From: Candidatus Nanopelagicales bacterium
GTDB lineage: Bacteria; Actinomycetota; Actinomycetes; S36-B12
Length of the DNA stretch: 43,876 nucleotides
Reading direction: 5' to 3'
Assembly (NCBI GenBank): GCA_017857175.1
Contig: JAFMDS010000013.1
Coordinates: 1-43,876 of the forward strand
Under the pieces are notes generated by a model, which was not told the DNA's origin, did no database searches, and saw nothing but the letters and a program-made list of their open reading frames with translations. Positions 1 to 43,876 of the stretch are shown here, one piece after another; the stretch's first letter is position 1, and every line of letters starts with the position of its first letter. The translations under genes were made by a program, and so were the position numbers.

Positions 1-7
1 AGAACGA

Positions 8-883
8 TCATGATTCTCCTTGGTTGTAATGCCCCGTTGCCGCGGGTGTTTGTGAATTGTCTGGACCCAAAAAGTCAACTTCTAATGTAAAGCGATCTCC
101 ACGAATAAAGGTTTCGCGCCATTCGAGGGGCTGCCCGTTGCTGGTGCCGAGTCGTTCAAGTGAAAACCCTGCTGTCCCGTGTGGAATAGTGAGAGCCTCA
201 GCGATGTGGCGCGGGGCACTCTGAGCAATGATTTTTTCGCGACCTGAATTCATCTCGACATTGCATCGACTTTTGAGTTCGCCGTAAAGTGACGTTTGCG
301 TGAAGTCGGCATCGAGAATGGCGCGGGTGAGTTCTGATGGAAGCCAGGATGTGTCATGTGCAAGCGGTTCGTAGTTGGCAAAGCGCACTCGTTCGAGTAC
401 CACGAGTTCCGTACCCGCCGGTAAACCGAGTTCAGCTGAGACTGTGGGGTTCGTTGTTGTGCGTAGTCTGCGGACTTCGCTCGTTTGAGCAACGCCTTGT
501 GCCTCGATCGTGGCGAATAGGGAATAGAGAGTGCCCAAGTTCTGGGAGTAGGGGCGCTCTTGAACACTGGTTCCGCGGCCACGTTCACTCTTCAGGATTC
601 CCTCGGTGCGCAGAACACGCAGGGCCTCCCTGATTGTGTGCCGGCTGACCCCGTACTGCTCGGTCAGGTCGAGTTCGCCGGGGAAGTGACCCTCGAACTC
701 CTTATTCTCAATGCGCCGGCGCAAATCATCATTGACCTGTGCCCAGAGGGGAAGCGGATGGGCCCGATTTGGGGTAATGGCGCCAATAAGTCCGGAGGAA
801 ACTGACAATTCACCCTCCAAACTCTCCTGATTTTTCCTAAACTTCATGGGTACGCTACGTACTACACAGAATTGTACGGACAT
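8..883 (-). CDS. GntR-family transcriptional regulator, HutC/UTRA type
   Basis: A cytoplasmic DNA-binding repressor or activator of 291 residues. A GntR winged helix-turn-helix lies at about residues 43-110, with the recognition-helix core GVSRHTIREALRVL and the wing ERGRGTSV. A UTRA ligand-binding domain follows to about residue 275 (LERVRFANYEPLAHDTSWLP region). The ligand cannot be read from sequence. A second ATG at 847 gives 279 residues and is a reasonable alternative start, since the HTH lies well inside either version. The gene is divergent from the sulfide:quinone oxidoreductase, so that gene is its most likely target, along with itself. The family call is secure; the target is inference. 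Confidence 0.9.
   Translation of the reverse strand: MSVQFCVVRSVPMKFRKNQESLEGELSVSSGLIGAITPNRAHPLPLWAQVNDDLRRRIENKEFEGHFPGELDLTEQYGVSRHTIREALRVLRTEGILKSERGRGTSVQERPYSQNLGTLYSLFATIEAQGVAQTSEVRRLRTTTNPTVSAELGLPAGTELVVLERVRFANYEPLAHDTSWLPSELTRAILDADFTQTSLYGELKSRCNVEMNSGREKIIAQSAPRHIAEALTIPHGTAGFSLERLGTSNGQPLEWRETFIRGDRFTLEVDFLGPDNSQTPAATGHYNQGES
850..862. promoter_or_regulatory. Perfect 5-3-5 inverted repeat, candidate GntR operator
   Basis: GTACG-CTA-CGTAC is a perfect inverted repeat. It sits between the internal ATG (847) of the GntR/UTRA gene and the divergent oxidoreductase start. If the regulator starts at 847 the repeat is intergenic and directly upstream; if it starts at 883 the repeat lies inside the first codons. 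HutC-type GntR proteins usually bind short palindromes next to their own gene. Function is inferred from position only. Confidence 0.35.
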
Positions 884-915
884 TCGGACAAATAATGCAA
901 CAGGGATGGGGAAAT

Positions 916-2118
916 ATGTCAGATCACATTGATCAGAGGCACCAGATCGTGATTATTGGTGGCGGAACGGGTGGAATCACCGTCGCGGCCCGGCTCAAAA
1001 AGGCCGGAATGGGCGACATCGCCCTCATTGAGCCAGCGGACACGCATTACTACCAGCCACTCTGGACTCTCGTGGGCGGCGGCCGCGCCAAGGCATCCGA
1101 CAGCGCACGACCCATGTCCTCGGTGATCCCCAAAGGTGTCACCTGGGTCAAGGACTCGGTCGTTTCGGTGAACCCGGAAGAGCGAACCGTGCGTACGGCA
1201 CTGGGCAAAGTAATCGGCTACGACCGTCTTGTCGTCTCCCCGGGCATTCAACTTAATTGGGGCAAGATTCCGGGCCTCGAAGAAAACTTGGGCAAAGGTG
1301 GTGTGTCCAGTAACTACCGCTATGACCTGACACCTGTCACTTGGGCGAATGTGCAAAGGACAAAAAACGGCACAGCGGTATTCCACCAACCCATGGGACC
1401 CATCAAGTGTGCGGGCGCACCGCAAAAGATCGCATACCTCGCCGCTGATTACTGGCGCGAACAAGGAGTTCTTAACAATATTCGCAAGATCATGGTGCTT
1501 CCAACCCCTGGAATGTTTGGCGTAAAAATCTGGAGCGATGAACTCGTCAAGGTCGCAGCCCGCTATGGAATTGAAGTGCGCTTCAACTCGCAAGTCACGT
1601 CCATGACCGATACCACCATGGAGATTAAGAACAACGAAACAGGTGAAACGGAAACAGTCGAATACAACTTTGCTCACATGGTTCCGCCGCAAAGTGCACC
1701 GGACTGGATCAAAGAGTCCGGGCTCGATGACCCCGACAGCCCATTTGGTTACATGGCGGTTGATAAGAATTCCCTTCAGCACACCAAGTACCCGGAAATC
1801 TTTGGACTGGGCGATGCCACCAACACGCCAAACTCAAAGACTGGTGCAGCAATTCGCAAGCAGGCACCGGTGCTCGTGGAAAACCTGATGGCATCAATGT
1901 CCGGAAAAGCTATCAACGGTTCCTACGACGGTTATGCATCGTGCCCCATCACCACTAGTCGCTCACAATTGTTGCTCTGCGAATTCGACTACACCATGGA
2001 GCCGACGCCAACACTTCCGCTAATCAACACCAAAAAAGAAATCAAGGAGTTCAACCTGTTCAAGAAGGTTGGGTTGCCTGGACTTTATTGGAACCTGATG
2101 TTGAAGGGTCGCGCTTAG
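916..2118 (+). CDS. sqr: Sulfide:quinone oxidoreductase, type II (SQOR-like)
   Basis: A membrane-associated flavoprotein that oxidises sulfide, or sulfide plus a thiol acceptor, and passes electrons to quinone. The FAD-binding Rossmann motif VIIGGGTGG is at the N-terminus. Two cysteines match the SQOR redox pair. One is in IKCAGAPQK (codon at 1408) and the other is in DGYASCP (codon 1942-1944). The C-terminal FAD motif FGLGDATNTPNSKT and the YWNLMLKG tail also fit this family. Translation probably starts at 916, behind an AGGGATGGGG stretch; an upstream in-frame ATG at 895 would add seven residues. The gene is divergent from the GntR/UTRA regulator, and its last 59 bases overlap the converging gene downstream. 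The family call is strong; the physiological sulfide source is unknown. Confidence 0.88.
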   Translation: MSDHIDQRHQIVIIGGGTGGITVAARLKKAGMGDIALIEPADTHYYQPLWTLVGGGRAKASDSARPMSSVIPKGVTWVKDSVVSVNPEERTVRTALGKVIGYDRLVVSPGIQLNWGKIPGLEENLGKGGVSSNYRYDLTPVTWANVQRTKNGTAVFHQPMGPIKCAGAPQKIAYLAADYWREQGVLNNIRKIMVLPTPGMFGVKIWSDELVKVAARYGIEVRFNSQVTSMTDTTMEIKNNETGETETVEYNFAHMVPPQSAPDWIKESGLDDPDSPFGYMAVDKNSLQHTKYPEIFGLGDATNTPNSKTGAAIRKQAPVLVENLMASMSGKAINGSYDGYASCPITTSRSQLLLCEFDYTMEPTPTLPLINTKKEIKEFNLFKKVGLPGLYWNLMLKGRA

Positions 2119-2989
2119 GGGTTTTCAGTCCTTGCGATTGGCTGCGAAGTGCGACGAGAAATTCCAAGAGCTGGCTTCGTAGCGGGATACTTGCCTGCAT
2201 GAGGTCCTTCTGAGCATCGGCGTACTCACGTCTGCCTTCAGGCGACTCAACCCTGATCGCCTCGAGTCCAAACTCTGACACGTCATAGGGCGATGCCCGC
2301 ATGTCTATTTGGCGTGCACGGGCTGCATTCTCAAAACAGTCCATGACAAAGTCAGAGTTGATGAGGGGTGAGAACCAATTCGCCATCTTGTATAGGTCCA
2401 TGGAGGCATGTAAACACCCGGGGTTTTCAAGAACCGACTGATTCTCTCGTGTTGGGGTAATGGTGTTTTGTGGCTTTGCCTCTGGGGTGAAGAAGCGAAA
2501 TGCATCAAAGTGGGTGCAACGAAGCCCAACTGAATCAACCGTGGCTGAAATAGTTTCGGGGCTGACACGAAGTGGGAGATCCTCATGCCGGACTTCATTT
2601 TGCGCGAGACCGTAAACCATGGCCCACTCGTGGAGCCCGAAACATCCCATGACAGGTGAATGCGAGGTGGTTCCAGACAAAATTTTTATTGCCATGTCAA
2701 GGCGCGGGAGTTTATTGGAAAGCCAGGAAATATCGGCAGTGACGCCGCTATCACTCTGGCGGTATCCAGCCAGCGTGAGGTAGGTCTCTGCTTCAGGTCC
2801 TTCGAGGGTGATGCCAAAACCCGGATGCCAAATGAGGAGTTTTGCAGGGGAGAAGGGGTAGTAGTCGAAAAGAAAGTCATCCACCGCATGCTTATGCCCC
2901 ACCGATCTACGGGCCAAGCGAGCATCCACCCACGGGCGAACCCGGTCAGCATGCCGACCTGCCTTGAGCGTCCACTGTTCACTGTGCAC
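2060..2989 (-). CDS. Conserved actinobacterial protein, usually labelled 3-methyladenine DNA glycosylase-like
   Basis: A 309-residue soluble protein starting with GTG. It matches, from memory, a family widespread in Actinobacteria. Landmarks are HAVDDFLFDYYPFSPAKL, a WHPGFG segment, GCFGLHEWAMVYG, CTHFDAFRFFTPEA, PGCLHASMDLYK and DMRASPYDV. Databases often call this family 3-methyladenine DNA glycosylase. I see no helix-hairpin-helix glycosylase signature that would justify the label, so the biochemical function should be treated as unknown. The 3' end runs into the end of the sulfide:quinone oxidoreductase on the opposite strand. The gene probably shares a leftward transcript with the oxidoreductase encoded further right at 3103-4242. 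Confidence 0.75.
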   Translation of the reverse strand: MHSEQWTLKAGRHADRVRPWVDARLARRSVGHKHAVDDFLFDYYPFSPAKLLIWHPGFGITLEGPEAETYLTLAGYRQSDSGVTADISWLSNKLPRLDMAIKILSGTTSHSPVMGCFGLHEWAMVYGLAQNEVRHEDLPLRVSPETISATVDSVGLRCTHFDAFRFFTPEAKPQNTITPTRENQSVLENPGCLHASMDLYKMANWFSPLINSDFVMDCFENAARARQIDMRASPYDVSEFGLEAIRVESPEGRREYADAQKDLMQASIPLRSQLLEFLVALRSQSQGLKTPKRDPSTSGSNKVQATQPS

Positions 2990-3102
2990 ACGGTGACATT
3001 AGTTCAATCAGTAGTTGTTGTGTTCCTCGGCTTGAGGAGTCTTTTATCTGTCCTGTTGTTGAGGACAAAGAGATGGTTGGGGGTAACGCCGAACCAGTTG
3101 AT

Positions 3103-4242
3103 CTAATTGTTGCGAACCTGGCGCAAACCGATGGCCGAGCAACCCGCGATAAAAGGGCCGAGCCCAAAAGCGGAGATGGGATCGAGGGTTCCCGTGCCAT
3201 TGATTCGCCCGGCGTGTGCCATGGCGGCTGCCCAAGCGAGGAATTCGGCCGTGAAGGGATATGGAGCGGGGCCACTCACTTGAACGGTTTCCAAGTGATT
3301 CCCAACAGCATCGTGGACCGTTGCGATGGCAACACTGCGTCCCGCGATGAGCTCCGGCCCGCTTGGACCTTGACCGGTTGTCGTTGGAATCGAACTCGTG
3401 AGCCGGGTTAACAGGTGTCGGGAAATCCTGCTTCTGGTTATCGGCGAAGTCAGTGAGGCAAGTGATGAAGCGGGTTTGCTCCACTTGCCCGCCCAGCCAA
3501 GGTAGACATCGACATTGAGCAGACGCGGATTCATGCGCGGCAAGGCGAATTGTTCAGTCCCACCGATATTGATGGCACCGTATTTCTTGCCATCCGCCAG
3601 GGTGAATTCCGCAAACTTTGTACCCAATGGGGTATCGACGAGTTGGCCGGATTGAAAGGTGTAACCGCTGGAACCCAATGAAGCCAGCGCGCTTGCTTTT
3701 GTCCCGCTGCTCATATTCATGGGACCTTGGGTGAAATAGCCAATTTTCACTCGCGAGGGCCACTCGTCTCGGTCTCGGCAGTTACGCAGCGCTATCGCAC
3801 CAGCCAGATTGCCGGGAATGAAGTCATAGCCGCAGGCGGGAATGATTTTCGCACCACTCTTTTTGAACTCATCGCTGCGCTCAAAGAGTTGGTGGATGAA
3901 CCCACTTTCACCCGTTGAGTCGATGTAGGTGCAGCCTGCGCTCACGGCAGCGTCTACTGCGGCCGCTCCGAATCGAGTAAAAGGGCCGACTGTGCTCACC
4001 AGCACATCAGTGGGGTTACTTACCAAGTCACGCACGGTGTCAGGGTCGTTGACATCAGCGCATTGCCAAGTAGGCGCCTGTGGTGAAGGCACGAGTCGCG
4101 AGAGTTTCTTGGTGAGTTCATTGAGCGCTCGTTCATTGCGCCCGGCGAGTACAGGTGCTAAACCTGCGCGCGTCATAGCCTCCGCCGTGAGACGTCCCGT
4201 GAAACCAGTAGCGCCAAAAAGCACGACTCGTGGTTGATCCAT
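3103..4242 (-). CDS. Saccharopine dehydrogenase-like / trans-acting enoyl reductase family oxidoreductase
   Basis: A 379-residue NAD(P)-binding protein. It opens with a Rossmann motif, VVLFGATGFTGRLTAE (residues about 6-21), followed by the LAGRNERALNEL segment typical of the actinobacterial saccharopine-dehydrogenase-like family. Mycobacterial trans-acting enoyl reductase Rv2953 belongs to the same family. Further landmarks are VLVSTVGPFTRFG, GCTYIDSTGE and CGYDFIPGNLAG. The substrate cannot be deduced; relatives act on lipids or are uncharacterised. No polyketide synthase neighbours are present that would support a phthiocerol-type role. The ATG start is directly divergent from the putative gene at 4303, with about 60 bp between them. 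Confidence 0.8.
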   Translation of the reverse strand: MDQPRVVLFGATGFTGRLTAEAMTRAGLAPVLAGRNERALNELTKKLSRLVPSPQAPTWQCADVNDPDTVRDLVSNPTDVLVSTVGPFTRFGAAAVDAAVSAGCTYIDSTGESGFIHQLFERSDEFKKSGAKIIPACGYDFIPGNLAGAIALRNCRDRDEWPSRVKIGYFTQGPMNMSSGTKASALASLGSSGYTFQSGQLVDTPLGTKFAEFTLADGKKYGAINIGGTEQFALPRMNPRLLNVDVYLGWAGKWSKPASSLASLTSPITRSRISRHLLTRLTSSIPTTTGQGPSGPELIAGRSVAIATVHDAVGNHLETVQVSGPAPYPFTAEFLAWAAAMAHAGRINGTGTLDPISAFGLGPFIAGCSAIGLRQVRNN

Positions 4243-4267
4243 GGCATCAGGTTAAACGGTGACGTGC

Positions 4268-4296
4268 TTGAGCGCATTAGGTCTCTTGAGTAACCT
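4268..4296 (+). promoter_or_regulatory. Candidate leaderless promoter for the small gene at 4303
   Basis: TTGAGC (-35) and TAACCT (-10) are separated by exactly 17 bases. The -10 box ends six bases before the ATG at 4303, and no Shine-Dalgarno sequence is present. This is the geometry of leaderless actinobacterial transcripts, and it is the main support for the downstream gene being real. Confidence 0.45.
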
Positions 4297-4302
4297 CGCA
4301 CC

Positions 4303-4704
4303 ATGGCAGAACGGGCGCTCGACCACCTTGCAGTATCTGCCGCGTTTATGCCTCTGGCAAGGCATGGGTGTGTTGAAAAGGTTTCCGTTGATGAGAGTTT
4401 GTGTGCACAACTGTTTCTTGACCCAGAATGGGTCTCATCGAACCCACAATTTATTGAGTCCTTGGGCAGAGATCTTGCCGGGCAATCATTACCGGTGAGA
4501 TTAGTTCCCAATCGAATAATTGTCGAAGTAACCACGAATCAAACGAGATCACAGATTTTGGAACTTGCGGCGATTCTCCAGAGTCAATTGAGTGAACTAG
4601 GTTCCCGAATGGAGCTGGGAGCTACCGAACATGTTGTCCCAACGACCAAAGGTGGCAATGATCAAGAGCTGCTGCGCAATGTTCCTCCGCATCACGGGAC
4701 TTAG
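4303..4704 (+). CDS. Hypothetical protein, 133 residues
   Basis: I do not recognise a family. The protein is soluble and mixed charged, without a signal peptide or membrane segment. A central stretch of about residues 65-100 (VRLVPNRIIVEVTT followed by a helical ELAAILQSQLSEL segment) looks like a normal folded domain. The ORF fills an otherwise empty gap of about 460 bp and has a well-placed leaderless promoter. It overlaps the stop of the converging SAF-domain gene by four bases. An opposite-strand reading frame at 4173-4535 covers part of it but reads like a shadow. This is probably a genuine lineage-specific gene, though not certain. Confidence 0.5.
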   Translation: MAERALDHLAVSAAFMPLARHGCVEKVSVDESLCAQLFLDPEWVSSNPQFIESLGRDLAGQSLPVRLVPNRIIVEVTTNQTRSQILELAAILQSQLSELGSRMELGATEHVVPTTKGGNDQELLRNVPPHHGT

Positions 4705-5123
4705 CGCTTTACCACCACGAAACTAAGGTCAGGTGAAGTCTCCGCGGCCAGGGAAGCCCCACGAGCTTGCGGTACCGACACCACAATGATGGGGCTACTT
4801 GTGAAGCCACCAGCGCCGGGAATATCAATGACGAGTGCGTCCTGGGCGATGACTTCTGGGTAGCCACTCTCAGTTGCCATCACGATGTCTATGTAGTCGC
4901 CAACATGGACGGCAGCGCCAATCCCACTGGAGCGAAGTGTGATGGGTACGGCAACGTATCCATCGACAATTTCCTGTGATGCTTGTCCGGCAATCACGGG
5001 AGTTGGTGTTGCGCGAAGTGAGATGAATAGAAAGATAACTGCTAACGCAGCACTCATTGAACCTAAAATTCTTCGATGGCGAAAGACATACCGCTTAACC
5101 TGCTGAGCTAGTTCACGTGCCAC
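4701..5123 (-). CDS. SAF-domain protein with one N-terminal membrane segment
   Basis: A 140-residue protein starting with GTG. A basic cytoplasmic N-terminus is followed by one transmembrane helix (about residues 19-38, SMSAALAVIFLFISL). The rest is an external SAF/CpaB-like beta-clip domain (VAVPITLRSSGIGAAVHVGDYIDIV). SAF proteins of this size lie next to fmdB in many actinobacterial genomes, and that order is kept here. CpaB/RcpC homologues take part in Flp pilus assembly, but no pilus genes are nearby, so a role in pili is not supported. It may share a transcript with fmdB, whose stop lies 80 bp upstream. Confidence 0.75.
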   Translation of the reverse strand: MARELAQQVKRYVFRHRRILGSMSAALAVIFLFISLRATPTPVIAGQASQEIVDGYVAVPITLRSSGIGAAVHVGDYIDIVMATESGYPEVIAQDALVIDIPGAGGFTSSPIIVVSVPQARGASLAAETSPDLSFVVVKR

Positions 5124-5203
5124 ATGTTGACACTAAGTGGTGTCGGGGAAACTGTCGAATGGTTTTCCACAGGCACGTTGAATCCGACCCGATTGATGCG
5201 AGA

Positions 5204-5560
5204 TTAGCTGGAAGCTCCGCTGCTCGACGGCTTTGATGAACTGGTGCTGGAACTTGGTTGTGAACTCGAAGTTGAAGCCGGTGTTGATGCCGGTGTTGAA
5301 CTGGTAGTTGAGCTCGAGCCCGACGTTGAAGCAGCAGTTGAACTCGTGCTGTCGCTGGTTGACTTCTTGGTGGGGCTGCTCTCACGCGAATCATTGCGGT
5401 AGAAACCTGAGCCTTTGAACATCACGCCCACGCCGGTGAACTGCTTTTTGAGTGATTCCTTGCCGCAACTGGGGCAGGTTGTGAGCGTTGGGTCGGACAT
5501 TGATTGCACGATCTCGTGTTTGGTGTCGCATTCGGGGCACACGTATTCGTATGTAGGCAC
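5204..5560 (-). CDS. FmdB-family zinc-ribbon protein with Ser/Thr-rich tail
   Basis: A 118-residue protein. The N-terminal zinc ribbon starts MPTYEYVCPECD, with metal ligands Cys8, Cys11, Cys29 and Cys32. It is followed by the family's KKQFTGVGVMFKGSGFY segment. From about residue 58 the sequence becomes a low-complexity tail, almost entirely Ser, Thr, Pro, Ala and Gly, probably disordered. The M. tuberculosis counterpart Rv0991c has been described as a redox-regulated chaperone; that function is inherited by family only. Its place beside the folate cyclo-ligase and galU is the conserved actinobacterial arrangement. Confidence 0.9.
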   Translation of the reverse strand: MPTYEYVCPECDTKHEIVQSMSDPTLTTCPSCGKESLKKQFTGVGVMFKGSGFYRNDSRESSPTKKSTSDSTSSTAASTSGSSSTTSSTPASTPASTSSSQPSSSTSSSKPSSSGASS

Positions 5561-5661
5561 GATTCCTCCTGGCTGGTGGAGTCCTAGTCTGCCCCGACAC
5601 GGGGGTGGTCGGCAAATTGGGTGGCAATCACCAGCGGCATGTTCAACCCTAGGCTGGGCGC

Positions 5662-6087
5662 GTGAAAGAGGTTCAACGTCTGACGCTGGTTGCAGTGGGG
5701 GGAGTACTTGGTGCCCTGGCTAGGTATGGCGTCGCACTCGCGCTTGGTGACTCTCTCAGCTCCACTCCAGACCAAAACGCATCTTTCCCCTGGTCCACGA
5801 TTGTTGTGAACTTGGCGGGAGCATTCGCGATCGGTTTCGTTGCACTACTCATTGATGGCTCCGGGCAGGGGACCGGTCACTTTGCCCATCCGCTTTTCAT
5901 CACAGGTTTCTTGGGTGGTTTCACCACGTTCTCAGCCTTGGCGCTCGACAGCGTGGGGCTCCTGGAATCTGGAGCCTGGTTCAGTGCCGCCTCCTACCTC
6001 GCTGTGACATTCATCGGTGGCATCGCGTTGGTGTTTGTTGGAGAGCGTCTGGGAAAAGTGGTCACTAATAGGGCGACCCGCGCATGA
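5662..6087 (+). CDS. crcB: Fluoride ion channel CrcB/Fluc, subunit 1
   Basis: A 141-residue, four-helix membrane protein that exports fluoride as part of a dual-topology channel. Family landmarks are GGVLGALARYG near the N-terminus, the pore motif IVVNLAGAFAIGF, and GFLGGFTTFSAL, which contains the Phe-box and Ser/Thr residues lining the fluoride path. It starts with GTG. The stop overlaps the start of the second crcB gene by four bases (ATGA), so the two are translationally coupled and probably form a heterodimer with fixed opposite orientations. I found no crcB-motif fluoride riboswitch in the roughly 100 bp upstream. Confidence 0.93.
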   Translation: MKEVQRLTLVAVGGVLGALARYGVALALGDSLSSTPDQNASFPWSTIVVNLAGAFAIGFVALLIDGSGQGTGHFAHPLFITGFLGGFTTFSALALDSVGLLESGAWFSAASYLAVTFIGGIALVFVGERLGKVVTNRATRA

Positions 6088-6458
6088 TGACGATTTTTGC
6101 GGTCGTTCTCGGTGCCGTAATTGGCTCGGTGATTCGTGCGTCTGTCGAACGCCAACTTCACCATCGTGTTCACATGATTCACTTCCCGGTCGCGATTTTC
6201 GTTATTAACTCGATCGGCTCGCTATTCGGTGGAATTGTCCTGGCAACCACTGACGGAAATATGCGACTTTTTCTACTCACGGGTCTTGCCGGTTCGCTGA
6301 CGACTTTCTCAGGTTGGGCCCATGCCATTTCGTTCGAGTTTTATCGCAAAAAAAGGGCTGGGACGACAATGGCGAGCCTGTGGGTAGTGGGTGCTGTGCT
6401 TCTCAGTTTGGTAACTGCAATGGTCTTGGCGTGGGTCGGCTGGATGATTGGCAGTTAA
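6084..6458 (+). CDS. crcB: Fluoride ion channel CrcB/Fluc, subunit 2
   Basis: A 124-residue partner of the preceding channel gene. It has four predicted membrane helices and the same core motifs in variant form: VLGAVIGSVIRASVE, FVINSIGSLFGGI and GLAGSLTTFSGWA. Paired crcB genes, common in Gram-positive bacteria, make obligate heterodimers. The four-base overlap with subunit 1 supports equal production. The following cyclo-ligase gene converges on it with 24 bp between stops. Confidence 0.93.
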   Translation: MMTIFAVVLGAVIGSVIRASVERQLHHRVHMIHFPVAIFVINSIGSLFGGIVLATTDGNMRLFLLTGLAGSLTTFSGWAHAISFEFYRKKRAGTTMASLWVVGAVLLSLVTAMVLAWVGWMIGS

Positions 6459-6482
6459 TACTGGTCAAACTGGTGCTAATGG

Positions 6483-7178
6483 TCAATCTGGAGTCGAAAA
6501 CCAGCGTACCGCGCATTCCGTGACACTCACATCAACCGGAATGTCGTGAGCCTCGTGGGGTACGTGATCGATGTGTTCATTGTCAAACACATACCCGATA
6601 AACAGCGGTCGAACTTGGTTGTGTACCACAGTCTCTAAAGCGCGGTCATAAAAACCTTTGCCTTGACCAAGGCGCATCCCGTTCGAATCAATCGCCTGCG
6701 CAGGAATAATAATGGCGACGCACTGCGCCAGTACTTCCGATTGATCGGAAACAAAATTATTGGTTGGTTCAGCAATGCCGAATTGATTGACATCCCACGT
6801 TGTGTCGGGGAGGTCCATTGCCCATTGCAATTGCGTGCCATCAATTCGCGGAATCAGAGGCTGGTACCCCTGCGCTCGCAATTGCTCGCGCAATAAATCC
6901 GTGGGTGGCTCTGTCGGCACGGACAGATAGCAGGCAACCGGGCCAGCAGGCAATGTCGCGATGACGTCCATGAGGTGCTCGACCATTCGCGATTCGACCT
7001 GTGAGTTCTGGGAGTCAAATACATCAGATCCAGAGCGAGTGCGACGCTGTGCCCGAAGGCGTTCACGCAGTTCCCTCTTGGCGCGGACAATCTCGAGGCC
7101 AGATGGGCCAGATGGGCCAGGATTGCCAGTCGCTGGGATGGCTGACGTTCTTATTTGGGAGCCGTTGATTTCGGACAC
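6483..7178 (-). CDS. 5-formyltetrahydrofolate cyclo-ligase
   Basis: This enzyme converts 5-formyl-THF to 5,10-methenyl-THF with ATP. The core begins at KRELRERLRAQRR, continues with PVACYLSVPTEPPTDLL, and contains the signature GMRLGQGKGFYDRAL, the nucleotide/Mg-binding loop of the family. The open frame extends far upstream over galU on the other strand, so I place the start at the GTG at 7178 (231 residues). This leaves a short 30-residue leader before the conserved region. The gene is divergent from galU, the usual order in actinobacteria. It may also salvage folate for the one-carbon genes further right, but it is a housekeeping gene by context. Confidence 0.88.
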   Translation of the reverse strand: MSEINGSQIRTSAIPATGNPGPSGPSGLEIVRAKRELRERLRAQRRTRSGSDVFDSQNSQVESRMVEHLMDVIATLPAGPVACYLSVPTEPPTDLLREQLRAQGYQPLIPRIDGTQLQWAMDLPDTTWDVNQFGIAEPTNNFVSDQSEVLAQCVAIIIPAQAIDSNGMRLGQGKGFYDRALETVVHNQVRPLFIGYVFDNEHIDHVPHEAHDIPVDVSVTECAVRWFSTPD

Positions 7179-7186
7179 ATATATAT

Positions 7187-7219
7187 AGTGCCTTAAGCCG
7201 GCCCACAAAGTGCCGTAAG
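7187..7219. promoter_or_regulatory. Two direct repeats spaced 22 bp in the galU / cyclo-ligase intergenic region
   Basis: AGTGCCTTAAG (7187-7197) and AGTGCCGTAAG (7209-7219) differ at one position and repeat with a 22-bp period, two helical turns. They occupy most of the 50-bp gap between the divergent cyclo-ligase and galU starts. The second copy also supplies the AAGG ribosome-binding sequence of galU. Binding by a tandem regulator is possible but unproven. Confidence 0.3.
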
Positions 7220-7227
7220 GTCTTCCC

Positions 7228-8157
7228 ATGAGTTCTGCTGGTGGAGTCCGCAAGGCCGTGATCCCGGCCGCGGGTCTGGGAACCCGCTTTCTCCCCGCGA
7301 CTAAGGCAACTCCCAAAGAGATGCTCCCCGTCGTGGACAAACCAGCAATACAATACGTGGTCGAGGAAGCTGTTGCCGCTGGGCTCGAAGACGTACTCTT
7401 TATAACGGGTCGCAGCAAGCGACCACTGGAAGATCATTTTGACAAGAATCTCGAACTTGAACAGGTGCTCGAAGCCAAAAATGACGTCGAACGCCTTGAG
7501 CAGGTACGCCATTCCAGCGACCTTGCCCGCATCCATTACGTTCGACAGGGAGATCCCCTCGGTTTAGGCCATGCGGTTCTCATGTCTCAGAACCATGTGG
7601 GCGATGAACCCTTTGCCGTTCTTTTGGGTGATGACCTTATTGATCCCCGCGATCCAATTCTTGATCGAATGATTGAGATTCGAAACCAGTTTGGCGGCTC
7701 AGTTCTTTGTCTCATGCAGGTTCCGAGTGAAACCATTTCGCTCTACGGCTGCGTTGCCGTAGAAGAAGACAGCATTTCCGCTAGTTCTGGCAGTTCCAAT
7801 TCACTCGTGGTAACCGATCTGGTGGAAAAACCTGATGTCGCTGACGCACCCAGTAATTACGCAATCATCGGTCGTTACATCCTTGATCCCGCCGTGTATT
7901 CGGTGCTCGCTGAAACGGAACCTGGCCGCGGGGGAGAGATTCAACTAACCGATGCCCTACGCGTACTTGCCACCATGCCGACCGAACAAGGCGGCGGTGT
8001 TCGGGGAGTGGTGTTTGAGGGTAGGCGTTATGACACGGGTGACAAACTCAGCTACTTGCAGGCCGTAATCCAACTCGCGAGTGAGCGCGAAGATATCGGC
8101 CCTGAACTCACCGAATGGCTGAAAGTTTTCTGCGCATCTTCGCGCGAGCAAACGTGA
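7228..8157 (+). CDS. galU: UTP-glucose-1-phosphate uridylyltransferase
   Basis: A 309-residue cytoplasmic nucleotidyltransferase making UDP-glucose for cell-envelope glycans and glycolipids. The N-terminal signature AAGLGTRFLPATKATPKEM is intact, and PVVDKPAIQYVVEEA follows. The sugar-phosphate-binding segment around LVEKP (about residues 190-210) and the C-terminal RYDTGDKLSYLQAV are also recognisable. The ATG at 7228 is preceded by AAGG at a suitable distance. The stop overlaps the next gene by four bases (GTGA). In mycobacteria moeA normally follows galU; here it is missing and the acetyltransferase is directly coupled. Confidence 0.96.
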   Translation: MSSAGGVRKAVIPAAGLGTRFLPATKATPKEMLPVVDKPAIQYVVEEAVAAGLEDVLFITGRSKRPLEDHFDKNLELEQVLEAKNDVERLEQVRHSSDLARIHYVRQGDPLGLGHAVLMSQNHVGDEPFAVLLGDDLIDPRDPILDRMIEIRNQFGGSVLCLMQVPSETISLYGCVAVEEDSISASSGSSNSLVVTDLVEKPDVADAPSNYAIIGRYILDPAVYSVLAETEPGRGGEIQLTDALRVLATMPTEQGGGVRGVVFEGRRYDTGDKLSYLQAVIQLASEREDIGPELTEWLKVFCASSREQT

Positions 8158-8729
8158 CCATCACAGGTTTTTGGCCAGTCGTTTTAACCGATGGCGATCT
8201 CATTTTGCGGCCCCTGCGCTATTCCGACAGGAGCGCATGGAGAGAAGTTCGTCGTCGAAATGGTGATTGGTTGAGCCCGTGGGATGCCACCTTGCCCCCC
8301 GAAGGTAAAAGTCAGGGTTTCCGCCCCCCTTCTTTTTGGTCCATGGTCCGCATCATGCAACGGGAAGCGCGCGAGGGGCGCGCATTACCTTTTGCGATTG
8401 AGTTCGAAGGTTCATTCGTTGGACAATTAACGGCAGGAGGTATCTGGGGTGGCTCATCTCGGGGTTGTTTTTTTGGATATTGGATCGATCAGGCCGTTGC
8501 GGGTCGTGGACTCATGTCCAGATCGGTTGGATTAGCCACGAATTATTGTTTTGATGTCATGAAAATGCATCGCATTGAGATCAACATTCGCCCAGAAAAC
8601 CTGCCATCTCGAGCCGTTGCAGAGAAATGCGGCTACACGGAAGAGTCATTTCGGCCGCGCTATCTGCACATTGATGGCGACTGGCGCGATCATGTGTCCT
8701 ATGTGCGCTTTCGCGACACGCCGGGCTAA
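8154..8729 (+). CDS. GNAT-family N-acetyltransferase, RimJ/RimL-like
   Basis: An acetyl-CoA-dependent acetyltransferase of 191 residues. It begins with the typical LTDGDLILRPLRYSD strand. The acetyl-CoA pyrophosphate loop is seen in QAVAGRGLMSRSVG, and the C-terminal IEINIRPENLPSRAVAEKCGY segment is characteristic of RimJ/RimL-like GNAT proteins. I take the GTG at 8154, which overlaps the galU stop by four bases; an upstream ATG at 8115 inside galU would add 13 residues. The mycobacterial gene in this position (Rv0995) is annotated rimJ. The true substrate, ribosomal or other, cannot be told. Confidence 0.88.
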   Translation: MTITGFWPVVLTDGDLILRPLRYSDRSAWREVRRRNGDWLSPWDATLPPEGKSQGFRPPSFWSMVRIMQREAREGRALPFAIEFEGSFVGQLTAGGIWGGSSRGCFFGYWIDQAVAGRGLMSRSVGLATNYCFDVMKMHRIEINIRPENLPSRAVAEKCGYTEESFRPRYLHIDGDWRDHVSYVRFRDTPG

Positions 8730-8778
8730 AAGTGCGCAATGCTAAAGGAATTCACTTGCGAGTTCTAACGTTACGCAT

Positions 8779-9624
8779 GTGACAGGATTGATCTACGTAG
8801 CGATCATCGCTCTGTGGGCTGCTGTTCTCATTCCAATCTGGCTCAAGAGACACGATCAGGTCAGCGAAGTGCGATCGACTGCCCGATTTAGCTCTGCCAT
8901 GAAGTCACTTGGTGACCGTGGAGCCGCTGAAGAGAAGGCACGTCAAGCGTCACACCGCGCATCACACCGCGAATCACAATCTGGGGAGAGCAACAGGGGA
9001 TCACGAAATTCGAAGTTGGGCCGCAGTCACGCAAGCGTCGTGGCAGCCAAGCGACGAACCATGGTGTTGGGCGCACTCACGGGGCTGGTCTTCCTGACTC
9101 TTGTGGGATCCATTCTCGGGTTCGTTCTCATTGCAATCCCCGTAGTTTTTGCCCTCCTATTGGGTGCTTTTGTTGTTGCATCTGCCATGACCGCGTCTCA
9201 GCGCACATCCAAGTCAGCCCGTTCACCACGTCTTGAGAGTGTTCCCACTCGCACACAGGATGCCCGCCGGACCAAGCGTGCAGAACCCATGCCTGCGCAC
9301 GAGCGCGCCGAGAACCAGCTGTCTGAACTGGAGGAGTTCGCCGCTTGGGACCCATGGGAAGAGGACGACTCGTGGGATGCGGTGCCTCAGACACTTCCCA
9401 GCTATGTAAGCGCACCACGGGCCACGGCCGTACCTCGCAATATTGAGCGCGATGGCGACTGGTCAGGTGAAGCCATGATGGAAGCTGCGCGAACAATGCA
9501 ACGTCCAGCAGTAAAGGCAGAGAATTTGGTGCGTAATCCGGTTGCTAACTATGCCGACTCCACCGCTGAAATCCCCATCATCCGAGCCAACGCCCCCTAT
9601 CAGGCTCGCGCGGTCAACGAATAA
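8779..9624 (+). CDS. SepX/GlpR-like membrane protein
   Basis: A 281-residue membrane protein starting with GTG. An N-terminal helix (LIYVAIIALWAAVLIPIWL) leads to RHDQVSEVRSTARFSSAMKSL, a segment conserved in the actinobacterial GlpR/SepX family. A basic Ser/Arg-rich linker follows, then two closely spaced helices at about residues 98-147 and an acidic cytoplasmic tail with WDPWEEDDSWD. SepX of Streptomyces is a conserved membrane protein needed for septum formation. The location after galU and rimJ matches Rv0996 and relatives. The family assignment rests on both sequence and position; the division role is by homology. Confidence 0.75.
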   Translation: MTGLIYVAIIALWAAVLIPIWLKRHDQVSEVRSTARFSSAMKSLGDRGAAEEKARQASHRASHRESQSGESNRGSRNSKLGRSHASVVAAKRRTMVLGALTGLVFLTLVGSILGFVLIAIPVVFALLLGAFVVASAMTASQRTSKSARSPRLESVPTRTQDARRTKRAEPMPAHERAENQLSELEEFAAWDPWEEDDSWDAVPQTLPSYVSAPRATAVPRNIERDGDWSGEAMMEAARTMQRPAVKAENLVRNPVANYADSTAEIPIIRANAPYQARAVNE

Positions 9625-9654
9625 GCCTTTCGCTGCTAGTGTTTCACCCCGTTA

Positions 9655-9727
9655 GGGGCTGTGGCGCAGTTGGTAGCGCGTCTCGTTCGCAATGAGAAGG
9701 CCAGGGGTTCGAATCCCCTCAGCTCCA
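9655..9727 (+). tRNA. tRNA-Ala (CGC anticodon)
   Basis: A 73-base cloverleaf can be folded by eye. The acceptor arm pairs GGGGCTG with CAGCTCC (one G-U), followed by discriminator A. The D-stem is GCGC/GCGC, and the anticodon stem TCTCG/TGAGA closes the loop TTCGCAA. The T-arm is AGGGG-TTCGAAT-CCCCT. The anticodon CGC reads GCG (alanine). CCA is not encoded. Confidence 0.95.
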
Positions 9728-9781
9728 CTTTTCGAACCCTCGTGATGCACCGACAGTTTTCATTCGCGAGACGGTTCCAAG

Positions 9782-9799
9782 TACCGTAAAATTACGGTA
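9782..9799. promoter_or_regulatory. Perfect 8-2-8 palindrome upstream of the FN3-repeat gene
   Basis: TACCGTAA-AA-TTACGGTA is an 18-bp inverted repeat with perfect arms, 61 bp upstream of the GTG start of the secreted FN3 protein. There is no T-run, so it is unlikely to be a terminator for the tRNA. Its symmetry and position suggest an operator for a dimeric regulator. I cannot match it to a known consensus. Confidence 0.5.
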
Positions 9800-9860
9800 T
9801 CGGTGGCGCAACCTTGTGTGGCAGACTAGGCCAAATGTATGGGATTAGGCGGAGCCTCTA

Positions 9861-12314
9861 GTGACTGGTAGATCTAGGTTTCTCGCCTTCTTAGTGGCAG
9901 TCTGCATGTGCATTGCGGGTCTTTCGTTGACCGTGACAGCTGCGCAGGCCGCGGCTCCAGGAACACCCGCCAATGTCACCGCCGAGGCGAGAAATCAGTC
10001 ACTTGCCGTTTCTTGGGATGCGGCAACAGGCGCACTTTCGTACATCGTCGCCGCAGTCGCAGGTGTGACAGAGGTGGCATCGTGCGCTTCAACCACTACG
10101 AGTTGCGTGCTCACTGGTCTGACGAACGGGGTCACGTACAGCGTTAACGTTGGCGCAGTAAATTCAGAGGGAATTACTGTTGCTTCATCGATCACGGGGA
10201 TACCTTCGGTGGCCGCCCCAGGGGCGCCACAAGATGTGTCAGCCTCGCGAACCGATGGAACCATCAGGGTGGAGTGGTCGGCGCCGAGTTCCGATGGCGG
10301 AGCAGATATTTCTAGTTACACCGCGAGCGCGTACACCTCGGATTCTGGGGGCACCGCGGTTGCGTCGTGTTCAACGAGTGGCACGGACTGCAGCATGACG
10401 GGTCTGTCCAATTCCGTGACGTATTACCTGTCCGTCGTAGCCACGAATGAAGCAAGTCTCAGCGGTTCGGCCTCGGGCCGCGTTACCGCTAGCAATCCAT
10501 CATCTCCCACATCACCGAGGTCGGTGAAGGTTGTTCGGGGGAATGGCTACGCCGTAGTGACATGGTCCGCGGCTTCATCTTTGGGTGTCTTGAGGCCGGT
10601 GACCTATACGGCTCGCGGGTATCTCTCGGAAACTGGTGGAGAACCGATTGCCACGTGTCAACCGCTGACCTCCAAACTCACCTGTCATTTGGGTCCGTTG
10701 CCCAATGGCACGACTTATTACGTCGATGTAATTGGTTCGAATGTCTTAGTCCAGGGAACGCCATCCTCACCGCGAGTTGAGGTGATCACCGCGACAGGGC
10801 CTGAGGTGCCGCGATCAGTGATAGCAGTGCAAGTGGGTGGAGACGTTGTTGTCAACTGGCAGGTTCCAGTTTCAGACGGTGGTTTGCCGATTACCAACTA
10901 TGTTGCCAAAGCTCACTCGGCCGTCTCGGGGGGCGTGGTCAAGGGCCAGTGCCAAACCAGCGGAGATATTTGCACGATAAAGGACCTTGAAGATGCACCT
11001 GTCTATGTCGATGTGTATGCAGTAACAGGCGAAGGCTCAGGTCAACCTTCCACACCAAGGGTGCGCGTCATCCTCTATGACCCACCTGGCCAAGTGAATG
11101 CGGTCGCTGGAACTCCGGTGGAAAAAGGAATCCGGGTTTCATGGCAACCACCCAATGACAATGGCCGCAAGCCGATTATTTCTTACACGGCCAGGGCATG
11201 GGATTCCGCAACGGGCGGCACGCTCGAAGGTGAATGCCTTGTTACTGCAAGCCAGGTGAAAAATGGTGAAGCCAAAGCAGGCTCACAGAACCGTATTGGC
11301 TGTCCCATTAATGGCTTGCGCAATGGCGAGCTCTACTACCTAGAAGTACTCACCACGACGAGCGTGGACTCGGTGTCGACTGGCGACCGAGTTGGTGTGC
11401 GGGTGTCTCAGGACGATCCAACGGCACCGCGTGAAGTCACATTGCTTCCGGGTGATGAAGCAATCATGGCGACGTGGACCATTCCAGCCAATGACGGTGG
11501 TTCCCCCATTGATTCCTACACCGCTCGAGCTTGGTCTGATCAAGAAGACGGCCGTCTTATGTCAACGTGCAGTATGAATGATCCCGATCCAGAGGACTCG
11601 ATCAATTTCTGTTTGCTCCAAGGTCTGGATGACTTTGAACCCGCCTGGATCGAAGTCATTGCATCTAGCGACCAGGGTCGCAGCAAATACACGGACCGCC
11701 AGTTATCAGAGCCCAAACCATCTGAGCCATATGCGCCTCAGGCAGTGCAGCTCTCGAGCCGTGACGGTGGAGTAGTGGTTCATTGGCTCCCACCAATTTA
11801 TGATGGTGGGTATCCAGTGCGCAGTTACGTTGCCCGCGCATACGCGGCAAGCGATCGTGTGGTGGAGGTCGGACAATGTAACGTCAAGATTCCGAATCTC
11901 AGTTGCGCAATCTCGGGCTTGGCCGATGCCCAACATGTGTGGGTGGTGGTGTCTGCTGTTAACACAATTGGACCTGGTGCTATCTCCTCTCCGATTGACA
12001 CGACGGCTGTGCCGGCAATTCCTCTTGAACCAACCGATGTTGCGGGAGAAAGAATCAAGAACAAGATCACCGTTACCTGGACCGCGGTCCCAAAGTTTGA
12101 GGGTCGAGAGGTCCTCGGTTACCAAACGAATGTGTGGAATGCGGCCGCTGGCGGCAAGGTCGTTGGAAGGTGCAAAACAACCACACAAACCACATGTACG
12201 GTCAATAAGGTGAAGACAAAGGCACCACTATTCGTTGAAGTCAGGGCAACAAATGAACTTGGCCAAGCCCCGGCAGGAAACCGGGTCGCTGTCACCTCAA
12301 TGTCATCGACATGA
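9861..12314 (+). CDS. Secreted protein of about eight fibronectin type III-like repeats
   Basis: An 817-residue exported protein. A signal peptide (residues 1-32, ending AAQAAA) is followed by about eight FN3-like domains, roughly at 33-115, 119-210, 213-310, 313-405, 408-515, 519-615, 620-715 and 719-812. Most contain a proline-rich opening, a W of the hydrophobic core (VSWDAA, VEWSAP, VTWSAA, VNWQVP, VSWQPP), an SYTARAY-like strand and the NGxTY turn. Every repeat also carries a cysteine pair just after the SYTARA strand and its GG turn, probably a disulfide in the external protein. No LPXTG anchor or catalytic domain is visible, so it may be released or held non-covalently at the surface. 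It starts with GTG after AGGCGGAG. The function is unknown; adhesion or envelope structure is only a guess. Confidence 0.85.
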   Translation: MTGRSRFLAFLVAVCMCIAGLSLTVTAAQAAAPGTPANVTAEARNQSLAVSWDAATGALSYIVAAVAGVTEVASCASTTTSCVLTGLTNGVTYSVNVGAVNSEGITVASSITGIPSVAAPGAPQDVSASRTDGTIRVEWSAPSSDGGADISSYTASAYTSDSGGTAVASCSTSGTDCSMTGLSNSVTYYLSVVATNEASLSGSASGRVTASNPSSPTSPRSVKVVRGNGYAVVTWSAASSLGVLRPVTYTARGYLSETGGEPIATCQPLTSKLTCHLGPLPNGTTYYVDVIGSNVLVQGTPSSPRVEVITATGPEVPRSVIAVQVGGDVVVNWQVPVSDGGLPITNYVAKAHSAVSGGVVKGQCQTSGDICTIKDLEDAPVYVDVYAVTGEGSGQPSTPRVRVILYDPPGQVNAVAGTPVEKGIRVSWQPPNDNGRKPIISYTARAWDSATGGTLEGECLVTASQVKNGEAKAGSQNRIGCPINGLRNGELYYLEVLTTTSVDSVSTGDRVGVRVSQDDPTAPREVTLLPGDEAIMATWTIPANDGGSPIDSYTARAWSDQEDGRLMSTCSMNDPDPEDSINFCLLQGLDDFEPAWIEVIASSDQGRSKYTDRQLSEPKPSEPYAPQAVQLSSRDGGVVVHWLPPIYDGGYPVRSYVARAYAASDRVVEVGQCNVKIPNLSCAISGLADAQHVWVVVSAVNTIGPGAISSPIDTTAVPAIPLEPTDVAGERIKNKITVTWTAVPKFEGREVLGYQTNVWNAAAGGKVVGRCKTTTQTTCTVNKVKTKAPLFVEVRATNELGQAPAGNRVAVTSMSST

Positions 12315-12506
12315 CTGTCCAGATGAATCCGATTATTGGACGGTGGTTCCTGAGGGACAACTTGGAATTTTAATGTCGGTTTGGTACCTGCGGGACCCGT
12401 CAAGGAGAAGTATGTTCGGGCGCTCTCGCAGCGTGTTTCATTTGAAACCTGAGTTTGTTAAGCCAGAAGTTTGGCATAAAACGCAATGATGAGAGGAGGT
12501 TCGTTG

Positions 12507-12617
12507 ATGTCTATCGCAAAATCAATGTTCATGGGTATCTCTCGATTTGTGGCAAAGTTGAAGGCCCGATCGATTTCTCAACCGGGCCTTCAACTTTTTG
12601 AGCGATTAGCTGATTGA
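12507..12617 (+). CDS. Candidate small protein, 36 residues, with perfect Shine-Dalgarno
   Basis: AGGAGG at 12494-12499 lies seven bases before an ATG that opens 36 codons. The N-terminal half is cationic and amphipathic (MSIAKSMFMG, then ISRFVAKLKAR), and the C-terminal part ends LFERLAD. The last third of the frame runs through the strong hairpin at 12554-12597 and overlaps the 3' end of proX on the other strand. The 291-bp stretch between the FN3 gene and proX otherwise holds nothing I recognise. This may be a real small peptide gene or an accidental frame upstream of a terminator. No homologue comes to mind. Confidence 0.35.
   Translation: MSIAKSMFMGISRFVAKLKARSISQPGLQLFERLAD
12554..12597. 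terminator. Strong hairpin, probable intrinsic terminator between convergent genes
   Basis: The 15-base arms at 12554-12568 and 12583-12597 are perfectly complementary (core GTTGAAGGCCCG). They enclose a 14-base loop, and the right arm continues into TT, giving a run of five T on the plus strand. The hairpin lies eight bases beyond the proX stop on the minus strand and downstream of the FN3 gene on the plus strand, so it probably serves both directions. Confidence 0.8.
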
Positions 12618-13637
12618 AGCGCCTGTACCGGCAAGCCACGAATTGACCGTGTCCTTGTTTGCTGCAATCCACTTCTGTGCTGCTTCCTGCGGTGTCATGC
12701 CACCCTCAATGTCCGCAGCGACCATGTTCTGGTCGTCATTGGTCCAGTTGAAGTTCGCAACAAGAGTTGCAAATGGTGAACCCGACTCGACGAGCTCAGT
12801 TGTCGCGAGCTTCATGAGTGGCGACTCGGGGTAGTCGGTCATACCGCTAGCCTCAGCTGGGTCAGTCCAGTCGTTGGCTGGGAAATTAACGCGAGCCAAG
12901 TCAACCTGAGCCAAGAAGTTCTGTGGCTCGTAGAAGTATCCGAGGGCTGCTGTTTTGTTGTCCGCGGCCTGAGTGAAGAGCTCGATGAGCGCAGCTTCAG
13001 ATCCCGTTGAGACAACTTGGTAATTCAAACCATAAGCATCGATGATCTTCTCACCGATTGTGGTGTAACCGGGAGGGCCTTCGTACCAAGCTCCCTTGTC
13101 ACCTGTCTCAGGTGTCTGGAATAGCTCGGCGTAGTCATTGAGCTTCGTTCCATCGGTTATATCTGGGTATTCATCAGCCATCCACTGAGGGACGTACATG
13201 CCAATGAGGCCAACGTTTCCGTTGGTGCCGACTTCTTGGATTGCTCCACGGTCAACCCACTCTTGCCAGCGGCCGCCGCCCCAATCTTCAACGATCACAT
13301 CGATGGAGCCAGCTTCCATGGCGTCATAGGTGACGCCGGCTTCCTCGAGTTGCGTTTGCTCAATCGTGCAACCAAGTGCGTCCTGAGCAACTTCGGCTAC
13401 GACCTGCGCAGAGGCGGTGTAACCAACCCATCCATGCATGGCGATTGCCCAGTCACCGCATGCCGCGACTTCTTCTGCTGCTTCTTCAGTAACTGCTTCT
13501 TCAGTAGCGACCGCCGCCTCTTCAGTTGCGGTTTCAGTGGCTGCGTCATTGACGCTATCGCCACAACCTGCGAGCACAAGACCTGCAACTGCCAACAGTG
13601 GCAACGCAGCCATGCGCTTGGTGAGGTTTCTCCTCAT
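12606..13637 (-). CDS. proX: Glycine betaine/proline betaine ABC transporter, substrate-binding lipoprotein
   Basis: A 343-residue lipoprotein that captures betaine-type osmolytes outside the membrane and delivers them to ProW. The signal peptide ends in a lipobox, LVLAGC, with lipidated Cys25. A flexible linker of Ala, Glu and Thr (about 33-58) follows, then the OpuAC-type binding domain from about residue 60. That domain is rich in the aromatic residues expected for a cation-pi cage (WAIAMHGWVGY, DWGGGRWQEW, GAWYEGPPGYTT, GYFYEPQ). It is the last gene of the leftward choline/betaine operon, 42 bp after proW, and has a strong ribosome-binding sequence (AAGGGGA). Specificity for glycine betaine over choline or proline betaine is inferred from neighbours. 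Confidence 0.92.
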   Translation of the reverse strand: MRRNLTKRMAALPLLAVAGLVLAGCGDSVNDAATETATEEAAVATEEAVTEEAAEEVAACGDWAIAMHGWVGYTASAQVVAEVAQDALGCTIEQTQLEEAGVTYDAMEAGSIDVIVEDWGGGRWQEWVDRGAIQEVGTNGNVGLIGMYVPQWMADEYPDITDGTKLNDYAELFQTPETGDKGAWYEGPPGYTTIGEKIIDAYGLNYQVVSTGSEAALIELFTQAADNKTAALGYFYEPQNFLAQVDLARVNFPANDWTDPAEASGMTDYPESPLMKLATTELVESGSPFATLVANFNWTNDDQNMVAADIEGGMTPQEAAQKWIAANKDTVNSWLAGTGASIS

Positions 13638-13679
13638 TCGGTTTCCCCTTCTATCCCGCTCACCCGATTTGAGTGAGCT

Positions 13680-15635
13680 CTAACTCCGCCGCGCACTTGC
13701 GTGCGCGATCCGGTCCATCACAATCCCAAGAAGCACGATAGCCAGCCCTGCGGCTAATCCCTTTCCTTGGAGCTCTGGTTTCGACGCTCCTTGAAGAACC
13801 AAGTAGCCTAAGCCGCCCGCTCCAACAAGTCCGCCAATTACGACGACGGCCAATACGAAAATTAAACCCTGATTCGCCCCCAAAAGTAGGGACTTCTTGG
13901 AGGCTGGAAGTTGCACTTTCGTAACAACTTGGGTGGTGCTGGAGCCCGATGCAATTGCCGCCTCCACCATTTCCTTAGGTACACCGCGAACGCCGTCTGC
14001 CACGACGCGGACAACGACGGGGGCCGCGTAGAAGACTCCGCAGACGATTGCCGCGAAGCGGGTTGGACCAAAGAGGGCCAGAACGGGCACCAAGTACACG
14101 AAGGCGGGCAATGTTTGCCCAGCGTCGAGGAACGGTTTGAGTATTCGTTCGAATTTTGCATTGCGCCCAGCAGCGACACCCAGCACTACACCAATCAACA
14201 TAACGATTGTGGTCGCAATGAGAACCTGGGTGAGCGTAATCATGGTGTCGTTCCACAGGCCAATCCAAACAATAAGCAGTAATAGAATGGCAGAGAGGAT
14301 TGCAACGGTGCGTCCCCCAATGATTGCAGCTATCACTGAAATCATGATGATGGTGAGATACCAGGGCGCATCGGCCAAAAGGTATTCAATGGGATTCAGA
14401 ATATTGAGAGTGAAGACCTCATTGAATGAAGTTGTCAAGAAATAGAAAGTGGTTGTGAACCACTCGGTGATGGCATCGAACCAGTTACCAATTGGATCTC
14501 GAAAATCAAGGGACTCAGGGAATACTGCCGCCCAGAGTTGCTGGCGAGAGATCATGATGGCAACAATCGTTGCGATTGCCGCAGCTCCGAGGGAAAGGCG
14601 CCTCACGAGCAAAGGTTTCCCTGTCAGTGGAATCTGATTGCTGTGAACGACGGCCGCAGTTGTCGACCGGTCCAGCATCACGGCAATAAAGACCACTGCC
14701 AGACCCGCGGTGACACCATCGCCGATATTTCGAATAGAAAGCGCCTGAAGGACAGGTTCGCCCAGACCGGGTGCACCAATTAGTGCAGCGATGACCACGA
14801 AGGAAAGTGCTGCCAGAGTCGTCTGATTGACGCCAAGGATGATTGTTCGCTTGGCCATGGGCAACTGAACTTTGGTCAGTTTTTGCCAACGTGTGGAACC
14901 CATCGATTCAGCTGCCTCGATGGGTCCGTTCTGCAGGCTCCGAATTGCATGTGCAGTGATGCGAATACCGATAGGAATGCTGTAGATCATCGTTGCAATG
15001 GTTGAGGCCGCAATACCGATGAGGAAAACCAGTGCAAGTGGTGCTAGGTAGACCAGGGTCGGAAGGATCTGAGCGAGGTCAAGTACCGGGCGCACAGTTT
15101 TCATGACTCGGTCATTGAGACCCGCCCAAATTCCTATGGGAAGAGCAATCACCAATGAGAGCACGACAGCACCAATGGTCAATGCCAGGGTGTCCATGGA
15201 GTAGGTCCACATTCCAAGAACGCCGCACCCAAAAATCAACACCATGGAAAGCAGTGATGTGCGCCAGTTTGATGTTGCGAAAACTATGAAACCGATAAAG
15301 GCCAAAATCCCCACCCAGCCAATGACAGGGATCAGCGCACCTGGAGCAGGGTCCGATATGACTGCTCGGATGACTTCGACGAAACTTTCTATGCCTTGGC
15401 GGAACGGGTTGAAAATGTAAACAAAGATTGGATTCTCGGCCCGTGCCGCGCGAATATTCGCAGCAAACTGACCGAGTACTTCAGTGGTTGGGGTGTCCTC
15501 CGAGTTGCCAATATCAAGGGTGTGAACTCCCTTAAATATTCGACCAAGGACAAACCAAACAACAAGGAGCCCGACAATTAATACCCACTTGCGACGCAAA
15601 AACTCGGGAACGTGAGTGTCAATGTACGCTTTCAT
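13680..15635 (-). CDS. proW: Glycine betaine/proline betaine ABC transporter, two-domain permease
   Basis: A 651-residue integral membrane protein. It contains two ProW-type permease modules in one chain, where most systems use two copies of one module of about 300 residues. Each half has an EAA-like loop that docks the ATPase: EAAESMGSTRWQKLTKVQLP in the first half and EAAIASGSSTTQVVTKVQLP in the second. GAPGLGEPV and GAGGLGYLV follow at matching places. N-terminal and interdomain amphipathic segments precede each module. The start overlaps the proV stop by four bases. Fused permeases occur in several marine and actinobacterial ProU systems; the duplicated layout is clear in the sequence. 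Confidence 0.93.
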   Translation of the reverse strand: MKAYIDTHVPEFLRRKWVLIVGLLVVWFVLGRIFKGVHTLDIGNSEDTPTTEVLGQFAANIRAARAENPIFVYIFNPFRQGIESFVEVIRAVISDPAPGALIPVIGWVGILAFIGFIVFATSNWRTSLLSMVLIFGCGVLGMWTYSMDTLALTIGAVVLSLVIALPIGIWAGLNDRVMKTVRPVLDLAQILPTLVYLAPLALVFLIGIAASTIATMIYSIPIGIRITAHAIRSLQNGPIEAAESMGSTRWQKLTKVQLPMAKRTIILGVNQTTLAALSFVVIAALIGAPGLGEPVLQALSIRNIGDGVTAGLAVVFIAVMLDRSTTAAVVHSNQIPLTGKPLLVRRLSLGAAAIATIVAIMISRQQLWAAVFPESLDFRDPIGNWFDAITEWFTTTFYFLTTSFNEVFTLNILNPIEYLLADAPWYLTIIMISVIAAIIGGRTVAILSAILLLLIVWIGLWNDTMITLTQVLIATTIVMLIGVVLGVAAGRNAKFERILKPFLDAGQTLPAFVYLVPVLALFGPTRFAAIVCGVFYAAPVVVRVVADGVRGVPKEMVEAAIASGSSTTQVVTKVQLPASKKSLLLGANQGLIFVLAVVVIGGLVGAGGLGYLVLQGASKPELQGKGLAAGLAIVLLGIVMDRIAHASARRS

Positions 15636-16678
15636 GCGTTGAGTTCCTCATTTATGTCCTCGGCAAAAACGGTGAGCAGCTCGTCGCGCCCAATGCAGCC
15701 AATGATTTCCCCGTTCTTTGCAATTGATATCGGATCAGGGTCACTCATAACCCGGTGCATTACTGATCGGACAATTGCATCATGCGGAATTGGCTGCGAC
15801 GAGCTTGCGTGACCCCCGCTGATGGGTACCGCTATGTCAGCAACTCGGAGAACATGTGACTTGGGAATGTCGTTGGTAAAGTCAGAGACATAGTCATCTG
15901 CTGGGTTCAAAACCAATTCCGTGGGAGTACCAACCTGAACGATTGCACCATCGCGCATGATCGCGATGCGGTCACCGATTCGCATTGCTTCAGCGAGGTC
16001 GTGGGTAATGAACACCATTGTTTTGTTGAGGTCGTCATGCAGGCGGACGATTTCGTTTTGCATGTCCCTTCGGATCAGGGGATCGAGTGCGCTAAATGGT
16101 TCATCAAGGAACATGACTTCGGGGTCAACAGCGAGAGCGCGGGCTAGTCCAACACGTTGCTGCATGCCACCGGAGAGTTGTTCGGGATAGTGATTGGCGT
16201 AACCACTTAAGCCGACAAGTTCAATGACTTCATTCGCGCGGGCATGACGCTTGTCTTTTTTGACACCATTAACTTCAAGTGAGTAGGCGATGTTGTCAAT
16301 GATTGATCGATGGGGGAGAAGACCGAAATGCTGAAACACCATGGAGAACTTAGTGCGTCGCAATTCACGCAGGCGGGACTTTGAAGCGGCAAGAATGTCT
16401 TCACCTTCAATGAAAACTTCACCGGACGTCGGCTCAATTAAACGAGTGAGGCAGCGGACCAACGTAGACTTTCCTGAGCCGGAAAGACCCATAACGACAA
16501 ATACTTCACCGTCGGCGACGTCGAAGGAAACGTTGTTGACAGCGGCAACGCAACCGGTCTTTTCCAGAAGTTCAGGGCGACTCAAGTTCGCATCGGGCGT
16601 TCCAACAATTGCATTCGGAGTCGGCCCGAATACCTTCCACAGGTTTCGAACTGAGATCGCAGAATCGCTCGTGGTCAT
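15632..16678 (-). CDS. proV: Glycine betaine/proline betaine ABC transporter, ATP-binding subunit
   Basis: A 348-residue ATPase that powers betaine uptake. Walker A is GLSGSGKST (residues 64-72), the Q-loop is VFQHFGLLPHR, the ABC signature LSGGMQQR starts at 168, Walker B VMFLDEP is at 188-194, and the H-loop is FITHDLAEAM. The C-terminal region (about 285-345) resembles a single degenerate CBS-type module, the part that senses ionic strength in OpuA-type transporters. The N-terminal KVFGPTPNAIV extension is typical of ProV. The gene sits ten bases after betB and overlaps proW by four bases, so it belongs to the same transcript. Confidence 0.95.
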   Translation of the reverse strand: MTTSDSAISVRNLWKVFGPTPNAIVGTPDANLSRPELLEKTGCVAAVNNVSFDVADGEVFVVMGLSGSGKSTLVRCLTRLIEPTSGEVFIEGEDILAASKSRLRELRRTKFSMVFQHFGLLPHRSIIDNIAYSLEVNGVKKDKRHARANEVIELVGLSGYANHYPEQLSGGMQQRVGLARALAVDPEVMFLDEPFSALDPLIRRDMQNEIVRLHDDLNKTMVFITHDLAEAMRIGDRIAIMRDGAIVQVGTPTELVLNPADDYVSDFTNDIPKSHVLRVADIAVPISGGHASSSQPIPHDAIVRSVMHRVMSDPDPISIAKNGEIIGCIGRDELLTVFAEDINEELNA

Positions 16679-16687
16679 GATTGCTCC

Positions 16688-18145
16688 TTAGGCGCCAAAC
16701 CAGCCACTGGGTGCTGGACTTGTGTTGTGGTAAACATGTTTGGCCTCGAGGTATTCGAGTAATCCATTTGGCCCCAATTCACGGCCAATTCCTGACTGTT
16801 TGAAGCCACCCCATTCAGCTTGTGGCACATAGGGGTGGAAGTCGTTGATCCAAATAGTTCCATGGCGCAAAGCATTTGCCACGCGTTGCGATTTTCCTGC
16901 ATCCTGGGTCCAGACGGCGCCGGCGAGGCCGTAGTAGGTGTCATTCGCCAGTGCTATTGCCTGCTCTTCAGTAGTGAAAGTTTCAATGGTCACAACTGGC
17001 CCAAATGATTCATCCTGCACACACGACATATGAGTTGTGCAATTCGCGAGAATTGTGGGGGGATAAAAATAACCGGGACCCTCGGGGATCTCTCCGCCGC
17101 AAAGTAGCTCCGCTCCCTCGCTGACCCCCTTCTCCACGAACGTGTGCACTTTATTTCGATGCGCTTCACTGATCAATGCCCCTGTTTCGGCTGACTCATC
17201 GAATGGTCCACCGAGACGAATTTTCTTGGCACGCTCCACAAATTCTTGGAGGAATGAATGATGAATGGATTGCTCAACGATTAATCGAGAGCCAGCGGAA
17301 CAAACTTGACCAGAATGCAAGAAGATTGCGGTCAGCGCGTTATCGAGAGCCGCTTCTAAGTCTGCGTCGGCAAAAATTATGTTGGGGTTTTTGCCGCCAA
17401 GTTCAAGCGCAACTTTTTTGATTGTTGCGGCAGCACTTGCCATGACACGTTTTCCGGTTTCCAATCCTCCGGTGAAAGAGACCATGTCAACCTTGGAGCT
17501 GCTTGTCAGAGTCTCACCAATGCTGGCACCTGCGCCGAGCACTAAGTTCCCAACTCCGGGGGGAAGGCCAGCATCGACTAACGCCTGCATAAACATGATG
17601 GAAGTGCTCGGAGTTAGTTCACTCGGCTTGAGCACAAAAGTGCAGCCTGCGGCAATTGCAGGTGCGACTTTCCAGACGGCTTGCAGCAGGGGGTAATTCC
17701 ACGGGGTAATGAGTACTGCCACACCAACGGGTTCGTACTGAACGCGAGATTGAATGTGTGAATCACCAGTATCGACCGAGCGGCCAGAGAATGTGGGGCC
17801 AAGTTGCGCAAAGTATCGGAGACACCGAATTGAGTCAGCGATGTCGTAGCGGGCCTCAACAATTCGCTTGCCCGTGTCCATCGACTCGGCCTGAGCAAAC
17901 TCTTCAAGTCGCTCTTCGATGAGATCGCCCGTTCGCTCTAAGATCGCGCCGCGTTGGATAACGGAAATCTGGGTCCACCAGCCTGAATCGAATGCGGAAC
18001 GGGCCGCATCTATGGCCGCCTGAGCATCAGCGGGGCCAGCTTCATCAACCTTCTTGAACACTGTGCCATCGGCTGGGCAGATGATTTCACGTTCTGCACC
18101 ATCGTGGGCTGCAACCCAGACCCCATTGATGTGCAGATCAGTCAC
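16688..18145 (-). CDS. betB: Betaine aldehyde dehydrogenase
   Basis: A 485-residue NAD(P)-dependent aldehyde dehydrogenase that oxidises betaine aldehyde to glycine betaine. The catalytic residues expected of the superfamily are present: Asn150 in TPWNYP, Glu248 in LELGGKNP and Cys282 in GQVCSAGSRL. NAD-binding SFTGG lies at about 224. Length matches the family. The choice of betaine aldehyde as substrate rests on its place between the choline dehydrogenase and the betaine transporter; sequence alone would only say aldehyde dehydrogenase. It is the third gene of the leftward operon, 52 bp after betA. Confidence 0.9.
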   Translation of the reverse strand: MTDLHINGVWVAAHDGAEREIICPADGTVFKKVDEAGPADAQAAIDAARSAFDSGWWTQISVIQRGAILERTGDLIEERLEEFAQAESMDTGKRIVEARYDIADSIRCLRYFAQLGPTFSGRSVDTGDSHIQSRVQYEPVGVAVLITPWNYPLLQAVWKVAPAIAAGCTFVLKPSELTPSTSIMFMQALVDAGLPPGVGNLVLGAGASIGETLTSSSKVDMVSFTGGLETGKRVMASAAATIKKVALELGGKNPNIIFADADLEAALDNALTAIFLHSGQVCSAGSRLIVEQSIHHSFLQEFVERAKKIRLGGPFDESAETGALISEAHRNKVHTFVEKGVSEGAELLCGGEIPEGPGYFYPPTILANCTTHMSCVQDESFGPVVTIETFTTEEQAIALANDTYYGLAGAVWTQDAGKSQRVANALRHGTIWINDFHPYVPQAEWGGFKQSGIGRELGPNGLLEYLEAKHVYHNTSPAPSGWFGA

Positions 18146-18197
18146 GTGCCCGGCTCGCTTTCTGTTTTCGAGTGCATTGACTCGACTGGGTTGATGA

Positions 18198-19853
18198 TTA
18201 TGCCAATTTTTGATGCTGATAAAAGGCGATCTCCTCAGATGGGAGGGGATTGTTACCTTTGATGAGATCGGCTGCTTTTTCTGCGATCATCATGGTGGGG
18301 GCGTAAATATTTGCGTTGGTCACAACAGGCATCACGCTGGCATCAACCACGCGCACGCCCTCGATACCGTGCACCTTGAGTGAGTCGGGATGCACAACTG
18401 ACATGTCATCGAGGCCCATTTTGCAGGTGCAAGATGGGTGGTAGGCGGTTTCGCCGTCTTCCCTGACCCACTCAAGGATTTCTTCGTCGCTTGACACGCT
18501 TGGTCCCGGTGAGATCTCTCCATCCGAGTATGGATCGAAAGCCGACTGACCTAAAATTTTGCGGGCGACATGGACAGCTTCAATCCACTCCCGCTTGTCT
18601 TCGTCTGTGGACAGATAATTGAACAGAATGGCGGGTGCTTGGGTAGGGTCGTTGCTCTTGATCTTGACGCTGCCACGTGCATTGGAATACATAGGGCCGA
18701 TATGTACTTGGTAGCCGTGGCCACCCTCGGGTGCGGTGCCGTCATAGCGCACGGCAATGGGCAGGAAGTGGAACATCAGGTTGGGGTAGTCGACATCCTC
18801 ATTGCTGCGTGCGAATCCTCCGCCCTCAAAGTGATTCGATGCGCCGGGACCTCTACGCAGGAACAGCCACGCGGCGCCGATAAAAGGTCTGCGCCAGAAC
18901 GCTAAATTGGGATTGAGCGAGACTGGTTGCTTGCATGCGTGTTGAACATAAACTTCGAGATGATCCTGCAAATTTTCACCGACACCTGGAAGGTGATGTA
19001 CCGTTTCCACCCCGACACTGTTGAGGTGCTCACTGTTTCCCACTCCCGAAAGCTGAAGCAGTTGTGGTGAGTTGATGGCTCCGCCACACAGAATGACTTC
19101 GTCACAGTCGAAGGCGACCCTTTTCTTTCCTCTGACGAGTGCATCAACACCTACAGCTTTCTTGCCTTCGAAACGAATGTTGGTGGCGAGGGTGCGTGTT
19201 TTCACCGTCAAATTTGTGCGATGCATCACCGGATGGAGATAGGCGCCAGCCGCAGAGAGGCGGCGCCCATTTCGCACGCTGCCATCAAATGGTGCGAAGC
19301 CTTCTTGCTGAAATCCGTTGACATCCTCGGTGAGTGGATAACCGGCTTGCTGCGCGGCACTGAAAAACGCTCCAAATAGTGGGTTTTTCACCTTGCCTTT
19401 GTTGACTTCCAGTGGGCCTGACGTGCCCCGCCACTCACTGTCACGACCCTTGGCATTTTCCATCTTTTTGAAGTAAGGCAGGCAGTGGGCGTAATCCCAG
19501 TTACTCATGCCCGGTTCCTTGGACCATTTTTCATAGTCCAATGGATTACCCCGCTGGAAGATCATTCCGTTGATGCTGCTTGAACCGCCTATTACTTTGC
19601 CTCGGCCCGCGGTCACCCGTCGATTGTTCATATGTGGTTCTGGCTCAGAGGAGTACATCCAGTCGTAGTGCTTGTTGCCAATTGGAAAGGTTAAAGCGGC
19701 AGGCATGTGAATGTAGACGTCCCACCACGAATCCATGCGTCCCGCTTCAAGCACGAGAACAGTTTTGTTGGGGTCTTCGCTCAGTCGATTTGCAAGTGCA
19801 GATCCGGCCGAGCCTCCACCAACAATGATGTAGTCGTACTTTTTATTCGCCAT
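18198..19853 (-). CDS. betA: Choline dehydrogenase (GMC flavoprotein)
   Basis: A 551-residue FAD enzyme of the glucose-methanol-choline family, oxidising choline to betaine aldehyde with electrons passed to the respiratory chain. The FAD motif [19 protein letters not shown] is at the N-terminus. The GMC signatures [15 protein letters not shown] and [16 protein letters not shown] are intact. The catalytic pair corresponds to His472 ([11 protein letters not shown]) and Asn515 (TNANIYAPT), matching the His/Asn pair of choline oxidase. The start is four bases beyond the end of mttB, so the demethylase and the choline oxidation genes are tightly coupled. Other alcohols cannot be excluded on sequence, but context strongly favours choline. 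Confidence 0.92.
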
Positions 19854-19856
19854 AAA

Positions 19857-21296
19857 TTAGTCACCAAGTTCTGTGCGCCGACGGTTTACGTATTCCAACA
19901 GTTCCTGTTCCATAGCAGAGTCCATGGCTGGCTTTTCGTATTCCTCGATTTTCTTCTCAGCAATCTCCGCCGCGCGCACTGCCGTGTCCTTGGACCCGTT
20001 GCGCGTCCACCGTTCGAAGTTGTCTGAACTGGACAGGAATGGGCGGTAGAAGCAGTCCCGAAAGCGTTCCATTGTGTGCATGGCTCCAAGGAAGTGGCCG
20101 GCGTGGCCGACTTCCTCATGCGCACCGAATGCGAGGGCTTCGTCGTCAAAATGAATTGGAGTGAATTCATGTTGCAATGACTCAAGAATTTGGACGTCGA
20201 TGACGTACTTTTCAATGCTCGAAACGAGCCCGCCTTCAAGCCACCCAGCAGTGTGCATGACGAAGTTTGTGCCCGAGAGGAATGTAGGCATCATGGTCAT
20301 CATGGATTCATAGGCTGATTGTGCATCGGGTACCTGTGATGAGTTCAGTCCGCCGCCGCCACGGAATGGCAACTTAAAGTGCCGGGCAATTTGACCGGTG
20401 GCAAGTAATCCAATGCCGGATTCAGGGGTTCCAAACTGGGGTGAGCCCGACTGCATATCAATATTAGAAAGGAACGAACCAAATACAACAGGCGTTCCAG
20501 GTCGCACTAATTGGGCGAGTGCGATACCCGTGAGTGCCTCAGCGATTTGCTGTGCGAGTGCTGAGGGGATAGAGACGGGTGACATGGCGCCCATGAGTAG
20601 AAACGGTGTGCAAATAACGGGCTGCCCTGCGCGCGCATATTCCATGAGGGAATCGAGCATGCGGTCGTCCCACCGAAGCGGAGAGTTGCAATTGATCAAG
20701 TTGATGCAGAAGGGGGTCTCTTCAATCGCTGCTCGACCTCCGAACACGATTTCACCCATTGCGAGCGTATCTTTTGCGTTAATTTCACTGACCACGTTGC
20801 CCATGACGATTTTGTCGGTCAAAGTAAAGGCAGCAAAGAGCATGTCTAGGTGTCGAGAATCTAGGGCAGCATCGCCTGGCTCGACCACTACACCACCAAC
20901 GCTGTCCATAGCCTTGAATGACTGCGCAAGTTTGGCAAAGTCGCGGAAGTCATCCATGGAACCCTCACGGCGGACATCACCGCGGCGGAAAAACGGCGGA
21001 CCGTAAACACTTGAGAACACCATGTTGTCCCCACCGATAATGACGTCATTGGCATGGTTGCGAGCTTGAATGTTGAATTGGCTAGGAGCTTTAGCCACCT
21101 GTTCGAGCACGAATTCAGGGTCAAAGAAAACTTTTTCGCCGTCAACGCGTTGACCAGCCGCCTTGAACATTTCAACGGCTTCGGGCTTGGCAAACTCAAT
21201 GCCCAGTTCGCTGACGATCCGGCGCCAGCCTCGATCGAGGGTGGCCATGGCCTCTGGCGAGAGGATCTCGTAACGCGGCATCGAGTTGGTGAACAT
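19857..21296 (-). CDS. mtgB: MttB-family methyltransferase, non-pyrrolysine, MtgB-like (glycine betaine:corrinoid)
   Basis: A 479-residue member of the trimethylamine methyltransferase family. It would transfer a methyl from a quaternary amine to the Co(I) corrinoid protein encoded divergently. Landmarks are the N-terminal YEILSPEAMATL, TPFCINLINCNSPLRWD, a central GTPVVFGSF segment, the glycine-rich GGGGLNSSQVPDAQS and the C-terminal ALAFGAHEEVGHAGHFLG. The frame is uninterrupted by an in-frame TAG, so it lacks pyrrolysine and belongs to the large group typified by MtgB. Glycine betaine is the most probable substrate given betA, betB and proVWX in the same operon. Proline betaine, carnitine or others remain possible. 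It starts behind AAGGAG and is the first gene of its operon. Confidence 0.88.
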   Translation of the reverse strand: MFTNSMPRYEILSPEAMATLDRGWRRIVSELGIEFAKPEAVEMFKAAGQRVDGEKVFFDPEFVLEQVAKAPSQFNIQARNHANDVIIGGDNMVFSSVYGPPFFRRGDVRREGSMDDFRDFAKLAQSFKAMDSVGGVVVEPGDAALDSRHLDMLFAAFTLTDKIVMGNVVSEINAKDTLAMGEIVFGGRAAIEETPFCINLINCNSPLRWDDRMLDSLMEYARAGQPVICTPFLLMGAMSPVSIPSALAQQIAEALTGIALAQLVRPGTPVVFGSFLSNIDMQSGSPQFGTPESGIGLLATGQIARHFKLPFRGGGGLNSSQVPDAQSAYESMMTMMPTFLSGTNFVMHTAGWLEGGLVSSIEKYVIDVQILESLQHEFTPIHFDDEALAFGAHEEVGHAGHFLGAMHTMERFRDCFYRPFLSSSDNFERWTRNGSKDTAVRAAEIAEKKIEEYEKPAMDSAMEQELLEYVNRRRTELGD

Positions 21297-21323
21297 CGGA
21301 CTCCTTGGACGACGGTGGGATCT

Positions 21324-21349
21324 AGCTTTAGGTTCGAGCTTTAGGTTCG
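21324..21349. repeat. Perfect 13-bp tandem duplication in the mttB-iclR promoter region
   Basis: AGCTTTAGGTTCG occurs twice in immediate succession (21324-21336 and 21337-21349), 28 bp upstream of the mttB start. It could be a replication-slippage duplication or two regulator half-sites in the 5' region of the mttB transcript. Confidence 0.6.
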
Positions 21350-21422
21350 AAGTATGAATTTGTGGGGTAACTATTTTTCACAATGCTCTTGCGCCTGAGC
21401 AGATTCGAGATCTAGACTCAGT

Positions 21423-21442
21423 TATGGAACAACTGTTTCATA
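21423..21442. promoter_or_regulatory. Candidate IclR operator between mttB and iclR
   Basis: TATGGAAC-AACT-GTTTCATA is an inverted repeat with seven of eight positions paired. It lies in the 223-bp divergent region, about 77 bp before iclR and 126 bp before mttB. IclR-family operators such as those of KdgR and IclR are palindromes built on (T)GAAAC...GTTTC(A) or TGGAA...TTCCA, which this resembles. Control of both divergent operons from one site is inference. Confidence 0.5.
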
Positions 21443-21519
21443 ATGTGGATCATTTGTGTACCGATTTCGAAAATTTTCTTTGCAGAGGTATCTAAAGGGG
21501 TATCTAAGAGGAGGCGAGG

Positions 21520-22410
21520 ATGGCCAGTCCCACCGGGACCCAAGCGGTTGACCGCGCTTTAAGCCTGCTGACCATGGTTATGGAGTCTCCGCGGGCGATT
21601 TCCTTTGGCGACCTCCAGGAAATGAGTGGGCTGGCCAAAAGCACCCTTTCGCGGTTGCTTTCCAGTCTGGAAAATTCCGGACTTATTAGTCGGAACTCAC
21701 AGGGTGCCATCCGAGCAGGATCATCCTTGACCCGATTTGCCTATTCACACCTGCCCAATGAAGAACTCATTGACTTTGCGGGCCCGAGCATGGATGCCTT
21801 GGGCCAGGCAACGGGGGAAACCATCAATCTCGCTGTCCTCTTGGGGGATGAAGTTGAGCAAATCAGCCAGGTTGATTGCACTTTTCATATTGGTGGCGTG
21901 AATTGGGGTGTGTCCCGCGTACCGCTTCACTGCTCGGCACTGGGCAAAATTTTCCTGGCGTACGGTGCAACGCTCCCGGAGGGTCGCTTAGCACGCTTGA
22001 CTCCACGGTCAATCACAAATCGAAAGGTCCTTGAGGCTGAACTCGAAGAGACGCGCACCCGCGGTTGGTCACTAGCAGATTCCGAACTGGAGGTGGGCTT
22101 GATCGCTATCGCGGCACCAATTTTCATTGAGACGGGCGAGATAATTGGCGCACTTTCGATTTCGGGTCCAACAATGCGCATGACTCGTGAAGTGAGCATG
22201 GAGTACGCGGATTTATTGCTCGAGCAGGCTGCTTTGGTGTCCGAAAAATTTGGTTATCTCATGGTGCCGAATGGCAAATTTCCAGCAACACCGGATCAAG
22301 TTATTGATCACAACGCAATGAATCACAACGCAACGAATAATCCATTAGTTAGTCAACAATCCCCTGCTCCCCAGCCGGAGCAGGATCGCAGAAGGGTTGG
22401 TGCCGCATGA
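21520..22410 (+). CDS. IclR-family transcriptional regulator
   Basis: A 296-residue regulator. An N-terminal winged HTH (about 8-70, with AVDRALSLLTMV and GLAKSTLSRLLSSLENSGLI) is followed by the IclR effector-binding domain (about 85-250). That domain has the conserved HCSALGKIFLAY turn and a GLIAIAAPIF...GALSISGP core. The last 45 residues are a Asn/Gln/Pro-rich tail beyond the usual family length, probably disordered. It has an AGGAGG ribosome-binding site five bases before the ATG and overlaps the corrinoid-protein gene by four bases. It is therefore co-transcribed with, and likely regulates, the demethylation genes on both sides. The ligand is probably betaine, choline or a product, which is inference. 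Confidence 0.92.
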   Translation: MASPTGTQAVDRALSLLTMVMESPRAISFGDLQEMSGLAKSTLSRLLSSLENSGLISRNSQGAIRAGSSLTRFAYSHLPNEELIDFAGPSMDALGQATGETINLAVLLGDEVEQISQVDCTFHIGGVNWGVSRVPLHCSALGKIFLAYGATLPEGRLARLTPRSITNRKVLEAELEETRTRGWSLADSELEVGLIAIAAPIFIETGEIIGALSISGPTMRMTREVSMEYADLLLEQAALVSEKFGYLMVPNGKFPATPDQVIDHNAMNHNATNNPLVSQQSPAPQPEQDRRRVGAA

Positions 22411-23063
22411 CACCAGACGACGTCCTCAAGGGTCTCTACGACGAAACAATGGTGGGCAATGCGCCAGCCGTTTTGGAGTTGACCAATAAGGGTCTTGAAA
22501 TCGGCATGACTCCCGAGACAATTCTTTTCGACGCACTGATTCCGTCACTGGAGGAAGTAGGTGCTCGCTTTGAGCGCGGAGACTACTTTGTGCCAGAGAT
22601 GCTCATTGCTGGTCGGGCAATGTCAGGGGCGCTCGATGTCTTGCGTCCCCTGCTTGCCCAGACCGGTGTGGAGAGCGTTGGGACATTCTTGATGGGAACG
22701 GTTAAAGGCGATGTTCATGACATCGGCAAAAATCTGGTCAACATCATGCTGGAAGGCGCAGGTTTCCAAGTTATTGACATTGGCGTTCAGGTCCCACCAG
22801 AAAAATTCATTGCAGCCATTGAGGAGCACAATCCAGACATCGTTGGCATGTCAGCATTCCTCACCACAACGATGCCTATGTTCAAAGCTAATATCAACGC
22901 CATTGAGAAAGCTGGGTTGCGCGACAAAGTCATCATTATGGTTGGTGGAGCACCGGTCACCCAGGAGTATGCGGATGTGTGCGGCGCTGACGGGTACGCC
23001 GCTGATGCGGCAACTGCTGTCCGTCGGGCCAAGGAACTTATCGCAACGAAGCGTGCTGGTTAA
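22407..23063 (+). CDS. mtgC: Corrinoid protein of the methyltransferase system (MtgC/MttC-like)
   Basis: A 218-residue cobalamin carrier that accepts the methyl from the MttB-like protein and hands it to THF. An N-terminal helical B12-binding-2 domain (1-85) leads to the Rossmann-like B12 domain. The DxHxxG signature is DVHDIG (residues 102-107), and His104 should be the lower axial cobalt ligand. The later GMSAFLTTTMPMFK and MVGGAPV segments complete the cobalamin site. It overlaps the iclR stop by four bases and precedes the methylene-THF reductase pair. The family is strongly supported; the partner methyltransferase follows from the divergent operon. Confidence 0.95.
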   Translation: MTPDDVLKGLYDETMVGNAPAVLELTNKGLEIGMTPETILFDALIPSLEEVGARFERGDYFVPEMLIAGRAMSGALDVLRPLLAQTGVESVGTFLMGTVKGDVHDIGKNLVNIMLEGAGFQVIDIGVQVPPEKFIAAIEEHNPDIVGMSAFLTTTMPMFKANINAIEKAGLRDKVIIMVGGAPVTQEYADVCGADGYAADAATAVRRAKELIATKRAG

Positions 23064-23068
23064 TTCCT

Positions 23069-23455
23069 GTGCGAAAGTTGTTGCCCATGGTGGAGCACGC
23101 CATGAAAAAGCCCATTTGGGATTGCCGCATGTGCGGTCAATGTGTGCTGCATTCCACGGGGATGACCTGTCCCATGACCTGTCCCAAAACTTTGCGCAAC
23201 GGCCCATGTGGCGGTGTGCGAGAGAACGGCAACTGCGAAGTCATCCCTGAAATGCAGTGCGTGTGGGTGAAGGCAAATGATCGCGCGGAGAATATGCCGC
23301 TTCTGCCCAAGTCATGGCGAGAGGAAATAAGCCACTTGCGCCCGCCGGTTAATAACGCACTGAAGGGTGACTCCTCGTGGCTCAATTTGGTCAACGGCAA
23401 AGACCGTGAAACACCTGACGGTTGGATCGGCATCGAGCACAAGGAAGCGCATTGA
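23069..23455 (+). CDS. metV: MetV-like cysteine-rich subunit of methylene-THF reductase
   Basis: A 128-residue protein of the methylenetetrahydrofolate reductase C-terminal family. It contains eight cysteines: Cys19, 22, 25, 34, 38, 47, 56 and 64, in the conserved pattern CRMCGQCVLHSTGMTCPMTC followed by GPCGGV. Acetogen MetV carries a metal centre in this region and works with MetF. The GTG at 23069 keeps the short helix before the first cysteine that relatives share; an ATG at 23102 with GGTGGAG upstream is an alternative. The stop overlaps metF by one base. Here it probably helps MetF run as a methyl-THF oxidising enzyme. Confidence 0.88.
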   Translation: MRKLLPMVEHAMKKPIWDCRMCGQCVLHSTGMTCPMTCPKTLRNGPCGGVRENGNCEVIPEMQCVWVKANDRAENMPLLPKSWREEISHLRPPVNNALKGDSSWLNLVNGKDRETPDGWIGIEHKEAH

Positions 23456-24357
23456 TGTCCTTCGATTCCCTTGTGAAAAATAGGGCTAGGCCAATCGTGA
23501 CGGCTGAGTTCCCCTCCATTAATGGGGGAACCCTGGACCAGGTAGCACGCGAATGGGAGCGGCTAGGCCCACTCGTTGATGCGGTTAACGTGACAGACAA
23601 CCCCGCAGCTCATGCACACTCTTCGAATGTCTCGGTTGCAATTGCCCTTCAAAACCTTGGCGCTGATGTGATCATGCAGGTTGTTTGCCGGGACAAGAAC
23701 AGGCTCGCAATACAGGCAGACATTGTGGGTGCGGCTATGCATGGCGTGCGGACTATTTGCGCGCTGACGGGTGACGATGTCACCGCGGGAGATGAACCAG
23801 AAGCGCGCAGGGTTTTTGATCTAGACGGACCGCAACTCATCTCTGTGGCCACGGGACTTTCACAGGGAACGTTTCTTTCCGGCCGCAAAGTCACTGATCA
23901 CAAAGAACTTCTTGTGGGTGGTGTTGAAAATCCATTTGCACCCCCAATGCAGACACGAATAAAGCGTGCGCGAATGAAAGTGGATGCAGGCGCTAAATTT
24001 TTGCAACTTCAGATTGGTTATCAACCTGAAATGCTCGAGGAATTTATGGCAGGCATTGTGGCCAACGGCGTAACTCAAGATGCCGCAATCATTCCCACGG
24101 TTATTTTGACCAAAAATTCACGTGCGTTGAATTTTATGAATGACAAAGTTGCAGGGATTGTCGTCCCTCAAAATGTCATTGATCGGGTCGCGGAATCCGA
24201 AGATCAACCCGAGGCGTCATATCAACTGGTAAGGGATTCGGTGGAGCATGCGCTCTCTTTGCCAGGAGTGGCGGGAATTCACATCACAGATTTTCGGCAC
24301 GACGACACCGTTGCTCGACTTGTATCCGATTTTAATTTAGGTCCACAACACAACTAG
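23455..24357 (+). CDS. metF: 5,10-methylenetetrahydrofolate reductase, MetF family
   Basis: A 300-residue flavoprotein interconverting methyl-THF and methylene-THF. It opens with a family-typical TAEFPSINGGTLDQVAREWERL segment. VNVTDNPAAH marks the folate-site turn, TICALTGDDVTAGDEPEA the flavin-site strand, and KFLQLQIGYQPEML the C-terminal barrel strand. The start is the ATG at 23455, overlapping the metV stop by one base, rather than an upstream in-frame ATG at 23422. The position between a corrinoid protein and a methyl-THF methyltransferase implies oxidation of methyl groups, as for MetF2 in chloromethane degraders. The electron acceptor is not evident. Confidence 0.92.
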   Translation: MSFDSLVKNRARPIVTAEFPSINGGTLDQVAREWERLGPLVDAVNVTDNPAAHAHSSNVSVAIALQNLGADVIMQVVCRDKNRLAIQADIVGAAMHGVRTICALTGDDVTAGDEPEARRVFDLDGPQLISVATGLSQGTFLSGRKVTDHKELLVGGVENPFAPPMQTRIKRARMKVDAGAKFLQLQIGYQPEMLEEFMAGIVANGVTQDAAIIPTVILTKNSRALNFMNDKVAGIVVPQNVIDRVAESEDQPEASYQLVRDSVEHALSLPGVAGIHITDFRHDDTVARLVSDFNLGPQHN

Positions 24358-24382
24358 CCCACCTAGCAAAAGGAAGCAATCC

Positions 24383-25243
24383 ATGCACACAACAGTGAGT
24401 TCAGCGACAAAGACGGTAACCATTGGACCGGATCAGCCCTTTTGCATTATTGGTGAGCGTATTAACCCGACGGGCCGCAAAATTTTCCAAGAACAACTGC
24501 GCGCAGGGGACATGAGTGCAGTTGAGAAAGATGTTTTGGATCAGGTAGCAATGGGCGCGACCATGCTCGACGTAAACATGGGGGCGCCATTGGTTGATGA
24601 AGCTGAATTGCTGGCCAAAGCCGTAACCATGATTCAAGAGCTCACCGACTTGCCGTTGTGTATTGATTCATCTGTCGTCGAGGCCCTAGAGGCAGGGCTG
24701 GATGCCTACAAAGGCAAGGCCCTGGTGAACTCCATAACCGCTGAGGACGAGCGCATGGAATTGATTTTGCCGCTGGTCAAGAAGCATGGAGCGGCCATCA
24801 TCGCCTTGCCAAACGATGAATTCGAGATCCCTGAAGAACCAGAGCGTCGGCTTGAGCTGACCAAGTACATTGTTGAACAGGCAACCGGAAAATACGGGAT
24901 ACCTATCGAGGACATCGTTATTGATCCACTCGCCATGCCCATTGGTGCCGACTCTCAAATGGTTGTTCGGACTCTGAAGACAATCGAACTCATCCGCGAC
25001 ACATTTGATTTGAATATGACCCTGGGTGCATCCAATGTCTCATTCGGAATGCCAGACCGTCACGCCCTCAACGCGGTATTCATCCCCATGGCAATGAAAG
25101 CGGGCCTGACCAGCGCAATCATGGATGCCCGAACGGAAAAGATCGTGACTGCCGTTCGCGCCGCCGATTTGATGATGGGCAATGACGAGTGGGGTGCTTC
25201 TTGGATCGCGTTACATCGTGCCAAAGAAGCGGCCAAAGCGTAA
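24383..25243 (+). CDS. mtgA: Methyltetrahydrofolate:corrinoid methyltransferase (MtgA/AcsE-like)
   Basis: A 286-residue TIM-barrel pterin-binding enzyme. It would move the methyl from the methylated corrinoid protein to THF. Landmarks are IIGERINPTGRK (pterin-site start), GATMLDVNMGAP, LPLCIDSSVVEALEAGL, ALVNSI and NMTLGASNVSFGMP. These match the methyltransferase domain of AcsE, MtgA and MetH. It has a ribosome-binding sequence AAAGGAAG and follows metF by 25 bp. With mtgC it closes the corrinoid half of the pathway, giving methyl-THF as substrate for MetVF. Confidence 0.93.
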   Translation: MHTTVSSATKTVTIGPDQPFCIIGERINPTGRKIFQEQLRAGDMSAVEKDVLDQVAMGATMLDVNMGAPLVDEAELLAKAVTMIQELTDLPLCIDSSVVEALEAGLDAYKGKALVNSITAEDERMELILPLVKKHGAAIIALPNDEFEIPEEPERRLELTKYIVEQATGKYGIPIEDIVIDPLAMPIGADSQMVVRTLKTIELIRDTFDLNMTLGASNVSFGMPDRHALNAVFIPMAMKAGLTSAIMDARTEKIVTAVRAADLMMGNDEWGASWIALHRAKEAAKA

Positions 25244-25246
25244 ATA

Positions 25247-27175
25247 GTGCATTCTTCCGCTATGGAGCAATCACCTGACCTGGATTTCGATTCAGGCACC
25301 CTGATTGCTGATCCCGGCCCCGAGGTGCCGCACCCCGATGAACCAAGCACTGATGAGCCAACCCGCATCGGAATTGCTTTTGAGCCCAGTGGCAAAACGG
25401 TTCGTGTCCCATTGGGTGTCACCGTGTTTGACGTGGCAAGTTGGAATGCCATTGCGGTGGACTCCACCTGTGGCGGTCACGGAACCTGCCGCAAGTGCCG
25501 GGTTCAGATTCTCGAGGGCGAAATGCCTAGTGGGTCAGCTGATGCACGAGCCTTCACTGAGGAGGAGTTAGAGCAAGGCTGGCGCCTCGCATGTCAGGCC
25601 TGTGCTTTCAATGACCTCAAGGTGCATGTCCCTGAACTCACCACGCGACCTAAAGCCTCAACGGTCGGAGTGGGCCGCCAGGTAATTCATCGGCCAACTC
25701 TGCTCAAGCGATACTTGCAGCTGCCCGAACCAGATCTGGTTGATCAACGTCCTGATCTTCGACGCGTCCTTGACGGCATCACAGACATGACCACAAATGT
25801 GGACCCCATGTTGCTACGAACACTTCCAACAGTCTTGCGCAAAGCGAACTTTGAGGTAACTGCCGTAGTGGTTGATGACATGCTCGTTGCGGTCGAGTCA
25901 GGGGACACGACGGACAAGTTATATGGCATTGCATTTGACCTCGGAACTACAACGGTCGTTGCCACTCTATTGGATCTTTCTAATGGAATGCCGCTTGCTG
26001 TTTCTTCCATGTTGAACATGCAGCAGCAATTTGGTGCTGACGTCATCAGTCGAATCAGTGCAACAATGCTCGATCCCAATAAACTTTTTGATCTGCAGCG
26101 TTTGGCTCACGAAACTTTGGATCAACTCACGGGTGAGGTGTGCCAAGAAGCTGGAATTGAACGCGTTGATGTCTATCAAGTAGCTCTCGCAGGTAATGCG
26201 ACCATGGTGCAAATCGCTTTAGGCATTGACCCAGAACCCCTTGGTGTTGCTCCATTTATTCTTGCGGCCGAGGACTATCCTGATGTGCGCGCAATGGAGT
26301 TGGGCGTCAACATCAATCCGCGAGCTCGTGCAACATTGTTCCCCGCGCTTGGCGCATATGTCGGTGGCGACATTGTTTCTGGCGCTCTGGCCTCCGGTAT
26401 GGATCGCGATCAGAGGGTGCGTCTGTTCATTGATGTGGGCACCAACTGCGAAATGATTCTTGGCAATTCCGAAAAACTTTTGGCCACCGCTGCGCCTGCA
26501 GGGCCGGCATTTGAGGCTGCCTCCATAAAGTGCGGTATGCGCGCAGCACCTGGTGCGATCGAAGTTGTTGCCATTGATCTTGATGGAGTGAAGCTGGGGA
26601 CAATTGATTCTGTACCAGCGGTTGGAATTTGCGGGTCGGGATTGGTTGATGCAGTCGCTGAACTTGTAAAAGTCGGGTTACTCGATGGGTCTGGTCGCTA
26701 TGTCAGCGATGAGATCGCACAGAGCGTCAGTCCGGCTCTTGCCCAACGACTTGTCATGCGCGGTCAGGAACGAATTTTCATGTTGACCGAGCCCGGCGAG
26801 CAGGAGGTGTTCCTGTCTCAGCGCGATGTGCGCGAACTTCAATTTGCCAAGGCTGCCATCTCAACAGGTTGGGCCATTTTGCTCGAGGAGTACGGCATCG
26901 AGCAAAAGGATGTGCAACAGGTGCTCCTGGCAGGTTCATTTGGCAGTTACCTATCGGCCAAGAGTGCAAAGGCAATTGGTCTGGTACCCGATATTGCTAC
27001 AACGCGAATCCTTAGCGCTGGAAATGTCGCTGGTGAGGGAGCAAAAATGGTGCTCCTGTCGGGTTCTGAACGCAATGGGGCTAAATCGCTCATGAATTTG
27101 GTGCGCTACGTCGAACTATCTGACCGCGAAGACTTCAATGACCGCTTTGTGGGAGAACTCGCTTTTCCTGGGTAA
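25247..27175 (+). CDS. Corrinoid reductive activase, ASKHA-type with N-terminal [2Fe-2S] ferredoxin
   Basis: A 642-residue protein that uses ATP to restore inactive Co(II) corrinoid to Co(I). After a variable acidic N-terminus, a plant-type ferredoxin domain spans about residues 42-125. Its cluster ligands are Cys75, Cys81, Cys84 and Cys116 (CGGHGTCRKC, RLACQAC). A linker region leads to the actin-like ATPase domain, which starts at about 226 with GIAFDLGTTTVVATLLDL and contains LAGNATMVQIALG and FIDVGTNCEMILG. This is the RACo/DUF4445 architecture. It starts with GTG three bases after mtgA; an ATG at 25262 is possible. Such an activase is expected wherever a corrinoid methyltransferase faces oxygen. 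Confidence 0.9.
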   Translation: MHSSAMEQSPDLDFDSGTLIADPGPEVPHPDEPSTDEPTRIGIAFEPSGKTVRVPLGVTVFDVASWNAIAVDSTCGGHGTCRKCRVQILEGEMPSGSADARAFTEEELEQGWRLACQACAFNDLKVHVPELTTRPKASTVGVGRQVIHRPTLLKRYLQLPEPDLVDQRPDLRRVLDGITDMTTNVDPMLLRTLPTVLRKANFEVTAVVVDDMLVAVESGDTTDKLYGIAFDLGTTTVVATLLDLSNGMPLAVSSMLNMQQQFGADVISRISATMLDPNKLFDLQRLAHETLDQLTGEVCQEAGIERVDVYQVALAGNATMVQIALGIDPEPLGVAPFILAAEDYPDVRAMELGVNINPRARATLFPALGAYVGGDIVSGALASGMDRDQRVRLFIDVGTNCEMILGNSEKLLATAAPAGPAFEAASIKCGMRAAPGAIEVVAIDLDGVKLGTIDSVPAVGICGSGLVDAVAELVKVGLLDGSGRYVSDEIAQSVSPALAQRLVMRGQERIFMLTEPGEQEVFLSQRDVRELQFAKAAISTGWAILLEEYGIEQKDVQQVLLAGSFGSYLSAKSAKAIGLVPDIATTRILSAGNVAGEGAKMVLLSGSERNGAKSLMNLVRYVELSDREDFNDRFVGELAFPG

Positions 27176-27207
27176 TTCGCACCTAAAGCCCAAAATGGGC
27201 AAAGGGG

Positions 27208-27237
27208 TTGCGCAGACTTATATATAACTGATATATC
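27208..27237 (+). promoter_or_regulatory. Leaderless promoter with overlapping inverted repeat, upstream of gntR/FCD
   Basis: TTGCGC (27208-27213) and TATATC (27232-27237) are 18 bases apart, and the -10 ends six bases before the GTG at 27244, without any Shine-Dalgarno. The inverted repeat ATATAT-AACTG-ATATAT (27220-27236) covers the -10. A regulator bound there would block transcription, which suggests autorepression of the GntR gene and its operon. A short hairpin GCCCA-AAA-TGGGC at 27188-27200 lies just upstream. Confidence 0.5.
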
Positions 27238-27243
27238 TATCCC

Positions 27244-27879
27244 GTGACTTTGACACAGGAGGCTTATGAGGGGCTTCGCACCCTGATATGCACGGGGGAG
27301 TTGGCTCCTGGCGATGTTGTCTCGGAGCCTGCCTTGCAGGAATCTCTGGGGCTTGGGCGCACTCCCATTCGTGAGGCGATCCGCATGCTCGCGGCCGAAC
27401 ACCTCATTGAGATTTTCCCTCGCCGGGGGATGTTCGTAGCTGGAGTGGACCCCCGAAATTTGCGGGCCATGAGCGAGGTTCGGGCAATCTTGGAGCCCAT
27501 GGCGGCGCGTCTTGCTGCGGAGCGCAGGACAAGCGAAGACCTTATGAATCTGCGAACCGCTCGTAATGAACTTGAGGTGTTGGAGAACAGCAACTTGAGT
27601 GATCAGGAGCGTGCATTGATTGATCTGGATTCACGCATTCATCACTACATTTACCAAGCAACAAAGAATACGTACCTTGCCGCAGATCTTGATCGCTATT
27701 ACATGCACTCACTTCGAATTTGGAATCTCGGATTGGGACGCATTGGACATTTGCGCCAAGCGGTGCTCGAACACAAGGAATTGGTCGAGGCCGTCATAGA
27801 AGGTGACAGTGACCAAGCGTTTAACGTGATGAACAAGCATGTTTGTGAGTTCGAAGCCGAAATGGCACAAGCAATATAA
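27244..27879 (+). CDS. GntR-family transcriptional regulator, FCD (FadR) type
   Basis: A 211-residue regulator. The winged HTH occupies residues 1-68 (LQESLGLGRTPIREAIRMLAAEHLIEIFPRRGMFV). The all-helical FCD ligand domain follows (about 75-205), with metal-binding-type positions in LDSRIHHYIYQAT and VLEHKELVEAV. It starts with GTG and seems leaderless. It precedes the dimethylglycine dehydrogenase/ETF/formate operon and is probably its controller; the inverted repeat over its own promoter supports autoregulation. The ligand is unknown; dimethylglycine or sarcosine would be logical guesses. Confidence 0.92.
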   Translation: MTLTQEAYEGLRTLICTGELAPGDVVSEPALQESLGLGRTPIREAIRMLAAEHLIEIFPRRGMFVAGVDPRNLRAMSEVRAILEPMAARLAAERRTSEDLMNLRTARNELEVLENSNLSDQERALIDLDSRIHHYIYQATKNTYLAADLDRYYMHSLRIWNLGLGRIGHLRQAVLEHKELVEAVIEGDSDQAFNVMNKHVCEFEAEMAQAI

Positions 27880-27924
27880 AAAAATCGTCTGCACAGAATG
27901 CAGAACATTATGAAAGGGAAACAC

Positions 27925-30444
27925 ATGAGTGATCTGCCTAGCTCCGCCAAGGCTGTAATTATTGGAGCAGGAATCGTGGGCAACTCCGTTGCCTTCCATC
28001 TCGCCGACCTCGGCTGGCGCGATCTTGTGCAAGTTGACAAGGGACCGCTACCCAACCCGGGCGGTTCGACAGGTCACGCATCAAACTTTATTTTCCCCAC
28101 GGACCACGGCAAGGAAATCACCCAACTCACCGCAGACAGCGTGCGCCAATACAGGGAAATGGGTGTCTTCACCGAATGTGGCGGCATTGAAGTGGCTCGT
28201 ACACCCGAGCGCGTTCAAGAATTGCATCGTCGGATGGCTTCTGCAAAATCATTTGAAATCGAGGACACAGAAATCATCACACCGGCACGTGTGAAGGAAC
28301 TTGTTCCATTCATTGACGAGTCTGTAATTCTCGCAGGCTTTTACACTCCAAGCGTTGGCGTTGTTGACTCGCTCAGGGCGGGCACGATCATGCGCGAAAA
28401 GGCAATGGCGCTCAATGCGTTAACGGTCTCCGCAAACACCGAAGTCCTCGACATTGAAGTCACCAACGGCAAGGTCAGCGGTGTGGTCACGGACAAAGGC
28501 ACTATCAAGACCGAATGCGTCGTTATCGCCTGCGGTTGCTGGAGTCCCAAGATCGCCGCAATGGCAGGGGCATCCATTCCGCTGACACCAGCGGTTCACC
28601 AGATGAAGGACATTGGCCCAGTTCCTGAATTCGCCGATGCCAAGGGTGATATTGAGTACCCCATTGTTCGCGACATGGACACAAACATGTACGAGCGTCA
28701 GCATGGAACAGGACTTGAGGTTGGGTCCTACGCTCACCGACCGATCCTGCACGACGTTGATGAAATTCCTTCCAATGCCGAAGCGGCCCTTTCACCAACC
28801 GAGATGCCATTCACCCAAAAAGACTTTGATCTGCAGGATGAGCACTCCTATGAACTCATGCCCCAGATCATTGGTAACGAGAGCGTTGGTCAAAAGTACG
28901 CCATCAATGGCTTGCTCTCATTGACACCTGATGGCATGCCCATTCTGGGTGAGACCCCTGAGGTCAAAGGCCTGTGGTCAGCCGCTGCAGTCTGGATCAA
29001 AGAGGGGCCGGGCGTTGGGCGCATGATGGCCCAGTGGATGGTTCTCGGTGAGCCAGAGATCGATCTGCACCAATCAAATGTTGCACGCTTCTATGACCAC
29101 CACAAGACCCGCACACACATTCGTGCGAGAACATCTGAAGGTTTCAACAAGACCTACGGAATCGTGCATCCTGCGGAGCAGTGGGACAGCAACCGCAATG
29201 TTCGCCTTTCGCCTTACTACGAGCGCGAAAAGGCCCTGGGTGCAGTCTTCTATGAAGGAGTTGGCTGGGAACGTCCATTCTGGTACGAGGTAAATGCTCC
29301 GTTGGTCGAGAAATTCGGTGATGCTGTTATGCCTCGCACTGCAGAGTGGGAGTCACGTTGGTGGTCACCGATCATCAACGCAGAACACTTGCAAATGCGC
29401 GAAACTGCTGGTCTCGTTGATCTCTCTGCGTTCGCTATTTTCGATGTCACAGGTCCTTCGGCACTCGACGTTGTACAGAGGGCGGCATTGCGTCAAATGG
29501 ACGTGGCCGTTGGCAAGGTTATTTACACGCCGGTATTGAAGCCCAATGGTGGCTACCAGTCCGACCTCACCATCATGCGCCTTGGCCACGACCACTTCCG
29601 CGTGGTGACAGGTGGAGCGCACGGCATGGCGGATCTCAAGTGGTTCCGTGATCACTTGCCAGCAGATGGCACCGCATCCGTCTCAGACCTGACGTCCGCG
29701 ATGTCAACAATTGGAATCTGGGGGCCCAATGCCCGAAAGATCATGGAAAAAATCACCAGTGCGGACATGTCGCATGAAGGATTCCCATTCGGTACCTGCA
29801 GAATCATTGAGATTGGAACGCAGCGCGTGCTTGCATCGAGAATCTCTTATGTCGGTGACCTGGGCTGGGAGCTCTACATTCCCGCAGAGCAGGGCGCGAA
29901 ACTTTGGGATGCCGTGTGGGATGCAGGGCAAGAATTCGGTTTGATCCCGGTCGGCATTGGGGTCTACGGCACAACAGGTCGTTTGGAAAAGGGATACCGC
30001 GCTTATGGCGCTGAACTTGATTCCGAGTACACCGTGCTGGAGGCAGGCATGGCTATGAAGAAGGTCAAAGACCAAGACTTCACGGGTAAAGCAGCGCACT
30101 TGCGACATCGCGATGAACCTGTGGTTGCGCACATGTGCGGTCTGACCATAACTGATCACGCCAGCTCAACAGGTGAGAAGCGCTACCCACTTGGTGGAGA
30201 ACCCATTCTTACCAAGGATGGCCAACCCATCACCGATGCGAAGGGTCGCCGTTCATTTGCCACAAGTGCTGGCAGCGCGCCATCACTGGGCAAGCACATC
30301 ATCATGGCCTACTTGCCCCCCGAGTATGCCGTCGAAGGGACCGAACTGCTCGTGGAATACATGGGCGAGCACTACCCGGTTGTTGTGGAGCGGACTGGCA
30401 TCGCGGGTCTCTTCGACCCAACAAATGAACGGATCATGGCGTAA
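27925..30444 (+). CDS. Dimethylglycine/sarcosine dehydrogenase-like FAD enzyme with GcvT-type folate domain
   Basis: An 839-residue two-part enzyme. The N-terminal DAO-type flavoprotein (about 1-420) has the FAD motif AVIIGAGIVGNSVAFHLADLG. His51 in GGSTGHAS is aligned with the histidine that binds FAD covalently in mammalian dimethylglycine dehydrogenase. The C-terminal half (about 430-830) is a GcvT/aminomethyltransferase-type folate domain (DLSAFAIFDVTGP, RISYVGDLGWELYIP, GTTGRLEKGYRAYGAEL, GKAAHLR). The family demethylates dimethylglycine or sarcosine, gives methylene-THF and passes electrons to ETF. I start it at the ATG at 27925 behind AAAGGGA; a longer frame begins at 27898. The stop overlaps etfB by one base. 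The exact N-methyl substrate is not decided by sequence. Confidence 0.88.
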   Translation: MSDLPSSAKAVIIGAGIVGNSVAFHLADLGWRDLVQVDKGPLPNPGGSTGHASNFIFPTDHGKEITQLTADSVRQYREMGVFTECGGIEVARTPERVQELHRRMASAKSFEIEDTEIITPARVKELVPFIDESVILAGFYTPSVGVVDSLRAGTIMREKAMALNALTVSANTEVLDIEVTNGKVSGVVTDKGTIKTECVVIACGCWSPKIAAMAGASIPLTPAVHQMKDIGPVPEFADAKGDIEYPIVRDMDTNMYERQHGTGLEVGSYAHRPILHDVDEIPSNAEAALSPTEMPFTQKDFDLQDEHSYELMPQIIGNESVGQKYAINGLLSLTPDGMPILGETPEVKGLWSAAAVWIKEGPGVGRMMAQWMVLGEPEIDLHQSNVARFYDHHKTRTHIRARTSEGFNKTYGIVHPAEQWDSNRNVRLSPYYEREKALGAVFYEGVGWERPFWYEVNAPLVEKFGDAVMPRTAEWESRWWSPIINAEHLQMRETAGLVDLSAFAIFDVTGPSALDVVQRAALRQMDVAVGKVIYTPVLKPNGGYQSDLTIMRLGHDHFRVVTGGAHGMADLKWFRDHLPADGTASVSDLTSAMSTIGIWGPNARKIMEKITSADMSHEGFPFGTCRIIEIGTQRVLASRISYVGDLGWELYIPAEQGAKLWDAVWDAGQEFGLIPVGIGVYGTTGRLEKGYRAYGAELDSEYTVLEAGMAMKKVKDQDFTGKAAHLRHRDEPVVAHMCGLTITDHASSTGEKRYPLGGEPILTKDGQPITDAKGRRSFATSAGSAPSLGKHIIMAYLPPEYAVEGTELLVEYMGEHYPVVVERTGIAGLFDPTNERIMA

Positions 30445-31202
30445 TGGACATTGCTGTATGCATCAAACGAGTGCCGCTTCTTGGCAGTGCAATTGTGCTC
30501 ACCGCAGACAACATGGCCATTGACACCTCAAAAGTCGGCTTTGGTCTGAGTCCGCATGAAGAATGCGCGGTTGAAGCGGCCGTGAAGTTGGTAGAAGAAA
30601 ACGGTGGCTCTGTCACGCTCATCAACATTGGACACATTGATGGTGAAGAACAGATCCGGGAGCAAATGGCCATTGGCGCTGATCGTGCGATTTTGATTGA
30701 CACCAATGGAGCGGAGCCTGATCCTCAGGCGGCGGCAACGGCGCTGGCCGACGCAATTAGTTCCGATGACACCAACTTTGATTTGGTGCTCATGGGTTCC
30801 GAGAGTGCGGATTACGGCGGCTCGCAAACGGGTATCCGTGTTGCTCACAAACTCGGCCTACCTGTTGTGACATCCGTCAAGGGGCTCAAGATTGATAGCG
30901 GCATAGCCACGTGCGAGCGCGCAGTCGGTTCAACCCGAGAGGTTTACACCGTCCCGCTTCCCGCAGTGATAACCGTGAAAGACGGTCTCAACATTCCACG
31001 TTATGCATCAGTACCAGGACGCATGAAAGCACGTAAAAAGCCCGTTGACATTAAACAGGTTTCATTTGCTGGTTCACGCATTACTACAAAGCAGTTGGTC
31101 GTTCCTGTTCAAGAGGCAAAGGGAGCAACAAACCTCGGCACAGGTGCCGAGGCAGCAGATGCCCTCGTTGAAGTCATGAAGCAGATCGGAGTTTTGTCAT
31201 GA
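30444..31202 (+). CDS. etfB: Electron transfer flavoprotein, beta subunit
   Basis: A 252-residue AMP-binding subunit of ETF. It begins DIAVCIKRVP and contains the standard GFGLSPHEECAVEAAV, GADRAILID, LVLMGSESADYGGSQTG and VKDGLNIPRYASVPGRMKA segments, the last near the ETF-beta signature. It starts inside the stop of the dehydrogenase gene (TAATG) and overlaps etfA by four bases. Electrons from the dehydrogenase upstream would be carried to ETF:quinone oxidoreductase, which is not encoded in the window. Confidence 0.95.
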   Translation: MDIAVCIKRVPLLGSAIVLTADNMAIDTSKVGFGLSPHEECAVEAAVKLVEENGGSVTLINIGHIDGEEQIREQMAIGADRAILIDTNGAEPDPQAAATALADAISSDDTNFDLVLMGSESADYGGSQTGIRVAHKLGLPVVTSVKGLKIDSGIATCERAVGSTREVYTVPLPAVITVKDGLNIPRYASVPGRMKARKKPVDIKQVSFAGSRITTKQLVVPVQEAKGATNLGTGAEAADALVEVMKQIGVLS

Positions 31203-32158
31203 TCCTGGTGTACGCAGAACATGATCGTGGAGAGCTCGACCCAGTAACTCTGCAAGCAATCTCAGCGGCCAAGGCGCTGGATGCTGATGTGCAAGCTGTA
31301 GTTGTCGGCCACGGCGCCAAGGACGTTGCGGCCGAACTCGCTGCGTTTGGTGCCGTGAGCGTTCACGTGGGCAATCACCCCGAACTGCTCGACTTCACTC
31401 CACGCGCACATGCGCGTGCTGTCAATGCACTCGTGACGGCCAATTCACCCCGTGCGGTGATTGCGGGTGGAACACCACGCGGAAATGAAGTACTCGGTCA
31501 CTTGGCAGCAATGCGCGATGAACCATTCGCGAGCGAGTGTGTCTCCATTGAACTCGCCAGTGGAGATACCGCAGAAATCGTGCGTGCCCGCTGGGGGGGA
31601 AACCTGCTCGATGAGGCCACCGTGACATCAAGTCTGTTGATAGCAACGGTTCAGGCCCATGCTTTTGCCGCGACTTCCGCTGATGCCCCACTTTCGGTGA
31701 GCGAATTCGATGTTGAATTAGCCGACGGTGACGTTCTGGTTCGTGTCGAGGATCGTGTGGGTTCATCTGCAGGTGGAGTTGGCTTGGCTGAGGCCAAGGT
31801 TGTTGTTTCCGGCGGGCGTGGCATGGATGGCCCTGACGCATTTGTCATGTTGGAGGAAATCGCGGGTGTCATTGGTGGTGCGGTCGGTTGCTCCCGCGTG
31901 GTTACCAGCGCGGGCTGGCGGCCGCATGCGGAACAGGTGGGTCAGACAGGAACGAAAGTGGCTCCAGACCTTTACCTTGCTTGCGGCATCAGTGGTGCAA
32001 CACAGCACATTGCAGGTTGCAAGTCTGCAAAAACGCTTATTGCGATTAATACCGATTCGCAGGCTCCCATCATGGGATTCGCGGACTACATGGTGGTGGA
32101 CAATGTTCATACATTCCTCCCACTCTTTATTGAAAAATTAAAAGCCGCATCCAATTAG
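31199..32158 (+). CDS. etfA: Electron transfer flavoprotein, alpha subunit
   Basis: A 319-residue FAD-binding subunit of ETF. The C-terminal FAD domain is well preserved: VVVSGGRGM, SAGWRPHAEQVGQTGTKVAPD, YLACGISGATQHIAGCK and AINTDSQAPIMGFADYMVV. The N-terminal domain resembles the family's variable adenine-binding-like fold. The four-base overlap with etfB fits heterodimer formation. The immediate context makes it a dedicated acceptor for the N-methyl-glycine dehydrogenase rather than for fatty-acid oxidation, though sharing is possible. Confidence 0.95.
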   Translation: MILVYAEHDRGELDPVTLQAISAAKALDADVQAVVVGHGAKDVAAELAAFGAVSVHVGNHPELLDFTPRAHARAVNALVTANSPRAVIAGGTPRGNEVLGHLAAMRDEPFASECVSIELASGDTAEIVRARWGGNLLDEATVTSSLLIATVQAHAFAATSADAPLSVSEFDVELADGDVLVRVEDRVGSSAGGVGLAEAKVVVSGGRGMDGPDAFVMLEEIAGVIGGAVGCSRVVTSAGWRPHAEQVGQTGTKVAPDLYLACGISGATQHIAGCKSAKTLIAINTDSQAPIMGFADYMVVDNVHTFLPLFIEKLKAASN

Positions 32159-32186
32159 CGATCATCGCAGGGGAATGGAAAATTAA

Positions 32187-33869
32187 ATGCCAAGTGATAT
32201 CGACATCGCGCAAGCAGCAACTCTGCGACCTATCACAGAGATTGCAGCCGAGCTCAATATTCCTGAGACCGCTGTTGAACCATACGGTCGAACAAAGGCC
32301 AAAATTGATCTCGGTTGGTTAGCCACATTGCCAGAGCGTCAAAGCGCGCGGTTGGTGTTAGTCACGGCAATCAGTCCAACACCTCCTGGTGAAGGCAAGA
32401 CAACGACCACCGTTGGATTGGGCGATGGTCTGCGCAAGATTGGCAAGAACACCATGGTGTGCCTGCGGGAACCATCATTGGGCCCGGTCTTTGGCATGAA
32501 AGGTGGGGCAGCAGGCGGTGGTTACGCACAGGTCGTACCAATGGAAGACATCAACCTTCATTTCACAGGTGATTTCAATGCAATCGGGTTAGCCAACAAC
32601 CTTCTTGCGGCATTGATTGACAACCACATTCATCATGGGAATGCACTTGGTATCGATGTGCGCAGAATCACTTGGAAGCGCGTGCTTGACATGAACGATC
32701 GAGCATTGCGGGATATCACCGTGGGCTTGGGCGGTCCAGGAAATGGTTTTCCGCGTCAGGACGGCTTTGACATCGTCGTTGCGTCCGAGATTATGGCAAT
32801 CTTCTGCTTGGCAACAGATGAAGAAGATCTTCGCGAGCGCATTGGGCGAATAGTGGTGGGATACACCAGGGACAAAGAACCAGTGACGGCAAGCCAACTC
32901 AATGCCCAAGGCGCCATGACCGTGCTGCTCAAAAATGCACTCGCACCGAATCTTGTTCAGACCCTGGAAGGAACACCTGCGTTTGTGCATGGTGGTCCAT
33001 TTGCCAACATCGCACATGGTTGCAACACGGTAATTGCAACCACGAATGCCTTGAAACTGGCAGATTATGTTGTTACGGAGGCAGGATTTGGCGCGGACCT
33101 TGGTGCCGAGAAGTTCATTGACATCAAGTGCAGGGCCGCAGGAATTCATCCATCTGCCGCCGTCATAGTAGCCACCGTTCGAGCTTTGAAATTTCATGGA
33201 GGTGCGGATCCTAAGAATCTCAGTGAAGAGAATCTTGAGGCGCTTGAGTTGGGATTCTCCAACTTGGACCGACACCTAGACAATATTCGCAACAACTATG
33301 GCCTACCGGTCGTTGTTTCAATCAATCATTTCACGGCGGACACCCAGGCAGAAATTGATCTTCTGACCAATCATGTTGAGGCAATGGGTATTCCCATTGT
33401 TGTCTCAATGCATTGGGCTCAGGGTGGCGCGGGAGCGACCGAGTTAGCCGAAGTTGTTGCGGGTCTTTGCGATTCGGATTCCAGGCCTGCAACGCAACCA
33501 CACGAGTCATTTGTTTATGAGGATAAGTTAACGCTCCTGGAGAAAATCTCGGCCATCGCAACCACAATTTATGGAGCAAGTGAAGTGACTGCGGACGCAA
33601 AGGTGCGAACTCAGCTCAAAGAGCTCCAGGAGCTCTACGGAGATTTCCCTGTGTGTATTGCAAAGACGCAATACTCATTTTCAACCGATCCAGTGCTCAA
33701 GGGCGCACCCAGCGGGCATAGCCTCAATATCCGCGAAGTTCGACTTTCGGCGGGTGCGGGCTTTATCGTCGCAGTGTGTGGCGACATCATGACCATGCCG
33801 GGGCTCCCCAAAGTGCCGTCTAGTGAGCGCATTGACCTCGTCGATGGAGCGATTGTGGGATTGTTTTAA
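32187..33869 (+). CDS. fhs: Formate-tetrahydrofolate ligase (formyl-THF synthetase)
   Basis: A 560-residue enzyme of usual length. The ATP-binding P-loop [18 protein letters not shown] is followed by [38 protein letters not shown], the diagnostic family segment, here seen at about residues 94-131. C-terminal landmarks are [10 protein letters not shown] and [12 protein letters not shown]. Downstream of methyl oxidation it would run in reverse, releasing formate from formyl-THF with ATP formation, in place of PurU. It lies 28 bp after etfA; a three-codon mini-ORF (ATG GAA AAT TAA) abuts its ATG. Confidence 0.96.
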
Positions 33870-33872
33870 ACC

Positions 33873-34742
33873 ATGTCGCAAACAACGCGCCCCTTCACCA
33901 CTCTCCGCTGGGAGAGTGAGAAGGACGGCGCACGTGCAGTACGCGCCGATCGGATCGATCGCGTTGTTGTTGAAGCACCACTAACAATTACATTAGGGGA
34001 GCAAGTGTTGGCAACCACAATGCGCACTCCTGGGCATGACCTTGATCTTGCGGCGGGTTGGCTAGTAAGCGAGGCGGGCTTACAAATCCCGGACCAGATC
34101 ACAACCATGCGGGCATTTGCAGGGTCATCGCGATTGCGGGCCGTTGGAACAGATCATGAAGTTGACTCTGACGACATTGTGAATCCAGAGATTGACACCG
34201 TTCGAGTGACGCTAGCCGAGAATGTCATCCCACCGAGGCCACGTGCTTACATCACTTCCTCTTCGTGTGGTGTGTGCAGTGCAGATGTCCTCGATAAGTT
34301 CACACCACCTTCGGCTCCGTTGCATGGACCGAAATGGAAGTTCGACCCACGTCAGGCGTCACAGATGGTCGAACAAATGCGCTCGCGTCAAAAAATGTTC
34401 GATATGACCGGCGCGCTTCATGCAGCGGCGCTGGTTGGTCCGGGTAATGAAGTTCTTTTTGTCCGGGAGGATGTCGGTCGACACAACGCAGTGGACAAAG
34501 TTATTGGCCATGCATTAACAAGCGGTTTGCTGCCATTGACAGATCATGTCCTCGTGGTCAGTGGTCGAGTTTCCTACGAAATAGTGGCCAAGGCGTTAAC
34601 CGCATGCATTGGCGCGATTGTTGCTGTTTCGGGTCCAACAAGTTTGGCGGTAGAATTGGCTCGGGATCACGATCAATTACTCATCGGTTTTGCCCGCGAA
34701 GGTCGCATGAATGTCTACAGTGGTCAGGAGTGGGTGGCGTAA
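33873..34742 (+). CDS. fdhD: Formate dehydrogenase accessory sulfurtransferase FdhD
   Basis: A 289-residue protein that transfers sulfur to the molybdenum/tungsten cofactor of formate dehydrogenase. The catalytic CxxC is Cys132-Cys135 in SSSCGVCSAD. Other landmarks are EAPLTITLGEQ, RTPGHDLDLAAGWL, VREDVGRHNAVDKVIG and SGRVSYEIVAKAL. It starts three bases after fhs and its stop overlaps fdsG by one base (TAATG). In Cupriavidus the equivalent gene (fdsC) follows fdsA; here it comes before fdsG. Confidence 0.95.
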   Translation: MSQTTRPFTTLRWESEKDGARAVRADRIDRVVVEAPLTITLGEQVLATTMRTPGHDLDLAAGWLVSEAGLQIPDQITTMRAFAGSSRLRAVGTDHEVDSDDIVNPEIDTVRVTLAENVIPPRPRAYITSSSCGVCSADVLDKFTPPSAPLHGPKWKFDPRQASQMVEQMRSRQKMFDMTGALHAAALVGPGNEVLFVREDVGRHNAVDKVIGHALTSGLLPLTDHVLVVSGRVSYEIVAKALTACIGAIVAVSGPTSLAVELARDHDQLLIGFAREGRMNVYSGQEWVA

Positions 34743-35233
34743 TGGCCAAGAAGAGGCATGAAGAGGTTGTCCTTCCTGAAGGGGAGTTCGATCAGGAAAT
34801 AACAATCTTGATAGGTCAACTGTCGCAGGAACCCGGTTCTCTTTTGCGTTGCTTGCAAAGAATCCAAGAACATTTTGGTTATGTACCCGAGTCTGGGATT
34901 CCGGTGATCGCGCGACTCTGCAATGTTTCGAAAGCTGAAACCTTTGGCGTCCTGACGTACTACTCGGATCTTGTTACTGAGCCGCCTGCCCAAGTTACTG
35001 TCCGCTTATGTGCAGCGGAGGCCTGCCAAGCTGTTGGCTCACGGGAATTGGAAAGCGAGTGGGAAAGCCTATGCGCTGGTGAATTAGTAGGTGAGAGTGT
35101 GGCCACGAAGGAAGTCTTTTGTCTGGGGAATTGCGCACTAGGACCTGCCGCGATGGTCAATAGTGAACTCCTTGGGCGTGCCACAGCACGCAAAATTGAA
35201 TCGCTTGTTTCCAGCATTGTTGGCGGATCATGA
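34742..35233 (+). CDS. fdsG: NAD-dependent formate dehydrogenase, gamma subunit (NuoE-like)
   Basis: A 163-residue thioredoxin-like [2Fe-2S] protein. It has a helical N-terminal domain (LLRCLQRIQEHFGYVPESGIPVIA) and the cluster ligands Cys90 and Cys95 (RLCAAEACQ) plus Cys127 and Cys131 (CLGNCALGP). This CX4C...CX3C spacing is that of NuoE and FdsG. A longer frame opens inside fdhD at 34604, but the ATG at 34742, overlapping the fdhD stop, gives the right family length. Its start and the four-base overlap with fdsB show tight operon coupling. Confidence 0.94.
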   Translation: MAKKRHEEVVLPEGEFDQEITILIGQLSQEPGSLLRCLQRIQEHFGYVPESGIPVIARLCNVSKAETFGVLTYYSDLVTEPPAQVTVRLCAAEACQAVGSRELESEWESLCAGELVGESVATKEVFCLGNCALGPAAMVNSELLGRATARKIESLVSSIVGGS

Positions 35234-36789
35234 AAATATTTGTCCCACGCGATAGTGCCGCAGTTTCTATTGGAGCGGACCGGGTCGCGGCGGCGTTGCA
35301 GCAGGCGCACCCTCATGCGGTCATTGTGCGCAATGGCTCACGAGGAATGCTCTGGCTCGAGCCACTCGTTGAGATTGAGGTTGATGGAATTCGTCATGCT
35401 TTCGGGTCGGTCCAACCAGAGGATGTCGACGCACTAAACCTGTCGGGAGACTTTGCTTCGTCCCCTTCCTATCTTGGAATAACACATGAGTTGCCATGGT
35501 TAAAGAGCCAACAGCGGTGGACCTTTGAGCGCGTGGGAGTCATTGATCCAACTTCGAGCGAGGATTTTCTTGCCCACGGGGGCCTCAGCGGTTTGAAAAC
35601 CGCACTCGCGATTGGGCCTGAGGCAACCATCACTCAGGTGACCGAGTCAGGTCTTCGGGGCCGAGGAGGGGCGGGGTTCCCCACGGGCATTAAGTGGAGA
35701 ACTGTGGCTGACGCTCAGGCAGCAGCGCATTCGGGGGATCCGCTGGGCTCGCAAGTGCATAAATACGTGTGCGTGAATGCCGATGAAGGCGACAGTGGAA
35801 CCTTTGCTGACCGCATGTTGATGGAAGGGGATCCGTTCACCCTCCTCGAAGGAATGATCATTGCTGGATTCGCGGTTGGGGCTGATACGGGATACATATA
35901 TATAAGGAGTGAGTACCCCGCTGCCATCTATTCCATGCAGCAGGCGATTGACTCGGCTCGTGCACTGGGCTGGCTCGGTCAATCAGTACTTGATTCAGAC
36001 TTCTCCTTCGATGTGCATGTCAGGGTCGGGGCCGGCTCCTATGTCTGTGGTGAAGAAACCGCCATGTTGGACAGCTTGGAAGGCAAGCGCGGGATGGTTC
36101 GACCGAAGCCACCGCTTCCAGCACTCGAAGGACTTTTTGGGGTTCCCACTGTCATTAACAATGTCATTTCAATTGGTAGTGTTCCAGCAATTCTGGCCAG
36201 GGGGGCAGGTGCTTACGCTGAATTGGGCACCGGTCGATCGCGGGGTACTTCCGTCTTCCAGCTTGCAGGAAATATTGCCCAGGGGGGAATTGTTGAAACA
36301 GGGTTCGGCATCACATTGCGCGAACTCATTGACGGTTACGGCGCATCCACTCTCTCGGGTCGTCCCGTTCGAGCCGTTCAGGTGGGTGGCCCACTCGGGT
36401 CATATCTCAATGAAGCCGAACTCGATACTCCGGCGGATTACGAATCGCTTCTGGAGATTGGTGGCATGTTGGGTCACGGTGGAATAGTCGTTTTTGACGA
36501 TACTGTCGATATGTCTCGCCAAGCAAAGTTCGCCATGGAATTTTGCGCGGAAGAATCCTGTGGCAAATGCACGCCGTGCAGAATTGGGTCAACGCGTGGC
36601 ATTGAAGTCATAGATCTGATCATTAATGGGCACGATAAGGCAGGCAATATTGAATTATTGGAAGATCTATGTGAAGTTATGAGGGATGGATCTTTGTGCG
36701 CAATGGGTGGGCTGACTCCACTGCCTGTCTTGAGTGCACTCCACAAATTTGAATCAGACTTTGAGCCAGCAGGGAAGGAACGCGCATGA
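35230..36789 (+). CDS. fdsB: NAD-dependent formate dehydrogenase, beta subunit (NuoF-like)
   Basis: A 519-residue FMN-containing diaphorase that reduces NAD+. The first about 110 residues form a thioredoxin-like extension, as in other FdsB proteins. The NuoF core then shows the NADH/FMN glycine-rich loop ESGLRGRGGAGFPTGIKW and VNADEGDSGTFADRMLMEGDP. The [4Fe-4S] site has Cys444, Cys447 and Cys450 (ESCGKCTPC) with Cys490 as the probable fourth ligand. It overlaps fdsG and fdsA by four bases each. The set identifies the complex as NAD-linked rather than quinone- or ferredoxin-linked. Confidence 0.95.
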   Translation: MKIFVPRDSAAVSIGADRVAAALQQAHPHAVIVRNGSRGMLWLEPLVEIEVDGIRHAFGSVQPEDVDALNLSGDFASSPSYLGITHELPWLKSQQRWTFERVGVIDPTSSEDFLAHGGLSGLKTALAIGPEATITQVTESGLRGRGGAGFPTGIKWRTVADAQAAAHSGDPLGSQVHKYVCVNADEGDSGTFADRMLMEGDPFTLLEGMIIAGFAVGADTGYIYIRSEYPAAIYSMQQAIDSARALGWLGQSVLDSDFSFDVHVRVGAGSYVCGEETAMLDSLEGKRGMVRPKPPLPALEGLFGVPTVINNVISIGSVPAILARGAGAYAELGTGRSRGTSVFQLAGNIAQGGIVETGFGITLRELIDGYGASTLSGRPVRAVQVGGPLGSYLNEAELDTPADYESLLEIGGMLGHGGIVVFDDTVDMSRQAKFAMEFCAEESCGKCTPCRIGSTRGIEVIDLIINGHDKAGNIELLEDLCEVMRDGSLCAMGGLTPLPVLSALHKFESDFEPAGKERA

Positions 36790-39563
36790 GTATCACCACT
36801 CCCGACCTAGGCACGCCCGAGGTTGATTCCCAGGAGACCTTGCAGGTCACCATCGATGGTCAACAGGTAGAGATCCCATCAGGGATCTCTGTCATGCGCG
36901 CCGCCGCTCTCGCGGGCAAGAGTGTTCCCAAGCTCTGTGCGACCGATTCCCTCGACCCATTTGGCTCGTGCCGTCTATGTCTGGTTGAAATTGATGGACG
37001 CAAGGGCACTCCTGCATCCTGCACTACACCCTGTGAGCAGGGAATGTCTGTCACTACTCAGTCGCCACGATTAGACAAACTGCGCAAGGGCGTCATGGAG
37101 TTGTATATCTCTGACCACCCACTTGATTGCCTGACATGTCCTGCCAATGGAGACTGTGAATTGCAGGACATGGCAGGCGTTGTTGGATTGCGTGACGTCC
37201 GTTATGGCTATGAAGGTCACAATCACCTGGATGCACCAACCGATGACTCGAATCCCTATTTCTCGTTTGACGAGTCAAAGTGCATCGCCTGCAGTCGATG
37301 TGTTCGCGCGTGTGATGAAATCCAAGGAACATTTGCCCTGACAATTTCTGGGCGTGGATTTGACTCCAAGGTCTCGGCGAGTCAGGGCCTGAAGTTCATT
37401 GACAGTGAATGTGTTTCATGTGGTGCGTGTGTTCAGGCGTGCCCCACATCCACTCTGCAAGAAAAAACAGTGATTGAACTTGGCATTCCAACTCGCCAAG
37501 TAAAAACAACCTGTGCCTATTGTGGCGTTGGCTGCTCTTTCATCGCCGAACTCCGAGGCAATGAACTTGTGCGCATGGTTCCTGACAAAAACGGTGGAGC
37601 AAACGAGGGGCACTCATGTGTCAAAGGTCGATTCGCCTGGGGCTATGCCTCACATGCCGATCGCGTGACCGAGCCCATGATCCGGGATCACATCACCCAT
37701 GACTGGAAAGTTGTTTCCTGGCAGGAGGCAATTGACTTTGCATCCAGAGGACTCAAAGCAATACAGGCCGAGTCCGGAATTGATGCAATTGGAGGAATTA
37801 CATCGTCTCGTTGCACAAACGAGGAAGTATATGTAGTCCAGAAATTAGTTCGTGCGGGGTTCGGCAACAACAATGTTGATACTTGCGCTCGGGTTTGTCA
37901 CTCACCAACAGGCTATGGCTTGAAGCAAACCTTTGGCACCAGTGCTGGAACGCAAGATTTTCAGTCAGTTGAAGAATCGGACGTTATCTTGCTCATTGGT
38001 GCAAACCCAACGGATGCGCATCCGGTATTTGCCTCGCGCATGAAGCGAGCTCTGCGCAAAGGCACGCAGCTGGTTGTTGTTGACCCGCGCAAGATCGCAC
38101 TAGTTGAGACACCTCACATAAAGGCCGCACATCATTTACAACTTCGTCCGGGAACAAATGTCGCGATCGTGAACGCCATGGGCCATGTCGTGGTCACCGA
38201 GGGGTTGGTGGACAAAGGGTTCGTTGAAGACCGTTGTGACATGGTCTCCTTTAATGCGTGGCGGGACTTCATATCTTTACCGGAAAATAGCCCTGAGACG
38301 CTACAGTCCACAACGGGCGTCAGTGCTGAGGAGATTCGTGCTGCAGCGCACCTATTTGCTTCAGCCCCTAACGCTGCTATCTATTACGGCCTCGGTGTGA
38401 CAGAACATTCACAAGGTTCCACCATGGTGATGGCTATGGCAAACCTTGCCATGGCAACAGGAAATATTGGTCGAGCCGGAGTTGGTGTCAATCCGCTGCG
38501 AGGCCAAAATAACGTCCAGGGCTCATGTGACATGGGGTCTTTCCCACATGAGTTCAGTGGCTATCGACATGTGTCAGACGATTCCACCAGAGAGTTGTTT
38601 TCAAGCCTGTGGGGAACCGACATGCGCGCCGAACCGGGCTTGCGAATCCCTAACATGCTTGATGCCGCACTCTCCAAGTCATTCCGTGGAATTTATATTC
38701 AAGGTGAGGACATTGCTCAGTCGGACCCGAACACCGATCACGTAACCGCTGCACTCTCTGCCATGGATATGGTCATCGTTCAAGATCTGTTTTTGAATGA
38801 GACGGCAAAGTATGCACACGTGTTCCTCCCTGGCACTTCATTCTTGGAAAAGGATGGAACTTTTACCAACGCGGAACGACGCATAAACCGTGTGCGACCC
38901 GTTATGCCTACTCAAACAGGCATGGCTGAGTGGGAAGTGACGTGCGCCTTGGCACAAGCGATGGGTTACGACATGCACTATGACAATGCAGCTCAGATCA
39001 TGGACGAAATCGCTGCCGTCACACCTACTTTTGCTGGTGTTTCATTTGCCAAACTCGATGAGGTCGGCAGCGTGCAATGGCCGTGCAATGACAATGCACC
39101 AGACGGCACACCCATCATGCATGTGGAAAAATTTGTTCGTGGTGAGGGCCAATTCGTCACAACTCCTTACGTCCCGACAGATGAAAAAAGCACACGCAAG
39201 TTCCCATTACTGCTCACAACCGGACGTATCTTGAGTCAATACAACGTTGGAGCTCAAACTCGACGCACCAACAATGTCGTTTGGCATCAGGAAGATGTGC
39301 TAGATATTCATGAGTCGGATGCTCTAGAGCGCGGAATCACTGACGGTTCCTGGGTCGAGGTGTCGAGTCGAGTTGGCGCAACTCAATTGCGGGCTCGAAT
39401 CACAGATCAAGTTCCAGCGGGTGTTGTTTACACGACCTTCCACTACCCCGTTAGTGGAGCGAACGTGATCACCACGGATAACTCTGATTGGGCGACCAAC
39501 TGTCCTGAATATAAAGTGACCGCCGTTCAGGTGCAACCATCCAATCATGCGGTGAAAGTGTGA
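36786..39563 (+). CDS. fdsA: NAD-dependent formate dehydrogenase, alpha (catalytic, molybdopterin) subunit
   Basis: A 925-residue catalytic subunit oxidising formate to CO2. Domains in order: a [2Fe-2S] ferredoxin (Cys51, 62, 65, 79), a His-Cys cluster region (HPLDCLTCPANGDC), two [4Fe-4S] clusters (CIACSRCVRAC, CVSCGACVQAC), the MopB iron-sulfur domain (CAYCGVGC...SCVKGR), and the molybdopterin domains. The metal ligand is a normal cysteine, Cys371 in CARVCHSPTGYGL, not selenocysteine. The C-terminal molybdopterin-dinucleotide domain starts near LLLTTGRILSQYN. It has overlaps with fdsB (four bases) and fdsD (four bases). Length and order match FdsA of Cupriavidus and Rhodobacter. Confidence 0.96.
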   Translation: MSITTPDLGTPEVDSQETLQVTIDGQQVEIPSGISVMRAAALAGKSVPKLCATDSLDPFGSCRLCLVEIDGRKGTPASCTTPCEQGMSVTTQSPRLDKLRKGVMELYISDHPLDCLTCPANGDCELQDMAGVVGLRDVRYGYEGHNHLDAPTDDSNPYFSFDESKCIACSRCVRACDEIQGTFALTISGRGFDSKVSASQGLKFIDSECVSCGACVQACPTSTLQEKTVIELGIPTRQVKTTCAYCGVGCSFIAELRGNELVRMVPDKNGGANEGHSCVKGRFAWGYASHADRVTEPMIRDHITHDWKVVSWQEAIDFASRGLKAIQAESGIDAIGGITSSRCTNEEVYVVQKLVRAGFGNNNVDTCARVCHSPTGYGLKQTFGTSAGTQDFQSVEESDVILLIGANPTDAHPVFASRMKRALRKGTQLVVVDPRKIALVETPHIKAAHHLQLRPGTNVAIVNAMGHVVVTEGLVDKGFVEDRCDMVSFNAWRDFISLPENSPETLQSTTGVSAEEIRAAAHLFASAPNAAIYYGLGVTEHSQGSTMVMAMANLAMATGNIGRAGVGVNPLRGQNNVQGSCDMGSFPHEFSGYRHVSDDSTRELFSSLWGTDMRAEPGLRIPNMLDAALSKSFRGIYIQGEDIAQSDPNTDHVTAALSAMDMVIVQDLFLNETAKYAHVFLPGTSFLEKDGTFTNAERRINRVRPVMPTQTGMAEWEVTCALAQAMGYDMHYDNAAQIMDEIAAVTPTFAGVSFAKLDEVGSVQWPCNDNAPDGTPIMHVEKFVRGEGQFVTTPYVPTDEKSTRKFPLLLTTGRILSQYNVGAQTRRTNNVVWHQEDVLDIHESDALERGITDGSWVEVSSRVGATQLRARITDQVPAGVVYTTFHYPVSGANVITTDNSDWATNCPEYKVTAVQVQPSNHAVKV

Positions 39564-39784
39564 CCAGTCACGATATAGAAGCGCTAAAGAAGATGGCTGA
39601 ACAAATAGCTCGTAATATTCCTGACAGGTCTCATGTCACTCAAGCGGTGGGTGAGCACATGCGAACATTCTGGGCGCCATCCATGATCGCTGAGTTAGAT
39701 GCTCATGTCGGCATGCACCCGGAAGAAGTCTCGGCGGAAGTTCGTGGCGCGTTGAAATACCTGTCCAAGAAAGAGGAGAAATGA
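39560..39784 (+). CDS. fdsD: NAD-dependent formate dehydrogenase, delta subunit
   Basis: A 74-residue protein typical of FdsD: a helical IEALKKMAEQIARNIPD start, the conserved HMRTFWAPSMIAELDAH core, and VRGALKYLSKKEEK at the end. FdsD is a small accessory component of NAD-linked molybdenum formate dehydrogenases, with a role in stability or assembly. It starts with GTG, overlapping the fdsA stop by four bases, and overlaps the next gene by four bases. Confidence 0.92.
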   Translation: MTSHDIEALKKMAEQIARNIPDRSHVTQAVGEHMRTFWAPSMIAELDAHVGMHPEEVSAEVRGALKYLSKKEEK

Positions 39785-40071
39785 CCGAAATCCAAGTGAC
39801 CTATTGGCGTGAAATCCCTTCCATGGTCGCTGCTCGCGCCGGTGAGGAAGTTGCCAAGGTGCAGTTGCCCCAACGGTTCCAAGAGGCAATCGACGAGGCA
39901 GCAATGCGATTGGGTGAGTCCAGCTCCGATGACTACCTAGCAGGCTGGACCCGCTCTCCATGGGAACCATGCGATGGAGACCCCATTGAAGCTTCACAGC
40001 AAAAGTCAGAGGCCCTAGATGGAGAGTGGGATCAAGACAGGCTCGATTCCTATCTCGATTCACTCGGCTAA
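39781..40071 (+). CDS. 96-residue protein of the so-called virulence-factor family, function unknown
   Basis: A small soluble protein starting with ITYWR-like IQVTYWREIPSMVAARAG, then AKVQLPQRFQEAIDEAAMRLG, YLAGWTR and an acidic end ESALD-like region LDGEWDQDRLDSYLDSLG. From memory this matches a short family that databases name virulence factor. In alphaproteobacteria it is found beside MetF, MetV, methyl-THF methyltransferase and MttB genes. Nothing about it suggests virulence. It overlaps fdsD by four bases, so it is part of the formate/one-carbon operon. Its conserved partners suggest a role in folate or corrinoid methyl oxidation, which is inference. Confidence 0.75.
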   Translation: MTEIQVTYWREIPSMVAARAGEEVAKVQLPQRFQEAIDEAAMRLGESSSDDYLAGWTRSPWEPCDGDPIEASQQKSEALDGEWDQDRLDSYLDSLG

Positions 40072-40090
40072 GGCATTAATATTTAGATAC

Positions 40091-40115
40091 TGCGCCCGTG
40101 TTTGGGGGGCATTTT
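40091..40115 (+). terminator. Probable terminator of the gntR-fds operon
   Basis: TGCGCCC and GGGGGCA can pair, with one G-G mismatch, around a short loop, and TTTT follows at 40112-40115. It sits 20 bp after the stop of the 96-residue gene and before the hydrolase gene, where an operon end is expected. Confidence 0.4.
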
Positions 40116-40133
40116 CACAGGTAGGGTACGCAC

Positions 40134-42161
40134 ATGGATAGGTCGGCGAGCGCAGGAATTATCGGGGCAGCATTTGCCATTGGTAGGTCCTTTCAACCAA
40201 ATCTTTTGACACGGGGTTCCACAGATCAAGCCATCATCACGGGTACCTCCTCGGGCATCGCCTACCAAATTTTCAGCGCCGCAGACTCATTGTTAGCCGC
40301 TACAGCATCGCGCCTTGGACGGACCGATGAGCCATCTGCCACGTCACGACTTGTAGTTGCCGGGGCATCAGCGGCGGCTGGATTGGGAACTGCATACGCG
40401 CTCAAGTGGCGTGAGCATGAGCCAGACATTCGAGCTATTGGTCGACTTGTGGCGCATGGAATGGTGGTGACCGCAGGTGCCAGCGCATTGGCAACTGCAA
40501 CCAATAGGAACTTCAATGCCGGACCAGGTCGCAAACAAATACTTGCCGCTGTTGTCGTGGGGGCCGCCGCTTGGGCATCAACTCAGCCGTGGAAATCTTT
40601 GCCGGGTTCGGCTACCTATGGCAATGTTGAAGGGGCGACCGAAGTTGGCGGCAAATACTTCTTCGAAGACCAGGCCCGCGAGGTAACCCCTGTGAAAGCA
40701 GCAGGCATTGGTGTTGGCGTCGCGGCTGCAACCTTGGGTCTGTCTTATGCAGAGTCGGCACTGACCAATGCACTTGCTCATGGTGCGAGCATCGTGCTGG
40801 GTGGACAATCCCAAGATCACCGTGCACTTGGCCGCATGACAAGTCTGGGTATTTTCGCTGGTGCGGGCTGGTTTGCCGTGAGTCAGGTGGACACACTCCT
40901 GAGCAAGGGCGGCGGCGGCATTGAACCTGGCCTCATGACTCCACCGTCCACACCCGAAGTCACCGGGTCTCCTGCATCGGGCTTACCGTGGAACAAGCAA
41001 ACGCGAGAGGGTGCACGTTGGTTGAGCATGGCGCTCAGGCCTGAAACCATTAATAGCGTCATGCAGATTGACAACGCGATTCAACCAATTCGGGTTTATG
41101 GTTCGCTAGAAATTGCCTCGAGTGATGAGCAACGTGCTCAGGTTTTGCTCGATGAGATCGACCGCACAGATGCTTTGAACAGAAAAGCCTTTGCTTTGTT
41201 CTCACCTACTGGTTCGGGCTACGTCAATTATGTTGCCAATGAGACATTTGAATACCTCATGGGTGGCGATTGTGCTTCCGCGGCGATCCAATATTCGGTG
41301 TTGCCCTCCGCTTTGTCCCTAACTCGAGTTGATGAAGGTACCGAACAGACACGCATGGTGGTCCAAGGAATCGTTGAACGTCTCTTGGCAATGCCTGAGA
41401 CCAAGCGTCCTCGCTTCTACCTCTTTGGTGAGAGCCTTGGATCTCAGGTCAGCGAAGAAATGTTCACGGGACTGGGCAATATGGGACTGCAGGGTACTGG
41501 CCTAGAGGCTGCACTGTGGATTGGAACTCCTTCAGCCACCAAGTGGCGCAAGCAGCTGTGGGGAACACGGACAATCGCTCAAGCCCCCGAGGTGGGACCG
41601 GGCAATATCTACTTGCCTCGTAATCTTAAGGACTGGAACGAACTTCCTGCCGCCGAGCAAGAAAAGATTCGCTTCTTGTTGTTGATGAATGGTGATGACC
41701 CGATTCCCAAGTTCGGCTCGCAATTGTTATGGCGCAAGCCAGATTGGCTTGGCCCGCAAAGAATTCGACCATTGGGCACGCCCATCGGGACAATGTGGGT
41801 CCCATTCACCACGTTCCTCATGACCTTCTTGGACATGATGAATGCGCTCGTGCCAACGCCCGGAACATTTGCCGAAGGTGGCCACGATTACCGCATGGTT
41901 CTGCCCAGTGCGATTAGCAAGACTTGGCGCCTGCCGGTCGACGATGCCCGCATGGAGCGTATTAATAAAGCGCTCCGTCAGCGCGAACTTGCTTGGGAGC
42001 TATACCGCGATTGGACTGCAGCCGAGGCAAAACCAGGTCAGGATATTGATAAGGCCAAAGAAAAAGTACTGGCCAACGCATCCAAGTACGTTGGTCACAC
42101 TGTTGATGAAGCAGAACTGCACTCAATTGTGAATGCTGGGCTGCACCCCGTATTAGACTGA
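40134..42161 (+). CDS. Membrane-associated alpha/beta-hydrolase family protein
   Basis: A 675-residue protein. The first about 270 residues consist of several alanine- and glycine-rich hydrophobic segments (for example IIGAAFAIGRSF, LVVAGASAAAGLGTAYAL, ILAAVVVGAAAWA), so it is probably membrane-embedded. The C-terminal half is an alpha/beta-hydrolase of the actinobacterial type found with an N-terminal membrane domain (Pfam abhydrolase_9 from memory). The nucleophile elbow is FGESLGSQ, with Ser434, and IGTPSATKW follows. His in EGGHDYRMV is the likely catalytic histidine. Substrate unknown. The gene stops one base before the following secreted-protein gene, suggesting a shared transcript. Confidence 0.78.
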   Translation: MDRSASAGIIGAAFAIGRSFQPNLLTRGSTDQAIITGTSSGIAYQIFSAADSLLAATASRLGRTDEPSATSRLVVAGASAAAGLGTAYALKWREHEPDIRAIGRLVAHGMVVTAGASALATATNRNFNAGPGRKQILAAVVVGAAAWASTQPWKSLPGSATYGNVEGATEVGGKYFFEDQAREVTPVKAAGIGVGVAAATLGLSYAESALTNALAHGASIVLGGQSQDHRALGRMTSLGIFAGAGWFAVSQVDTLLSKGGGGIEPGLMTPPSTPEVTGSPASGLPWNKQTREGARWLSMALRPETINSVMQIDNAIQPIRVYGSLEIASSDEQRAQVLLDEIDRTDALNRKAFALFSPTGSGYVNYVANETFEYLMGGDCASAAIQYSVLPSALSLTRVDEGTEQTRMVVQGIVERLLAMPETKRPRFYLFGESLGSQVSEEMFTGLGNMGLQGTGLEAALWIGTPSATKWRKQLWGTRTIAQAPEVGPGNIYLPRNLKDWNELPAAEQEKIRFLLLMNGDDPIPKFGSQLLWRKPDWLGPQRIRPLGTPIGTMWVPFTTFLMTFLDMMNALVPTPGTFAEGGHDYRMVLPSAISKTWRLPVDDARMERINKALRQRELAWELYRDWTAAEAKPGQDIDKAKEKVLANASKYVGHTVDEAELHSIVNAGLHPVLD

Positions 42162-42162
42162 A

Positions 42163-42762
42163 ATGATGACTCTGAATCTTCGAGCCAAATTAGTTGTTTC
42201 CGCGGGACTCGTGGGTCTAATTTCCGTCGCTGGCACGGGTGCCGCATTCGCCGACCAGAGCGTTCGAGGCGAAGGAATTGCAACCGCCAAACTGGCGCCC
42301 ATCACAGAGTCCGTCATTGTTGAGATCAGGTCTGAAGGTGATGGCCCAGTGAAAGTGAAACCGGTTCTTAGGGGTGGAGGAAAGACCTTTGCCTGGGTGA
42401 ATTCGGTGGGCCCTTGGGCAGGCACGGTTTTTCAGGAGCAGGAAAGCAAACCGGTAATCGCTGCAAGAGTGACCGCACCGGGACCATGGAGCATCGTGGT
42501 CAAGCCTTTGGCGCGCGCGCCGAAGGTAACAAGGGGCATTAACTCCCAAGTGATTCAGCTAAAAAAGCGAGCCAGTGGAACTCTTATTAAGAAATTCACC
42601 TTTCAGGGTCAAGGATTATTCAAGGTCTTCCCCATCTCAGCAAAAGGGATGAGTGGTTTTTCTCTGATTGACCAAGCGGGCCCCTTCACGGGCAAGGCAT
42701 ATTTGCCACCGGGCACCAAGTATGTGTCCGTTGTTGCAACCGGTCCTTGGCAGATGAATTAG
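42163..42762 (+). CDS. Small secreted protein with internal duplication
   Basis: A 199-residue exported protein. The signal peptide is residues 1-31 (hydrophobic LVVSAGLVGLISVAGTG, cleavage near AFA). The mature part contains two similar halves of about 80 residues. Each has a strand pattern ending in GPWAGTVF...TAPGPWSIVV and GPFTGKAYL...VVATGPWQMN respectively. I do not recognise a named family. It directly follows the hydrolase and just precedes the racemase-family gene, so the three may be co-transcribed. The function is not known. Confidence 0.7.
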   Translation: MMTLNLRAKLVVSAGLVGLISVAGTGAAFADQSVRGEGIATAKLAPITESVIVEIRSEGDGPVKVKPVLRGGGKTFAWVNSVGPWAGTVFQEQESKPVIAARVTAPGPWSIVVKPLARAPKVTRGINSQVIQLKKRASGTLIKKFTFQGQGLFKVFPISAKGMSGFSLIDQAGPFTGKAYLPPGTKYVSVVATGPWQMN

Positions 42763-42773
42763 AACCTGACTAC

Positions 42774-43805
42774 ATGAAAACGGGAAAAGTAGTACACGTT
42801 GTTCACGTACATGCTGAAGGTGAAGTGGGCGATGTCGTTGTCGGCGGAGTAGCTTCACCACCTGGTGCATCAATATGGGAACAATCGCGGTTCATTGCCA
42901 GTGACGATTCACTGCGCAAATTTCTTCTCAATGAGCCACGTGGCGGCGTATTTCGCCATTACAACCTCTTGGTGCCTCCCGTTAATCCTGCTGCTGATGC
43001 AGCTTTCATCATTATGGAGCCGGGAGATACACCTCCAATGTCAGGATCAAACACAATGTGCGTGGCAACGGTGCTCTTGGAAACTGGCATTGTTCCCATG
43101 AGTGAGCCGGTTACTGACCTAGTGCTTGAGGCACCGGGAGGCTTGGTCACAGTGCGCGCCAGTTGTGAAGATGGCAAAGTCACGTCTGTCCGACTGAATA
43201 ATCTGCCAAGTTTTGTCATGCACGATCTAGTGCCACTTGAAGTTGAGGGATTGGGAACAATCACCGTCACGACAGCTTTCGGTGGTGACAGTTTTGTCAT
43301 GACTGAAGCGCGTGATTTGGGCTTTGATCTCGTGCCCTCCGAGGCGCACGATCTGGCTCGTATCGGAATGAGCATTCGTGCTGCAGCCAATGATCAATTG
43401 GACTTTGTGCATCCTGAAATATCTGACTGGAAGCACCATTCATTCACCTATTTCACCGGTCCTCGAAGTCGCAATGAGAATGATCAGTTGACGTCAACAA
43501 ATGTCTGTGTGATCAACCCGGGAAAACTAGATAGGTCTCCCACTGGAACCGGGTGTAGTGCGCTGATGGCTGTGATGCACAGTCGAGGTGAGATGAATGT
43601 CGGCGACGAGTTTATTGGCCGCTCAATTATTGGTTCAGAATTCATTGGCTCGATCGTTGAGCAAGTCGACCTTGCAGGTGTTGCGGCAATAGTGCCATCC
43701 ATTCAGGGGCAGGCGTATATCTACGGTACAAGCCAGTTCTACGTTGACCCTGCAGATCCATGGCCCTCGGGATATCGAGTTTCTGATACGTGGCCCATGT
43801 ACTGA
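42774..43805 (+). CDS. Proline racemase family protein with Ser/Thr at the catalytic positions
   Basis: A 343-residue protein of the proline racemase / hydroxyproline epimerase / dehydratase superfamily. Characteristic segments are VHVHAEGEVGDVVVGG, NEPRGGVFRHYNLLVPP, FIIMEPGDTPPMSGSNTMC and GRSIIGSEF. At the first catalytic position, usually Cys in MCGH, it has Ser90 (MSGSNT). At the second, usually Cys in SPCGTG, it has Thr257 (SPTGTGC), with Cys261 just after. A Cys-based two-base mechanism is therefore not possible as usually drawn. The ATG at 42774 is favoured over a TTG at 42747 inside the preceding gene. Substrate unknown; a betaine or hydroxyproline derivative would fit the neighbourhood, but that is a guess. 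Confidence 0.85.
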   Translation: MKTGKVVHVVHVHAEGEVGDVVVGGVASPPGASIWEQSRFIASDDSLRKFLLNEPRGGVFRHYNLLVPPVNPAADAAFIIMEPGDTPPMSGSNTMCVATVLLETGIVPMSEPVTDLVLEAPGGLVTVRASCEDGKVTSVRLNNLPSFVMHDLVPLEVEGLGTITVTTAFGGDSFVMTEARDLGFDLVPSEAHDLARIGMSIRAAANDQLDFVHPEISDWKHHSFTYFTGPRSRNENDQLTSTNVCVINPGKLDRSPTGTGCSALMAVMHSRGEMNVGDEFIGRSIIGSEFIGSIVEQVDLAGVAAIVPSIQGQAYIYGTSQFYVDPADPWPSGYRVSDTWPMY

Positions 43806-43829
43806 AGGGCCCATTTTTGGCGGGTCTTT
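43805..43829 (+). terminator. Weak terminator-like hairpin after the racemase gene
   Basis: AAGGGCCC can pair with GGGTCTTT, including two G-U pairs, around a nine-base T-rich loop, directly at the stop codon. It is followed only by a short T stretch within the arm. The remaining sequence to the window end (43830-43876) shows no gene. Confidence 0.3.
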
Positions 43830-43876
43830 AGTCCCAAAAAGTGTTAAAAACTATTGAAAAACTTAGACTTTACAAT

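Follow-up and report, generated by a model that had tools for sequence, protein, structure and literature searches.

The frame at 19857–21296 on the minus strand of the window (the whole 43,876-nucleotide stretch of DNA analysed, from a Candidatus Nanopelagicales bacterium) very probably encodes an MtgB-type glycine betaine:corrinoid methyltransferase acting within a choline- and betaine-oxidising pathway. The predicted protein (479 aa, mtgB-like) was placed among the non-pyrrolysine members of the MttB superfamily by its PF06253 match, its active-site residues and Foldseek comparison. Glycine betaine is the best-supported substrate, because the genes for the corrinoid, methyltransferase and activase partners lie divergently to it and because related loci lacking bet genes, the phylogeny and a set of invariant residues point the same way.

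Family, fold and active site of the predicted methyltransferase

The frame runs from ATG to TAA over 479 codons and has no internal stop of any kind, which bears out the statement in the first-pass annotation that it lacks an in-frame TAG. The protein matches PF06253 (MTTB) over its full length (605 bits; cut-off 25) and so belongs to the MttB superfamily (PF06253/COG5598), and it is the sole PF06253 gene found in its own genome (2.0 Mb, 98% complete). Identity as the pyrrolysine TMA methyltransferase MttB was ruled out, as the amber codon is absent and the score with the pyrrolysine-type TMA model TIGR02369 (278 bits) is below the cut-off of 525. The protein is 43.5% identical to S. meliloti 4YYC, which is annotated only as a putative TMA methyltransferase, 39.7% identical to D. 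hafniense MtgB (2QNE) and 26.7% identical to M. barkeri MttB. Its AlphaFold model (pLDDT 78.7, less reliable in a number of loops around the pocket) has a TIM-barrel fold, and the best Foldseek matches were 9yce, 2qne and 4yyc (TM about 0.85), the first of which is titled ‘Active site of MtgB, a glycine betaine methyltransferase’.

Four MtgB residues, Y94, N199, R309 and H345, were predicted by docking to hold betaine in a study of Methanolobus vulcani (PMC6855144). These align to Y98, N202, R312 and H348 of the window protein, so that a search for a residue binding the betaine carboxylate, proposed as a check when the gene was first noted, turned up the whole docking-predicted set. All four are invariant in 33/33 tree members of the actinobacterial clade and in 113/113 clade entries (at least 64% identity, duplicate entries included). 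The 4YYC clade has them as well (26/26 members); at these positions pyrrolysine MttB (7XCL) has G, C, Y and Y. The chance of identity plus invariance at four random MtgB positions is about 0.002, a rough figure that treats positions as independent. Counting against an MtgB-type reading, MtgB F353, a possible cation–pi residue, is replaced by G356. Two close paralogues, L070_11708 (60%) and L161 (53% identical to the window protein), carry Q in place of both Y98 and H348 and have probably changed substrate, judging by these replacements; the former adjoins a canonical mttB copy.

In an IQ-TREE phylogeny the actinobacterial sequences form one clade (100/100) inside a group (100/99) that also contains the 4YYC clade and several clades lacking assigned specificity. 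This group is sister to MtgB, the whole including MtgB is supported at 100/100, and pyrrolysine MttB falls outside. The branching order within the group is weakly supported (80/44), and FastTree agrees on the group and differs inside it. A phylogeny of this kind (COG5598) had been suggested as a check on the assignment, and the protein groups with MtgB and 4YYC rather than with pyrrolysine MttB in a sampling that did not extend to the E. limosum enzymes MtcB, MtpB, MtyB and MthB. As far as these sequences go, the actinobacterial proteins are a separate, sequence-distinct clade of the aerobic MtgBCD kind. An MttB homologue without Y98 (43% identical to the window protein) lies on a Leisingera caerulea plasmid (L147, 9001–10434), where it adjoins an MmgE/PrpD gene.

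Gene content of the locus and the pathway it may encode

Downstream on the same strand lies betA (choline dehydrogenase, 18198–19853; TIGR01810, 859 bits, above cut-off). The junction TAATTTATG reads TAA-TTT-ATG: the mttB stop and the betA start codon (ATG at 19853) are three bases apart, so that the first base of betA is the fourth one past the stop; the spacing of four bases given in the first-pass annotation corresponds to this count. A GGTGA shortly before the betA ATG, inside the end of mttB, could be a ribosome-binding site. As had also been described, betB and transporter genes follow on the minus strand: a betB-like betaine aldehyde dehydrogenase gene (16688–18145; best NCBIfam model TIGR01804, 575 bits, below the cut-off of 669), a ProV-like ATPase of the betaine/choline family of ABC transporters (15632–16678; TIGR01186, 371 bits, above the cut-off of 327), a permease of the betaine/choline type (13680–15635; two matched stretches, TIGR03416 and ProW models) and an OpuAC-type betaine/choline substrate-binding protein (12606–13637; PF04069, 124 bits). 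The permease has two permease domains fused in one protein of 651 aa.

The divergent half of the locus (21520–39563, plus strand) was absent from the first-pass annotation and we count it as the strongest evidence. The two halves are separated by a 223-bp intergenic region (21297–21519), which we presume from the conserved divergent arrangement to be a shared control region; a promoter scan of it found no sigma-70 consensus promoter. An IclR-family regulator gene (21520–22410; PF01614, PF09339) is followed with a 4-nt overlap by a gene for an MtgC-like corrinoid protein (22407–23063; PF02310, PF02607) with the B12 motif DVHDIG, for which the best NCBIfam model is NF047996 MtgC (206 bits, below the cut-off of 370). 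Next come genes for a MetV-like (DUF5981) methylene-THF reductase C-terminal protein (23069–23455; PF12225, 87.5 bits), a MetF-like methylene-THF reductase predicted to oxidise methyl-THF (23422–24357; PF02219, 87 bits), an MtgD-like, pterin-binding methyl-THF:corrinoid methyltransferase (MeTr, 24383–25243; PRK07535, 319 bits, above cut-off, a model also matched by its S. meliloti counterpart) and a RACo/ASKHA reductive activase of the corrinoid protein with a 2Fe-2S domain (25247–27175; PF14574, PF17651, PF17650, PF00111). Corrinoid protein, pterin methyltransferase, MetF-type oxidation and activase are hence encoded together, as in an aerobic MtgBCD system. Beyond a GntR/FCD regulator gene (27244–27879; PF07729, PF00392) lie genes for a dimethylglycine/sarcosine dehydrogenase-like (DMGDH-like) protein combining an FAD oxidoreductase with a folate-binding GcvT domain (27898–30444; PF01266, PF16350, PF01571, PF08669), the beta and alpha subunits of an electron-transfer flavoprotein (ETF, 30444–32158), formate–THF ligase (32187–33869; PRK13505, 884 bits, above cut-off), the formate dehydrogenase sulfurtransferase FdhD (33873–34742; TIGR00129 above cut-off, PF02634) and NuoE-, NuoF- and FdhA-like subunits of an NAD-linked formate dehydrogenase (34604–39563; PF01257, TIGR01959 below cut-off, TIGR01591 with 886 bits, above cut-off). 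After the formate dehydrogenase genes the window (40134–43805) encodes an Abhydrolase_9 protein (675 aa) and a 199-aa protein without a family match, and a gene for a trans-3-hydroxy-L-proline dehydratase-like proline racemase lies there at 42747.

Read as a pathway, the locus would be a near-complete gene set that takes choline to CO2 by way of betaine and dimethylglycine. The ABC transporter would import choline or betaine, BetA and BetB would convert choline to betaine, and MtgB would take one methyl group off betaine and load it onto the cob(I)alamin of MtgC, the corrinoid protein encoded on the divergent side. The MeTr protein would then pass the methyl group to THF and the MetV/MetF-type reductase would take methyl-THF to methylene-THF, while the FAD/GcvT protein would remove further methyl groups from dimethylglycine as methylene-THF. 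Formate–THF ligase and formate dehydrogenase would finish the oxidation to CO2, yielding ATP and NADH, and RACo would repair cobalamin that has been oxidised to Co(II).

Conservation of the locus and the choice of substrate

In GTDB species genomes, 80 loci were found whose proteins are 69–93% identical to the window protein. Title or gene order assigns all of them to Actinomycetota (Nanopelagicales, Nocardioides, Phycicoccus, Nostocoides, Mumia, Kineosporia and others); some carry no title beyond ‘uncultured bacterium’, and L021 shows the same gene order in spite of its title, Rubrivirga. Longest-ORF gene calling was unreliable in high-GC Nocardioides loci, and homology matches were used there. 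PF06253 was present in 68/166 genomes of the same order, usually in one copy, and in 65/396 genomes of a phylum sample. In 67 of the 68 related loci with enough 5′ flank iclR–mtgC is divergent to mttB. The next same-strand gene within 600 bp is betA or betB in 36/71 related loci, and one or the other occurs anywhere in the locus in 38 of the 51 whose 3′ flank exceeds 8 kb, an adjacency that, on these counts, is more than chance. In two loci (L062 and L076) mttB overlaps the formate–THF ligase gene by 3 bases, a coupling unlike that with betA. The earlier proposal that betaine is the most likely substrate, which was based on this physical coupling, is thus supported beyond adjacency by the partner genes, the almost invariable divergent core, the tree and the four invariant residues.

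The alternative that survives best, although we consider it improbable, is that the substrate is some other carboxylated quaternary amine (carnitine, gamma-butyrobetaine or proline betaine) and that shared regulation accounts for the bet genes lying next to mttB. MtcB and MtyB are 53% identical yet have different substrates (PMC8604678), R312, N202 and H348 could hold the carboxylate of any betaine, and neighbouring clades keep R and H without Y98; the hydroxyproline dehydratase-like gene at 42747 would also fit. However, Y98 is kept throughout the 113 clade entries, a DMGDH-like gene is part of the locus, no carnitine gene was identified among the scanned locus proteins, and choline-to-betaine enzymes recur in relatives, adjoining mttB across Nanopelagicales and near mttB in Nocardioides.

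Adjacency to bet taken alone would also allow choline as the substrate. Direct demethylation of choline or phosphocholine has a precedent in MthB, which acts on phosphocholine in E. limosum (PMC12155760), and both bet and choline-type transporter genes adjoin mttB, but such a reaction would make no use of BetA and BetB, whose genes stand in the same run, the locus yielded no choline kinase, and the predicted carboxylate-binding residues are kept. Phycicoccus-type loci, in addition, have no bet genes nearby and keep a betaine-type ABC transporter and/or a DMGDH-like gene, a pattern that favours betaine over choline and leaves direct choline demethylation very unlikely.

Equally slight is the probability that the corrinoid module serves mainly as a split methionine synthase with betaine demethylation secondary. 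Ruegeria MtgC and MtgD do both (PMC12478193) and an MtgE/Bmt-like gene lies on contig C51, but this genome retains a full-length MetH frame of 1186 aa that includes homocysteine, B12 and reactivation domains, and the locus has C1-oxidation genes and no identified homocysteine methyltransferase. A dual methionine synthase/betaine demethylase (MtgBCDE) that replaces MetH is therefore not what is found here. The C51 gene (4437–5264) encodes a homocysteine methyltransferase like S. meliloti Bmt and Ruegeria MtgE (PRK07534, 270 bits, cut-off 338); given this protein, a side role in methionine synthesis may exist, and the protein itself could provide another betaine route. The S. meliloti Bmt/MtgE homologue is without betaine-binding residues (PMC12478193).

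Relation of the proposed betaine demethylation to known systems

For glycine betaine as the substrate the closest comparison is the aerobic MtgBCD(E) system of R. pomeroyi, S. meliloti and other marine and soil Proteobacteria (PMC12478193). In the aerobe Ruegeria pomeroyi mtgC and mtgD mutants do not grow on betaine and MttB-type proteins rise on betaine in proteomics (PMC12478193, PNAS 2025). The window locus is alike in its non-pyrrolysine MttB, MtgC-like protein, pterin-type MeTr (MtgD), MetF2, RamA/RACo and aerobic host, oxic life being likely from two heme-copper oxidase genes in the host genome. The divergent gene order is also that of S. meliloti and Paracoccus methylovorus plasmids (mttB / corrinoid–DUF1638–MetV–MetF–MeTr–ASKHA), and on an Azoarcus plasmid mttB lies near genes for a choline-binding protein, betA and betB. 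The window protein differs in belonging to a separate clade with about 44% identity to 4YYC, and the locus in having bet genes directly downstream of mttB and in including formate–THF ligase and formate dehydrogenase. MetH, which most MtgBCD-bearing marine bacteria lack (PMC12478193), is retained, and the system therefore need not take part in making methionine. DUF1638 (PF07796), presumed to be a cobalamin recharging partner in Ruegeria and accessory rather than defining, was not found in the window's own genome by profile search. In relatives it is encoded beside RACo (L007 and L036) or close by (L041), and the slot between RACo and gntR (window 27175–27244) is closed in the near relatives L003 and L005 and is about 0.7 kb, the size of DUF1638, in several others. 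The window's own genome also gave no match to the alpha domain of a Rieske betaine monooxygenase.

Desulfitobacterium hafniense MtgB/MtgC/MtgA (2QNE, 9YCE) shares the superfamily, the fold, the four predicted betaine-binding residues and the THF acceptor, whereas the identity of the MtgB proteins is only 40%, D. hafniense is an anaerobe and its F353 is G356 here. A passage of PMC7154762 has its authors describing D. hafniense MtgA as without sequence identity to known structures; the window MeTr, in contrast, belongs to PF00809. Pyrrolysine MttB (7XCL) is alike in fold and in having a corrinoid partner but differs in its 27% identity, amber codon, Pyl site and pocket residues. The E. limosum enzymes MtcB, MtpB, MtyB and MthB, likened here by description rather than by sequence, are likewise non-pyrrolysine MttB superfamily members acting on quaternary amines.

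The gene had been put forward as giving a precise prediction for one of many uncharacterised MttB-family members. The assignment is indeed precise, but the 2025 Ruegeria study (PMC12478193), by which the aerobic MtgBCD kind is already known, takes weight from any claim to be the first. New here is a common actinobacterial clade with bet coupling, local formate oxidation and retained MetH, and no described actinobacterial MttB system was found in the literature searched. Most of the MttB superfamily is without an assigned substrate, and about 100 actinobacterial sequences, including those of culturable Nocardioides, Mumia and Nostocoides, gain a precise assignment that can be tested. If correct, it would mean that methyl groups from choline-derived betaine are burnt for energy in a freshwater-type actinobacterium, would place cobalamin-dependent betaine demethylation, known from marine Pseudomonadota (PMC12478193), in freshwater and soil Actinomycetota, and would link their choline turnover to a need for B12. 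Actinomycetota account for 5% of ocean mtgC reads (PMC12478193). On balance we favour the broader view that many Actinomycetota of plankton and soil gain energy in the presence of oxygen by a dedicated, B12-dependent methylotrophy that uses choline and betaine. A clade-specific MtgB would there share one regulon with the oxidation of choline and with that of C1 units all the way to CO2, and in this lineage the system would have been freed from methionine synthesis, MetH being retained. A ‘Bacteriophage sp.’ record from human faeces (MT835866.1:883–2319, 16 kb), probably a bacterial contig filed as phage, also encodes a complete MttB with 71% identity to the window protein.
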